A DNA stretch of 64,000 nt from NCBI GenBank assembly GCA_006386115.1, contig VFIW01000027.1, positions 406,272 to 470,271 of the forward strand, given 5' to 3'. The translations under genes and the position numbers were made by a program. The notes below the pieces were generated by a model. It saw nothing but the letters and a program-made list of their open reading frames with translations, was not told where the DNA came from and did not search any database. Shown here one piece after another: positions 1 through 64,000 of the stretch. Numbering within the stretch: position 1 is the first letter of the stretch; each line of letters begins with the position of its first letter. The stretch comes from Globisporangium splendens. Taxonomy: Eukaryota; Oomycota; Peronosporomycetes; Pythiales; Pythiaceae.

Positions 1-482
1 TGGTTGGCTTCGTGAGGTTGGTACACTTGCTGGTGGGTTGGCGACTGGCGGGTGGTGCTTGAACTGCTGCTGGCGTGCTTGCGGGGTAGCTGGCAAAATT
101 GCGAATGAAGAAGGAGCTGGTGGTGATATCTAAGGGGGCTGAGGTCTTGCATGGGCTTCAGGGATCTGAGAGTATCGTGGGGTTGGTCAGAGAGTAGTAG
201 GGGGGAGTGTGGTGAGGAAGACTGCACTCGTGTTTATGGGTGGGCGTGCGTGTGTGGATGTTGGGTTGGCGTAGATGTGCGAAGAAGTCTAGAACGAGTC
301 ACTGCTGGGGATAGTTCGTTTCGGCCATCCTTTGGCAGGGCGTTGCTTGGTGCTGACGTGATAGATTCACATCTGCAACCTGGAGCAGCTCTGCTCGCAG
401 ATGAATCCGCGTTGAAGTCTGAAATTTTCGCCTGGTGCAGCATCTCCAATGCCTCCGAGTTCTTTCTGCTTGTTTGTGTGCG
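1..482 (-). promoter_or_regulatory. Upstream region of a third GH7 gene (coding part left of window); inverted-repeat arm
   Basis: Base 1 is the complement of the A of the start codon of a leftward GH7 gene, so this stretch is its 5' flank and 5'UTR. It is the reverse complement of 4329-4810 with no net indel and, in the parts compared by eye, one substitution (near 332). Similarity stops abruptly at 483. The gene itself is not visible. Its existence is inferred from the conserved promoter and leader. Confidence 0.8.
92..108 (-). promoter_or_regulatory. Oomycete-type core promoter (Inr + FPR)
   Basis: Read on the minus strand, TCATTCG is followed by ATTTTGC. This matches the oomycete initiator (YCAYTYY-like) plus flanking promoter region (MWTTTNC) pair. 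It is identical to the element of the GH7 gene at 4810. Confidence 0.6.
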
Positions 483-825
483 GACATTCCCGGTGCTATA
501 GATACGAATGGGGCTGGCAACTGGTGCGATGTCATAACGGTGGACAGACAAGTGCATTCGGAAGTTGCCCTTGGGTGAACACTCGATGGCACTCTAGCCA
601 TCAAATATTCAGAAAAGTCAAGTTCTGTTCAAACTGTGTCCTTCACTTGTCCTGCCAACTTTTTCCGTTGCATTTCAACCAAGGGACAGCTTTATCGATT
701 CTACATCTAGTTGACTCCCACTCACTCTCGCTTTGCCCCGAGTGACCAGAAAATCCGGTGCGGACGGAGCATTCCATCCCTCGAGCTGTTCACGTCAAGA
801 TTTTGTGGATACTCGTTCAATCGAG
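483..825. other. Non-coding flank between divergent GH7 promoter and LINE
   Basis: Only short overlapping open frames are present, none resembling a known protein. After removal of the LINE (835-3385) this DNA is contiguous with 3395 onward, so it is part of the original spacer between two divergent GH7 genes. Confidence 0.5.
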
Positions 826-834
826 ATAATAATC
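826..834. repeat. Target site duplication, left copy
   Basis: ATAATAATC here recurs at 3386-3394 directly after the LINE tail, defining both ends of the insertion. Confidence 0.7.
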
Positions 835-3385
835 ACTGTCAATCAGCTACACGACCTAGTGAAACAATTTGTCTGGGGCTCAAGGAATGGTTAGCCTGCG
901 AAACCGTGGATGAAGGAAGAACAAGCTGAGCTCAAAAAAATGAATGGAGGCTTGTCAGTACCCAACATCAGAACTGAGCTGATGACGATGAGTGCCACAG
1001 CAGTCTCCAGATGGGCAACCACAACCTCTCACATCGATCAGGTCATCGGGGAAATCTTGCTGCACAACACAAGGGCTTCTTCGACGTACATCACGCCGCT
1101 AGATGCAATTCCAAGGCGGCCACCCCAGCTTCGTGATAACATGTGGACAACTGGCGCAGCATTATGTGCGTCGCTCCATTCTCGACCCTATGAGCCCAGA
1201 GAACGTGATAATGTACGTTGGTGTTACGAGCACTTCAAGTCGACAATTGTGCAGGCTCAATGGGACGGCGATGTGTTCCAGATCGACCTCAGCTCTAAAA
1301 TGTCTGACAGGCTTCCAGGTATCATCGCTGAAGGACGAAAGCTACGCGGGACATTCTGTGCAGAATGGTTACCATACATGACCTCGACTGCAGATGGGTG
1401 GCTTCTTGATTCCAACGGCTCCCCTTACAAGCTTGCTCACACATCATTATCAGTTGGAACAGCACAACTGGGTGACATACTTCGATGGGAGTGGATAAGA
1501 CCAGGAGTGCTTAACTTCATCCCGACATGTGGAATCTCCGGATTCTCCCGGCCGTCTATTCGAGCGCTCGAGCGGTTATGTGCTACGTTGGTATCCAACT
1601 TCCCACAGCTTCTGTATCGACCACAGCAAACAAATGTGCTTCGGCTGTACAACGGACAACGTCATTATAACCACGAATGGCATCTGCACACCAGTGAAGC
1701 AACTCTGACCCACGTCGACACGACCCTAGTCAAAGCTACGCATACAGTTCACTCCGCAACGGACTGTGACATCATGGCAACAAGAGACTTGAACGGGCAG
1801 AAGGTGTCGTTCCATGCACATCCACGTTTCACAAGAATCGTGCAACTATGGGGTGGCAACGGACGATACAATACGACCAGATCTTTCTATCGGCAACAAG
1901 TTGCAGCAACGAGGACACAAATTGGCAAAGATACTCGAGATGCAGCAGTCAACAAAGCTGTCCATACAGCAGGATCTCTGTGGCCAGGACTGCAATTAAT
2001 CCAATGGAGCGAATTACACAACATCCCAGGGATTACAGTTTATACGGCCCAGACTCTTCTCCGGCTGAAAGCCAACCGACTCTCCATGTGGAACTAGGAG
2101 AAAGCTGATCTATCCTGCTCGAATCCCGAATGCTCCCAAGTTGTCCAATCTTCTGTTCAACATCTATTCTGGGAGTGTCCGAAAGCCAAACTGGTGTGGA
2201 ACTACTTTTATGCGCTATGGGCGAAGATCGGAATCACTCCTGGTCACGACCCCGCAATCTGGATCTTCAGTCTGGATCTACCAGATACTCCAAGGCATGC
2301 ATGGACCACGATCAAGAGACACATTATCGGACACAAGTTCTCCAATGAACATCTCCAAGATCATCTCTATCCCGTCGCACACATGCTGTGGCGATATATG
2401 AGCGCGTCGCTCATACAGATCATTTGGTGTGCGCATTTGCGACGCATGGATTCGGATCCAATCAAATCGACTGCTGAGATGGCGATCATGATGACCAGAT
2501 TAGAGGCAGGAATGCGAAACCTCACACGACTCGCTGAAGCGCAAGCTGGAGACTCGGACGGTCACACGGTTGCAGCAGTTCTCAAGGCATATGTCGACTG
2601 CTTTCTCAGCCAAACCGACGCCATCCCCTTGACTCCAAGTGATACTCGCGGCGTTTACCTGTTGTTTTTCGATGGTGGATCACGCGGCAATCCAGGACCA
2701 GGAGGGACTGGATCCATTATCGTGCGTGTCCATAAGGACTCGCACACAGCCAGTTTAATTTGGACCGCGAGCATGGCGTATAGCAGGAAGGACACGACCA
2801 ACAACTTTGCCGAGTACTGGGGTCTCATACATGGACTCCGAGAAGCCCAACGCAGTCACTTCGAACCGTTGTACGTGATTGGAGACAGTGCACTGATTAT
2901 CTCCCAACAGCGAATGCATCGGTCCCCTCGACAGCACCGATTGGCACGTTTATACCAGACAAGTCGACGACTCGCGGATTGCATCGACATCCGAGGATGG
3001 TACCATCACTACCGTGCCTTCAACAAGATGGCGGACTCAGCCGCCAACCTAGCCATGGATACCAGAACCTCAACGCAGGTTCACTTCCCAACTCATCGAG
3101 CTGCTTTCAACAATCTCACCCAGGATCTTGACAACGACGTCATGCATTGGCTTATGCGAAGTTCGGAAGACCCAAGGTCATTGGACAACACAAGGCAGCC
3201 TCACATAGGACCAAGAGAACATGCCATCCTGGTCAAAGATTATTTAGCATTCAGAAGTGATCTATTGTAATCCGCGCTATAGACACATTTACATTCCGAT
3301 ATGAAATTCGTAATGAAGATTAGGTAGGAGAATGGATATTGTAGGTCACGACAATGAACCTAAATATACCTCACATTATAAAGAA
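835..3385 (+). mobile_element. 5'-truncated non-LTR retrotransposon (LINE copy 1)
   Basis: The element is about 2.55 kb and collinear with the C-terminal two thirds of the LINE on the minus strand at 59.8-64 kb. It starts inside the post-RT region, codes for a Cys/His cluster and an RNase H domain, and has a short 3'UTR ending in a TTATAAAG-type tail rather than poly(A). A 9-bp TSD flanks it. 5' truncation is typical of target-primed reverse transcription. The clade is not determined; RNase H-bearing LINEs include I-, Tad- and related groups. Confidence 0.85.
910..3270 (+). pseudogene. LINE ORF2 C-terminal part, one nonsense mutation
   Basis: The frame runs from the post-RT linker through a Cys/His cluster (CSNPEC...H....C) into an RNase H domain (FDGGSRGNPGPGG, then FAEYWGLIHGL, then IGDSAL, then the late Asp region). 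All acidic RNase H residues are visible. The frame is open except for TAG at 2095-2097, where the sister copy on the minus strand has TAT (Tyr). The A-run at 934-940 has seven As and keeps the frame open, whereas the sister has six. The RT domain is missing because the copy is 5'-truncated, so it cannot be autonomous. Confidence 0.85.
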
Positions 3386-3394
3386 ATAATAATC
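3386..3394. repeat. Target site duplication, right copy
   Basis: ATAATAATC follows the LINE tail and matches 826-834. Confidence 0.7.
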
Positions 3395-4328
3395 TTTTAG
3401 TCCGGCTGGCGTATCTTTCGAACGCACGTTCTTCAAGTTGTTGACGCTAAAACGTCAGTAATTTGCAGTCTTGGACGCACCATCTCCATTGCAATGCTAT
3501 TGAGTCCGTGTTCCCGGACGTATGGGGCAACCGACGCTTGATCACCACGTCGAAAGTGATGGCACTCGACGCTCAAAATTTCACAAAAACACCCAACGTG
3601 GGTAGATTGCGACTCATTCTTGTACCACATCGTATTTTTTTGCATCCGACTCGCTCATAGTGTCACGCTTTTCGGTGTCCACGTGACCATCCTACCAACC
3701 CCACGCGTTTACTCATTTCAAGTGTCCACCAGGATACGTGTTGGTATTCATGCAAAGCCTCGTCCGCCAGTCATTTCTAAATGAGATCGATAAATTACCT
3801 GTGAGCTTACATTATTGTCTTTATAATAGCACAATATCTTCTAGCTGAGCAAAGAGTTTATTCCTCTCACGTGTGTGGACAACAGTTCATGGTATGCCAC
3901 ATCAAGCCTACAGTTGCTGGGCATCAGCATTCGAGTGTAGTGTAGCTGCTGTAATTCACGGTACCTGTGGTGAGACCTCGCTGACATCCTGAGTGGGTCC
4001 ATCACCCACGTCCATCACAGACGAGGCAGACACTGAGCCACTTCAACTTCAACACGTCGCCCCATCCTAAGCGAAGGTAACAGAAAAGATCCAAACGCCT
4101 TCGGCCGAGGCGCGTCTTCCGCGCCAACATAAGTCACTGACTGACCTTTTCTCCCAGTGGGATGCACCTTCGAACTGCTGTGACCGAGCGTGGAAATGGA
4201 CGATTTCTCGTGTCAGATTATCAGGAGGCACACTATTAGACGCTTCTACCAGGACACAACTTCGTAATCTGTGCTAATCTCACTATGGTTGTCATGTGGC
4301 CGTGTACTGGATCGTCTCTACGACGCAA
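3395..4328. other. Intergenic spacer upstream of GH7 gene 1
   Basis: No convincing gene; the longest frames are 65-75 codons and match nothing recognised. From about 3960 the sequence resembles the region upstream of the second GH7 gene (about 10600-10760), for example a shared CCATCCTAAG block. The upstream DNA was therefore duplicated together with the gene. Confidence 0.5.
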
Positions 4329-4810
4329 CGCACACAAACAAGCAGAAAGAACTCGGAGGCATTGGAGATGCTGCACCAGGCGAAAATTTCAGACTTCAAC
4401 GCGGATTCATCTGCGAGCAGAGCTGCTCCAGGTTGCAGATGTGAATCTATCACGTCAGCACCAAGCAACGCCCTGCCAAAGGATGGTCGAAACGAACTAT
4501 CCCCAGCAGTGACTCGTTCTAGACTTCTTCGCACATCTACGCCAACCCAACATCCACACACGCACGCCCACCCATAAACACGAGTGCAGTCTTCCTCACC
4601 ACACTCCCCCCTACTACTCTCTGACCAACCCCACGATACTCTCAGATCCCTGAAGCCCATGCAAGACCTCAGCCCCCTTAGATATCACCACCAGCTCCTT
4701 CTTCATTCGCAATTTTGCCAGCTACCCCGCAAGCACGCCAGCAGCAGTTCAAGCACCACCCGCCAGTCGCCAACCCACCAGCAAGTGTACCAACCTCACG
4801 AAGCCAACCA
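4329..4810 (+). repeat. Right arm of 482-bp inverted repeat; GH7 gene 1 promoter/leader
   Basis: Reverse complement of 1-482. The arm covers the upstream region and 5'UTR up to the A of the ATG. A diverged version precedes the second paralog (about 10970-11385). Confidence 0.9.
4703..4718 (+). promoter_or_regulatory. Oomycete-type core promoter of GH7 gene 1
   Basis: TCATTCG (initiator-like) is followed at 4712 by ATTTTGC (flanking promoter region). It lies about 92-107 nt before the ATG and is conserved at the second paralog. Confidence 0.6.
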
Positions 4811-6195
4811 TGAAGATCGCTACCACCGTCGCCTTTCTCGCGGCGCTCACCGTCCCAGCTTTCGCGCAACAAGTCGGCAGCAACCAACAAGAGGTACACC
4901 CGTCGTACCCCACCAAGACTTGCACCGCCAAGGGAGGATGTGTCTCTGAAGCTACCAAGCTCGTGCTGGATGCCAACTGGCGCTGGACACACAAGGTCGG
5001 AACCTCCACCAACTGCTACACCGGCAACAAGTGGGACACCTCCATCTGCCCAGATCCAGTCACCTGTGCCACCAACTGCGCCATTGAAGGTGCAGACTAC
5101 CAAGGAACCTACGGCATCACTGCCTCCGGATCGGATCTCTCGCTCAGGCTCGTCACGCGAGGACCTTACAGCACCAACGTCGGATCGCGCCTCTACGTCA
5201 TGCAGGACGACAGCAACTACAAGCTCTACAAGCTCCTCAACCAAGAGTTCTCCTTTGATGTCGACGTGTCCCAGCTCCCGTGTGGCTTGAATGGCGCGCT
5301 CTACTTCGTGCAAATGGACGCCGATGGCGGCAAGTCCAGGTACTCAGGCAACAAGGCTGGAGCCGCGTACGGAACGGGATACTGTGACGCACAGTGTCCT
5401 CATGACATCAAGTTCATCAACGGCGAAGCCAACGTGCTCAACTGGACGCCGAGCGCCACCGACCCGAACGCCGGCACCGGTAAATACGGCTCGTGCTGCA
5501 TGGAGATGGATATCTGGGAGTCCAACAGCATCAGCAGCGCCTACACGCCGCACCCTTGCACCGTCGAGTCTCAGACGCGATGCACCTCGGACACCCAGTG
5601 TGGCTTCGGCTCTGGCAACCGATACACGGGTGTCTGTGACCGAGATGGCTGCGACAACAACCCCTACCGCATGGGCAACAAAACCTTCTATGGACCCGGA
5701 TCCTCCTTCAAGATCGACACCACCAAACCCTTCACTGTCATCACGCAATTCATCACGAGCGACAAGACCGCCAACGGCAACCTCGTCGAGATCAAGCGCT
5801 TGTTCAAGCAGAATGGCAAGGTCATCGAGAACCCGAAGATCAACATCGCCGGTATCGACCCCATCAACTCCATCACCGACAAGGTCTGCTCGCAGTCCAA
5901 GGTCGCGTTCAAGGACCAAGACGACCACAAGGCCAAGGGCGGACTCACGCAACTCACCAAGGCGCTCAAGAAGGGAGTCGTCTTGACCATGAGTTTCTGG
6001 GCGGACCACGAAGCGCACTGCTTGTGGCTCGACAGCAACTACCCGCTCAACCGCAGCCCAAGCGAGCCTGGTGTGGCGCGTGGCACGTGCCCAACCACCA
6101 GCGGCGTGCCAGCGGATGTGCAGAACCAATACCCTGGCGCCACCGTCAAGTACTCGAACGTGCGTGTCGGAGAGATCGGCTCGACCTACTTGTAA
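4810..6195 (+). CDS. GH7 cellobiohydrolase (secreted), copy 1
   Basis: A 461-residue protein with a signal peptide (MKIATT...AFAQQ, cleavage near residue 20) and one GH7 catalytic domain filling the rest. The catalytic motif EMDIWE places nucleophile E232, D234 and acid/base E237. DANWRWTH carries the two Trp that line the start of the substrate tunnel in Trichoderma Cel7A, and [18 protein letters not shown] is the conserved late Trp region. Many paired Cys are present. There is no linker or CBM1. The length and the tunnel-loop regions fit a processive, reducing-end cellobiohydrolase rather than an endoglucanase. The ATG context CCAACCATGA is shared with copy 2. No intron. The likely role is extracellular cellulose breakdown on plant tissue. 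Confidence 0.95.
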
Positions 6196-6702
6196 GTGTG
6201 TCGGTGTGCCAGTTCGGCGGTCTTCTGTGCTTGTGGCTGTAAGTACTTGGTATCTGTTTTACATGGTACATTCGGCTTGCTTGCTGCTGGCGGTGAGTAT
6301 GATCATCCGAGTGTGTTTCCTGTCGTATGGAGGTTTGCATGTCCGACCGCTTTCTCTTTACTTTTTCTTTTTGCGCTTACTCTTGTGTTGATGCGTAATA
6401 TATCCATCCGATCTTCGGTAGTTTATTGTGTTGGAGAGATTTACGTCAAGATTATTGTTGAAGGGTTTTTTTCTTTCTCTAGTTATAGTTGAGTTTTATG
6501 TGCTTAAGCTGCGCCGCAGTAGGATACAGCACTTGTCCAAGTATCATATCGTTGCGTGGCCGGGCTGTCGTCATCTTGCTCATTGAGACAACATATCGGC
6601 TACTGCAACAAACACGATAGTCCTTCGGCTCCTTCCGTGTGAAACCCTCCTTGTTTGACATGATAGGGTTCGGTTCTTCTTGGAAAGAAAATCAAGTGCT
6701 AG

Positions 6703-6716
6703 GTTCGCGTGCGAAC
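6703..6716. repeat. Palindromic motif GTTCGCGTGCGAAC
   Basis: Near-perfect 14-bp inverted repeat. The same motif is at 6909-6922, and a fully palindromic variant (central AT) is at 13269-13282. All three lie downstream of GH7 genes. Function unknown. Confidence 0.5.
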
Positions 6717-6908
6717 TTAGAACCAACTGACACCCTCAGAAGCAACGAATTCGCCCGCATTTCGTTCAGGTTCGACTTCTTTGTGCGCTGCTGACCAAAA
6801 ATAGGAGTTCCGGCTTCCCCCGCATCTTCGTTTTGGTTGCGCTCTGTGGAATGCGACTGATTTGTACTGGATTCTTTTCGTTCCACGAGCAGATCGATCA
6901 GAAGCTAA

Positions 6909-6922
6909 GTTCGCGTGCGAAC
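6909..6922. repeat. Palindromic motif, second copy
   Basis: GTTCGCGTGCGAAC flanked by CTAA and TTAC. It lies 206 bp after the first copy, so the pair could mark the ends of a small element. Confidence 0.45.
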
Positions 6923-7410
6923 TTACACAGCACCACATGCTGGTCACGAGTGGCATTTCCCAACACTCGAGACAAGAGCATGCAGCCAGAGATCACGTGG
7001 ACACTCTCGATCGCGCCGATCGCGCTCCTCCAGTTCGTGGTGTGCAAGGGCGACGACATGACCGCCGCACAGCACGACCCCAAAGCGTTCCCGTTGCGCG
7101 ATGCGCTCCACTTGCAGCGCAAACTGCAGCACGCTGCCACAGGACTGACGATCTACGCCGTCTCATGGACGATCCCGACGAGTGTGCTGATCACGGCATT
7201 GCTTGGGTTTGCAGCGATCTTTTATTGCTCGCGCTCGTTGCGCCACATGAACAACAGCATGGATTCGTGATGCATTGCGAACTTCGAAGGCATCCTCCGG
7301 CGCGACGAAGCGAGTAATGCGCTGCTGCCGGCGGCATACTACTTGCTCGGGCTTGGGGTCACTGGGGTGTGCTGTTTCCGATTCAAGTTACCAGACTCAC
7401 AACCTTACAC

Positions 7411-7769
7411 GTAAGTGTTTGGATTCTCCTGTCTACGTGATGAGCCAAAAGTTCTAGAAGTCAGACGTGCTGTTTGTATGTGGCCATGTACTCGCTTTGA
7501 AACCCTCAGCTCGCAGTTGGTGACCCTGCGGCCACGCTTTGCGGAGTGCTTTTTGCACAGAGCAAGACGCAAAAGGCAGCGCCAGGAGCACGATGATGAT
7601 AGGTAGGAATATTACGTTACGAAAACGAACTATAATATTCACTCCCCCAGCTACGCCACAGCGTTGTTTAGACGAGGAGTGATATCGTGGAGGGGAATCG
7701 ACAGCGTCCCCACAACGACTTTTACATAAGTGAACGCATTAGGTGTCTCATGTTAACAGCTAGGTCGTG
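7411..7769. other. Unassigned stretch inside the disrupted kinase gene
   Basis: No recognisable coding similarity. It begins with a plausible splice donor (GTAAGT) and may be intron plus decayed exon. Confidence 0.3.
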
Positions 7770-8645
7770 ACGAGAGAGTCGGTGGGCATCGTCTGTGCAG
7801 AGGCGATTGTCGAACCAGTGCTGGACATCTCCCTCCATTTAATCGCTGAGCTCCATTCTGGTACGCCGAGTGGTCGGGAATTAGTATTGCGCTAATTTGG
7901 TCGAGTCCATTGCTTGATTGGCCGCGAGATCGGCCATCTTGTTGAAATGGCGATATTGGTGTGTCCAATTGGATATTGTTATCTTGCCCGCTAGTCGCTT
8001 TGACTGGTAGTACAACACCGACAGCTTCTGCTTCTTGGGCGGGTGATGACACCGCTGCTGCTGTATGACCATTGCGCTGTCGCCCACAATATGCAGGGGT
8101 TCACACATGTGTAGCTGTGCATACCGCAATCCATGAATCAGTCCCATGTATTCTGTGAAGTTGTTGGTAGTGCTCTGGTGCCCATTGGCCATGCTCGCCG
8201 CCCAAAATATATGGGCTTGTCTCTGATGGGTATGGATCTTTAAAAGCACTGATCCGGATCCGCCTGGGCCTGGGTTTCCGCGTGAGCCCCCTCAAGAATA
8301 AAAGGTAGTCACCTTGGCTGGAGGGCATCCTGTCGATCGGCGGCGCGGCATCCTTGACAGTAAATACCTGCATTAGGAGTCGTAGAACCGTCGTCACAGG
8401 GTAGTCGGGATGTATATCTGGATCTGATTGCAGTGATAAGTGCGTGCTGTTCAAGCCCTTGCGAAGCCGGGCATGGCAAATTGCGAGGTATTGTTCACGG
8501 GATACATTCTCACCGTTTATCAAAATGTTGCGGTAGTGCCAGATATTGGCGATGGTGGCGCCACAAAAGCACTGCCAGAGTACGTCTGCCATTGGGAGTA
8601 GGAGGTCCTGGTACTCATCTGTCAGGGCAGCGCCAGGAGCAGTTA
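7770..8645 (-). mobile_element. Decayed LINE fragment (RNase H region), distinct family
   Basis: On the minus strand, fragments in two or three frames align with the LINE RNase H region: LLLPMADVLWQCF, then YLLF followed by a frameshift at the catalytic Asp/GGSRGNPGPGG region, then FTEYMGLIHGLRYAQ, VGDSAMVIQQQR and FNKMADLAANQAMD. A terminal FPTTRRTRMEL...GDVQHWF segment matches the other LINEs' C-terminus out of frame. It is clearly more diverged than the copies at 835 and 59.8-64 kb. Confidence 0.7.
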
Positions 8646-8934
8646 ATTCCAAGATGTCCACTCCAAGTCTTCGGCAGGCTTTCTGGGCATCTTGCTTACG
8701 TCGTCAGTCGCAGGTTTTCTCGCTTTATGGGGTTTTGGCGAAGCAGAAACCAGCAATGGCCATAACACACAAGTTCTTCTTGCGATTCTCAAAGCAGCAT
8801 TTGCCGGTACAGTCGCTGCTGTTTCCAAGTCGATAGATGCCAGGTGTGGCGACGATCTGTCAATGCCCATTCTCGCAGGTTTCTGCTTACAGATGGGTTC
8901 GTTGGTGCTCGGATTCAAGTATTGCCGCATTTAA

Positions 8935-10550
8935 TGTAGGCAGATTTTAGAACATGCTTATTGAGTATAACTACTTAGCATGAATAATCCCCAGTGCTAA
9001 TCGACTAGCAATGCTTTTGTCCAAGTATCACTATATTGTTCGACAAAGACATACCTCAAAACCACTCCGATCCCAGACCAATGACGTGCGTGTCTTCGAT
9101 TACAACTGTGGATATTGGGACGTCTTAGGTGTGCCGTAGTACCTCTTTTATCAGATTGTCACCTGCACGATCATGAGTCTCCCCAGCCTTACCTCTCTCT
9201 CGTGCACGCCATTGTGCAAGGTCAATCGGGCGACCTCGTTTGAGCAAGGAGATTGACAAAGTTCGCGCCAAAGACGACCAAGACGCACGGAGCTTTTCGG
9301 ATGCGTTAGTCAGATACGAAAATTGAGACGAAGCCCAAGTTGAAGTTGCAGTTGAAAGAGCACTTGATACCGTAGTTTACAGTGGGACACTTTAGAAAAC
9401 GCATCGCTGTTCGTCGGAACCATAGGTGCAGCAGAAAAGCAGGCGGCCCCGATTATTTCCGCACTTGACAAACTCCGCATACCTGATTCCTTCCGCTGAG
9501 TCAACTATTCTGTGATTGGTGTCGGTGACCTGGAAGTTGTTCACAGCTTGGAAATTTGCCTGCGGTTCAGCTTACTCACCAGGTCAAAGTTTTACCACTA
9601 AGCCGGAAGACTAATCACGAGTCAGCTGTGCATTAGTATTCGGTTTGTCCTGCTACAATAGCAATGCAAACAGTTGACGCAGGACACTCAGCACCAAAAC
9701 TTCAATTATTGTGCAGTATTTTTGTGATCATATCAGTGTCAGCATTTTGATGAAGCTGCTACTGCGGTGGACAAACCACAGCTGACTTTTTCCATACTCG
9801 GCCTTTCAAGCGACGTCAGCTCCGAAATCGACCGAACGCTGAAGTGTCTCCGTCTTGCCTCTCGCAGCAGCATACCACAATAGACTCCTTCTGATTTGAC
9901 CTCGAATGCCGCATGATCGGTGTGAAAACAAAGTGATGCAGGTCGTGTAGCGTTTTCATGTGTTGTACTGCAGTTTGTGTGTCGACGCGTGCTTCAGGCT
10001 GTGCAATTGTGGCTAAGACGTGTGCTTTGCCGCATGCCAATCATTTCGGTACTGTTGTCCTCCATCTTTATCCGCCACTTTCTTTCAATAACCTTTCCAA
10101 ATAGATCATTTTTGATAACTGATACTGCTGATATTACATCTAAAATTACTGAAGTGGGATGATGAGTAGATAATACCCCTTCGTTTGTGATCGATACCAC
10201 CGTGGCTGTAAACGGAGGATGGACTGCAGTCGTCAACCACAAGCACCTTTTTGTGCCACCCTAACTGCTACGATGAGCTAGACACTGAGTGCGGCAGATG
10301 GTAAGACCAACCAGATCCTTGCTAACGCTACTTTGTGTAGGTTTCGTGTGACAACAAACAAGTCTTCAGCGTATTCTTTATGTGAGCTCGACTGTAGATT
10401 TGACGAAGCTTTTATTGGGTGAAGTTTTTTCCGCTATGCTTTCCAGTGGTTAGCTGTAGTGTCAGAAGTGAAGCTGGCCTATTCACAGCGTCCTTTTATC
10501 CATTCTTATTTGTAGACAGCACTGACAGCTGGGTCGAAACTGAGTCACAA
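8935..10550. other. Long stretch without a recognisable gene
   Basis: Only short frames (up to about 80 codons) with no familiar motifs. Around 9690-9850 there is weak similarity to about 13340-13480, including a shared AGTATTTTTGTGA and an ATCGACCGAAC block. This suggests an old duplication tied to the GH7 duplication. Confidence 0.4.
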
Positions 10551-11385
10551 TTTCAGGACCATCGGGGCGATGCATTTTACGTCAATTTTATGGACGAACA
10601 CCTGTGTATGCTGTTGATCCAGTGTGCAGTACCTCGCCTTCATCCTGGGTGTGTCCATCACCAGGACGAGACAGGCGTTGAGCCACATGAACTTCAACTC
10701 GTATCCCCATCCTAAGGGAACGAGATAGAAACTTCTTCGGTCGAGGCGTAACAATCGTTCACTGAAAATTTTCAAGTGGACTGATCAGTTCGGATGGGCA
10801 TTGTCACGTTTCACGTATCATTCAATGGCGCACCATGCTACAATCAGATTTCAGAGATGATAATCTGTTCCAATCTTGCACAAAAAGACAGAGGTCGAGT
10901 GTCGAGTTTCCGTTCGTCTCTGTGTGACAGGGGTAGTTCAAATTCAAACAATCAAAACAAGCTCTGAGTCAATGGAGATGTTGTGCCAGGCGAAAATTTC
11001 AGACTTCAATACGAACCAATTTGTGAGCTCCAATGCTCCAAATTATTGCACTGATAAGTCCCTCACGTCAGCTTCCCAGCGGTGATTGGTTCTGGACTTC
11101 TGGGCACATCTACGCCAACCCAACATCACCACATACCACACCCACCCACAGACACAAGTGCAGTCTTCCCCACTGCACTCCCCCTCGCTACGCTCCGACT
11201 AACCCCACAGTATTCTCAGATCCCTGAAGTCCGTGCCAGACCTCAGTCGCCCCGAATACTGCTGTAATCCTCTTTTTTTCATTCTCAATTTTGCCAGCTA
11301 CCCCGCAAGCACGCCAGCAGCAGTTCAAGCACCACCCGCCAGTCGCCAACCCACCAGCAAGTGTACCAACCTCACGAAGCCAACC
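10551..11385. promoter_or_regulatory. Upstream region of GH7 gene 2
   Basis: Diverged copy of about 3960-4809. The last 100 bp or so before the ATG are nearly identical to copy 1, while the more distal part differs by many substitutions and indels. No gene seen. Confidence 0.6.
11279..11294 (+). promoter_or_regulatory. Oomycete-type core promoter of GH7 gene 2
   Basis: TCATTCTC followed by ATTTTGC, in the same position relative to the ATG as in copy 1. Confidence 0.6.
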
Positions 11386-12747
11386 ATGAAGATCGCTACC
11401 ACCATCGCCTTCCTCACGGCACTTGCCTCTCCAACTCTTGCACAGCAAGTCGGAACCAACGACGCGGAAGTGCACCCGTCGTACCCGACCAAGACTTGCA
11501 CCACCAAGGGCGGGTGTGTCTCCGAAGCCACCAAGCTTGTCCTTGATGCCAACTGGCGCTGGGTACATAAAGTCGGAACCTCCACCAGCTGCTACACCGG
11601 CAACAAGTGGGACACCTCCATTTGCCCTGACCCAGCCACCTGTGCCTCTAACTGTGCTCTCGAAGGTGCCAACTACCAAGGAACCTACGGCATCACGACC
11701 TCTGGATCGGATCTCTCGCTCAGGCTCGTCACCAAGGGACAATACAGCACCAACGTCGGATCGCGCCTCTACGTCATGCAGGACGACACCAAGTACAAGC
11801 TCTACAAGCTCCTCAACCAAGAGTTCTCCTTTGACGTTGATGTGTCCAAGCTCCCGTGTGGCTCGAATGGCTCACTCTACTTCGTGCAAATGGACGCCGA
11901 TGGCGGCAAGTCCAGGTACTCAGGCAACAAGGCTGGAGCCGCGTACGGCACGGGATACTGTGATGCACAGTGCACAAACGATGTCAAGTTCATCAACGGC
12001 GAAGCTAACTATAAACCAAACGGTGAGAATGGAAGGTACGGCTCGTGCTGTACGGAGATGGACATCTGGGAAGCCAACAGCATCAGTAACGTTTACACGT
12101 CGCATCCATGTGCTGTCGACTCCCCGACGCGGTGCACCACGGATGCCCAGTGTGGCTTCGGATCCGCCAACCGATACATTGGCCTGTGCGATGAAGATGG
12201 TTGCGGTAATAACCCGTACCGCATGGGCAACACAACTTTCTTTGGCCCGGGAGCGTCATTCCAGATCGACACCACCAAACCCTTCACTGTCATCACGCAA
12301 TTCATCACGAGCGACAAGACCGCCAACGGCAACCTCGTCGAGATCAAGCGCTTGTTCAAGCAGAATGGCAAGGTCATCGAGAACCCGAAGATCAAGATTG
12401 CTGGTATCGACCCCATCAGTTCGATCACCGACAAGGTCTGCTCGCAGTCCAAGGTTGTCTTTAAAGAGCAAGACGACCACAAGACCAAGGGCGGACTCGC
12501 GCAAATGACCAAGGCGCTCAAGAAGGGAGTCGTCTTGACCATGAGTCTCTGGACGGACCACGCGGCGCAATGTTTGTGGTTAGACAGCAACTACCCGCTC
12601 AACCGTAGCCCAAGCGAGCCTGGTGTGGCGCGTGGCACGTGCCCAACCACCAGTGGTGTGCCAGCGGAGGTGGAGGCGCAATACCCGGACGCCACCGTCA
12701 AGTACTCGAACGTGCGTGTCGGAGAGATCGGCTCGACCTACTTGTAA
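11386..12747 (+). CDS. GH7 cellobiohydrolase (secreted), copy 2
   Basis: A 453-residue paralog of the 4810-6195 gene. The frame is open upstream to 11233, but the ATG at 11386 sits at the same leader position as in copy 1 and begins the signal peptide MKIATT...TLAQQ, so it is the preferred start. Catalytic motif EMDIWE gives E224, D226 and E229. Substrate-tunnel Trp motifs DANWRW and SLWTDH...LWLDSNYP are present. No CBM or linker. It differs from copy 1 mainly between about residues 205 and 290; the last 150 residues are almost the same, which suggests gene conversion or a recent partial exchange. The likely job is extracellular cellulose hydrolysis alongside copy 1. Confidence 0.95.
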   Translation: MKIATTIAFLTALASPTLAQQVGTNDAEVHPSYPTKTCTTKGGCVSEATKLVLDANWRWVHKVGTSTSCYTGNKWDTSICPDPATCASNCALEGANYQGTYGITTSGSDLSLRLVTKGQYSTNVGSRLYVMQDDTKYKLYKLLNQEFSFDVDVSKLPCGSNGSLYFVQMDADGGKSRYSGNKAGAAYGTGYCDAQCTNDVKFINGEANYKPNGENGRYGSCCTEMDIWEANSISNVYTSHPCAVDSPTRCTTDAQCGFGSANRYIGLCDEDGCGNNPYRMGNTTFFGPGASFQIDTTKPFTVITQFITSDKTANGNLVEIKRLFKQNGKVIENPKIKIAGIDPISSITDKVCSQSKVVFKEQDDHKTKGGLAQMTKALKKGVVLTMSLWTDHAAQCLWLDSNYPLNRSPSEPGVARGTCPTTSGVPAEVEAQYPDATVKYSNVRVGEIGSTYL

Positions 12748-13587
12748 GGTTTTAGACCGACAGCTCTGTGATTTGTCCCCCCATGGTAGGAAAATTCGGA
12801 GCTGGCGGGTGGCATTGGATGTTGATGGTGATGGGTATGAAAACTTGATGGTCGTGTTGTCTAGTAGTGTGTGTGAACCAAGCTTGTCCCCCTTTTGCTG
12901 TTGCAGTAACGCGTAATAAAAACATTCGCTACGTGGTTGTTAGTTTTCTGCAACTGGCGGCTCTGTGATGACTCCATTGTCTTTTTCAAAACAAAAACAA
13001 TGAGAATCTATAAGACAGACTGTTTCGCAGTATAAGAGTGTCATTGTTGCTTTGCCTATGCACCTCCAGTTCTCCACCAGGGTCTTCCAACTTATTGGTC
13101 ACAGACACGTAGGCTCCCATCAATCGACTCGATACACTTGCGACTTGGTGGCTGAGGCAGGACTAGAGACGTGCCGTACACGAAGAGATAGCATGCGAAA
13201 CGAGAGCTTGTCCTCATGACACAGTCGAATTTTGGCACGATAGGGTTCGGTTAGGAATCAAGAGCTAGGTTCGCATGCGAACTTTGTATCACACCCTATT
13301 TGCTCACTGACTGGTTTTTATGTGAAGACTGAACTTGATTCTTAACTTCAAGTTTAGTGTAGTATTTTTGTGACTATCGGCGATGATTTTAATAGGCTTG
13401 TCTGTCAACGCAGTTGACAACCACAACGGACTCTTTGTCAGCGATGCCACCTCCACAATCGACCGAACTCCGAGCACCCTCTGTATGACCTTGTTAAGAG
13501 TAATTGACATTGTCGGATTTAATGACAGCATCAGATTCAACACTTGTGATAACTTGATAGCGACGAAAGGCAAGAGTGCCTCCACTG
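12748..13587. other. Intergenic region between GH7 gene 2 and protease pseudogene
   Basis: 3'UTR-like sequence, then a GATAGGGTTCGG block with a palindrome at 13269-13282 shared with the 3' flank of copy 1, then weak similarity to about 9690-9850. No gene recognised. Confidence 0.5.
13269..13282. repeat. Perfect palindrome GTTCGCATGCGAAC
   Basis: 14-bp perfect inverted repeat, a variant of the motif at 6703 and 6909, in the homologous position downstream of GH7 gene 2. Confidence 0.5.
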
Positions 13588-14663
13588 TTACGTGAACGAT
13601 CTGCAGCTCGCGGTGGCGGCATTCCAGTCGCACAGATACTCGCCGCACAGAAGCTCGTTCAGTCCTGCACATCGATCGGTCACTGGCGGTTTTGGTGCTG
13701 GCGCTGGCGTCGGCGCTGGAGTCACACCAGTCACTCGGTTGAGAGCAGCCCGCGCATTCACGCGGCCGTAGCCGTGCTGGTTGTTCGGGATTTTACCGTC
13801 TGGAGTGGTCCCACAAGTCATACCCGAAGACTTCAAGGACGACGTGTCTGTCGTGCCGATCAATGCGGATTTCACTTGGGCAAAGCTTAATGCTGGGAAA
13901 GCACTTAGCAATAGAGTGACGACGCCCGCGACATGCGGAGCAGCCATACTGGTGCCAGAAATTGTGTTGTAAACGTTGGTGCCCGTGTACCACGCGGAAC
14001 GGATACTTTCGCCTGGGGCTGAGATGTCAGGCTTCAGGATCCCACCGACCGATGGTCCCTTGCTGCTGAAGCTTGACAACGCGTCGACGCTGTCTGTGCT
14101 GCCCACGCCAATGACGGTAGTATAATCACCTGGGGAACTGACTGTGCGGCACGCTGGACCACCGTTTCCGAGGGAGAACACCGGGATGATCCCAGCGGTG
14201 AGCCATGCGTTTACGGACACCTGGAAAAAAGAGTCGCCTCCAGGACCACCCAGCTATTGTTGATCACGTGTGGAGCTTTCGTACAATCTCTGTTGTTACC
14301 CGAGGCATCCGTCGGGCATGTCATAAACTGCGTACATGATAGAACGGCTGCGTCTGTGAGCTTGCCTTTCGTGTCGGTGGCTTTGCATGCGATCCATTGA
14401 GCGCCAGGCGCGACACCAATACCGCCAGACCCGACCATGCTTCCGATGGTGTGAGTGCCGTGACCACTTGAATCACAGGGCTTTGTCGAGCCTGTGCCAG
14501 GGTCGTACCATCCATACGTGGCTCGGTAATTGCTTTTGAGAGCATTGTGGGTGGCCAGCACCCCAGTGTCGATGCTACCGACGACGATGTTTTGTCCTGT
14601 AAAGCCCGCTGCCCACACGTCTGGCACCTGGATCTTCGCGATACCCCACTCGGGAGCTCCATT
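13588..14663 (-). pseudogene. Subtilisin-like serine protease, catalytic part (S8), split gene
   Basis: Encodes most of an S8 peptidase: VPDVWAAGFTGQ, the Asp motif (VGSIDTGV), the His motif (SGHGTHT), the Asn region, then GTSMAAPHVAG with the catalytic Ser. A Pro/Ala linker and a Cys-rich tail (C..LNELLCGEYLCDW...C) follow. One nucleotide is missing near 14249, just after NNSW, where the frame shifts. At 14663 the gene is cut by the left LTR of a 44.85-kb insertion. Its upstream continuation is at 59523-59770, and the two rejoin in frame (VLVNG/APEWG). It was probably a secreted protease before disruption. Confidence 0.9.
14659..14663. repeat. TSD CCATT of element G1, left
   Basis: CCATT precedes the left LTR and is repeated at 59518-59522 after the right LTR. 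Confidence 0.85.
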
Positions 14664-15055
14664 TGTAACGGGATAACCCGTTACACAGCGCACACGTGCG
14701 TTGAGGAAGCGCAAGCGAGAGGAAGGGCACAGCGGTAACGCTGTGTCCAAAAGAAGGAAGGGAGCTTTGCACGATAACGTGCAAAAAGAGAAGTGAATTG
14801 AAATCTTAAGGTTTGAAATGCAAATCTGATGGGTTGTTCCTACGGCGTCTTCGATTGGTAGATAGTCGGGTGTCCAATCCGACTATCATCCAATGAGATT
14901 AAACTTCGATGTAATGTCCTTATTGGCTAAAATTGCAATTGGCTACATGCATTGTTCATGGGTTAACGGGTGGTTTGTAGAGGGTGGTAGAACCTGTGTG
15001 GGTATGACCCACACTCTTTGTACCCAAGAACCCATGTAATGGGAAGCCCATTACA
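14664..15055 (-). repeat. G1 3' LTR (left)
   Basis: TGTAACGGG...CCCATTACA, 392 bp, with TG...CA ends and terminal short inverted repeats at both borders. Direct repeat of 59126-59517. Confidence 0.9.
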
Positions 15056-15064
15056 TCATCCCCC
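15056..15064 (-). other. G1 polypurine tract
   Basis: GGGGGATGA on the minus strand abuts the 3' LTR. It resembles the GGGAGGGATGA tract of G3. Confidence 0.6.
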
Positions 15065-15252
15065 ATAAAGCGATTGGTCACGTAGAAAAGCGTATGTGAC
15101 CAATCCCTCTGGATTCTTCTGTGTTCTTTCGTGTTCGGAAGAGCTGAACGTAGGAGAGAACGCTCTGCGGGCTGCTTTACCGAGGTGCTACGCGCCTCAG
15201 CAGTAAAGAATTGTCCAAGCGCCGCAACTTGTACGAGGTGAGCCTCGTATAG

Positions 15253-16849
15253 ATGTCTTCGATCGACGGCGACGCTGTCGATTACGACTCAAGTTGTGGG
15301 GAGGGAACTCCTTACAATTCTCCTTTGAAACTCACCACGACGACTGTCGGGCGTGATGATCGGGCGGAAGAAGCAAAGCCTTCTTCCGGAGCGAAGCGTT
15401 CATCGCCCGCGGCTCTGTTGAATGAGCCTGCGCGGAAAAAGCATCGTGAGGAGGAAGCTCCTCACGGAGAAGCGAGTGGAACCGCCGCAGCGATTGACAT
15501 TTCCGATGATGATGCATCGGAATGCACTGCGGTGGGGAAACTCGCGCAAGGAGGATTAGCTGATCCTGACTTGGTGAATGCAGCGAGAGGTATTCTCCTC
15601 TCGCTGGACGTATCCAATGGTGAATTGGACACTGTCGACCCACTCGAGGGCTTGCTCCTCGATGTGGAATCCGAGACTGATGCGCAGGTTACTGCGTCAT
15701 TGTAATGGGCCATAACCAGCCATTACATGAAGGTGGATCTGTCCCCAGATCCAGTGTACCACACACCACCTTCAGCGTGCATTGTGGAGACACAAATAAC
15801 AAAAGGGATTACAGTAATACAGTCCCCACATGCACGTGTGACGTCATCGAATGACGTCACGAGTGTTCTCTGTGCTGATCAGTGCAGAATGTTGTTCTCA
15901 TGTACTAATCAGTACAGAGTAATGACATCCATGTACTAATCAAGTACTGAGTGATGGTTCCTGCTAGGGAAACTGGGCTGGCGACGAGACCGACGTGTCT
16001 CTGCCGCCTGGAGTGAGTGGCGCGAGCCAATCACTTTGCATGGATTTTATACAAGACTTGAAGTTCAAGCTTCTAGAAGATCCCGTAGGTTCAACCTCAG
16101 TGTACCCAAGGTTTTATATATCAGATTCATAGGTTTTATTGTGTATGTTTAGGTTTTAGTTATAAAACGTGTAGGATCCCTTGGGGTTCATTTGTGAGTA
16201 GCGACAGGAATCATAACCTTTTCAATTCAGTTGCAAATTTTCCTCCAAGTACTCAAGTCTTCGTTCCTCCCTCCAAGTCGGGAGATCGCTTCCTCTGGCA
16301 CAAGCGTGTATGCCGTGTTTGAGGGACTGTTTGGAACAGCGCCCTCTTACAGTCACCGGGAAATAACGTGTCGCCACGCTGTCTTGCCTTTCCGGCAGAG
16401 CAAAAGGATCCGGTGGCGAGTCCTTCTGAAGGGATGGATTTCATCCCTTCTAGTTGGAGCCATTTGTGGGCACCCAAACCCAATTGGGTTCGTGCGCATC
16501 GTGGCACCAAGTATGGGAGAACTCACGCGCTGTACGATGTGAGTGCTGTCAAGGACGATGACTTCGTCCTTCGACAGAACTTCCATCCAAAGGTGCGTGA
16601 GGAATTTTACATCGATTTGTTCCATTCGATGCGATTCTTCGACGGTCGGTCGAAGTTAAAGAAGTCTCACAGCGCTGAGAAACAAGCGCTGTTTCTTTCG
16701 CAAGCGTGGAATGCCTTCGTTGTGAATTTCAACGGAGACGCTGCGAAATGCATCGCTCGGTTGCGAGACAATCGAGAGAAATTCCTCCGGCACAATGCCT
16801 TTGGAAAGTTGTTGGCGATCCGTGAAGACTGCAGGGATCTTGGGGTCCC
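15253..16849 (+). pseudogene. G1 antisense accessory ORF, 5' part (interrupted by solo LTR)
   Basis: The ATG at 15253 lies 198 nt from the G1 LTR, on the strand opposite to G1 gag-pol. The frame is open 15253-15700 and resumes at 16352-16849 once the 651-bp solo LTR (15701-16351) and its TSD are removed. That gives about 315 codons with no competing sense frame. The product starts acidic, has a basic stretch (EPARKKHREEE), an acidic ISDDDAS patch and then a helical part (EEFYIDLFHSMRFF...SQAWNAFVVNF) that faintly resembles the G3 antisense protein (RRFYKELFFLWRK...SWKTFV). It stops at a G3 LTR (16850). The C-terminal part is at 23616-24517. Function unknown. Confidence 0.65.
15701..16351 (+). 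repeat. G3 solo LTR, subtype b
   Basis: 651 bp, TGTAATGGGCCATAACC...GCCCTCTTACA. Flanks GTCAT / GTCAC look like a TSD with one change. It carries two TGACGTCA sites (15839, 15852), tandem TGTACTAATCA motifs and a TATATAT. It splits the G1 antisense ORF. Confidence 0.85.
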
Positions 16850-17459
16850 TGTAAGAGGCTATCCGAGACAGCCTCAAACACAGCACGCACGCTCGCGCTT
16901 GAGAGGAAGACTTGAGAGGAACTTGACAAAAATGCAACTGAATTGAAATGAGCTTATGGTTCCTGACACTACACATAAAACACCACCAGGACTTCTAGAG
17001 GTTTTATGCATAAAACCTAAACATATACAATAAAACCTATGAATCTGATATATAAAACCTTGGGTACACTGAGGTTGAACCTACGGGATCTTCTGGAGAC
17101 TTGAACTTGAAGTACCGCGAAGATTCCCTGCGAAATGATTGGCTCACGCCACTCACTTCAGGTGGTAGAGACACGTCGGTCTCATCACCAGTGTTGTTTC
17201 CCCAAGTAGGAACCATCACTCACATGTCTTGAGTACTGCTGTGCGTAATCACGCCGAATCTCGATGATTGCGAGCGACCAACACTCAACTCAGACACAGA
17301 TTGCTCTGACGTCAGACGATGACGTCACCTGTGCATGTGGGGATCACTTTTATGTGCTTCACCCAATATCTTCGCACCCACAATGCACTTCCACAAGGTG
17401 GTGTGTGACACACACACAAAGAACCACCTTGCATGTAATGGCAGCCTTAGCCCATTACA
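16850..17459 (-). repeat. G3 LTR, subtype a, at inversion breakpoint
   Basis: 610-bp LTR in minus orientation. The left flank is G1 antisense ORF (GTCCC) and the right flank is G2 gag (CGATA). These are two unrelated targets with no TSD, as expected for an LTR that took part in ectopic recombination. TGACGTCA pair at 17307 and 17320. Confidence 0.8.
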
Positions 17460-18104
17460 CGATAGTCTTGGACTGAAGCGCTGTCGATTGTCGCTTTGCT
17501 GCCGGAACGATCCACCAAAATAGGTACGATCGTACTCCAAAGCAACGGAAAAGCACTCGGAAATATCATCGCAGTGGCGGTACTCCACTTCCCGACCCAG
17601 CTGCGGCAGAAGACCACGCGTGAAGTACGTGATTTTATCCAGTTCGCTGATCTCGCGGATCTGCATCAGCAGCATACGATACTTGCCGATGTAGTCTTCT
17701 AGGGAATGACAGCGACTTTGGCGTAGATTGTACAACTTGTCTCGCAACCGGCGCTGATTGTCCCGCGGCACAAACTCCTTCGTGAGATGATGCATGAGTT
17801 CTTGAACGTCGCTGACCTTGTCGCGGTTCAGCATGTACCATGCTGCAGCATTCCCACGAAAGTTGGCGGTCATCATCGCGACAATGCGCGGTCCATTCGA
17901 TTCATCTTCCCAGTTGATGTTTTTGGCTGCAAGGAATCGCATCACATGGTCGAAGTAGAGGTCGACAGATTCGCCAATTGCTCCTGAAAAGTGAGGCAAG
18001 GAGATGCCTTCCACTCTTGTTTCCTTGTGGGCCAATACTTCCATTAGGCGCTGCTGCCTCTCGGAGATATCTGCAAATTGTTTGAGCAGCTCTCGGGACG
18101 TCAT
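17460..18104 (-). pseudogene. G2 gag, N-terminal part
   Basis: Starts MTSRELLKQFADISERQQ and contains a retrotransposon gag/capsid-like domain: FSGAIGESVDLYFDHV..., ANFRGNAAAWYML, KEFVPRDNQRRLRDKLYNLRQ and a YIGKYRMLLMQI segment. It is cut at 17459 by a G3 LTR. The continuation with the zinc knuckle is on the other strand at 47179, because of the inferred inversion. Confidence 0.8.
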
Positions 18105-18331
18105 GGTAATATACTTATATGTCGATATTGATTTCTGATTGTGTTTCTTTCCTATTCTTTTCTTTTCTTACGTATTGATCAGTTTTTTTGCAATATTTTC
18201 AATTATTCACACTACTTTGATTTAAATTTTTCTACCGTGGACTTGAATTTAATGCTTGAATCGTGAGTTACTATTGGTCACTCGCACTTTGGTGGCCTCT
18301 GTTGATGCAACTTGAAATGGAGAGATCGCTT

Positions 18332-18655
18332 CTATTCGGTTTGGCTCTTCTTGGTATTACGCTCCTCTTGATCGCTCTTGACTTCTTTGATTTTGCGGTC
18401 CGCGAATGTCGTAATTAGAGTTTCGACTTGATTGAGACGACTGAGCAGACGATCTGTGAGTTCTCGAAGCGCGTTTCTTTCGACGTGGCTGTAGCAGTTG
18501 GGGATCTCGTTGCACATATACTTGGTGAGACTGAATTGACGCTCCAATGCTCGGGAGAACTGAGTGCGCAGACAATCAAGGTTTTCCGCGTTGTTGGAGA
18601 GCGGCGCAAAAGAGGATCCGACGAGTTCCGATTCTCGAGTCTTTCGCTTTCGCAT
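18332..18655 (-). CDS. G2 leader ORF, unknown (107 aa)
   Basis: Lies between the G2 primer binding site and gag, in a different frame. Basic start (RKRKTRE), helical middle (RNALRELTDRLLSRLNQVETLI), Lys-rich end. Not recognised; it could be a lost N-terminal piece of gag or a chance frame in the leader. Confidence 0.3.
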   Translation of the reverse strand: MRKRKTRESELVGSSFAPLSNNAENLDCLRTQFSRALERQFSLTKYMCNEIPNCYSHVERNALRELTDRLLSRLNQVETLITTFADRKIKEVKSDQEERNTKKSQTE

Positions 18656-18911
18656 CTACTCGGACGCACACGTCCAACACCAGCAAGCACACAAACCACA
18701 CAATAAGCTTGACTAAGGAACAGTGATTGTCGTTAATCTCTAGGGCAGCGCAAGCACAATGGCATTAAAGCTAACCTTTCGAGCGAGTGTCCCTTGTGAT
18801 GTCAGCAGACAGTGGTTATTGGCGAGCGTCGGCCGGAACAAGCAGTCACCGAGACGGAAAGGATAACACCGAGTTGGAGTGAAGTGAGGCGAGTCTTGAC
18901 TTGACCAACAA

Positions 18912-18920
18912 GTGCTACCA
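18912..18920 (-). other. G2 primer binding site
   Basis: TGGTAGCAC on the minus strand, 2 nt from the end of the G2 5' LTR. The same PBS core as G1, G3 and G4; it fits an initiator tRNA-Met 3' end (...GCTACCA). Confidence 0.65.
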
Positions 18921-18922
18921 CT

Positions 18923-19268
18923 TGTAAGGAGGCTTGTGTAGTTGATGGCAAATTGAGAAGTGAGATTGAGAAAACTGTTTAAGAAAAACTCAACTACTTC
19001 GTTGCTGGTCCTTGGCCCCCTTGGGACTCTTCCTACTCTCTTTCTTTCTCTTGCGTGCTACTTGATTTTTTACTGGATTTTCTCATATCTGATTTTTCTT
19101 CCTTTTTTGTGGACAGGATCGCTTCTGAGATAACAGATGGGTTCTCGTCATATCTTTACCTATGCATAAACATACAATCATTCCTAAAGGTGTCGTAATC
19201 ATCTACCAACATTCCGATATACCGAAATATTGGTTCATTGTGCCATCATGGTACCGTCGGTTCTTACA
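18923..19268 (-). repeat. G2 5' LTR (inverted relative to its partner)
   Basis: 346-bp LTR, reverse complement of 58281-58625 with about 10 differences. The PBS lies to its left. The CATTC to its right (19269-19273) matches the GAATG flank of the other LTR, proving they come from one insertion. Confidence 0.85.
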
Positions 19269-19836
19269 CATTCGGTCGACGAATGGCCGACCACCACTGC
19301 TTCCGCACGCTTGCGGAATTCAAAAGCGACATTCGAGTCGCTTTTGAGCCACCAAAGTCGGAATTCCTTGAGATCCGACAGGATAGACGCGACCTTCACG
19401 CGTATATCCAACATGCTCGATACATGGTACCGAGTGTCGTGTCAGAGCTGATCGACATGGCGACGCAAGTCGCCACATTCATGAAAGGCTTGACGGACGG
19501 TCCAGTCAACACCCGGAAACGCTCGAGCAAGCAATCGCTCTAGCGTTGCAAGAAGACTTCAGCGCGAAGCAAGCACGGCTTCACGCGAACCTCCACCGCG
19601 CCGCGCAATTCCGGCACGCGAAGCCCTCTCCGCGTAATAACGGAGCGGAACCAGTGGATCTCTCATTGGTTCAAACCTCGACGGTTCGAAAGAAAACCGT
19701 CGACAAACGCAAGCAGCGTTGCCACCGCTGCCAGAAACTGGGGCACTTCTCCTACGAGTGCCGAGCGGCGCAGCCCGCTCCTCGCGTTCGAGAAACGCCT
19801 CGAACGGCTTCTTCGCGCTCATTGCGCGAAGAGTAA
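19269..19836 (+). pseudogene. G1 gag, C-terminal part with zinc knuckle
   Basis: Continues the gag N-terminal piece at 58626-59075: removing G2 and the CATTC TSD rejoins KSWAF with GRRMADHHCF in frame. Contains FEPPKSEFLEIRQ...LHAYIQHARYMV, a small deletion/frameshift near 19505, and one CCHC zinc knuckle (CHRCQKLGHFSYEC). The pol frame overlaps its end by -1. Confidence 0.85.
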
Positions 19837-22800
19837 AAAAACGTCAACCACCAGTAGACGCGGGGCGCTCTACTGGCGAATATGCGTCTGGTGTGATCGT
19901 GATGCACGAGACGCAAGCCCCCAGCGTGCATGACGCGCGCTGTTGGACAACCACGGATGTATCGAGAGATCGACTCATCCAACTTGAGATAACCGCAGAG
20001 GGATTTACGACCCCTCTGCGGGGACTGCTAGACACGGATGCGTCGAACAACTTTATTCCATCGCATGTCGCCCGCGAGCTAGCGAAAGTAATTTCGGAGG
20101 AATCACGTTCCTCCGAGTCGAAGATCACCGTGCTGTTGGCAACAGATACCACCGTCACGACGGAGAAACACGTGACACGGCTTCGTGTCACGCATGATGG
20201 ACGCCAAATGGAAGGAGACTTCATTTGGCTGGATTTAGATGACAAGTTCGATGTCATCCTTGGGATGCCATGGCTGAAGAAGTATCAGCCGATCATCGAT
20301 TGGAATCGACAATCGATTAGATACCCCACTACGAAGCGGAAGCAGGCTAACCGCCCGTCGGTGCGCAACGCGCTGGCGGTAAGCGAACATGACGCAAGGG
20401 TGTGCGATGGCCCCCTTAGCACGATGCTCGATGGAGAAGCCGCCCGAAAGTCTAAAGGACAGACTTCGGTTGCTCATCGCTCTGTACAGAAGAGCGATGA
20501 CGAAGGAAAGGTACCGCCAATGGAGACCTCTGATCAAGGCTCCTCATGCGAAGTCATCAGTGTCATGGTCACTGATGAGGATGGATCTCATATTCATGAG
20601 ATGGCGTTAGAAGACCCTCCGAAGGACGCTTCGGAAGTGGTAACGCTACCCGTCATGAGCCAGAAACGGTTCATGAAAGAACTGCATCGAGGCACCCTCG
20701 AGCAGATATGTTACATTGCTCCTAAGGAATCGAGCAATGCCGAGTCGGCAGCGCAGAGACACCCACTCGATGAATGTTTCCTTGCGTCGTCATCAGTGAT
20801 GGACACTGATGTGCTCGACGAGCCAACGAAGAAGGGACGATTTCAGGCTCAGGGATGGGAATCCCTGAAGGACAGTCCATTCTACGAACTATTGAAGGAG
20901 TACGAAGACGTATTCCCAGAAGAAGTTCCCAGTCGTCTTCCGACAGACAAAGGAGTTCGGCATGAAATTGATCTCAAGCCGGGAACAAAGTACTGCGTCA
21001 CGAGGCAATGGCCACTGCCTCGAGAGCAAGTCAAGGTGATCGACGAGTTCTTTAAAGCTCGTCGTAAAGCGGGCCAAGTGCGCGAGTCGAATTCTCCGCA
21101 CTGCAGTCCCACCTTCTGTGTGAAAAAGGCCACAGGAGGTTGGAGGATCGTGCATGCGTTCAACGAGTCGAATGCGGCAACAATCCCGGCGCAAACGCCG
21201 ATACCTCGCAAAGATGTCATCATTGACAGCATGCAAGGTAGTACTATCTTTAGTACGATCGATATGAGAGATGGTTTTTACCAGATCTTGATGTGTGAGA
21301 AGGACATCCCTCTCACGGCTGTCAGCACCCCGAGTGGGATGCTCTGGGAGTGGCTGGTGATGCCACAGGGGTAGAAGAACGACCCGGCGACGTTTAACCA
21401 CTGTGTCACGCATCCTCTGCGTTCGGTGCGCGATTTCGCACCGAGCTATTTTGATGACGTGTTCGTCCACAGCAAGGGTGAGGACGGGAAGACTGACGTC
21501 GAAGTGCATCGATTGCATCTTCGACGGATACTGGACTTGATGCGAAAGCACAAGCTCTATGCCAACCTGAAGAAGCGCATCTTCGGGCCGAGCGAGATCC
21601 CCGTTCTTGGCTGTTTTGTCGGCAAGAACGGTGGGCGCCCTGATCCAGAAAAGACCAAGGCGATTACCGATTGGCCACGGCCAAGGAACACGAAGGATCT
21701 CCGCAAGTTCCTTGGTCTCGCGACGTACTTGCACCAGTACTCGCGCAATTACGCCGCGATCTCGCGACCTCTTTCCCTTCTATTGAAGAAGGATGCGCCT
21801 TGGGACTGGACGTCCCAATGCGAAGATACCTTCAACACAGTCAAGGAGAGCTTGACTGCGGCGCCGATCCTCGCGATCGCTGATCACGAGCGTCCCTTCC
21901 ATGTCGTTTGCGATGCAAGCGACTATGCGATCGGGTGCGCTCTGGTGCAAACCGGTCGTGAGGGTCGCGAACGCATCGTCTGCTTTCAGTCGCGCCAGCT
22001 GAAGCCAGCTGAGCGTAATTATCCGGTGCATGGCAAGGAGCTCCTTGCCATGATATATGCACTGGCTAAGTTCCGGATCTATCTCTTAGGAGATAGACCG
22101 TCCGTCGTTTACACCGACCATGCGTCCCTACACACGGCCGTGAACTCTCCGCGCCTCTCACAGAGGATGGCGAGATGGTTGTAATTCTTCGCGGAGTGCA
22201 ACTTCCGCGTCGAATACAAGCCAGGCCGCTTCAACGCCATTGCGGATGCACTTTCACGTCGATCTGACTTCGACCCAAAGGAGGTCATTGAACAAGCTTC
22301 GGCGAACGTCATACTGCGTACGACGCCCATTTCATCGCTTGTGGCTCAGATCACAAGTGCTTGCGAGCACGATGAGGATGCTCGTGCTCTTATTTCGTTT
22401 CTCTCTGATAAGGGTAGTGAGAAACGTAAGCTGTCAAGCCATCTGCGTGCTCGTGTACATCGTTATCGATTACACGAGGGTGTTCTTTTGTACAGCACCA
22501 ACGACGATGACGCTCAACGCATCGTCGTTCCCAATGATGGGGATCTGAAGAGGCAGATCCTCTTCGAGTACCATGACGCACCGTTTGCCGGTCATCTCAG
22601 TCGCGAGAAGACTTACGTCTCTCTCGCGCGCGACTTCTACTGGCTAAAGCAGTACAAGTGGGTACGCATGTGCGTTCGTGCTTGCGGGGTTTGTCAACGC
22701 TCGAAGCCTGCACCTTCATCACAGGCTCCTTTGCATTCGCTTCCAGTACCATCCGAGTGCTGGAAGGCAGTCCCGATGGACTTTGTCTTCGGTCTTCCGC

Positions 22801-24307
22801 CCGACAACGGACGGAGGACGGGCGTGCTTGTGTTCGTCGACCGCTTCAGTAAGATGGTGCATCTTACTGCGGCGTCCGAGCACATCACGGCGGCGCAAAC
22901 CGCACGCGTGTTTGCTGACGCGGTATTCCGTCTACACGGAATACCGCAAGAGATTGTGTCGGACCGTGATCCTCGTTTCACGGCCCATTTCTGGACGGAA
23001 ACGTTCGCCCTTTTGGGTACGAAGTTGTCCATGTCAACTTCGGACCATCCGGAAACGGACGGCCAGACCGAACGTGTAAACCGCGTAGTTGGCGGAATCA
23101 CCCGCAGCTACGCGCATGCTTTCCCGAACTGGAGTGATTGCCTCCCGTTCGCTGAGTTTGCCATAAACAACTCAATTCACGTATCTACGGGTCACACCCC
23201 GATTTGACTACGGGGGGGGGGGGGGGGATCCGTAAATATCGTGAATACCGTGAACAGCGCGAAGCTGTTCACTCGAAACCCAAGGAAACGCATGTTGCAT
23301 CAGCAACAAGCGACAAAGACGAAGCTGTGAACAAGTTCGTCTTACAGCGTCAAGCTGTGGTCCGCTACATGAGGGACTTGATCGCTGATGCGTTCGATGA
23401 ACAAAAGCGAAAAGCAGACGCTAAAGGTCGAAAGAACTTTAGTGAATTCTGTGCGGATGGATTAGTATTGTCGTCAACTGCTGATTTACCTGCACTTGCA
23501 GTTTCAAACTACGGCTCAGCCAAACTGGCGCCGAAGTTCATTGGACAGTTCACAGTCCAACGGGCCAATGGGAATGCATACACGCTCGACACTCCGAGCG
23601 TGATGAAGCTTCGCCCTACGTTCTATGTGGGGCGCTTGAAGCGCTACTTTGTGCGCGGCGACGCTCGACGTTGCCGCGACGGATCTCGTGTTCGGCGAGA
23701 TCTGTGAGCAAACCGCAGTAATCGCTCTGGAGAGTCTGATGGCTCTCCAGGAGGTCGAGATAATCCTCGCGGAGCCGGTCGTGATCCTCTCGGAGACGCT
23801 CATGTGCATCAGAGAGTCTCTCCAAGAGCGACAGCAAGCGCGACAGCAAGCGCTCGGCGCGCTCCGAAGCAGAAACCTGACTCATCAGGATCCAGCGATT
23901 CTCCTCACGGAGGCTGACGAAAGCCGCCGCGTGCTCCCATACTTCGTGAATGAGCTCGCCAACAATTGGTTGAAGCTCCCCGATCGAGGTTGCGAGTCTA
24001 GTCACTGACGGTTGGGTTCGAGAAGAACAAGACGGTCGTTTTTCCGCTGCCTCCACCGTCGCTGGTGGACGCGCAAGGCGAGAAGCGCTGGATCGTGCAA
24101 GAGATCCTGGCGCACAAGAGGGTTCCGCGAGCTCGTGATACTGGTGACTTAGGTCATCAGCATCTAGCTTGTTGGATAGGTTTCCCTCCCGAGTCCTCAA
24201 TGTGGGAACGAAGGACTCGCTTGCGGGCGGACGTGCCGGACTTGCTGAGGGAACACGAGTCGCGCATTTCCTCGCTCCGGCGGATTTACCTTCCTCGCTC
24301 GAACTAA
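19719..24307 (+). pseudogene. G1 pol: PR-RT-RNase H-IN-chromodomain, degenerate
   Basis: Order of domains: protease (LLDTDASNNF, so the catalytic DTG has become DTD), RT (APSYFDDVFVHSK), RNase H (VVCDASDYAIGCAL), integrase HHCC and DDE (SDRDPRF..., HPETDGQTERVN), then a chromodomain near 24062-24240 (EKRWIVQEIL...WERR). Broken by TAG at 21372, TAA at 22182, TGA at 23205 next to a 16-G run (23212-23227), and TGA at 23705. Now on the plus strand although G1 is in minus orientation, because of the inversion. Confidence 0.85.
23212..23227 (+). repeat. Poly-G run of 16
   Basis: Located between the integrase core and C-terminal region of G1 pol, where related elements have ordinary coding sequence. 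It coincides with a frame change. It could be a real expansion or an assembly artefact. Confidence 0.7.
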
Positions 24308-24517
24308 CGTTCGAACCCAAGACACCATAAATGAGGTCTTTTACGGCGTGAGGTACGACGAAATTCTTGTACCCCTCGAGACCCTCTGGCGAAATACGCT
24401 CTGCACCTGGCGTGCAGAACGCACATTCAAGACACTCAGGCACCCCGTATGGGATGCCTGCACGCACACACTCGAGTGCATGCGATTGAGCTTCCCTCGG
24501 AAGGAGTGCCGCTCATA
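23616..24517 (-). pseudogene. G1 antisense accessory ORF, 3' part (coiled coil)
   Basis: Open antisense frame of about 290 codons overlapping the chromodomain end of G1 pol. Before the inversion it continued the frame at 15253-16849. The last 80 or so residues form a strong heptad-rich helix (ERAERLLSRLLSLLERL, HERLREDHDRLREDYLDLL), followed by a basic end. A stop sits within 5 nt of the G3 junction at 24518, probably created by the junction. Compare the C-terminal coiled coils of the G3 and G4 antisense ORFs. Confidence 0.6.
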
Positions 24518-24575
24518 GGTGTGTGACACACACAAAGAGCCACCTTGCATGTAATGGCAGCCTTAGACCATTACA
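24518..24575 (-). repeat. Truncated G3 LTR (subtype a), 3' LTR of copy i
   Basis: Only the last 58 bp (in + reading) of the LTR remain. The left flank is G1 antisense ORF without a TSD, so a deletion removed the rest. Confidence 0.8.
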
Positions 24576-24651
24576 TCATCCCTCCCTTAAAGTTCCATCA
24601 CGGACTCTACTTCTTTCGGAAGAGGTACCCGCTCTCACTTTCCAATTGACC

Positions 24652-25693
24652 ATGAAGCGATCAAGCGAAGCGCGAAGAACAGCCCGAGCCGAAGCGGCAG
24701 CGGACGACTCCCGGCTTGTACGACATCTCCGCTATTTGCAAGAAGCGTGGAGGATGTCGATTCTACAAGGAGTTGTTCTCCCTCTGGCGCAAGATGTCCG
24801 GCAGCGACGATCCAGGCCAGTCCAGCACAGCGAAGCTCGAGTCGTGGAAGACGTTTGTCCGACTCGAGAACGAGCATCTTGTCGAGCGTTTGCTAGGGAA
24901 CCTAGGAGGCACGCTCGAGAACGACCATAAAGAGCTTGGCTCTCGTCGTTCTAGTGCTCGCAAGAGCACTACAAGCTCTGCTCGTAGCTGTGAACCACGT
25001 CGGGAACATCAGACTGAAGAGTCTCTCGAGGTTCCCACGTGTCTGAGTCCGGTGGATAGCCAAGCCACCGTACTTTGTAGAAGCGCTGACGGTTCAACGA
25101 CTTCTCTCCTCGACGACGAGTCGATCGGTCCTCATGATCGACTATCGACTCAACGATCCAACGGCGCTCTCCCTGGTGATCGATCAGAGGAGGTGGGGTT
25201 GAACACGAAAACGATTGAGCGACTCTGGAAGTGGAAGAGTGCTCACCGCGCTCAGATCGAGGCTCTTGAAGTTCGCAACGCGGTACTCGAAGACCGGTGC
25301 GAAAGCCTCGAAGACCGGTTGAAGGAGCAGGAGTCGAAGATCGACTTGCACTTCGATGGTCTTGCCCAGCGTTCGGCAATGGAGTCACGTTTCGAACAGA
25401 GGTTCGAGAAGATTCAAGCCGAGCTTGAACGACTCCAGAAGGCTGAGAAAGCTCGTGATGCGTATCACGAACGTCTACTGCGCTCTGTGGAAGAGGCAGG
25501 GGTTTCTCTTGAGATACTTCGGAAGGAGTATCATGGTCGCCTTCTCGCGTTGGAGGCAATAAAGGACGAGTCCTTTGATGTGCTTCAGCGCCTTTATGCC
25601 GAGAAGAAGCTCCATGGCGATGAGTTACAGACTCTTCGCGAGCTGGTGGAGCGACTTCAGGATCAACTTGATCATCCGTCAAGGGCTCTATAG
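24652..25693 (+). pseudogene. G3 antisense accessory ORF (copy i)
   Basis: Opposite strand to gag-pol, starting MKRSS 77 nt from the LTR and ending inside the pol C-terminal region. An 8-nt deletion just after the start, compared with the fragment at 38432-39015, breaks the first 20 codons. From 24716 the frame is open for 325 residues: FYKELFSLWRKM...SWKTFVRLE, a charged linker, then a long coiled coil (KTIERLWKWKSAHRAQIEAL..., ERLQKAEKARDAYHERLLR, ELVERLQDQLD). The first 320 nt or so lie beyond the pol stop and the rest is antisense to the chromodomain and linker. Unknown function. Confidence 0.65.
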
Positions 25694-28600
25694 GGTTCGC
25701 TGACCCACTTGGAAGGTAAGGCTTTAGTCGACCTACGTAGAACGTAGGGTGTAGTCGCATGCGTGTAGGTATGTCTAGCGTGTATGCATCCCCATTGCAT
25801 TTAACTACCCTGAACGGCCCAATATATCTTGGCAGAAGTTTCGAACTCCCCAAGTTAGACACTACATGTTCAGGTAAGTTAGCCGTACTAAGCAATACAT
25901 GATCATTGATCTTATATACTTGCTTGCTCTTCCTTCCGCTCTTGTCTGCTTGTTCCTTTTGCAGATCCTGAGCCTTCGCGATTGCGTCTCGAACAAACCT
26001 CACAACGGCTTGCCTCCTCACAACAAAGTCATCGACTTGCTGCCCTTCACGACTTGTTAGGTCGTCGAGGGGTTTCATCGAGTCAAAATTCGCTTTCAAC
26101 TCGGAAGCAGCATTCAGGTCGTAAGACGACTTCGGCTTGTTACCATGAGCCGGAGTCCCTCCCCCACTTAAGGTAGAGACCTCACCCATTATGGAAGCAG
26201 GCACTCGGGGATGAATGCCATAGTTCACATAAAATGGAGAGTGACCTGTCGAGACATGCGTGGAGTTGTTCAACGCAAACTCGGCAAGAGGGAGAAACTC
26301 ACTCCACTCTTTGAAAGACGTTGCGTAGCTGCACAACACGTCTTCTAGGACTCGATTCACTCGCTCTGTTTGACCGTCCGTTTCAGGGTGTGCCGCTGTT
26401 GACATGGACAACTTGGTGTCCAGAAGTCCGAACAGTGCACGCCAGAACTTGGACGTGAAACGGGTGTCACGGTCAGACACGATCTCGACTGGTAGTCCGT
26501 GTAGACGGAATACGACGTCTACAAAGACCTTGGCAGTCTTCTCAGCAGAGATCTTGTCCGAAACAGGCGCAAGATGAACCATCTTGCTGAATCGGTCCAC
26601 AAACACAAGGATACCATTGCGTCCATGTGTGTCTCTTGGAAGTCCGAATATGAAATCCATACTCACAGACTTCCAACTGTCCTGAGGGACAGGTAATGAA
26701 CAAAGTGGAGCCTAAGCAGAGCCAGATGGCTTGACTCTTTGGCACACTTCACAAGTACGCACATACTTGCGCACCCACTTGTACATGTGAGGCCAGTAGT
26801 AATCTCGAGACAAGTTGAGAAACGTTTTCTCACGTCCGAGATGGCCACTCGAAGGACCGTCATGATACTCGTACAAGAGTCGATGACGCAGACCTTCGTC
26901 GTTGGGGACAACGATCCTCGCTGGATCCCCTTCGTCAACCGCATAATACAACAGCTCATTGTGCATGCTGTAACGGTGAACACGCGATCTTGCTCTTGAT
27001 GGGAGGTTTTGGAGTGCCTTATCTGAGGGATTCTTGAAATACTTGATCAGTTCTTGACATGCTTCGTCTTGCTTGTAGCCCTCAGTGATTTCTTCTTGGA
27101 TTGTGCTTGTCACTCCCGTAGCAATCGCGTTGACGTCTTCACAGAGTCGGCACGCTCCGTTCGTGTCGTCACTCTTGTTCTTCGGATCATAGCCCGGACG
27201 TCTTGACAAAGCGTCAGCAAGTATGTTGGACTTGCCGGGCTTGTAGTGTACAACAAAGTTATACTCAGCAAAGAAGGAAAACCATCTTGCCATTCTTTGC
27301 GATAGGTGAGGCGTCTTTACAGCTGTCCGCAGTGATGCGTGATCAGTGTAAATAGCGAACTGCTCCTCACCAAGCAAATAGACTCGGAACTTTGCCAATG
27401 CATACTTCATGGCCAAAAGTTCTTTGTCATGGACCGGACAGTTCCTTTCTGCGGGCCTGAGTTGTCGTGATTGATACGACACAACTCTTTCTTTGCCCTC
27501 ATCATCGTGTTGCATCAGTGCACATCCGATGGCATGATCGCTCGCATCGCAGACTACATGGAACGGCTTCTCATGATCCGCTAGAGCTAGGACAGGAGCT
27601 TCTCTTAAGCTCTTCTTCACTTCAGCAAACGCTGCCTGATGTTCCTCAGACCGCTCCCATTCATTGTCCTTTTTCAAGAGACTCGTGAGAGGTTGCACTA
27701 ATGCTGCGTAGTTGCATGTGTATTTGTGCAGGTAGTTCGCCAAACCCAACCACTGGCGTAGTTGTTTGACATTCTGAGGAGTAGGCCAATCGTCAATAGC
27801 CTTGACTTTCTCAGGATCAGCTCGAACGCCATTCTTGCCAACAAAGCAACCGAGTACAGGGATCTCAGGGGCGAAGAAGATGCATTTCTTCAAGTCAGCG
27901 TATCATTTGTTTTCACGCATAACCTGAAAAACTTGACGAAGATGTTCAAGATGAACATCAACATCCTTCTTCTTTCCCAAAGCCTTACTATGGACGAAGA
28001 TATCGTCAAAGTAGCTCGGTGCAAACTCTCTCAATGGACGAAGTACATTCGTGACCATTCTGTTGAAAGTTGCTGGCGCGTTCTTCAGACCTTGTGGCAT
28101 TACCGTCCACTCCCACAGCATACCACTAGGGGTGCTTACTGCTGTAAATGGTACATCGCTCTCACGCATACGAATCTGATAGAATCCATCCTTCAGATCG
28201 ATCGCGCTAAAGACAGTGCTGCCAACCATTCCATCAAGGATCATATCCTTACGTGGAACTGGGGTCTGAGCAGGTATGGTCGCATCATTCAATTTGTTGA
28301 ATGCATGGACAATACGCCAACCACCTGTGGCCTTTTTAACACAGAAGGTGGGACTACAGTGCGGAGACTTGCTCTCGCGCACATGGCCAGCCTTCTGTCG
28401 CTGCGCGAAGAACTCGTCGATCGCATCGACTTGTTCCTTCGGTAGCGGCCATTGCCTTGTGATACAGTACTTCGTTCCCGGAAGTACATCTATCTCGTGA
28501 CGAATGCCTCTGTCTTGCGGCAATTCGTCAGGCACTTTGTCTGGGAATATGTCCGCATATTCCTTGACAAGTCCATACACGGGGTTTGTCTTTAGAGCGT

Positions 28601-29816
28601 CCCACGACTGCTCGTCAAACCTTTCCTTCCGTGTCTTCTCATCTAACACTTCCGCAGTGTTGATGACATCGTCGGCAGCTTCATCGACGATCGCACAAAT
28701 TTGCGAAATTTCGCCTTTCGCCAGGCTACGCTTGAGCGTCTTCTTGCTCATCAACGGCAAGGAAATCAATTCTTGAGCCAGACTTGGACGATTTTCAACT
28801 TGTACGTGACGCACTATCTGGCTGTCACCTTCTTCATTGTAGACTGCGACGTTCACATATTCGCTTGAAGTGGCTTGTTTTTCTTTCTTCACTTCATCTT
28901 CTGCTTCTCTTGTGTCTTGATCAGGGACGCTTGCAGATCTTCGTTCTTCTTCGTCGGTCTTCTTGTCTTCTTTCCTTCTGCCAGAGCGGAACCCTTCATC
29001 GCTCTTGGCTACAGGAGTAGTCTTTTTCTGGCGCCTGACTACTCCACCTCCAGTGGTCTTCACGGGCTTGTCATTTGAGTGTGAGGGGCCATCGCACGCC
29101 TGACTCTCATTAGACACATCTTCCACAGAGGTATATGCCCAAATTACCTCTCTTGCTGCCAGGCAGCCGAGGTCTTCGTCGACTTGCTTGTCGACGCTGA
29201 TCTTCTTCTTCTTCCAGTCAATGCTCGGTTGGTACCTTCTCAGCCAGGGCATTCCCAGAATCAGATCAAACTTGTCATCGAGGTCGAGTGCTATAAACTC
29301 GTCTTCGCCTCGGAAATCATCACATTCGATTGCCATACGCAACACGCGCTTAGGCATCGTCACTTTCGATCCATTCGCCAAGCGAACGATCATTTCCTTG
29401 TTCGAGATAGGCAGGTCCAAACCTTGCCTTCTCGCCACTTGTGTGCGGACAAAATTGTTCGACGCACCAGTGTCTACAAGAGCCCGTAGAGGTTCTGAGT
29501 AACCATCTACCTTAACCTTGTGGACTATCAAGGCTGGCTCTTGCTCGACACGCTCACATCTGTTCGCGGAAACTTCATGTGCATTGCGCACATCGGGGCA
29601 AGAGTTCTGCGCTTCTGCGACATTCACAGAACTCTTTGTTCGCCCAGTAGGGAGCCCCGCTCCTACTGGTCGTTCCCGTTTTTTGGCTGTTGGGAACGCT
29701 CGAATCGTCGGCCTCTGCCTGGTCGATTCGATCGCGAACCGTGTGTCGCTTGCTGGCTTGGCAAGGACACCTTGCAATTTCTCGCGATGTGACCGGGCTT
29801 GCCGCAACGGAAACAC
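24969..29816 (-). pseudogene. G3 copy i pol, two internal stops
   Basis: Full domain order in one frame: protease (ALVDTGASNNF), RT (SYFDDIFVHSK), RNase H (VVCDASDHAIGCAL), integrase and chromodomain (GERRWIVESIV...WEPRETL). Interrupted by TGA at 27903-27901 (after VMRENK) and TAG at 26714-26712 (SGSA-stop). Both are also present in copy iv. Overlaps gag by -1 at an AAAAAAC heptamer (GTTTTTT in plus reading, 29678-29684). Confidence 0.9.
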
Positions 29817-30705
29817 TTCCCGTCATTGCGTGGCTGTCTGTTAGCGGTCGCATCGGCATACGAGATGTCCATCGGCTCTGGACCGTCGTATGTGACTGCG
29901 TGTTGTCGAACAGGACGAGGGCCGAAACCGTTGAACTTGGCTTGCTTGATGCTGAATTCTTCTTGCATCGCTCGCTCGATGGTTTCACCCAGCGTCTTCG
30001 GATACTCGCGGAACAGCTGGTTCCGAATCGGACCGTCATTGAGTCCTGCCATGAATGTCACAACTTGCGTTGAGACATCAATCGGCTCATTCACGATACT
30101 TGACACAAGGTATCGTGCTCGTTGAGCGTACGAGTGTAGGTCGTATCTACCCTGACGAAGCTTTAAGAACTCAGCGCGAGCTCGAAATTCGCTCTGCGGA
30201 GGCTCAAAAGCTCTCTTCAGTTCTCGCTTGAAGTCGTCCAGGTCGTAGAAGCAATGTGGCTCCGCCAATCGCTTCCCATACGCCCAACTCTTGGCTCGAC
30301 CCGCAAGGTTTGACATCGCAAACAACACTTGTGCATTGGGTCCCGTAGTTGTCTTGCAGTGATAGCTGCATCCAACTCAACGAACCATCTCGCTAGAGGT
30401 TCGTTTTCTCCGCCACGGTACGGAGATACATCGAGCTTCAGAGGCGCCACTCTCATCGTCGTGGCAGGAGTTGCAGGCTGTCGATGAGTGTTCATGATCT
30501 CGTGATGCATGAAGCTCGTAGCCGCGTTCCTCTGCTCATCCGGTGACGCTGATCTCAGCAAGCTGATTGCAGCTGCCTCACCGATGACTGCTCGCATACG
30601 CTCGAGGGCTGCCCACTCGTGGCTAGACAAATGAGGGAAATGCTCATTCGTCAGCTCCACGGTCTCTGTAGGCATCGTACCCATCGGCGTCTCCACCCCT
30701 TCCAT
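29663..30705 (-). pseudogene. G3 copy i gag, one frameshift
   Basis: Starts MEGVETPMGTM and contains the gag domain (SHEWAALERMR, PYRGGENEPLARWFVELDA, GRAKSWAYGKRLAE). One nucleotide is missing near 30328 (AATGCACAAG against AATGCAGCAAG in copy iv), shifting the frame. It resumes to the zinc knuckle CFRCGKPGHIARNC. Confidence 0.9.
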
Positions 30706-30850
30706 TATTTCTCACAATCGAACAGGGGGTCTAGGAATGTCCGCGCACGCTACACAAGCGGCCTATGCAGACTCTTGACTTGGTCGATCTGCGCATGCTT
30801 TCTCAGCGGCCTATGCAGAGTCTTGACTTGGTCGTTGGAAGGACTACGAA

Positions 30851-30859
30851 GTGCTACCA
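30851..30859 (-). other. G3 copy i primer binding site
   Basis: TGGTAGCAC on the minus strand, 2 nt inside the LTR. It continues TTCGTAG. Confidence 0.6.
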
Positions 30860-30861
30860 GG

Positions 30862-31468
30862 TGTAAGAGGCTATCCGAGACAGCCTCAAACACAGCACGC
30901 ACGCTCGCGCTTGAGAGGAAGACTTGAGAGGAACTTGACAAAAAAGCAACTCAATTGAAATGAGCTTGTGGTTCCTGACACTACATATAAAACACCACTA
31001 GGATTCCTAGAGGTTTTACAACTAAAACCTAAACATGCAGAAATAAAACCTATGAATCTGATATATAAAACCTTGGGTACACTGAGGTTGAACCTAGGGG
31101 ATCTTCTAGAAGCTTGAACTTCAGGTCTTGTATAAAATCCCTGCGAAGTGATTGGCTCGCGCCACTCACTTCAGGTGGCAGAGACACGTCCGTCTCGTCA
31201 CCAGTGTTGTTTCCCCAAGTAGGAACCATCACTCACATGTCTAGAGTACTGTTGTGCGTAATCACGCCGAATCTCGATGATTGCGAGCGACCAACACTCA
31301 ACTCAGACACAGATTGCTCTGACGTCAGACGATGACGTCACCTGTGCATGTGGGGATCACTTTTGTGTGCTTCACCCAATATCTTCGCACCCACAATGCA
31401 CTTCCACAAGGTGGTGTGTGACACACACAGAGCCACGTTGCATGTAATGGCAGCCTTAGCCCATTACA
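30862..31468 (-). repeat. G3 LTR, subtype a, shared by copies i and ii
   Basis: 607 bp. It is the 5' LTR of copy i (PBS on its left) and the 3' LTR of copy ii (PPT on its right), i.e. an LTR-internal-LTR-internal-LTR tandem. Confidence 0.9.
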
Positions 31469-31544
31469 TCATCCCTCCCTTAAAGTTCCATCACGGACTT
31501 TACTTCTTTCGGAAGAGGTACCCGCTCTCACTTTCCAATTGACC

Positions 31545-32568
31545 ATGAAGCGATCAAGCGACCAAGCGAAGCGGCAGCGGACGACTCCCGGGTTGTACGA
31601 CATCTCCGCTATTTGCAAGAAGCGTGGAGGACGTCGATTCTACAAGGAGTTGTTCTTCCTCTGGCGCAAGATGTCCGGCAGCGACGATCCAGGCCAGTCC
31701 AGCACAGCGAAGCTCGAGTCGTGGAAGACGTTTGTCCGACTCGAGAACGAGAATCTTGTCGAGCGTTTGCTAGGGAACCTAGGAGGCACGCTCGAGAACG
31801 ACCATAAAGAGCTTGGCTCTCGTCGTTCTAGTGCTCGCGAGCACTACAAGCTCTGCTCGTAGCTGTGAACCACGTCGGGAACATCAGACTGAAGAGTCTC
31901 TCGAGGTTCCCACGTGTCCGAGTCCGGCGGATAGCCAAGCCACCGTACTCTGTAGAAGCGTTGACGGTTCAACGACTTCTCTCCTCGACGACGAGTCGAT
32001 CGATCCTCATGATCGACTATCGACTCAACGATCCAACGGCGCTCTCCCTGGTGATCGATCAGAGGAGGTGGGGTTGAACACGAAAACGATTGAGCGACTC
32101 TGGAAGTGGAAGAGTGCTCACCGCGCTCAGATCGAGGCTCTTGAAGTTCGCAACGCGGTACTCGAAGACCGGTGCGAAAGCCTCGAAGACCGGTTGAAGG
32201 AGCAGGAGTCGAAGATCGACTTGCTGTTCGATGGTCTTGCCCAGCGTTCGGCAATGGAGTCACGTTTCGAACAGAGGTTCGAGAAGATTCAAGTCGAGCT
32301 TGAACGACTCCAGAAGGCTGAGAAAGCTCGTGATGCGTATCACGAACGTCTACTGCGCTCTGTGGAAGAGGCAGGGGTTTCTCTTGAGATACTTCGGAAG
32401 GAGTATCATGGTCGCCTTCTCGCGTTGGAGGCAATAAAGGACGAGTCCTTTGATGTGCTTCAGCGCCTTTATGCCGAGAAGAAGCTCCATGGCGATGAGT
32501 TACAGACTCTTCGCGAGCTGGTGGAGCGACTTCAGGATCAACTTGATCATCCGTCAAGGGCTCTATAG
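31545..32568 (+). pseudogene. G3 antisense accessory ORF (copy ii)
   Basis: MKRSSDQAKRQRTT start, with an in-frame deletion relative to the fragment at 38432-39015. Open for 107 codons, then a 2-nt deletion near 31839 shifts the frame; it resumes and runs to the same coiled-coil C-terminus (stop at 32566-32568). Antisense to pol from 31844. Confidence 0.65.
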
Positions 32569-35500
32569 GGTTCGCTGACCCACTTGGAAGGTAAGGCTTT
32601 AGTCGACCTACGTAGAACGTAGGGTGTAGTCGCATGCGTGTAGGTATGTCTAGCGTGTATGCATCCCCATTGCATTTAACTACCCTGAACGGCCCAATAT
32701 ATCTTGGCAGAAGTTTCGAACTCCCCAAGTTAGACACTACATGTTCAGGTAAGTTAGCCGTACTAAGCAATACATGATCATTGATCTTATATACTTGCTT
32801 GCTCTTCCTTCCGCTCTTGTCTGCTTGTTCCTTTTGCAGATCCTGAGCCTTCGCGATTGCGTCTCGAACAAACCTCACAACGGCTTGTCTCCTCACAGCA
32901 AAGTCATCGACTTGCTGCCCTTCACGACTTGTTAGGTCGTCGAGGGGTTTCATCGAGTCAAAATTCGCTTTCAACTCGGAAGCAGCATTCAGGTCGTAAG
33001 ACGACTTCGGCTTGTTACCATGAGCCGGAGTCCCTCCCCCACTTAAGGTAGAGACCTCACCCATTATGGAAGCAGGCACTCGGGGATGAATGCCATAGTT
33101 CACATAAAATGGAGAGTGACCTGTCGAGACATGCGTGGAGTTGTTCAACGCAAACTCGGCAAGAGGGAGAAACTCACTCCACTCTTTGAAAGACGTTGCG
33201 TAGCTGCGCAACACGTCTTCCAGGACGCGATTCACTCGCTCTGTTTGACCGTCCGTTTCAGGGTGTGCCGCTGTTGACATGGACAACTTGGTGTCCAGAA
33301 GTCCGAACAGTGCACGCCAGAACTTGGACGTGAAACAGGTGTCACGGTCAGAAACGATCTCGACTGGTAGTCCGTGTAGACGGAATACGACGTCTACAAA
33401 GACCTTGGCAGTCTTCTCAGCAGAGATCTTGTCCGAAACAGGCGCAAGATGAACCATCTTGTTGAATCGGTCCACAAACACAAGGATGCCATTGCGTCCG
33501 TGTGTGTCTCTTGGAAGTTCGAATATGAAATCCATACACACAGACATCCAACTGTCCGATGGGACAGCCAATGAACGAAGTGGTGCCTGCGTGGAACCAG
33601 AGGGTTTCACTCGTTGGCAGACCTCGCAAGTCCTCACATACTTGCGCACCCACTTGTACATGTGTGGCCAGTAGTAATCCCGGGAAAGACTGAGAAACGT
33701 TTTCTCACGTCCGAGGTGGCCACCCGAAGGACTGTCATGGTACTCATACAAGAGTCGATGGCGCAGACCTTCGTCGTTGGGAACAACAACCCTTGCTGTA
33801 TCCCCTTGTTCGACCGCATAGTACAACAGCCCGTTGAGTACTCGGAAGCGGTGAACTCGCGATCTTGTGCGCGACGGAAGACCTTGCAGTGCTTTGTCCG
33901 AAGGGTCTTTGAAGTACTTCAACAAGTCCTGACATGTTTCGTCAGACTTGTACCCTTCGACGATCTCTTCTCGCACTGCAGTCGCAGCTCGCACCGCGAT
34001 CGCTTGAACATCTTCACAGAGTCGACACGCTCCGTCCGTGTCTTCACTCTTGGTCTTCGGATCGCAATCCGGACGTCTTGACAGCGCATCGGCTAAGATG
34101 TTCGTCTTGCCTGGCTTGTAGTGTACAACGAAGTTGTACTCTGCAAAGAAGGAGAACCACCTCGCCATTCTTTGCGACAAATGAGGAGTCTTCACTGCCG
34201 TACGCAGGGATGCGTGGTCAGTGCAGACAGCAAAGCGCTCCTCGCCAAGCAGATACACACGGAACTTGACCAAAGAATACTTCATCGCCAGAAGTTCCTT
34301 GTCATGAACTGGGTAGTTCCGTTCTGCGGGTCGGAGTTGCCGTGACTGATACGACACAACTCGCTCGTGACCCTCATCGTCGTGTTGCATCAATGCGCAA
34401 CCGATGGCATAGTCGCTCGCATCGCAGACGACGTGGAACGGCTTGTCGTGGTTTGGCAGAGCCAACACAGGAGCTTCTCGAAGACTCCTTTTGACTTCGG
34501 CAAATGCCGTCTCATGGTCTTTCGACCACTTCCACTCAACGTCTTTCTTCAAGAGCTGTGTGAGGGGTTGCATCAACGCTGCATAATTGCGCGTGTACTT
34601 GTGCAAGTAGTTGGCTAGACCCAACCATTGTCGCAGCTGTTTGACGTCCTGAGGCACAGGCCAATCGTCAATAGCTTTGACCTTCTCCGGATCGACTCGA
34701 ACACCGCTCTTGCCCACAAAACAACCGAGAACAGGGATCTTGGGGGCGAACAACATGCACTTCTTCAAGTTTGCGTAGAGTTTATTCTCACGCATGACCT
34801 GGAAAACTTGACGAAGATGATCGAGATGAACATCGACATCAGACTTCCCATTCGTGGCCTTACTATGAACGAAGATATCGTCAAAGTAACTTGGTGCAAA
34901 TGTTCGCAGAGGACGAAGAACATTCGTGACCATTCGATTGAAGGTCGCAGGAGCATTCTTCAGTCCCTGTGGCATCACTAACCATTCCCACAGCATACCA
35001 CTCGGGGCACTCACTGCGGTTAGTGGGACATCGTCTTCGCGCATTCGAATCTGATAGAACCCATCTTTCAGATCGATGGCACTAAAGACGGTGCTGCCAA
35101 CCATTCCATCAAGGATCATGTCCTTGCGTGGAACCGGAGTCTGGGCTGGAATTGTCGCGTCGTTCAGCTTGTTGAAAGCGTGAACAATGCGCCAACCTTC
35201 AGTTGCTTTCTTCACACAGAAAGTGGGGCTGCAATGCGGAGACTTGCTCTCCCGCACATGACCAGCCTTAGCACGTTGTCCAAAGAACTCGTCGATTGCC
35301 TCGACTTGTTCCATTGGCAACGGCCACTGTCTTGTGATGCAGTACTTCGTGCCAGGAAGTACATCAATCTCATGACGAATGCCTCTATCGAATGGCAATT
35401 CGTCCGGTACCTTGTCAGGGAAAATGTCTTCAAATTCCCTGGCAAGCGCATACACGGGGTTCTTCTTGAGGGCGTCCCACGACTGCTCCTCGAACCTTTC

Positions 35501-36772
35501 CTTCCGTGTCTTTTCGTCCAACACATCTGCATCCGCACTCGATGCTGTGTTGACGAAGCCTTCGTCGACCATTTCGACGATCACACACACCTGCGCAATA
35601 TCGCCTCTCGATAGGCTGCGCTCCAGTGTCTTCTTGCTTATCGACAGCAAGGAAATCAACTCTTGGACTGAACTTGGAGGATTTTCAACCTTCACGTGAC
35701 GGATTACATCCATGTCACCTTCTTCATTGTAGACCGCGATATTCACAAACTCGCTTGGAATGTCTTGTGCTTGGACACTCCCTTCCTCATCGCCACTTGT
35801 ACCTTGATCGGGGGAACTCAAAACTCTTGACGAAACACTTCTCTTGCTGGTCTTCTTCTTGTCTTGTTGGGAAGGGTGTTTGTTCCTCTTCCATTCACTC
35901 TTGTCAACGCCATCGCGAACCTTCTCGTCGTCGATGGCAAAGGAGACAGTCTTTTTCTGGCGCCTGACTGCTCCACCTCCGTTTGTCGTCTTCAAAATGG
36001 GTACCGCTTGTGAACATGGGGGGCCATCGCACACCGCAATATCACAAGGGCCATCTGGGATCTCTTCCACAGATGTGTACACCCATACTACTTCATCCGT
36101 TGTTGTGCAGCACAAGTCAACATCGCGTGACTTGTCAACGGAGATCTTCATATTCATCCAGTCAATGCTAGGTTGGTAACGCTTCAACCACGGCATGCCC
36201 AGGATGATGCCAAACTTGTCATCGAGGTCGAGTAAAATGAACTCGTCTTCACCTCGGAAATCTTCACACTTGATTGCCAAGCGCACCACGCGCTTCGGCA
36301 TCTTCACAGTTGACCCATTTGCCAACCGGACGATCATTGTCTTCTCTTCATTCGCATCAGGCACGAAGACACCATGCCTGACGATCACTTCATTTCGAAC
36401 AAAGTTGTTCGACGCACCAGTGTCAACCAAAGCTCGTAGAGGCGTTGCAATACCGTCTACATGAACTTTGTGAACGATCAAACTTGACGTTTGACTGACA
36501 CTCTTCTCACTCATAGTGGAAACTGCATGTGCTTGATGCACATAGGGGCCAGAGTCCTGTGTCTCCACAACGTCCACAGTCCTCTTTTCCGGGCCAGTAG
36601 GAGGCCCCGCCCCTACTGTCCATTCCCGTTTTTTGGCCCAGATGACCGCTCGAACCGACGACCGTAAGAACGATCGTGGTTGTTCGAACGAGCACCCTGT
36701 GTCGTTTGCCGACCCGGCAAAGACACCTTGCAGTTCCGAGCAATATGACCCGGCTTCCCGCAACGGAAACAC
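31844..36772 (-). CDS. G3 copy ii Pol polyprotein (PR-RT-RH-IN-chromodomain), intact
   Basis: 1642 codons without interruption. Aspartic protease near residues 100-200 (ALVDTGASNNF, LGMPWLKRYQPSIDW), RT (QWPLPMEQV..., SYFDDIFVHSK), RNase H (VVCDASDYAIGCAL, YTDHASLRTA), integrase zinc finger (GHLGREKTF...CEVCQRVK) and DDE core (MDFIFELP, VSDRDTCF, HPETDGQTERVN), a low-complexity linker, and a C-terminal chromodomain (ERRWIVESIV...WLGYPPDSDTWEP). The first ATG is inside the gag overlap, so expression should need -1 frameshifting from gag at the AAAAAAC run (36634-36628). Not a host gene. Confidence 0.9.
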   Translation of the reverse strand: MFPLREAGSYCSELQGVFAGSANDTGCSFEQPRSFLRSSVRAVIWAKKREWTVGAGPPTGPEKRTVDVVETQDSGPYVHQAHAVSTMSEKSVSQTSSLIVHKVHVDGIATPLRALVDTGASNNFVRNEVIVRHGVFVPDANEEKTMIVRLANGSTVKMPKRVVRLAIKCEDFRGEDEFILLDLDDKFGIILGMPWLKRYQPSIDWMNMKISVDKSRDVDLCCTTTDEVVWVYTSVEEIPDGPCDIAVCDGPPCSQAVPILKTTNGGGAVRRQKKTVSFAIDDEKVRDGVDKSEWKRNKHPSQQDKKKTSKRSVSSRVLSSPDQGTSGDEEGSVQAQDIPSEFVNIAVYNEEGDMDVIRHVKVENPPSSVQELISLLSISKKTLERSLSRGDIAQVCVIVEMVDEGFVNTASSADADVLDEKTRKERFEEQSWDALKKNPVYALAREFEDIFPDKVPDELPFDRGIRHEIDVLPGTKYCITRQWPLPMEQVEAIDEFFGQRAKAGHVRESKSPHCSPTFCVKKATEGWRIVHAFNKLNDATIPAQTPVPRKDMILDGMVGSTVFSAIDLKDGFYQIRMREDDVPLTAVSAPSGMLWEWLVMPQGLKNAPATFNRMVTNVLRPLRTFAPSYFDDIFVHSKATNGKSDVDVHLDHLRQVFQVMRENKLYANLKKCMLFAPKIPVLGCFVGKSGVRVDPEKVKAIDDWPVPQDVKQLRQWLGLANYLHKYTRNYAALMQPLTQLLKKDVEWKWSKDHETAFAEVKRSLREAPVLALPNHDKPFHVVCDASDYAIGCALMQHDDEGHERVVSYQSRQLRPAERNYPVHDKELLAMKYSLVKFRVYLLGEERFAVCTDHASLRTAVKTPHLSQRMARWFSFFAEYNFVVHYKPGKTNILADALSRRPDCDPKTKSEDTDGACRLCEDVQAIAVRAATAVREEIVEGYKSDETCQDLLKYFKDPSDKALQGLPSRTRSRVHRFRVLNGLLYYAVEQGDTARVVVPNDEGLRHRLLYEYHDSPSGGHLGREKTFLSLSRDYYWPHMYKWVRKYVRTCEVCQRVKPSGSTQAPLRSLAVPSDSWMSVCMDFIFELPRDTHGRNGILVFVDRFNKMVHLAPVSDKISAEKTAKVFVDVVFRLHGLPVEIVSDRDTCFTSKFWRALFGLLDTKLSMSTAAHPETDGQTERVNRVLEDVLRSYATSFKEWSEFLPLAEFALNNSTHVSTGHSPFYVNYGIHPRVPASIMGEVSTLSGGGTPAHGNKPKSSYDLNAASELKANFDSMKPLDDLTSREGQQVDDFAVRRQAVVRFVRDAIAKAQDLQKEQADKSGRKSKQVYKINDHVLLSTANLPEHVVSNLGSSKLLPRYIGPFRVVKCNGDAYTLDIPTRMRLHPTFYVGRLKPYLPSGSANPIEPLTDDQVDPEVAPPAREESVTHRHGASSRHKGAEAHQRTRPLLPPTREGDHDTPSEVSQEKPLPLPQSAVDVRDTHHELSQPSGVVQARLESSRTSVRNVTPLPNAGQDHRTASRSSTPAPSTGLRGFRTGLRVPRCELQEPRSERGEHSSTSRVAQSFSCSTPPPLIDHQGERRWIVESIVDHEDRSTRRRGEKSLNRQRFYRVRWLGYPPDSDTWEPRETLQSDVPDVVHSYEQSL

Positions 36773-37662
36773 TTCCCATCGTTGCGAGGACGCTCATTTC
36801 CAGGCGTGGAAATGTACGAGATGTCCATGGGCTCGGGACCGTCATGCACGACATTTGATTGCCGCATTGGTCTCGACGCGAACCCATGGAACTTCGCTTG
36901 CTTGATGCTGAACTCTTCTTGCATCGCACGTTCGATAGCTTCGTCCAGCGTCTTGGGGTACTCGCGGAACAGTTGGTTCCGAATCGGACCATCGTTCAGA
37001 CCCGTCATGAACGTCACGACTTGCGTCGGAACGTCAATCGGCTCGTCAACGATGCTCGATACCAAGTAGCGAGCACGTTGTGCATACGAGTGAAGGTCGA
37101 AACGGCCTTGACGAAGCTTGAGGAACTCGGCACGTGCACGGAACTCACTCTGTGGAGGTTCAAACGCCTTCTTGAGTTCGGTCTTGAAGTGGTCGTAGCT
37201 GGGGAAGCAATTTAGATCGGCTAAACGCTTGCCATACGCCCAGCTCTTCGCACGACCCGCAAGGTTGGACATCGCGAACAACACTTGCTGCGAAGGGTCT
37301 CGCAGTTGTCTTGCAGCGATGGCTGCATCCAACTCGACGAACTATTGTGAGAGAGGCTCGTTCTCTCCGCCGCGATACGGAGAGACGTCAAGCTTCAGTG
37401 GCACCGTCCTGAGTGAGGAAATAGGGGTTGCGACCTGCTTCCGGGAGGACATGATCTCGTGGTGCATGAAGATGACCACCGCGCTCTTCTGGTCCTCCGG
37501 AGACGCCGACCGAAGAAGACTGACCACAGCAGCCTCTCCGATGACATCTCGCATGCGCTCAAGCGCCATCCACTCATGAGAAGATAAATGAGGGAAACCC
37601 TCAATAGTCAACTCGACAGTTTCCGGTACTGCTGGACCGAGTGGGGTTCCTGTAGCGTCCAT
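36613..37662 (-). pseudogene. G3 copy ii gag, one nonsense codon
   Basis: Preferred ATG at 37662. SHEWMALERMRDVIGEA, PYRGGENEPLSQ, then TAG at 37344-37342 where copies i and iv have TGG (Trp). Open again to the zinc knuckle CFRCGKPGHIARNC and the frameshift run. A single base change disables it. Confidence 0.9.
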
Positions 37663-37770
37663 GTTCCGAACAAGGATGCTCGCAGGATCTTGGACAGGAA
37701 TGCTCGACGTGCTTAAAGCCGCGTCGTCAAACCTCTTCACTTCACTGGGTCGTTGGAAGGACTGCTCGAA

Positions 37771-37779
37771 GTGCTACCA
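37771..37779 (-). other. G3 copy ii primer binding site
   Basis: TGGTAGCAC on the minus strand, 2 nt from the subtype b LTR. Confidence 0.6.
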
Positions 37780-37781
37780 GG

Positions 37782-38431
37782 TGTAAGAGGGCGCTGTTAA
37801 CAACAGTCCCTCAAACACGGCACACACGCTTGTGCCAGAGGAAGCGATCTCCCGACTTGGAGGGAGGAACGAAGACTTGAGTACTTGGAGGAAAATTTGC
37901 AACTGAATTGAAAAGGTTATGATTCCTGTCGCTACTTACAAATGAACCCCAAGGGCTCATACAGGTTGTATAACTAAAACCTAAACATACACAATAAAAC
38001 CTATGAATATGATATATAAAACCTTGGGTACACTGAGGTTGAACCTACGGGATCTTCTAGAAGCTTGAACTTCAAGTCTTATTTAAAATCCATGCAAAGT
38101 GATTGGCTCGCGCCATTCACTCCAGGTGGCAGAGACACGTCGGTCTCGTCGCCAGTCCAGTTTCCCAAGCAGGAACCATCACTCAGTACTTGATTAGTAC
38201 ATGGATGTCATTACTCTGTACTGATTAGTACATGAGAACAACATTCTGCACTGATCAGCACAGAGAACACTCGTGACGTCATCGAATGACGTCACACGTG
38301 CATGTGGGGACTGTCTTACTGTAATCCCTTTGTTATTTGTGTCTCCACAATGCACGCTGAAGGTGGTGTGTGGTACACTAGATCTTGGGACAGATCCACC
38401 TTCATGTAATGGCTGGTTATGGCCAATTACA
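37782..38431 (-). repeat. G3 LTR, subtype b, 5' LTR of copy ii
   Basis: 650 bp. Its right end abuts, without a recognisable TSD, the interior of another G3 copy (38432). The mirror-image partner of this junction is not in the window. Confidence 0.85.
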
Positions 38432-38690
38432 CAGAGTCGCTCAATCGTTTTCGTGTTCAACCCCACCTCCTCTGATCGATCACCAGGGAGAGCGCCGTTG
38501 GATCGTTGAGTCGATAGTCGATCATGAGGACCGATCGACTCGTCGTCGAGGAGAGAAGTCGTTGAACCGTCAGCGCTTCTACAAAGTACGGTGGCTTGGC
38601 TATCCACCGGACTCAGACACGTGGGAACCTCGAGAGACTCTTCAGTCTGATGTTCCCGACGTGGTTCACAGCTACGAGCAGAGCTTGTAG
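38432..38690 (+). pseudogene. G3 copy iii pol, chromodomain end only
   Basis: VAQSFSCSTPPPLIDHQG followed by the chromodomain (GERRWIVESIV...TWEPRETL) and the C-terminal SYEQSL. Everything upstream is replaced by the LTR at 37782-38431. Confidence 0.8.
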
Positions 38691-39015
38691 TGCTCTTGCG
38701 AGCACTAGAACGACGAGAGCCAAGCTCTTTATGGTCGTTCTCGAGCGTGCCTCCTAGGTTCCCTAGCAAACGCTCGACAAGATGCTCGTTCTCGAGTCGG
38801 ACAAACGTCTTCCACGACTCGAGCTTCGCTGTGCTGGACTGGCCTGGATCGTCGCTGCCGGACATCTTGCGCCAGAGGAAGAACAACTCCTTGTAGAACC
38901 GACGTCCTCCACGCTTCTTGCGAATAGCGGAGATGTCGTACAAGCCGGGAGTCGTCCGCTGCCGCTTCGGCTCGGGCTGTTCTTCGCGCTTCACTTGGTC
39001 GCTTGATCGCTTCAT
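38432..39015 (-). pseudogene. G3 antisense accessory ORF (copy iii), truncated
   Basis: The best-preserved N-terminus of this family: MKRSSDQVKREEQPEPKRQR, with a PKRQR basic NLS-like motif, then GLYDISAIRKKRGGRRFYKELFFLWRKM and the linker. It is cut at 38432 at the beginning of the coiled coil, and the frame then runs into the LTR. Confidence 0.65.
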
Positions 39016-39091
39016 GGTCAATTGGAAAGTGAGAGCGGGTACCTCTTCCGAAAGAAGTAAAGTCCGTGATGGAACTTTAAGGGAGGGATGA

Positions 39092-39702
39092 TGTAATGGG
39101 CTAAGGCTGCCATTACATGCAAGGTGGCTCTTTGTGTGTGTGTCACACACCACCTTGTGGAAGTGCATTGTGGGTGCGAAGATATTGGGTGAAACACATA
39201 AAAGTGATCCCCACATGCACAGGTGACGTCATCGTCTGACGTCAGAGCAATCTGTGTCTGAGTTGAGTGTTGGTCGCTCGCAATCATTGAGATTCGGCGT
39301 GATTACGCACAACAGTACTCGAGACATGTGAATGATGGTTCCTACTTGGGGAAACAACACTGGTGATGAGACGGACGTGTCTCTACCACCTGAAGTGAGT
39401 GGCGTGAGCCAATCACTTCGCAGGGAATCTTCGCGGTACTTCAAGTTCAAGTTTCTCGAAGATCCCGTAGGTTCAACCTCAGTGTACCCAAGGTTTTATA
39501 TATCAGATTCATAGGTTTTATTGTGTATATTTAGGTTTTAGTTATAAAACCTGTAGGATCCCTTGGGGTTCATTTGTAAGTAGTGTCAGGAACCATAAGC
39601 TCATTTCAATTCAGTTGCATTTTTGCCAAGTTCCTCTCAAGTCTTCCTCTCAAGCGCGAGCGTGCGTGCTGTGTTTGAGGCTGTCTCGGATAGCCTCTTG
39701 CA
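39092..39702 (+). repeat. G3 LTR, subtype a-like, 5' LTR of copy iv
   Basis: 611 bp ending CTCTTGCA (others CTCTTACA). Outer parts are subtype a, but a central stretch (TTGGGGTTCATTTG area, 39563-39580) matches subtype b, so the LTR itself is mosaic. It also serves as the 3' LTR of fragment iii. Confidence 0.85.
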
Positions 39703-39858
39703 CCTGGTAGCACTTCGTAGTCCTTCCAACGACCAAGTCAAGACTCTGCATAGGCCGCTGAGAGAGCGTACGCAGATCGACCAAGTCAAGAGTCTGCACA
39801 GGCCGCTTGTGTAGCGTGCGCGGACATTCCAAGACCCCCTGTCCGATTGCGAGAAACA

Positions 39859-40902
39859 ATGGAAGGGATGGAGACGCCGATGGGTACGATGCCTGCAGAG
39901 ACCGTGGAGCTGACGAATGAGCATTTCCCTCATTTGTCTAGCCACGAGTGGGCAGCCCTCGAGTGTATGCGAGCAGTCATCGGTGAGGCAGCTGTAATCA
40001 GCTTGCTGAGATCAGCGTCACCGGATGAGCAGAGGAACGCGGCTACGAGCTTCATGCATCACGAGATCATGAACACTCATCGACAGCCTGCAACTCCTGC
40101 CACGGCGATGAGAGTGGCGCCTCTGAAGCTCGATGTATCTCCGTACCGTGGCGGAGAAAACGAACCTCTAGCGAGATGGTTCGTTGAGTTGGATGCAGCT
40201 ATCACTGCAAGACAACTACGGGACCCAATGCAGCAAGTGTTGTTTGCGATGTCAAACCTTGCGGGTCGAGCCAAGAGTTGGGCGTATGGGAAGCGATTGG
40301 CGGAGCCACATTGCTTCTACGACCTGGACGACTTCAAGCGAGAACTGAAGAGAGCTTTTGAGCCTCCGCAGAGCGAATTTCGAGCTCGCGCTGAGTTCTT
40401 AAAGCTTCGTCAGGGTAGATACGACCTACACTCGTACGCTCAACGAGCACGATACCTTGTGTCAAGTATCGTGAATGAGCCGATTGATGTCTCAACGCAA
40501 GTTGTGACATTCATGGCAGGACTCAATGACGGTCCGATTCGGAACCAGCTGTTCCGCGAGTATCCGAAGACGCTGGGTGAAACCATCGAGCGAGCGATGC
40601 AAGAAGAATTCAGCATCAAGCAAGCCAAGTTCAACGGTTTCGGCCCTCGTCCTGTTCGACAACACGCAGTCACATACGACGGTCCAGAGCCGATGGACAT
40701 CTCGTATGCCGATGCGACCGCTAACAGACAGCCACGCAATGACGGGAAGTGTTTCCGTTGCGGCAAGCCCGGTCACATCGCGAGAAATTGCAAGGTGTCC
40801 TTGCCAAGCCAGCAAGCGACACACGGTTCGCGATCGAATCGATCAGGCAGAGGCCGACGATTCGAGCGTTCCCAACAGCCAAAAAACGGGAACGACCAGT
40901 AG
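39859..40902 (+). CDS. G3 copy iv Gag, intact
   Basis: 347 residues from ATG 39859 (the frame is open a little upstream, but the MEGMETPMGTM start is the conserved one). Capsid-like region (SHEWAALECMR, PYRGGENEPLARWFVELDA, RAKSWAYGKRLAEPHCF, FEPPQSEFRARAEFLKLRQ, YPKTLGETIERAMQEEF) and one zinc knuckle (CFRCGKPGHIARNC). Ends at TAG 40900-40902. The AAAAAAC heptamer at 40881-40887 is in the right phase (A AAA AAC) for -1 frameshifting into pol. It is the only intact G3 gag here. Confidence 0.9.
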   Translation: MEGMETPMGTMPAETVELTNEHFPHLSSHEWAALECMRAVIGEAAVISLLRSASPDEQRNAATSFMHHEIMNTHRQPATPATAMRVAPLKLDVSPYRGGENEPLARWFVELDAAITARQLRDPMQQVLFAMSNLAGRAKSWAYGKRLAEPHCFYDLDDFKRELKRAFEPPQSEFRARAEFLKLRQGRYDLHSYAQRARYLVSSIVNEPIDVSTQVVTFMAGLNDGPIRNQLFREYPKTLGETIERAMQEEFSIKQAKFNGFGPRPVRQHAVTYDGPEPMDISYADATANRQPRNDGKCFRCGKPGHIARNCKVSLPSQQATHGSRSNRSGRGRRFERSQQPKNGNDQ

Positions 40903-43900
40903 GAGCGGGGCTCCCTACTGGGCGAACAAAGAGTTCTGTGAATGTCGTGGAAGCGCAGAACTCTTGCCCCGATGTGCGCAATGCACATGAAGTTTCCGCG
41001 AACAGATGTGAGCGTGTCGAGCAAGAGCCAGCCTTGATAGTCCACAAGGTTAAGGTAGATGGTTACTCAGAACCTCTACGGGCTCTTGTAGACACTGGTG
41101 CGTCGAACAATTTTGTCCGCACACAAGTGGTGAGAAGGCAAGGTTTGGACCTGCCTATCTCGAACAAGGAAATGATCGTTCGCTTGGCGAATGGATCGAA
41201 AGTGACGATGCCTAAGCGCGTGTTGCGTATGGCAATCGAATGTGATGATTTCCGAGGCGAAGACGAGTTTATAGCACTCGACCTCGATGACAAGTTTGAT
41301 CTGATTCTGGGAATGCCCTGGCTGAGAAGGTACCAACCGAGCATTGACTGGAAGAAGAAGAAGATCAGCGTCGACAAGCAAGTCGACGAAGACCTCGGCT
41401 GCCTGGCAGCAAGAGAGGTAATTTGGGCATATACCTCTGTGGAAGATGTGTCTAATGAGAGTCAGGCGTGCGATGGCCCCTCACACTCAAATGACAAGCC
41501 CGTGAAGACCACTGGAGGTGGAGTAGTCAGGCGCCAGAAAAAGACTACTCCTGTAGCCAAGAGCGATGAAGGGTTCCGCTCTGGCAGAAGGAAAGAAGAC
41601 AAGAAGACCGACGAAGAAGAACGAAGATCTGCAAGCGTCCCTGATCAAGACACAAGAGAAGCAGAAGATGAAGTGAAGAAAGAAAAACAAGCCACTTCAA
41701 GCGAATATGTGAACGTCGCAGTCTACAATGAAGAAGGTGACAGCCAGATAGTGCGTCACGTACAAGTTGAAAATCGTCCAAGTCTGGCTCAAGAATTGAT
41801 TTCCTTGCCGTTGATGAGCAAGAAGACGCTTAAGCGTAGCCTGGCGAAAGGCGAAATTTCGCAAATTTGTGCGATCGTCGATGAAGTTGCCGACGATGTC
41901 ATCAACACTGCGGAAGTGTTAGATGAGAAGACACGGAAGGAGAGGTTTGATGAGCAGTCGTGGGACGCTCTAAAGACAAACCCCGTGTATGGACTTGTCA
42001 AGGAATATGCGGACATATTCCCAGACAAAGTGCCTGACGAATTGCCGCAAGACAGAGGCATTCGTCACGAGATAGATGTACTTCCGGGAACGAAGTACTG
42101 TATCACAAGGCAATGACCGCTACCGAAGGAACAAGTCGATGCAATCGATGAGTTCTTCGCGCAGCGACAGAAGGCTGGCCATGTGCGCGAGAGCAAGTCT
42201 CCGCACTGTAGTCCCACCTTCTGTGTTAAGAAGGCCACAGGTGGTTGGCGTATTGTTCATGCATTCAACAAATTGAATGATGCGACCATACCTGCTCAGA
42301 CCCCAGTTCCACGTAAGGATATGATCCTTGATGGAATGGTTGGCAGCACTGTCTTTAGCGCGATCGATCTGAAGGATGGATTCTATCAGATTCGTATGCG
42401 TGAGAGCGATGTACCATTTACAGCAGTAAGCACCCCTAGTGGTATGCTGTGGGAGTGGATGGTAATGCCACAAGGTCTGAAGAACGCGCCAGCAACTTTC
42501 AACAGAATGGTCACGAATGTACTTCGTCCATTGAGAGAGTTTGCACCGAGCTACTTTGACGATATCTTCGTCCATAGTAAGGCTTTGGGAAAGAAGAAGG
42601 ATGTTGATGTTCATCTTGAACATCTTCGTCAAGTTTTTCAGGTTATGCGTGAAAACAAATGATACGCTGACTTGAAGAAATGCATCTTCTTCGCCCCTGA
42701 GATCCCTGTACTCGGTTGCTTTGTTGGCAAGAATGGCGTTCGAGCTGATCCGGAGAAAGTCAAGGCTATTGACGATTGGCCTACTCCTCAGAATGTCAAA
42801 CAACTACGCCAGTGGTTGGGTTTGGCGAACTACCTGCACAAATACACATGCAACTACGCAGCATTAGTGCAACCTCTCACGAGTCTCTTGAAAAAGGACA
42901 ATGAATGGGAGCGGTCTGAGGAACATCAGGCAGCGTTTGCTGAAGTGAAGAAGAGCTTAAGAGAAGCTCCTGTCCTAGCTCTAGCGGATCATGAGAAGCC
43001 GTTCCATGTAGTCTGCGATGCGAGCGATCATGCCATCGGATGTGCACTGATGCAACACGATGATGAGGGCAAAGAAAGAGTTGTGTCGTATCAATCACGA
43101 CAACTCAGGCCCGCAGAAAGGAACTGTCCGGTCCATGACAAAGAACTTTTGGCCATGAAGTATGCATTGGCAAAGTTCCGAGTCTATTTGCTTGGTGAGG
43201 AGCAGTTCGCTATTTACACTGATCACGCATCACTGCGGACAGCTGTAAAGACGCCTCACCTATCGCAAAGAATGGCAAGATGGCTTTCCTTCTTTGCTGA
43301 GTATAACTTTGTTGTACACTACAAGCCCGGCAAGCCCAACATACTTGCTGACGCTTTGTCAAGACGTCCGGACTATGATCCGAAGAACAAGAGTGACGAC
43401 ACGAACGGAGCGTGCCGACTCTGTGAAGACGTCAACGCGATTGCTACGGGAGTGACAAGCACAATCCAAGAAGAAATCACTGAGGGCTACAAGCAAGACG
43501 AAGCATGCCAAGAACTGATCAAGTATTTCAAGAATCCCTCAGAGAAGGCACTCCAAAACCTCCCACCAAGAGCAAGATCGCGTGTTCACCGTTACAGCAT
43601 GCACAATGAGCTGCTGTATTATGCGGTTGACGAAGGGGATCCAGCGAGGATCGTTGTCCCCAACGACGAAGGTCTGCGTCATCGACTCTTGTACGAGTAT
43701 CATGACGGTCCTTCGAGTGGCCATCTCGGACGTGAGAAAACGTTTCTCAACTTGTCTCGAGATTACTACTGGCCTCACATGTACAAGTGGGTGCGCAAGT
43801 ATGTGCGTACTTGTGAAGTGTGCCAAAGAGTCAAGCCATCTGGCTCTGCTTAGGCTCCACTTTGTTCATTACCTGTCCCTCAGGACAGTTGGAAGTCTGT

Positions 43901-45594
43901 GAGTATGGATTTCATATTCGGACTTCCAAGAGACAAACACGGACGCAATGGCATCCTTGTGTTTGTGGACCGATTCAGCAAGATGGTTCATCTTGCGCCT
44001 GTTTCGGACAAGATCTCTGCTGAGAAGACTGCCAAGGTCTTTGTAGACGTCGTATTCCGTCTACATGGACTACCAGTCGAGATCGTGTCTGACCGTGACA
44101 CCCGTTTCACGTCCAAGTTCTGGCGTGCACTGTTTGGACTTCTGGACACCAAGTTGTCCATGTCAACAGCGGCACACCCTGAAACGGACGGTCAAACAGA
44201 GCGAGTGAATCGCGTCCTCGAAGACGTGTTGCGCAGCTACGCAACGTCTTTCAAAGAGTGGAGTGAGTTTCTCCCTCTTGCCGAGTTTGCGTTGAACAAC
44301 TCCACGCATGTCTCGACGGGTCACTCTCCATTTTATGTGAACTATGGCATTCATCCCCGAGTGCCTGCTTCCACAATGGGTGAGGTCTCTACCTTAAGTG
44401 GGGGAGGGACTCCGGCTCATGGTAACAAGCCGAAGTCGTCTTACGACCTGAATGCTGCTTCCGAGTTGAAAGCGAATTTTGACTCGATGAAACCCCTCGA
44501 CGACCTAACAAGTCGTGAAGAGCAGCAAGTCGATGACTTTATCGTGAGGAGACAAGCCGTTGTGAGGTTTGTTCGAGACGCAATCGCGAAGGCTCAGGAT
44601 CTGCAAAAGGAACAAGCAGACAAGAGCGGAAGGAAGAACAAGCAAGTATATAAGATCAATGATCTTGTATTACTTAGCACGGCTAACTACCTGAACATGC
44701 AGTGTCCAACTTGGGGAGCTCGAAACTTCTGCCAAGATATATTGGACCGTTCAGGGTAGTTAAATGCAATGGTGATGCCTACACGCTAGACATACCTACA
44801 CGCATGCGTCTACACCCACATTTTATGTGGGTAGACTAAAGCCTTACCTTCCAAGTGGATCTGCGGATCCTACGAGATCTTCCGCAAACGATCGAGCTGA
44901 TCGTGAAGCTTCTCCACTTGATTGCGAAGAGCAAACAGCTCATCGCTCTGGAGATTCTTCTCGGCGTACAGGAGTTGCAGGACGTCGAAGGATTGGTCCT
45001 TCATTGTCTCCAACGCTTGAAGGCGAGAATGGTACTCGCCACGAAGTACCTCGAGAGCCGAACCTGCCTCTTCCACAGAGCGCAAAAGGTGATCGTGAGC
45101 CAACTCACGAGACTTCTCGTTCTTCTGGAGTCGAACAAGTTCGTCCTGAACCTGTTGGAACCGTTCCTCGAAACGGGACTCCAAAGCCGAACACTGGGCA
45201 GAACCTTCTGTCAGATCGTCGATCTTCGACTCATGATCGGCGACAAGGTTCTCGAGACTCTCGCAGCGTTCCTCAAGCGTCGAACAACGCTGCTGCAAAG
45301 CCTCGATTTGCCCACGATGAGCACTCTTCCACTTCCAGAGTCGCTCAATCGTTTTCTCGTTCAGCCCCACCCCCGTTGTTAGACTCTCAGGGAGAGCATC
45401 GCTGGGTGGTTGAGTCGATTGTTGATCATGAAGATCGACCGACTCATCGTCGAGGAAAGAAGCGGTTGAACCATCAACGCTTCTACAGAGTTCGGTGGCG
45501 TGGATATCCACCGAGCTTGGACACGTGGGAGCCTCGTCAGACATTGGAGTCTGATGTTCCCGACGTGGTCCGCAGCTATGAGAACTGCTTGTAG
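40749..45594 (+). pseudogene. G3 copy iv pol, several stops
   Basis: Same domain order as copy ii. Interrupted by a private TGA at 42114-42116 (Trp codon of RQWPLP), by TGA 42661-42663 and TAG 43851-43853 (both shared with copy i), and by a frameshift near 44690. The chromodomain (GEHRWVVESIV...WEPRQTL) is at about 45380-45580. Confidence 0.9.
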
Positions 45595-45936
45595 CGTCGC
45601 CAGGGGCGACACTACGACGACCAGAGCTACGGTTCGCTCTGTCGTCAGCGGGAGTTCTTCTTTCGGCACGAGCATTGCCACGACGAAGAAGACGCTCCAT
45701 TTTGTTCTCGTTCTCAAGACGAACAAATGTTCGCCATGAGTCTCTCTGGGCTGCGATGTGTTGGTTCGGATCATCGCGATCGTTGATCCGACGCCAACTG
45801 AAGAACCGCTCCTTGTAGAACTCGAGCTCCCCCTTCTTCTTCAGAATGGGAGAATGTCGAAGAGTTCTGGAGCTGTCTGCTGTCGCTTGGACGACGGACG
45901 TTCTTCACGGTTCACTTGGTCACTTGGTCGCTTCAT
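44870..45936 (-). pseudogene. G3 antisense accessory ORF, subtype b (copy iv)
   Basis: Starts MKRPSDQVNREERPSSKRQQ and frameshifts near 45850 (stop in the region corresponding to DISAIRKK). It is then open for 276 residues ending in the coiled coil (KTIERLWKWKSAHRGQIEAL..., VEKLHDQLDRLRKIS). It is clearly diverged from copy i, yet the coiled coil keeps about two thirds of its residues with no length change. Confidence 0.65.
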
Positions 45937-46012
45937 TGCCAATTGGAAAGTGAACTGCTCCGAAAGGTCTGCAAAAGTACGCAAGGTACTTGTGACTTTA
46001 AGGAGGGGATGA

Positions 46013-46554
46013 TGTAATGGGCCATAACCAGCCATTACATGAAGGTGGATCTGTCCCAAGATCTAGTGTACCACACACCACCTTCAGCGTGCATTGTGGA
46101 GACACAAATAACAAAGGGATTACAGTAATACAGTCCCCACATGCACGTGTGACGTCATCGAATGACGTCACGAGTGTTCTCTGTGCTGATCAGTGCAGAA
46201 TGTTGTTCTCATGTACTAATCAGTACAGAGTAATGACATCCATGTACTAATCAAGTACTGAGTGATGGTTCCTGCTTGGGAAACTGGACTGGCGACGAGA
46301 CCGACGTGTCTCTGCCGCCTGAAGTGAGTGGCGCGAGCCAATCACTTTGCAGGGATTTTATACAAGACTTGAAGTTCAAGCTTCTAGAAGATCCCGTAGG
46401 TTCAACCTCAGTGTACCCAAGGTTTTATATATCATATTCATAGGTTTTATTGTGTATGTTTAGGTTTTAGTTATAAAACGTGTAGGATCCCTTGGGGTTC
46501 ATTAGCAAGCAGCGACTGGAACCATAACCATTTTAATTCAGTTGCAAATTTTCC
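46013..46554 (+). repeat. G3 LTR, subtype b, 3'-truncated (3' LTR of copy iv)
   Basis: Starts TGTAATGGGCCATAACC and stops at GCAAATTTTCC, about 100 bp short of a complete subtype b LTR. Confidence 0.85.
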
Positions 46555-46567
46555 TGTAACGGGTCAG

Positions 46568-47178
46568 TGTAATAGGCTAAGGCTGCCATTACATGCAAGG
46601 TGGTTCTTTGTGTGTGTGTCACACACCACCTTGTGGAAGTGCATTGTGGGTGCGAAGATATTGGGTGAAGCACATAAAAGTGATCCCCACATGCACAGGT
46701 GACGTCATCGTCTGACGTCAGAGCAATTTGTGTCTGAGTTGAGTGTTGATCACTCGCAATCATTGCGATTCGGTGTGATTACGCACAACAGTACTCGAGA
46801 CATGTGAATGATGGTTCCTACTTGAGGAAACAACACTGGTGACGAGACCGACGTGTCTCTACCACCTGAAGTGAGTGGCGTGAGTCAATCACTTCGCAGG
46901 GAATCTTCGCGGTATTTCAAGTTCAAGTTTCTCGAAGATCCCGTAGGTTCAACCTCAGTGTACCCAAGGTTTTATATATCAGATTCATAGGTTTTATTTC
47001 TGCATGTTTAGGTTTTAGTTGTAAAACCTCTAGGAATCCTAGTGGTGTTTTATATGTAGTGTCAGGAACCACAAGCTCATTTCAATTGAGTTGCTTTTTT
47101 GTCAAGTTCCTCTCAAGTCTTCCTCTCAAGCGCGAGCGTGCGTGCTGTGTTTGAGGCTGTCTCGGATAGCCTCTTACA
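46568..47178 (+). repeat. G3 LTR, subtype a, at second inversion breakpoint
   Basis: 611 bp, TGTAATAGGCTAAGG...CCTCTTACA. The left flank is an orphan 13-bp sequence and a truncated LTR; the right flank is G2 gag (CATCACC). In inverted orientation to 16850-17459, as needed for the proposed inversion. Confidence 0.8.
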
Positions 47179-47977
47179 CATCACCGCTGCCAAGATTTCG
47201 TCCACACTCGCAGCCATTTCCAAGTCATTATCGTCCAATCCGACCGTTCCCACGCCACGATGGACCCGAACCAATGGAGATCGACACTGCTCAAATTCGT
47301 CGAAGCCATCAAGCGCCAAATTGTCCACATAAACGTTGTTCCTACTGCAATAAACCTGGCCACTTAATCCATGAATGCTTCAAGAAAAAAACAACGACGC
47401 TCGCCGAGAAAATCAACAACGTCCAAACCATCGACCGCCGAGAAGAACCAATGTGAACTACTTCGAATACGACGAGAACAAAGAGGAGCATGCCTATGAA
47501 GCCAACAATTTCTATGTTCAACCGAGAAGTCAAGAAGATCCAACGCCAGAAACAAGTAAAGAAGTCATTGAACAAGTAGTAAAGGAGCATGGAGAAAACG
47601 AATTGGTTCGAATGCCAGCGAAATGTAACGGCAAAGATATCGTAGTGATGTTTGACAGCGGTGCCACCGACAACACCACCAAACAAGGGACAATAAATAC
47701 GCTCACCGAGTAAATGTGAATCAAGGTCAACAGATTTGATGGAACAAGCACGACTACTCAAACTACACGAAAAGGAGAAGTTGTTGTTGAAATTTGTGGT
47801 CGCAAGTTCAAAATCCCAGTAATGGAATGGAAAATGGGAGATGCTCAGGACCTTATCCTAGGCAAACCATTCTGCCATTGGTATGATCCACAAATCAACT
47901 ATCGCACGCATGAAGTATTTTTCAAACCAGAAGAAGACACCATTCCGGCTACCCAAGTATCCAGCGCCGAGTTCAAG
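47179..47977 (+). pseudogene. G2 gag C-terminus and protease
   Basis: gag zinc knuckle (CSYCNKPGHLIHECF) near 47335-47380, then a -1 shift at a long A-run, then pol with an aspartic protease (MFDSGATDN) and IPVMEWKMGDAQDLILGKPF. Two stops in pol (TAA 47711, TGA 47717). Continues, after removal of G4 and its CAAAA TSD, at 56477. Confidence 0.8.
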
Positions 47978-47982
47978 CAAAA
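47978..47982. repeat. TSD CAAAA of G4, left
   Basis: Repeated at 56472-56476. Confidence 0.9.
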
Positions 47983-48516
47983 TGTAACGGGGCTACACTG
48001 TAACATGGTTACGCACTTGTGTTGTGCCACACAACCAAACCGAACCTTGCGGTACGTAGAGTACTCGCAACAAGTTTAAGACCGAACCGTGAGGTTCGTC
48101 GTACTTGCTCGAACCTTCACGGTGGAGCCGGCAGCCAGTCTGAGTGACGGCGCCTCCGATTGGACATAATTGAACATGCATTTCATCCAATCACATAAGA
48201 CAACTAGCGTTAGTCTTTCATAGCCACTCATTGCCCCATGGGGAGTAATTACACTTGAGATTGCTATTGTTCATAGTTACATAAAGATAATCCAGGTTGT
48301 CCTACAGAGGGCAACCTCCAACAAATAAACAGTTCCATTTTTACCGTTAACTGAGTCTTTGGTTATCGACGGTTACTCTATAGAGACCTACAGGTAACCG
48401 ATTGTTGCACTGCAGGAAGCAGGCAACCGCTCTCGGAACAGAGTCCTTGAGAGAAGCGTTGCATACGCTTCCTCACACACGTACTGTGCTGCGTAACTCG
48501 GAAGTGTCCGGTTACA
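47983..48516 (+). repeat. G4 5' LTR
   Basis: TGTAACGGGG...CCGGTTACA, 534 bp. Confidence 0.9.
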
Positions 48517-48518
48517 AC

Positions 48519-48527
48519 TGGTAGCAC
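48519..48527 (+). other. G4 primer binding site
   Basis: TGGTAGCAC, 2 nt after the LTR, continuing TCGTAG. Confidence 0.65.
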
Positions 48528-48588
48528 TCGTAGTCAATCTACGAGCCGGCAGAGGTGACTGCCTGAATCGCTTCCTCAAGGATTCATC

Positions 48589-49749
48589 ATGGCGTCAATT
48601 GACCCTGCGCAGTTCCCGCACCTCTCGGCTGAGCACCGGAGTGTGCTGACCCGAATGGCACAAGCGCTAGGCGACCAAGTCGCTCTAGACGTGCTCTCGG
48701 CGTCGCCGGAACAGCAAATCTTTCGACTCGAGCAGTTCGAGAACTTCTCGAACGCTCAGCGCCTCGAAGGAGAGCGAAGTGCGCAAGCACAAATGCAAGC
48801 CACCGCAAGCTTGACCGCAGAGATGCTGCGCTCAGCTGCTGAGTCGCGCGAAGCGCTCGAGCGAGTGGTATCTGTGTTTGCTGGTGCAGCCACGTCTTTG
48901 TCGAGTGCGGCTTCTGCGCCTCAGACACCCGCGTCCCAAACTCCCCGCCCAAGAGCTGTCAAGATCGACGCTCCGAAATTCGATGGTGCGGATGGCGACA
49001 AGCTCATCCACTGGCTACTCGCCGTGGAGCGTTGCGCCAAGGCTCAGCTCATCGACAGCAACGAGCAGATGGTGTCTTACGCCATCTCGAACCTGCGCGG
49101 TCGAGCGTCGGAATGGGCATTCTCGACGTTGCTCGCCGATGAGTGTGCATTCGACACGTGGGATATTTTCCGTGCGAGAATCACCGCCATGTATCAGCCT
49201 CCGAACAACGAAGTGCTGTTGCAAGGTCGTTTCTTCTCCTTGAAACAAGGGAAGCTCTCGCTGGAACGATACATCCAGGAGATGAGAAGCCTGTGCGCGG
49301 CGATCACGACCAGCCCTTTGCCTGAGTCTGTGAAAGTACCTGCGTTTCTCAACGGCCTCAACAGTGGACCAGCGCGTCAGGAGTTGTACCGACGCTTGCC
49401 GGCCACGATGGAAGATGCGATCCGCATTGCGCTCGTTGAGCAGCAATCGTTCAGAGTCAGCCGACCTGATTGGAACGCTGGCCGCCACAACGGTGCGCAT
49501 CACAGCCACCGAGCAGTCACGAATGAGCGGCGCTTCCATGGTCCGACACCAATGGATCTCAGCAGCGCCGAAGTGACCTGCTTTAACTGTGGCAAGCGAG
49601 GACACTATCAGTCGAAGTGTCCCGCTCCAAGGCAGTCTGCTCCTCGCACTGGAAATCAGGCGAGGGACTACCAAACGCCGCGCGGCAACCACGCTCATCG
49701 AGGTGGCAGATCCGCTGTGGCAAGAAAGGGAAACGGAATGTCTCAGTAG
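48589..49749 (+). CDS. G4 Gag, intact
   Basis: 386 residues: N-terminal LSAEHRSVLTRMAQALG, capsid region (PKFDGADGDKLIHWLLAVE, LRGRASEWAF, QPPNNEVLLQGRFFSLKQG) and a zinc knuckle (CFNCGKRGHYQSKC). Near the end GGGAAAC (49728-49734) is in phase as G GGA AAC, a classic -1 slippery heptamer, 12 nt before the TAG. Confidence 0.9.
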   Translation: MASIDPAQFPHLSAEHRSVLTRMAQALGDQVALDVLSASPEQQIFRLEQFENFSNAQRLEGERSAQAQMQATASLTAEMLRSAAESREALERVVSVFAGAATSLSSAASAPQTPASQTPRPRAVKIDAPKFDGADGDKLIHWLLAVERCAKAQLIDSNEQMVSYAISNLRGRASEWAFSTLLADECAFDTWDIFRARITAMYQPPNNEVLLQGRFFSLKQGKLSLERYIQEMRSLCAAITTSPLPESVKVPAFLNGLNSGPARQELYRRLPATMEDAIRIALVEQQSFRVSRPDWNAGRHNGAHHSHRAVTNERRFHGPTPMDLSSAEVTCFNCGKRGHYQSKCPAPRQSAPRTGNQARDYQTPRGNHAHRGGRSAVARKGNGMSQ

Positions 49750-50293
49750 AAGCGGGACGCTCTACTGAGACAGACTCTATAGCTTCGGCGTCGCCGACTA
49801 CTAGAGTCGTGCAGATGGGAAGCTTAGTCCCAGGAGCTCTTGGCAACAAGGCTCCGAGTGAGATGTTGGTATATAGCGCCGATGTGAAGGGCTATGAGAA
49901 GAAAATGACGGTTCTTGTTGACTGCGGTGCGTCACAGAACTTCGTCTCGAAGGCAGCTCTGGAACAGAGTCTGCAAGCGTATGAGCGACTTGTCCACAGT
50001 GGCAAGCGCGAGAAGATGATCGTACGTCTGGCCGATGGGTCGGCAGTACACACTGAAGGGGTTCAAGTCGAACTCTCTTTCAGTTTTTGCGACTTTGTCT
50101 GCAAAGAAACGTTCGTGGTACTAGCGATGGGGTCGAAGTACGACCTCATCCTAGGGATGCCTTGGCTGGCGAAACATCAGCCTTGGATCGATTGGCGAGC
50201 ACGCACAATCGGGAGCTCCACCCCTTCCTCTGATGAAGAGCGAAGGTTGCGGGAAAATTTCCACGCAATGGATGCGAGCTTTGAACACGCTGT

Positions 50294-50368
50294 GGCAGGG
50301 AGCCCAGCTAGAAGATGCGCTGAGGCAGGGAGCCCAGCAAAGAGATCAACTGCGGCAGGTAGCCCAGT
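50294..50368 (+). repeat. 30-bp tandem repeat in G4 pol
   Basis: Two and a half units beginning GGCAGGGAGCCCAG, encoding repeated AGSP blocks after the protease, next to the frame change. Confidence 0.8.
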
Positions 50369-53300
50369 TTGTGCGGAAGCGCCAGAAAGTCCAGACGTGG
50401 ACGCTGGTGCGCAAGTGTGCGGCTCCAGGGCCCCGAGCCAGCCCCCGCAAGTGACAGCGACAGTACAGGTGTACACGCGTCAACCAGCTCGTACCACCCT
50501 GACGGTGCAGTACTGGAGCTCAGAACCGCGAGGTCGCGTGTTCGCATCAACCGACGAGGGCGACGCAAGTTGTCAGCTCGCGAGAGAGACAGTGCATTGG
50601 CATCTGTTGCTGAGGAAACGGCCGCCTCGCATATGATTGCCCCATCTCTCAATGCAGCTGCAACTTCGCTGCGCGCCTTCGACAGGACCTCGGATCCGTC
50701 GATAGATCGCGCTCACGTTGATGTGGCGCTCAGACGCGCGAAGCGCAGTCCGGAAGCAAACGCATCAGACGAAGTGTTCTTCGCTGAATTTGCGGCGCTC
50801 CATGAGCTGCCGAGTACCGTTGAGGCGATCGTATCCCTCGAAGAAATGAGTTATGAACTCTTTCTTACGGATCTAGAGCGTGATCAGATCCGCGAGATCG
50901 TCGTTCCGACTGCGTTCACGCGTAGCGAACTATGCACCTCGTCCACTGCGGATGAGAGTGTTTTGGAGCCAGACAAACAGAAACGGTTTGCTGCTCAGGA
51001 TTGGGACGCCGTGAAAGGCAGTCCATACTTTGACTTATTGTGGGAGTTCAAAGATGTGTTTCCCGACAAAGTGCCAAGTGCCCTGCCCGTTGATCGTGGC
51101 GTACGGCACGAGATTGACCTCGAGCCCGGGAGCAAATATTGCGTGACCAGACAATGGCCGCTGCCCCGCGAGCAGGTTGAGGCAATCGACGAGTTCTTCG
51201 CGAAACGTGCCCTCGCCGGTCATGTGAGAGAAAGCAAGTCTCCACATAGCTCACCCACGTTTTGTGTGCGGAAAGCGACTGGTGGCTGGCGCATTGTTCA
51301 CGCTTTCAACAAGCTGAACGCCGCCACCATTCCGGCACAAACGCCGATCCCAAGGAAGGATGTCTTGATCGACTCCATGGGCGGCTCGACAGTGTTCTCC
51401 GCACTGGATCTGATGGATGGGTTCTATCAGATCCTCATGCGAGAGAGTGACGTTCCCTTGACGGCAGTAAGCACACCCAGCGGGATGCTGTGGGAGTGGC
51501 TCGTTATGCCACAAGGTTTGAAGAATGCACCAGCGACGTTCAATCGTCTGGTAACGCATCTTCTGCGTCCTCATCGTGCGTATGCACCGAGCTATTTCGA
51601 TGACATCTTCGTGCACAGTCGTGCCGAAGGAGGTCTCAGTGTCGTTGACGTGCACAAGAGACATTTGCGCTCAGTGTTGCAGTGCTTACGAGACAACAGT
51701 CTGTATTGCAACCTGAAGAAATGCATCTTTGGCGCCTCAGAGATACCGATCCTGGGCTGCTATGTTGGCAAAGCTGGCGTCCGCGCGGACCCAGAGAAGA
51801 TCAAGGCGATCGCCGACTGGCCGATCCCAAAGAACGTCAAGGACTTGCGCAAGTGGCTTGGCTTGGCAAATTACTTGCACAAGTACAGCCACAACTATGC
51901 GGCAAGAGTCCGTCCGCTCACGCATCTCTTGAAAAAGGATGTCGAGTGGGACTGGACGAATGATGTCATGAATGCATTCATTGACGTGAAGGAGTCGCTC
52001 GTTCGCGCTCCTGTCCTGGCGTTGCCGGACCACACGAAAGCCTTCAGTGTCGTGTGCGATGCCAGCGATTTTGCAATCGGCTGTGCGCTGATGCAGAAGG
52101 ATGATGACGGCCATGAGCGCGTCGTATCATACCAAAGCAGACTGCTTAAGGCAGCTGAAAAGAATTATCCTGTGCACGACAAGGAGCTGCTTGCGATCAA
52201 GTACGCTCTCTTGAAGTTCAGGGTCCACCTTTTGGGTGCGACACCGTTCGTTGTGTACACGGATCACGCGTCCTTGCGGACCGCGATTAATTCCCCCCAT
52301 TTATCGCAGCGAATGGCGCGATGGCTTGCATTCTTCTCCGAGTTCAACTTTCGGGTCGAATACAAGCCGGGAAAGGAAAATGTTCTGGCGGACGCGCTCT
52401 CGCGCCGTCCAGATTACGAGTCGAGCGCTGACAGCAGCTCTGACGCCCTGTGTTTGGAGCGCACTCCTGATCTCATGCATCTGAGCATCAGTCGAGTGCA
52501 AACAAAGCTCAAGGACAACATTCAGTCGCTTTATGCAAAGGACGATGAATGTCGCTTGTTGATTGCTCACTTTGACGGCTCGTCCAAAGAGTCATTGCCT
52601 GCCAAACTCGAGTCAAAGCTTGCTCGGTTTAGTTACCACGACGGGTTGTTGTGGCATCGACTGTCCAACTTCGATTACCCGCGTGTGTATGTACCGCATG
52701 ACCAGGATCTGAAACTTTCGATCCTGCATGAGTTTCACGATGCACCAGCGAGTGGGCATCTCGGACGTGAAAAGACCTTCTTGCAAGTGTCTAATGTGTT
52801 TTGGTGGCCACACCAATACAAATGGGTGGCCAATTATGTACGCTCATGCGAAGCAGTGCCAGCGCGTGAAGCCTGCGGGCAAGAACAAAGCGCCGCTGCA
52901 TCCGCTGCCGATTCCGCAAGACTGCTGGAAGTCGGTCAGCATGGATTTCGTCTTCGGTTTCCCGGAAGACAAGGCGCGCAACACAGGCGTCGTCGTGTTC
53001 GTCGACCGACTGAGCAAAATGGTGCACGTTGCACCCGTGCGCAAGCATGTCACTGCGCAAGAGACGGCGTGCCTATTTTTAGAGCACGTGTTCCGCTATC
53101 ACGGCTTGCCCGAGTCTATTGTATCAGACCGGGACCCGCGTTTTACCGCTGCCTTTTGGCGCGAACTCTTTCGCCTGCTCGGCACAGATCTGGCGTTGTC
53201 CACTGCCGATCACCCCGAGACAGACGGGCAAACCGAGCGCGTGAACCGTGTCGTCGAGGATATTCTTCGCAGCATCGCTGTCGATCATCCCCGCGACTGG

Positions 53301-53602
53301 AGCCGCTGGCTGCCGTACGCCGAGTTTGCTATAAATAGCAGCGAGCACGCCTCTACGGCCGTGACTCCGTTCTATTTTAACTCGCTGCGGCACCCGCGCG
53401 TACCCGCCACTCTGTTCGAGGGCGTCGAACGCTCTGCGGTGGGAGGGCAACTCGCTGCGCTCGATGCGAGCGCGCGATCTCCGTCACCGGACGTGGCGTC
53501 GACCGCTCACGTGGACGCGCGCGATGCGCCGCCTGTGCGATCGCGTTCCGAATCTGTCACGATCTTACCGGACAGCACGCAGAGTATTGACATCTCGGGA
53601 AC

Positions 53603-53715
53603 GGTACTGAGTTACGGTACTCGTGTCCCTAAAGATGGATCACCCACGGTACCGAGTTACGGTACTCGTGTCCCTAAAGATGGATCACCCACGGTACCGA
53701 GTTACGGTACTCGTG
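53603..53715 (+). repeat. 45-bp tandem repeat in G4 pol linker
   Basis: Two full units and a half unit (53603, 53648, 53693), 15 residues each (SYGTRVPKDGSPTVP), between the integrase core and the chromodomain. Confidence 0.9.
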
Positions 53716-54207
53716 CTAAAAATAGCCAGTCTCAGACGGAATCAGGCGACTGCTCGTGTGAGCGTCAGCCACGAATGGAAGGACGCGCGGTGTCACACAC
53801 CGGCGCAGAAATAGATCTCTCTGCAGCACGCGCTGCGAGAGCAACGACAAAGCAAGACAAAGCCGTCGCGGCAGCGCGCCAATTTGTCGATGAGCGCGCA
53901 GCATTGTTGCGTCGCGTACGCGACCAACTAGCTGCTGCGCAAGACAAGCAAAAGCTCTACGCCGATAAATCGGGTAGAAAGAACAAACAAACGTTTTGTG
54001 TGGGTGATAAAGTGCTTTTAAGCATTAAAAACCTACCAAACGATGCAGTCACAACGCTCCCCAGCGGGAGTAAGTTGTTGCCACGATTCATCGGGCCATA
54101 CACTGTTGTGGAGAAGATTGGAGACTTGAATTACAAGCTCGATCTCCCAACGAGAATGGCAACGCACCCCGTGTTCTACGTGGGTTTGCTTAAGCGCTAC
54201 CATGACG

Positions 54208-55752
54208 CTACTGTGGATTTTTATCCCAGTCCGGGAGAACGTCGGTCTCATCAGGGGGCTCAGACGCCGCCCATCGAGACACGAGCGCGTTGTGCCTCTC
54301 CCAAAGCGTCTTCACTCGCGGAGCGTACCTCGCGTGGAAGTGCTTCCCGCGGACATGGTACTCCTCCAGCATCTGACGAGCTTCCTTCAGCTCCGTCTCA
54401 AGCGCTGTCACCCTCTGCTTCAACAGCGAGGTTTCGTCCAGATATTGCTGGCGAAGGGTACGGACGGCTTGCTGTAGCGCCCCCAAAGACGATGCGTTCG
54501 CGTGAACCATCTGAACCATCGCATCTGGTGCAACCACCGATGCTGAAGCGAAGTAGGGCGCCACCTGTCCCGCTGATTGACAAGCAGGGACAGCGCCACT
54601 ACCATGTTGAGCGCCTGCTGCGTGTGCAGCGGCGTAAGGGGAACACCCACTACCTTGTGAAGTGGCGTGGGTACGATGTGTCGCAGAGCTCGTGGGAGCC
54701 TGCTGAGCGTCTTCGCGAAGACGTCCCGGATCTTGTTGACGCCTTTGAGGCGCAACTGAGGGACTGTCATTCGCGCGAGTAATTTGTCGCCTGTTACCAG
54801 CGCGACCACCCGCTCGCAGAGGCGTGCCACCGCCCTGCTTGGAGCGAAACAGACGAACACGGTCAACTGCAAATTGCATGCGTTGACTGCGTTGAGCTGT
54901 CGGATCGGTAGACACTGTGCGAGTGCTACCTCCCTTAATTTTATTGATGCACGACATGAAGTCGGCATCGTACTCTTCTTCAGTCTCTCCAACAAAGAGG
55001 ACGACTGGGATCGGGTGAATACGCAATTCCCCATTTTCACCCCGCAATCGCTTTTCACGCCAATTTTTAAATTGAGCGTCATAGTCCCGCGCACAAAGTC
55101 TGGCTCTCGCGAGCAGATTCGATGCGGTCTTGCCAGCCGGCCATAGTTCTGGCGGCGGCATTTCGGGCAGTGAGTACTTGAGCTCATCGTGAACGATGGC
55201 TCGCACTCCTGCCTCTTCGTTTGTAATGAGGACTTCGTGCTTCCTCTTACGATTGTTGACAGCCTCAACGGCGTCATTTTCCTCCTTCGTCCGATACATC
55301 GAGACGTCAGCGGATGGATCTCGCTCGAGCTCGTGGAGATAAGCGGCGTGTCGCTCGCTTTGCAACTCCTCGTACTCGACCCACTCGTCGACGGAGCCGA
55401 GCTTCACGGTGAGCGCTCCCTCGTCTTCAAGCGAGCTCCCGTCATTGTCAACGACGAGGAATTCCTCAGTCGCTTCCTCCTCTTCCAAAGCACGCGCGAA
55501 CAGCGGCTTCACGGAAGGGAGATCTCCGAATCGCAGCTCACTGCTTATACCAGGAGCGCTATCAGATGTGGGAGCAGACCTGCCGTCGCTCTCCGCAGGC
55601 ACGTCGACCGCATCCGCGGTGACCGTCGTTCGTCTTGCGCTCGACGCGACCTCTCTGTCTTCCTCGCGCTTGCGCAGAGTTTCGACGAGAGTGCCGACGC
55701 CTTCCCCTTTTTGTCGCGCGAGCTTCTCGCGGACAGCTTTGTTGGTGGCCAT
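54208..55752 (-). CDS. G4 antisense accessory ORF, intact (514 aa), coiled coil
   Basis: ATG at 55752 (the frame is open to 55794), 186 nt from the 3' LTR and running toward pol. About 970 nt lie beyond the pol stop, where no sense frame exists, so this is not a coding shadow. The last 575 nt are antisense to the chromodomain end. The product has a charged N-terminus, a very acidic middle (EEEEATEEF, DEWVEYEELQ), a basic NLS-like NNRKRKHE, a conserved-looking central block (LLARARLCARDYDAQFKNW), a Gln/Ala/Ser-rich part and a C-terminal coiled coil (QQAVRTLRQQYLDETSLLKQ, VTALETELKEARQMLEEY). No known domain recognised. Intact while G4 pol has frame changes. Confidence 0.7.
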   Translation of the reverse strand: MATNKAVREKLARQKGEGVGTLVETLRKREEDREVASSARRTTVTADAVDVPAESDGRSAPTSDSAPGISSELRFGDLPSVKPLFARALEEEEATEEFLVVDNDGSSLEDEGALTVKLGSVDEWVEYEELQSERHAAYLHELERDPSADVSMYRTKEENDAVEAVNNRKRKHEVLITNEEAGVRAIVHDELKYSLPEMPPPELWPAGKTASNLLARARLCARDYDAQFKNWREKRLRGENGELRIHPIPVVLFVGETEEEYDADFMSCINKIKGGSTRTVSTDPTAQRSQRMQFAVDRVRLFRSKQGGGTPLRAGGRAGNRRQITRANDSPSVAPQRRQQDPGRLREDAQQAPTSSATHRTHATSQGSGCSPYAAAHAAGAQHGSGAVPACQSAGQVAPYFASASVVAPDAMVQMVHANASSLGALQQAVRTLRQQYLDETSLLKQRVTALETELKEARQMLEEYHVRGKHFHARYAPRVKTLWERHNALVSRWAASEPPDETDVLPDWDKNPQ

Positions 55753-55924
55753 GATACTCACGTGCGCGAGCACAGTGACTATATATGCCAACACTCGGTG
55801 AAATTAACGCACGCGTCGCCGCTGTGCTCTTTCCCGAGGAATACACGAATGTTCCCCTTTCTCGGCGCACACGCGCGAGATCCACACGTTTCTCACACCG
55901 ACCCTTCGAGTGTTTCGCACTTTA

Positions 55925-55937
55925 AGTGGGGGGGTGG
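55925..55937 (+). other. G4 polypurine tract
   Basis: AGTGGGGGGGTGG immediately before the 3' LTR. Confidence 0.7.
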
Positions 55938-56471
55938 TGTAACGGGGCTACACTGTAACATGGTTACGCACTTGTGTTGTGCCACACAACCAAACCGAAC
56001 CTTGCGGTACGTAGAGTACTCGCAACAAGTTTAAGACCGAACCATGAGGTTCGTCGTACTTGCTCGAACCTTCACGGTGGAGCCGGCAGCCAGTCTGAGT
56101 GACGGCGCCTCCGATTGGACATAATTGAACATGCATTTCATCCAATCACATAAGACAACTAGCGTTAGTCTGTCATAGCCACTCATTGCCCCATGGGGAG
56201 TAATTACACTTGAGATTGCTATTGTTCATAGTTACATAAAGATAATCCAGGTTGTCCTACAGAGGGCAACCTCCAACAAATAAACAGTTCCATTTTTATC
56301 GTTAACTGAGTCTTTGGTTATCGACGGTTACTCTATAGAGACCTATAGGTAACCGATTGTTGCACTGCAGGAAGCAGGCAACCGCTCTCGGAACAGAGTC
56401 CTTGAGAGAAGCGTTGCATACGCTTCCTCACACACGTACCGTGCTGCGTAACTCGGAAGTGTCCGGTTACA
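55938..56471 (+). repeat. G4 3' LTR
   Basis: 534 bp, about 5 differences from the 5' LTR. Confidence 0.9.
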
Positions 56472-56476
56472 CAAAA
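56472..56476. repeat. TSD CAAAA of G4, right
   Basis: Matches 47978-47982. Confidence 0.9.
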
Positions 56477-58285
56477 GCTCAAGAAACAAGACTACGAAGA
56501 AGTGTATCGCGTCAAGATATGTCACGTTGCAGCAGAGATTACCAAGACCCCACCAGATGTGCAAAAACTGATCAAGAAGTACCAAGGTGTTTTTTCGGAA
56601 GCGCTGCCGGATGGGTTGCCTCCTCGACGAAGTGTCGAGTTTGAGTTGTGCATGAAACCAGACGCCACGCCCATGCCGAAAGAATTTTCTGGGGGAGAGT
56701 CTGTGCCTCAAATTCACTCCGCCATGGCCGCGTCATACAGTTCAATATCGCTCGCACCTGCAGAGCGCAAGACATTCATCAACTCATACAGAAAAGACAG
56801 GAATTTCGCGACGCATGGGAAAATCAAAACTCGTCGGACAAGTTCGTAAAGATGGATGAGCTGCTCTATCTCCGCACGCAGAATAGCACTCTCCGTTTGT
56901 GTGTGCCAGATGATTATCAACTTCGCACGAAGATCATAGCGAGTTTCCATGATTCAGCCATCGCAGCACATCCAGGTATCCGCCGTACATTCCTCCGAAT
57001 TGTGCAATGGTATTATTGGAAGAGTATGGAGAGGGACATACACGACTACGTCAGCAGCTGTGAGACTTGTGCAAGATGGAAGCACAGCAACGCAAAAAAG
57101 AATGGCAAGCTGATTCCTATCCCTATCCCAGAAGAATGCTGGGAAGTTGTTTCAATGGACTTCATCACTGGACTTCCAGAGTCGAATGGATTCGATGCTA
57201 TTTTTACTGCCGTCAATAAACTCTCCAAGCGAGCAAAGTACGCCGCAGTCAAGACAACACACGACGCCGAAAAAATTGCTCATGCCTTCTTCGATAACGT
57301 AGTTCGCCACCACGGAATACCAGCTGTCATCATAAGCGACAGAGATCCAAAGTTCACGTCGCACTTTTGGCGCTCGTTAGCCAAGATGATGGGAATCAAG
57401 TTGAACATGACCACGTCGCACCGTGCCCAAGCTGACGGTCAAACAGAACGACAAAACCTTATATTGGAAGACGCACTTCGGTGCATGACGTCGCACCACG
57501 GACGTGACTGGTCTGAAAAGTTGGCAACGATAGAGTACGCGCACGCAACATTGACAAGCGCGTCAACTGGACTTTCGCCTTTTGAAATCGACACTGGACG
57601 CAAAGAGCGTCATCCGGTGGGACTATCGGCAGCAAGTGATACGAACAAACGCAAAGAAGCAACCGACATTGCTGAGATTGCAAAAAACTTCCACGGTGAC
57701 CGAGAAAAGATTATTGACAAAGCGAAGAGACAATTAAAGCAAGCGCAAGAGTCCCAGAAACGCTACTACGACCAAAAGCGCAGCAACGTCACATTCAAGA
57801 CTGGAGATTTAGTGACGCTCGACACACGTCGCCTACTGCTGCAACACGCAGCGCAGGACATGGAAGTGAAAAGAGCCAAACTTGCGGCAAGGAAGATAGG
57901 ACCGTTTCCGATTGAAAAGATGATCAACGACAACGTCGCAAGGTTAAAACTGCCAAGTCGCATGAGAAGGATGAATCCGTCGTTTAACGTTGACATTTTA
58001 TCGCACTATGTGCCAAATCATGACCGCTTCAAAACTCGACCACTCCCGAAAGCTTCGCGCGTCTACATTGATGAAGGTACCGGCGACGAGATGTGTATCG
58101 TCGAGAAGTTACTTCGCCAACGCCGAGTAAACCGCAAGACGCAATGGTTGATAAAGTGGCACGGCTTTCCTGAGCACGAAGCGACATGGGAAAATGAAGG
58201 CAATGTCAAAAACGTCTCCCATTGGAATGTTCTCGTCGGAGAATATCAACAGCTCCAACGAGAAGTCAATCGCGGGAGGATGTAA
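56477..58285 (+). pseudogene. G2 pol with RT/RNase H deleted; integrase and chromodomain
   Basis: Resumes after G4 with the pre-RT region (VFSEALPDGLPPRRSVEFEL). Near 56690 it jumps to integrase sequence; RT catalytic motifs and RNase H are absent. From about 56750 it is open to the end: integrase zinc finger (HPGIRRTF...CETCARWK), DDE core (SMDFITGLP, ISDRDPKF, AQADGQTERQN), C-terminal domain and chromodomain (MCIVEKLLRQRR...WLIKWHGFPEHEATWE). Stops right at the LTR, leaving no room for an antisense ORF. Confidence 0.85.
58272..58280 (+). other. G2 polypurine tract
   Basis: GCGGGAGGA directly before the G2 3' LTR, overlapping the end of pol. Confidence 0.65.
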
Positions 58286-58625
58286 GGGTCGACGGTACCA
58301 CGATGGTACAATGTACCAATATTTCGGTATATCGGAATATTGGTAGATGATTACGACACCTTTAGGAATGATTGTATGTTTATGCATAGGTAAAGATATG
58401 GCGAGAACCCATCTGTTATCTCAGAAGCGATCCTGTCCACAAAAAAGGAAGAAAAATCAGATATGAGAAAATCCAGTAAAAAATCAAGTAGCACGCAAGA
58501 GAAAGAAAGAGAGTAGGAAGAGTCCCAAGGGGCCAAGGACCAGCAACAAAGTAGTTGAGTTTTTCTTAAACAGTTTTCTCAATCTCACTTCTCAATTTGC
58601 CATCAACTACACAAGCCTCCTTACA
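58281..58625 (+). repeat. G2 3' LTR
   Basis: 345 bp, TGTAAGGGTC...CCTCCTTACA. Flanked on the right by GAATG (58626-58630), the complement of the CATTC beside the inverted partner at 18923-19268. Confidence 0.85.
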
Positions 58626-59075
58626 GAATGCCCAGCTCTTCGCTCTCCCAGCGAGCTTGGACATCGCGAAATCGACCTGTTGCTCTGGGTCATGGATTTG
58701 CCCAGAGCGAATCGCGGCGTCGATTTCAACAAACCATCGGAGGAGAGGCTCCTTGTCTCCTCCGCCATACTTCGCGACATCAAGCTTTACAGCTTTCTGT
58801 CGTGGGGGTTGTACCTGCGCAGCAACTGCGCGGGTTGCTCCTCTTCCACGCTCCTCTGCCTCTTTCTGCAGGAACCCTGTCGCCGCGAGACGATGCTGCT
58901 CCGGCGGGAAGGTGGCAAGGATGGCGAAGATTGACTTTTCGCCAACGACCTTCCCCAGTCGTTGCAGGGCACTCCACTCGAGGTCACTCAAGTGGAGACA
59001 ATCATCCCACGTGATTGTCGGACTCGCGGTTGACGCGGGATCGACCCCCAACATGGTTTCTTCGTCAGCATTCAT
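58626..59075 (-). pseudogene. G1 gag, N-terminal part
   Basis: ATG at 59075 (MNADEETMLGVDP). Capsid-like region: LSDLEWSALQRLG, KYGGGDKEPLLRWFVEIDA, GRAKSWAF, where G2 is inserted. Continues at 19269 on the other strand. Confidence 0.85.
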
Positions 59076-59114
59076 TGCTGACGGCTCTCGCTCTGTGGTT
59101 GGACGGACCACTAA

Positions 59115-59123
59115 GTGCTACCA
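59115..59123 (-). other. G1 primer binding site
   Basis: TGGTAGCAC on the minus strand, 2 nt from the G1 5' LTR. Confidence 0.65.
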
Positions 59124-59125
59124 GG

Positions 59126-59517
59126 TGTAGCGGGAATGCCCGTTACACGGCGTACACGTGCGTTGAGGAAGCGCAGGTGAGAGGAAGGGCACAGCGGTAA
59201 CGCTGTGTCCAAAAGAAGGAAGGGAGCTTTGCACGATAACGTGCAAAAAGAGAAGTGAATTGAAATCTTAAGGTTTGAAATGCAAATCTGATGGGTTGTT
59301 CCTACGGCGTCTTCGATTGGTAGATAGTCGGGTGTGCAATCCGACTATCATCCAATGAGATTAAACTTAATGGAATGTCCTTATTGGCTAAAAATGCAAT
59401 TGGCTACATGCATTGTTCATGGGTTAACGGGTGGTTTGTAGAGGGTGGTAGAACCTGTGTGGGTATGACCCACACTCTCTGGACCCAAGAACCCATGAAA
59501 TGGGAAGCCCCATTACA
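59126..59517 (-). repeat. G1 5' LTR (right)
   Basis: 392-bp direct repeat of 14664-15055, about 17 differences. Confidence 0.9.
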
Positions 59518-59522
59518 CCATT
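59518..59522. repeat. TSD CCATT of element G1, right
   Basis: Matches 14659-14663. Confidence 0.85.
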
Positions 59523-59770
59523 CACAAGCACACCAATCGAAGAAGAGATGCTGAGACTCTCGGTGTTGTTGCTTGCTGGCACAGTGGGGAAGCCGATCGA
59601 ATAGACTCGTTCTTCTCGCACGTCGGCAACCGAAGACAAAGCACTCACCTTTTCCACGAGCTCAAACGTCGCGGCTTCAAAGCGCACCTGGTTGCTGATC
59701 CAGAAACTCGTGGAGCGCTTAAAGAGCTGCTCGGCGGCTCCCGATTCTTGACGCAGCAGGTTGTTCAGCT
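59523..59770 (-). pseudogene. Subtilisin-like protease, prodomain part
   Basis: Encodes ELNNLLRQESGAAEQLFKR, then STSFWISNQVRFEA, LVEKVSALSSVADVREE, ending VLVNG at the G1 target site. The pattern is that of an inhibitor-type propeptide directly before the mature APEWGIAKIQ start found at 14663. The 5' end (signal peptide) is cut off by a LINE tail at 59771. Confidence 0.8.
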
Positions 59771-60763
59771 CTTTATAAGGTGAGGTATATTTAGGTTCAT
59801 CGTCGTGACCTACAATATCCATTCTCCTACCTAATCTTCATTGCGAATTTCATCTAGGAGTGTAAATGTGTCTACAGCGCGGATTGCAATAGATCACTTC
59901 TGAATGCTAAATAATCTTTGACCAGGATGGCATGTTCTCTTGGTCCTATGTGAGGCTGCCTTGTGTTGTCCATGACCGTGGGTCTTCCGAACTTCGCACA
60001 AGCCAATGCATGACGTCGTTGTCAAGATCCTGGGTGAGATTGTTGAAAGCAGCTCGATGAGTTGGGAAGTGAACCTGCGTTGAGGTTCTGGTGTCCATGG
60101 CTAGGTTGGCGGCTGAGTCCGCCATCTTGTTGAAGGCACGGTAGTGATGGTACCATCCTCGGATGTCGATGCAATCCGCGAGTCGTCGACTTGTCTGGTA
60201 TAGTCGTGCCAATCGGTGCTGTCGAGGGGACCGATGCATTCTCTGTTGGGAGATAATGAGTGCACTGTCTCCAATCACGTACAACGGTTCGAAGTGACTG
60301 CGTTGGGCTTCTCGGAGTCCGTGTATGAGACCCCAGTACTCGGCAAAGTTGTTGGTCGTGTCCTTCCTGCTATACGCCATGCTCGCGGCCCAAATTAAAC
60401 TGGCTGTGTGCGAGTCCTTATGGACACGCACGATGATGGATCCAGTCCCTCCTGGTCCTGGATTGCCGCGTGATCCACCATCGAAAAACAACAGGTAAAC
60501 GCCGCGAGTATCACTTGGAGTCAAGGGGAGGGCGTCGGTTTGGCTGAGAAAGCAGTCGACATATGCCTTGAGAACTGCTGCAAACGTGTGACCGTCCGAG
60601 TCTCCAGCTTGCGCTTCAGCGAGTCGTGTGAGGTTTCGCATTCCTGCCTCTAATCTGGTCATCATGATCGCCATCTCAGCAGTCGATTTGATTGGATCCG
60701 AATCCATGCGTCGCAGATGCGCACACCAAATGGCATGTATGAGCGACGCGCTCATATATCGCC
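59771..60763 (-). mobile_element. LINE copy B, 5'-truncated
   Basis: 3' end with RNase H domain (FDGGSRGNPGPGG, FAEYWGLIHGL, IGDSAL), 3'UTR and CTTATAAAG tail. One missing T near 59975 shifts the C-terminal frame (EDPRSWTT instead of EDPRSLDN). Its 5' boundary joins LINE copy A at 60763/60764. Confidence 0.85.
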
Positions 60764-61049
60764 TCCTATGTGAGGCTGCCTTGTGTTGTCCAATGACCTT
60801 GGATCTTCCGAACTTCGCATAAGCCAATGCATGACGTCGTTGTCAAGATCCTGGATGAGATTGTTGAAAGCAGCTCTTTGAGTTGGGAAGTGAACCTGCG
60901 TTGAGGTTCTGGTGTTCATGGCTAGGTTGGCGGCTGAGTCCGCCATCTTGTTGAAGGCACGGTAGTGATGGTACCATCCTCGGATGTCGATGCAATCCGC
61001 GAGTCGTCGACTTGTCAGGTATAAACGTGCCAACCGGTGCTGTCGAGGG

Positions 61050-61062
61050 GACCGATGCATTC
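61050..61062. repeat. 13-bp TSD, left copy
   Basis: GACCGATGCATTC, repeated at 61173-61185 around the short LINE insertion. Confidence 0.9.
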
Positions 61063-61172
61063 TTTATCTTTATCTTTATAAGGTGAGGTATATTTAGGTT
61101 CATCTTCGTGACCTACAATATCCATTCTCCTACCTAATCTTCATTGCGAATTTCATCTAGGAGTGTAAATGT
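61063..61172 (-). mobile_element. Extremely truncated LINE insertion (110 bp)
   Basis: Consists only of about 90 bp of LINE 3'UTR and a tail of three ATAAAG-like units. Perfect 13-bp TSD. It interrupts the RNase H region of copy A. Confidence 0.9.
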
Positions 61173-63157
61173 GACCGATGCATTCGCTGTTGGGAGATAA
61201 TGAGTGCACTGTCTCCAATCACGTACAACGGTTCGAAGTGACTCCGTTGGGCTTCTCGGAGTCCGTGTATGAGACCCCAGTACTCGGCAAAGTTGTTGGT
61301 CGTGTCCTTCCTGCTATACGCCATGCTGGCGACCCAAATTAAACTGGCTGTGTGCGAGTCCTTGTGGACACGCACGATAATGGATCCAGTCCCTCCTGGT
61401 CCTGGATTGCCGCGTGATCCACCATCGAAGAACAACAGGTAAACGCCGCGAGTATCACTTGGAGTCAAGGGGATGGCGTCGGTTTGGCTGAGAAAGCAGT
61501 TGACATATGCCTTGAGAACTGCTGCAACCGTGCGACCGTCCGAGTCTCCAGCTTGCGCTTCAGCGAGTCGTGTGAGGTTTCGCATTCCTGCCTCTAATCT
61601 GGCCATCATGATCGCCATCTCAGCAGTCGATTCGATTGGATCCGAATCCATGCGTCGCAGATGCGCACACCAAACGGCATGTATGAGCGACGCGCTCATA
61701 TATCGCCACAGCATGTGTGCGACGGGATAGAGATGATCTTGGAGATGTTCATTGGAGAACTTGTGTCCGATAATGTGTCTCTTGATCGTGGTCCATGCAT
61801 GCCTTGGAGTTTGTGGTAGATCCAGACTGAAGATCCAGATTGCGGGGTCGTGACCAGGAGTGATTCCGATCTTCGCCCATAGCGCATAAAAGTAGTTCCA
61901 CACGAGTTTGGCTCTCGGACACTCCCAGAATAGATGTTGAACAGAAGATTGGACAACTTGGGAGCATTCGGGATTCGAGCAGGACAGATCAGCTTTCTCA
62001 TAGTTCCACATGGAGAGTCGGTTGGCTTTCAGCCGGAGAAGAGTCTGAGCCGTATAAGCAGTAATCCCTTGGATGTTGTGTAATTCGCTCCATTGGATTA
62101 ATTGTAGTCCTGGCCACAGAGATCCTGCTGTATGGACAGCTTTGTTGACTGCTGCATCTCGAGTATCTTTGCCAATTTGTGTCCTCGTTACTGCAACTTG
62201 TTGCCGATAGAAAGATCTGGTGGTATTGTATCGTCCGTTGCCACCCCATAGTTGCACGATTCTTGTGAAGCGTGGATGTGCATGGAACGACACCTTCTGC
62301 CCGTTCAAGTCTCTTGTTGCCATGACGTCACAGTCCATTGCGGAGTGGACTGTATGCGTAGCTTTGACTAGGGTCGTGTCGACGTGGGTCAGAGTTGCTT
62401 CACTGGTGTGCAGATGCCATTCGTGGTTATAATGACGTTCCCCGTTGTACAGCCGAAGCACATTTGTTTGCTGTGGTCGATACAGGAGCTGTGGGAAGTT
62501 GGATACCAACGTAGCACATAACCGCTCGAGCGCTCGAATAGACGGCCGGGAGAATCTGGAGATTCCACATGTTGGGATGAAGTTAAGCACTCCTGGTCTT
62601 ATCCACTCCCATCGAAGTATGTCACCCAGTTGTGCTGTTCCAACTGATAATGATGTGTGAGCAAGCTTGTGAGGGGAGCCGTTGGAATCAAGAAGCCACC
62701 CATCTGCAGTCGAGGTCATGTATGGCAGCCATTCTGCACAGAATGTCCCACGTAGCTTTCGTCCTTCGGCGATGATACCTGGAAGCCTGTCAGACATTTT
62801 AGAGCTGAGGTCGATCTGGAACACATCGCCGTCCCATTGAGTCTGCACAATTGTCGACTTGAAGTGCTCGTAACACCAACGTACATTATCACGTTCTCTG
62901 GTCTCATAGGGTCGAGAATGGAGCGACGCACACAATGCTGCGCCAGTTGTCCACATGTTATCACGAAGCTGGGGTGGCCGCCTTGGAATTGCATCGAGCG
63001 GCGTGATGTACGTCGAAGAAGCCCTTGTGTTGTACAGCAAGATTTCCCCGATGACCTGATCGATGTGAGAGGTTGTGATTGCCCATCTGGAGACTGCTGT
63101 GGCACTCATCGTCATCAGCTCAGTTCTGATGTTGGGTACTGACAAGCCTCCATTCAT
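61157..63157 (-). pseudogene. LINE copy A ORF, post-RT and RNase H part
   Basis: 666 codons open from the ATG at 63157: MNGGLSVPNIRT, a long thumb/connection region, Cys/His cluster (CSNPEC...H....C), FDGGSRGNPGPGG and FAEYWGLIHGL. It is in a different frame from the RT piece because the A-run at 63155-63160 has six As instead of seven. Truncated at the end by the 110-bp insertion. Confidence 0.85.
61173..61185. repeat. 13-bp TSD, right copy
   Basis: GACCGATGCATTC. Confidence 0.9.
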
Positions 63158-64000
63158 TTTTTGAGTTCAGCTTGTTCTTCCTTCATCCACGGTTTCGCAG
63201 GCTTACCGTTCCTTGAGCCCCAGACAAATTGTTTCACTAGGTCGTGCAGCTGATTGACAATAGCCGTAGAGGGCCAGGAGTGCCTGGCCACGTAAAGCAC
63301 TTTGGGTATGATGACGGCACTGGCAATTGCTGCGCGTTGGACGACAGAGTGAGTTTTGAGACGCGCAAGTCGAAGTCTGACACGTAAGGCTTGGATGCAC
63401 TTGGACCAGTTACTTGCATTCGAAGGCGTTTGTCCGACTTGGATACCGAGGTAGCGGCAATGTTCCTCACGTTGTAGCACATGAATGTCACTGACTGACT
63501 CTTCGGTGGGGCTATACTCCTTGTTCAACGGCAATACTGCAGATTTGTGCCGATTGACTCGAAGCCCAGAAGCTGCTCCATATTTGTCCAGGATTGCAAA
63601 CACGGCGTTAATATCCTTGGGATCGCTAAGATAAATGGTCGTGTCGTCTGCGTATCCTCCAAGTCTGACCTCAGTTGCGCATCCTGCTGCCTGGAGTTCA
63701 ACGCCGTGTATTTCGTCACTCGCTTCGATTTTCCGATAAAGAACCTCTAACGCCAAGATTAAGAGAAGAGGGGCCAGCGGACATCCTTGACGAATTCCAG
63801 ATGTTACGTTGTACTTTCTCGACAGGAAACCGTTGACAATGAACTTGTAAGTGGTTTGAGAGTGTAACACCTTCACTAAGTGTACGAACTTCAATGGGAA
63901 CCCAAGATGCTGGAGCGCTTGTGCCAGAAAGCTGCGATCGAGTGAATCATAGGCTTTAGCAAAATCAAGGAGCAACGCGATCGCTCTGGACATGGCGGGG
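63154..64000 (-). pseudogene. LINE copy A reverse transcriptase, partial
   Basis: RT fingers/palm: LDFAKAYDSLDRSF (first catalytic Asp), GIRQGCPLAPLLLILALEVL, and YADDTTIYL (catalytic YADD). Runs off the right edge, so the N-terminus and any endonuclease are not visible. Ends at a TGA made by the one-base deletion in the A-run. Confidence 0.9.

Follow-up and report, generated by a model that had tools for sequence, protein, structure and literature searches.

Antisense accessory genes are already known in plant Gypsy elements and in a few retroviruses. Among the retroviral ones, HBZ of HTLV-1 is the best known. It has a known role in setting element expression, and its product dimerises through a C-terminal helix. 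HBZ is a nuclear protein (excerpt of PMC11963269). In plants, the elements Grande (with gene23), RIRE2 and Retand have antisense ORFs between pol and the 3' LTR in most copies, and most Retand antisense ORFs contain TRP28; a nuclear regulatory role has been proposed or suspected (excerpts of PMC11963269 and PMC7264820). Retand is a non-chromovirus with a space of 2.9-6.6 kb between pol and LTR (excerpt of PMC11963269). Oomycetes contain Chronos, a group of Ty3/Gypsy elements that captured a chromodomain (excerpt of PMC5348765). No oomycete antisense retrotransposon gene is recognised among the papers returned by full-text searches, judged by titles and abstract openings.

The window analysed here is a stretch of 64,000 nucleotides from the oomycete Globisporangium splendens. 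It contains a cluster of retrotransposons of families G1 to G4. Adjoining the cluster are two glycosyl hydrolase family 7 (cellobiohydrolase-type) genes with 86% DNA identity (4810-6195 and 11233-12747) and a subtilase (Peptidase_S8) fragment (13588-14220). Inverted near-copies (about 97%) with RVT_3 / RNase H domains, and with RVT_1 nearby, are found at 837-3384 and 59770-63259; the second has internal repeats at 59770-61707. G4 is a Ty3/Gypsy LTR retrotransposon with a chromodomain: paired LTRs, gag, protease, RT, RNase H, integrase and chromodomain are all present. Its LTRs start with TGTAAC and end with GTTACA, and 1,155 nt separate the pol stop (54782) from the 3' LTR (55938). The features of the G4 copy are the following.

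47983..48516, + strand: 5' LTR (5-bp CAAAA repeat on each side of the element)
48589..49749, + strand: gag (Pfam PF03732, PF19259, PF00098)
49617..54782, + strand: pol, with protease, RT, RNase H, integrase, SH3 and chromodomain, spread over several frames in the window copy
54003..54203, + strand: pol SH3 domain; the antisense stop is 13 nt past its YVGLLK motif
54204..54599, + strand: pol linker from SH3 to chromodomain, 132 aa, opposite the predicted antisense coiled coil (helix at antisense residues 409-494)
54600..54752, + strand: pol chromodomain (Pfam PF00385), opposite the middle of the antisense protein, which is predicted to be disordered; substitution positions indicate selection on the sense strand
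54211..54782, both strands: dual-coding stretch, with antisense codons 323-514 opposite the end of pol
54208..55752, - strand: antisense accessory gene, ATG at 55752, stop at 54208-54210, 514 aa (genomic matches, dN/dS, homologues down to 38% identity)
54783..55752, - strand: antisense codons 1-322, which lie outside pol, with a predicted fold at residues about 190-306
55938..56471, + strand: 3' LTR, matching the 5' LTR at 99.06% identity

A first-pass annotation had read this frame, together with frames in G1 and G3, as accessory genes carried antisense by three Ty3/Gypsy families, each product having a coiled coil at its C-terminus. Length, rare stops and purifying selection bear out this overall reading. 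The coordinates of the G4 frame are as it gave them. The frame starts close to the 3' LTR on the strand opposite gag-pol, as had been claimed (185 nt lie between them), and most of it indeed lies outside pol, with 322 codons there and 192 overlapping pol. The frame end had been described as antisense to the chromodomain, but the chromodomain is opposite codons 333-384 of the 514, and the coiled-coil end is opposite the linker that joins SH3 to the chromodomain. Measured in five copies, the antisense stop lies -26 to +28 nt from the YVGxLK motif end of the pol SH3. Side by side, the two strands show an N-terminal module coded outside pol, a middle, predicted to be disordered, opposite the chromodomain, and a predicted C-terminal helix opposite the pol linker.

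An open frame opposite pol may be a shadow, kept open merely through pol codon use and base composition. Frame length alone argues little against this: the window has frames of 227-296 aa on the strand opposite gag or pol. The G4 frame is nonetheless longer than random frames: the 1,018-nt stretch outside pol has 340 stop-free codons, compared with a maximum of 296 (median 109, 99th percentile 217) in 2,000 first-order Markov simulations, which modelled base order and not pol codon use. In the genome searched (53,310,241 bases, 195 contigs; match tables give lower bounds), the G4 antisense protein has at least 84 matches; 63 span residues 1-514, and 48 of these 63 are free of internal stops. 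For G3, at least 117 matches are listed and 95 of the 117 have no internal stop (the G4 and G3 stop counts were made by hand). Stops are thus rare among full-length copies. G1A has 150 matches listed, 47 of which span at least residues 4-162 of the 192-residue query; the remaining ones are mostly short pieces, many of the LTR. G1B has at least 15 matches, several being pieces of one copy. Note that the antisense protein served as query when genomic copies were retrieved, which leaves elements without the gene uncounted.

The antisense proteins also have homologues in protein databases. The G4 search finds 34, including four at 38-43% identity on short jgi/lgn contigs, probably from metagenomes. 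The MATNK start is retained in four of the five most distant G4 proteins (39-43% identical), and the fifth, P0032, starts elsewhere. The G3 search finds 82 homologues with identity down to 43%, and the G1 search 13, all named G. splendens. In G. splendens the antisense products are annotated as 'hypothetical protein FI667_g...'. Three gene models (P0003, P0007, P0077) fuse a gag or Copia protein to the antisense protein and are probably artefacts of neighbouring or nested elements.

Selection on the part outside pol was estimated by simple counting (Nei-Gojobori) in few, related pairs, those with a common reference not being independent. Twenty G4 loci were fetched; L052, which has stops and frame changes, was omitted from the dN/dS, divergence-window and substitution-position analyses. 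In the codon analysis outside and overlapping pol, the L028 overlap comparison and the comparisons of the 31783 copy outside pol (20 codons) were left unused, as the frames depart there. For G4, which has copies of types A (the window copy) and B, dN/dS is 0.37-0.38 (window copy versus four B copies; dS about 1.36, dN 0.51-0.52, 317 codons), and the two shifted antisense frames give 1.07-1.46 with 3-22 stops. The ratio is 0.23 for G3 (one pair) and 0.21-0.39 for G1A (one pair, two pieces). Over G4, G3 and G1A, shifted frames on the antisense strand give 0.86-2.05, with stops. One sense frame per comparison is also low (0.34-0.50) because it mirrors these codon positions; since it contains stops, it cannot be the coding frame. 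Young G4 pairs are less clear: the window copy gives 0.58 with L037, 0.86 with L039 and 0.65 with L040, and the last two loci are A/B chimeras. Outside pol, antisense third positions are the most variable (p about 1e-5 to 1e-7; five G4 pairs with one common reference). The B copies were mostly picked among stop-free ones, so that the absence of stops in 17 of 17 copies is no independent evidence.

The shadow-frame explanation is already refuted, because selection acts outside pol, and it keeps virtually no probability. It does not account for 322 G4 codons outside pol, for ratios of 0.21-0.39 there in three families, or for homologues at 38-43% identity over the length. Being selected as a protein and having such distant homologues are the decisive evidence, and the G4 antisense ORF is almost certainly a protein-coding gene. 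Another explanation is that the antisense RNA matters and not the protein, through silencing or interference with sense transcription. Convergent transcription over the end of pol would yield double-stranded RNA, as proposed for plant elements (excerpt of PMC7264820). An RNA-only role predicts neither protein-level selection nor a conserved start and end, however. It could coexist with a protein role, but RNA alone is insufficient for the selection observed and is an improbable explanation.

The antisense gene is found in further elements of the window:

24656..25693, + strand: G3a antisense gene, most of it; the ATG part is outside this frame
31783..32568, + strand: G3b antisense gene, 3' two thirds open
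38432..39015, - strand: 5' fragment of the G3 antisense gene, truncated at 38431 by a repeat
44870..45904, - strand: G3c antisense gene, 5' end in another frame
15253..15705, + strand: G1A antisense gene, 5' piece
16368..16849, + strand: G1A antisense gene, middle piece, cut by an LTR-like repeat at 16850
23616..24512, - strand: G1B antisense gene, 3' part, of a subfamily other than that of the 15253 piece

All four G3 copies have the antisense gene, as had been noted, but none of the four has an uninterrupted ATG-to-stop frame in the window; intact G3 antisense frames exist outside it, e.g., at L013. The pieces at 15253-16849 and 23616-24517 had been taken for one G1. They belong to different elements and subfamilies (G1A and G1B), about 32% identical. 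The 15253-16849 piece is interrupted by a repeat at 15701-16351 resembling a solo LTR and truncated by a further repeat at 16850. G2 has no space for an antisense gene, in agreement with the first-pass annotation: its pol stop is at 58285 and a repeat, the putative LTR, starts at 58290.

Outside pol, G1 and G3 have collinear motifs with E=6.5e-4 (one comparison), and no sequence similarity is found between G4 and G1 or G3. The overlapping C-terminal parts of the antisense proteins are alike (E 3e-6 to 5e-3); coiled-coil composition or pol may account for this likeness. All of G4, G3, G1A and G1B have the identical phase to pol, with antisense position 2 opposite sense position 3 and antisense 3 opposite sense 2. 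It is the position, phase and end point of the G1, G3 and G4 antisense genes, rather than their sequence, that support a common ancestor.

This phase makes it possible to see which strand is constrained where both code. Over the chromodomain, the sense third position is freer in G3 (17 vs 8 changes, p=0.11), in G1A (9 vs 2 and 11 vs 2, p=0.07 and 0.02) and in G4 (8-13 vs 3, p 0.02-0.23). The sense third position is freest there, and therefore pol is selected over this part. Over the linker between SH3 and chromodomain, G3 has 73 changes at antisense position 3 vs 36 at position 2 (p=5e-4). The direction is the same in G1A, without significance (18 vs 10 and 19 vs 8, p=0.19 and 0.05), and G4 has too few changes to tell (3-9 vs 0-6). 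Chromodomain and linker borders of G3 and G1A were placed by eye in these counts. In pol upstream of the overlap, used as a control, the G3 pattern flips (sense third 31 vs second 8); G1A has 19 vs 6, and G4 goes in the same direction in five pairs, with p<0.05 in three. The counts show that over the G3 pol linker the strand of the predicted antisense coiled coil, rather than that of pol, is the better conserved one, which again speaks against a frame kept open by pol codon use. In G3, the part of either strand predicted to fold is opposite the loose part of the other. The G1A and G4 counts fit such an interlock but do not prove it. The pol linker has 132 aa in G4, 185 in G3 and 98 in G1A, vs 28 aa in G2, which has no antisense gene. 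That a long linker goes with the antisense gene is suggestive only, G2 being the one negative case.

The claimed C-terminal coiled coil agrees with structure prediction, in which both G4 and G3 models have a long C-terminal helix. The G4 model (mean pLDDT 57) is compact from about residue 190 to 306, where block means are 62-87, and has a helix of 86 residues at 409-494; the remainder is mostly below 50. The G3 model (mean pLDDT 72.7) has four short helices at 29-86 and one 170-residue helix with block means of 84-98. Compared with PDB sequences, the G3 profile matches solved coiled coils at residues about 205-284, namely GRAND CoilSer, GCN4 fusions and LINE-1 ORF1p (E 0.0056 to 1). These matches speak for a coiled coil, not for kinship. 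Pfam has no match for the G4 window protein and none for G1; G3 and some G4 relatives weakly match coiled-coil families (best E 2.1e-5, in 2 of 26). Fold searches give no match; beyond the coiled coil, neither they nor the Pfam matches listed show a known domain or fold. No bZIP family is among the Pfam matches listed (for G3, 25 of 56 families); a long helix is predicted instead. A basic, NLS-like cluster had been claimed for every product. The claim holds for the N-terminal patterns of G3 and G1: 14 of 15 G3-family proteins have a bipartite basic pattern within their first ~55 residues, and all six G1 proteins have an N-terminal basic cluster (pattern matches, without chance control). In G4, however, RKRKHE is not conserved (two of eight G4-family proteins have a cluster there). 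Two G1 antisense proteins (L032 883-2490, - strand, and L018 592-2346, + strand) have in common C-x6-C-x7/8-C-x2-C after a conserved W..FV motif, and this cysteine pattern may bind zinc.

Much of the antisense gene is also exchanged between elements as a cassette:

54710..55881, no strand assigned: exchanged cassette, A vs B1, 31-49% divergent (150-nt windows 54750-55799), with a 94-100% identical pol flank and a 96-99% identical LTR flank

In 150-nt windows, A (the window copy) and B1 (L041-L043) are 94-100% identical over 53250-54599 and 91-92% at 54600. Identity falls to 51-69% over 54750-55799 and is 96-99% again in the LTR windows 55950-56399. The borders are sharp in L041, with six differences in 54000-54709, a difference at about every second base from 54710, and three between 55882 and 56100. 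The exchanged piece comprises the first 347 or so antisense codons together with what precedes the ATG. B copies are found with a second U3 type, too (L044, L047, L049, L051). These four G4-type loci with different U3 have an R/U5-side stretch in common, i.e., the LTR is also exchanged piecewise. Clear A/B chimeras with differing breakpoints are P0013, L040 and L039, three of 37 antisense proteins scored; L038-L040 were chosen for intermediate identity, so this count is no rate. Another example is the G3a and G3c pair in the window, which is 95-100% identical over 42600-44799 and 57-80% across the antisense gene (44870-45904), with divergence rising gradually from about 44640. These identity profiles show that diverged gene versions are exchanged between near-identical element backbones. 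Template switching between co-packaged RNAs is established for LTR elements and would produce such swapped cassettes.

Diverged versions swapped among copies, together with protein-level selection, suggest that the elements make their own regulator. The best explanation as a whole is a genuine gene lying antisense between pol and 3' LTR that acts as an element regulator, and we give it even odds; the regulatory role taken by itself is just short of that. The antisense protein would most likely be nuclear and self-associating. Antisense transcription would start from the 3' LTR or at the cassette start. The G3 and G1 proteins, given their N-terminal basic patterns, would enter the nucleus, the protein would self-associate via the long predicted coiled coil, and it would act in trans on nucleic acid or chromatin, setting element expression or integration by analogy with known systems. 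Because cassette type does not track U3 type, U3 is a less fitting target than a site inside the cassette, R/U5 or a partner protein.

Two other roles for the protein are each rather unlikely. One is copy-number control of the kind exerted by Ty1 p22, in which the coiled-coil protein would poison Gag or integrase assembly and diverged modules would give subfamily-specific control. The predicted coiled coil and the exchange of diverged modules between near-identical backbones fit this role, but Pfam scans find no Gag or pol domain, and the basic patterns of G3 and G1 are of nuclear type. The other is an anti-silencing or chromatin-targeting factor, which would counter the host or steer integration together with the chromodomain. 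The gene occurs with chromodomain elements, the nuclear-type patterns agree with it, and diverged modules would suit an arms race. However, dN/dS stays far under 1, and taken as a whole the part outside pol gives no hint of positive selection; G2, moreover, has a chromodomain yet no antisense gene. Returning to a regulator of the element itself, an interlocked antisense gene with a recombining specificity module would give modular copy-versus-copy (self/non-self) control inside one transposon family; this is a tentative and on balance doubtful extension.

The G. splendens draft has 17,350 predicted genes, whose models drew on transcriptome hints (PMC7163027); such hints are not evidence of strand. 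Clusters represented by G. splendens antisense products hold about 440 member sequences (116 G4, 286 G3, 38 G1; hand tally), some of which may stem from other sources. This suggests that several hundred G. splendens 'hypothetical proteins' are transposon genes apparently counted as host genes. The role of antisense retrotransposon proteins becomes testable in a compact 53-Mb genome.

Compared with the described systems, Chronos is like G4 in carrier type, an oomycete Gypsy element with a chromodomain; the word 'antisense' is absent from the main text of PMC5348765. HTLV-1 HBZ and HIV-1 ASP are likewise antisense genes of retroelements, and the similarity is one of arrangement. Like those of Grande and Retand, the G. 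splendens gene is antisense between pol and the 3' LTR and is kept in most copies found. It differs from Retand in its space, 1,155 nt in G4 vs 2.9-6.6 kb, and in overlapping the chromodomain end of pol. Transposase_28 (PF04195) is not matched at E<=0.1 by 13 G4, 26 G3 and 9 G1 proteins (for G3, among the 25 commonest of 56 families). A protein search, with sensitivity limited to shared 5-residue words, finds no sequence relative of the G4, G3 or G1 products among named plant or viral proteins. The Grande and Retand antisense ORFs and HBZ are analogues, not shown relatives. What the G. splendens elements add to these systems are protein families with no relative recognised, evidence at codon level for selection in three element families, dual coding with constraint split between the strands, and a gene exchanged as a cassette.
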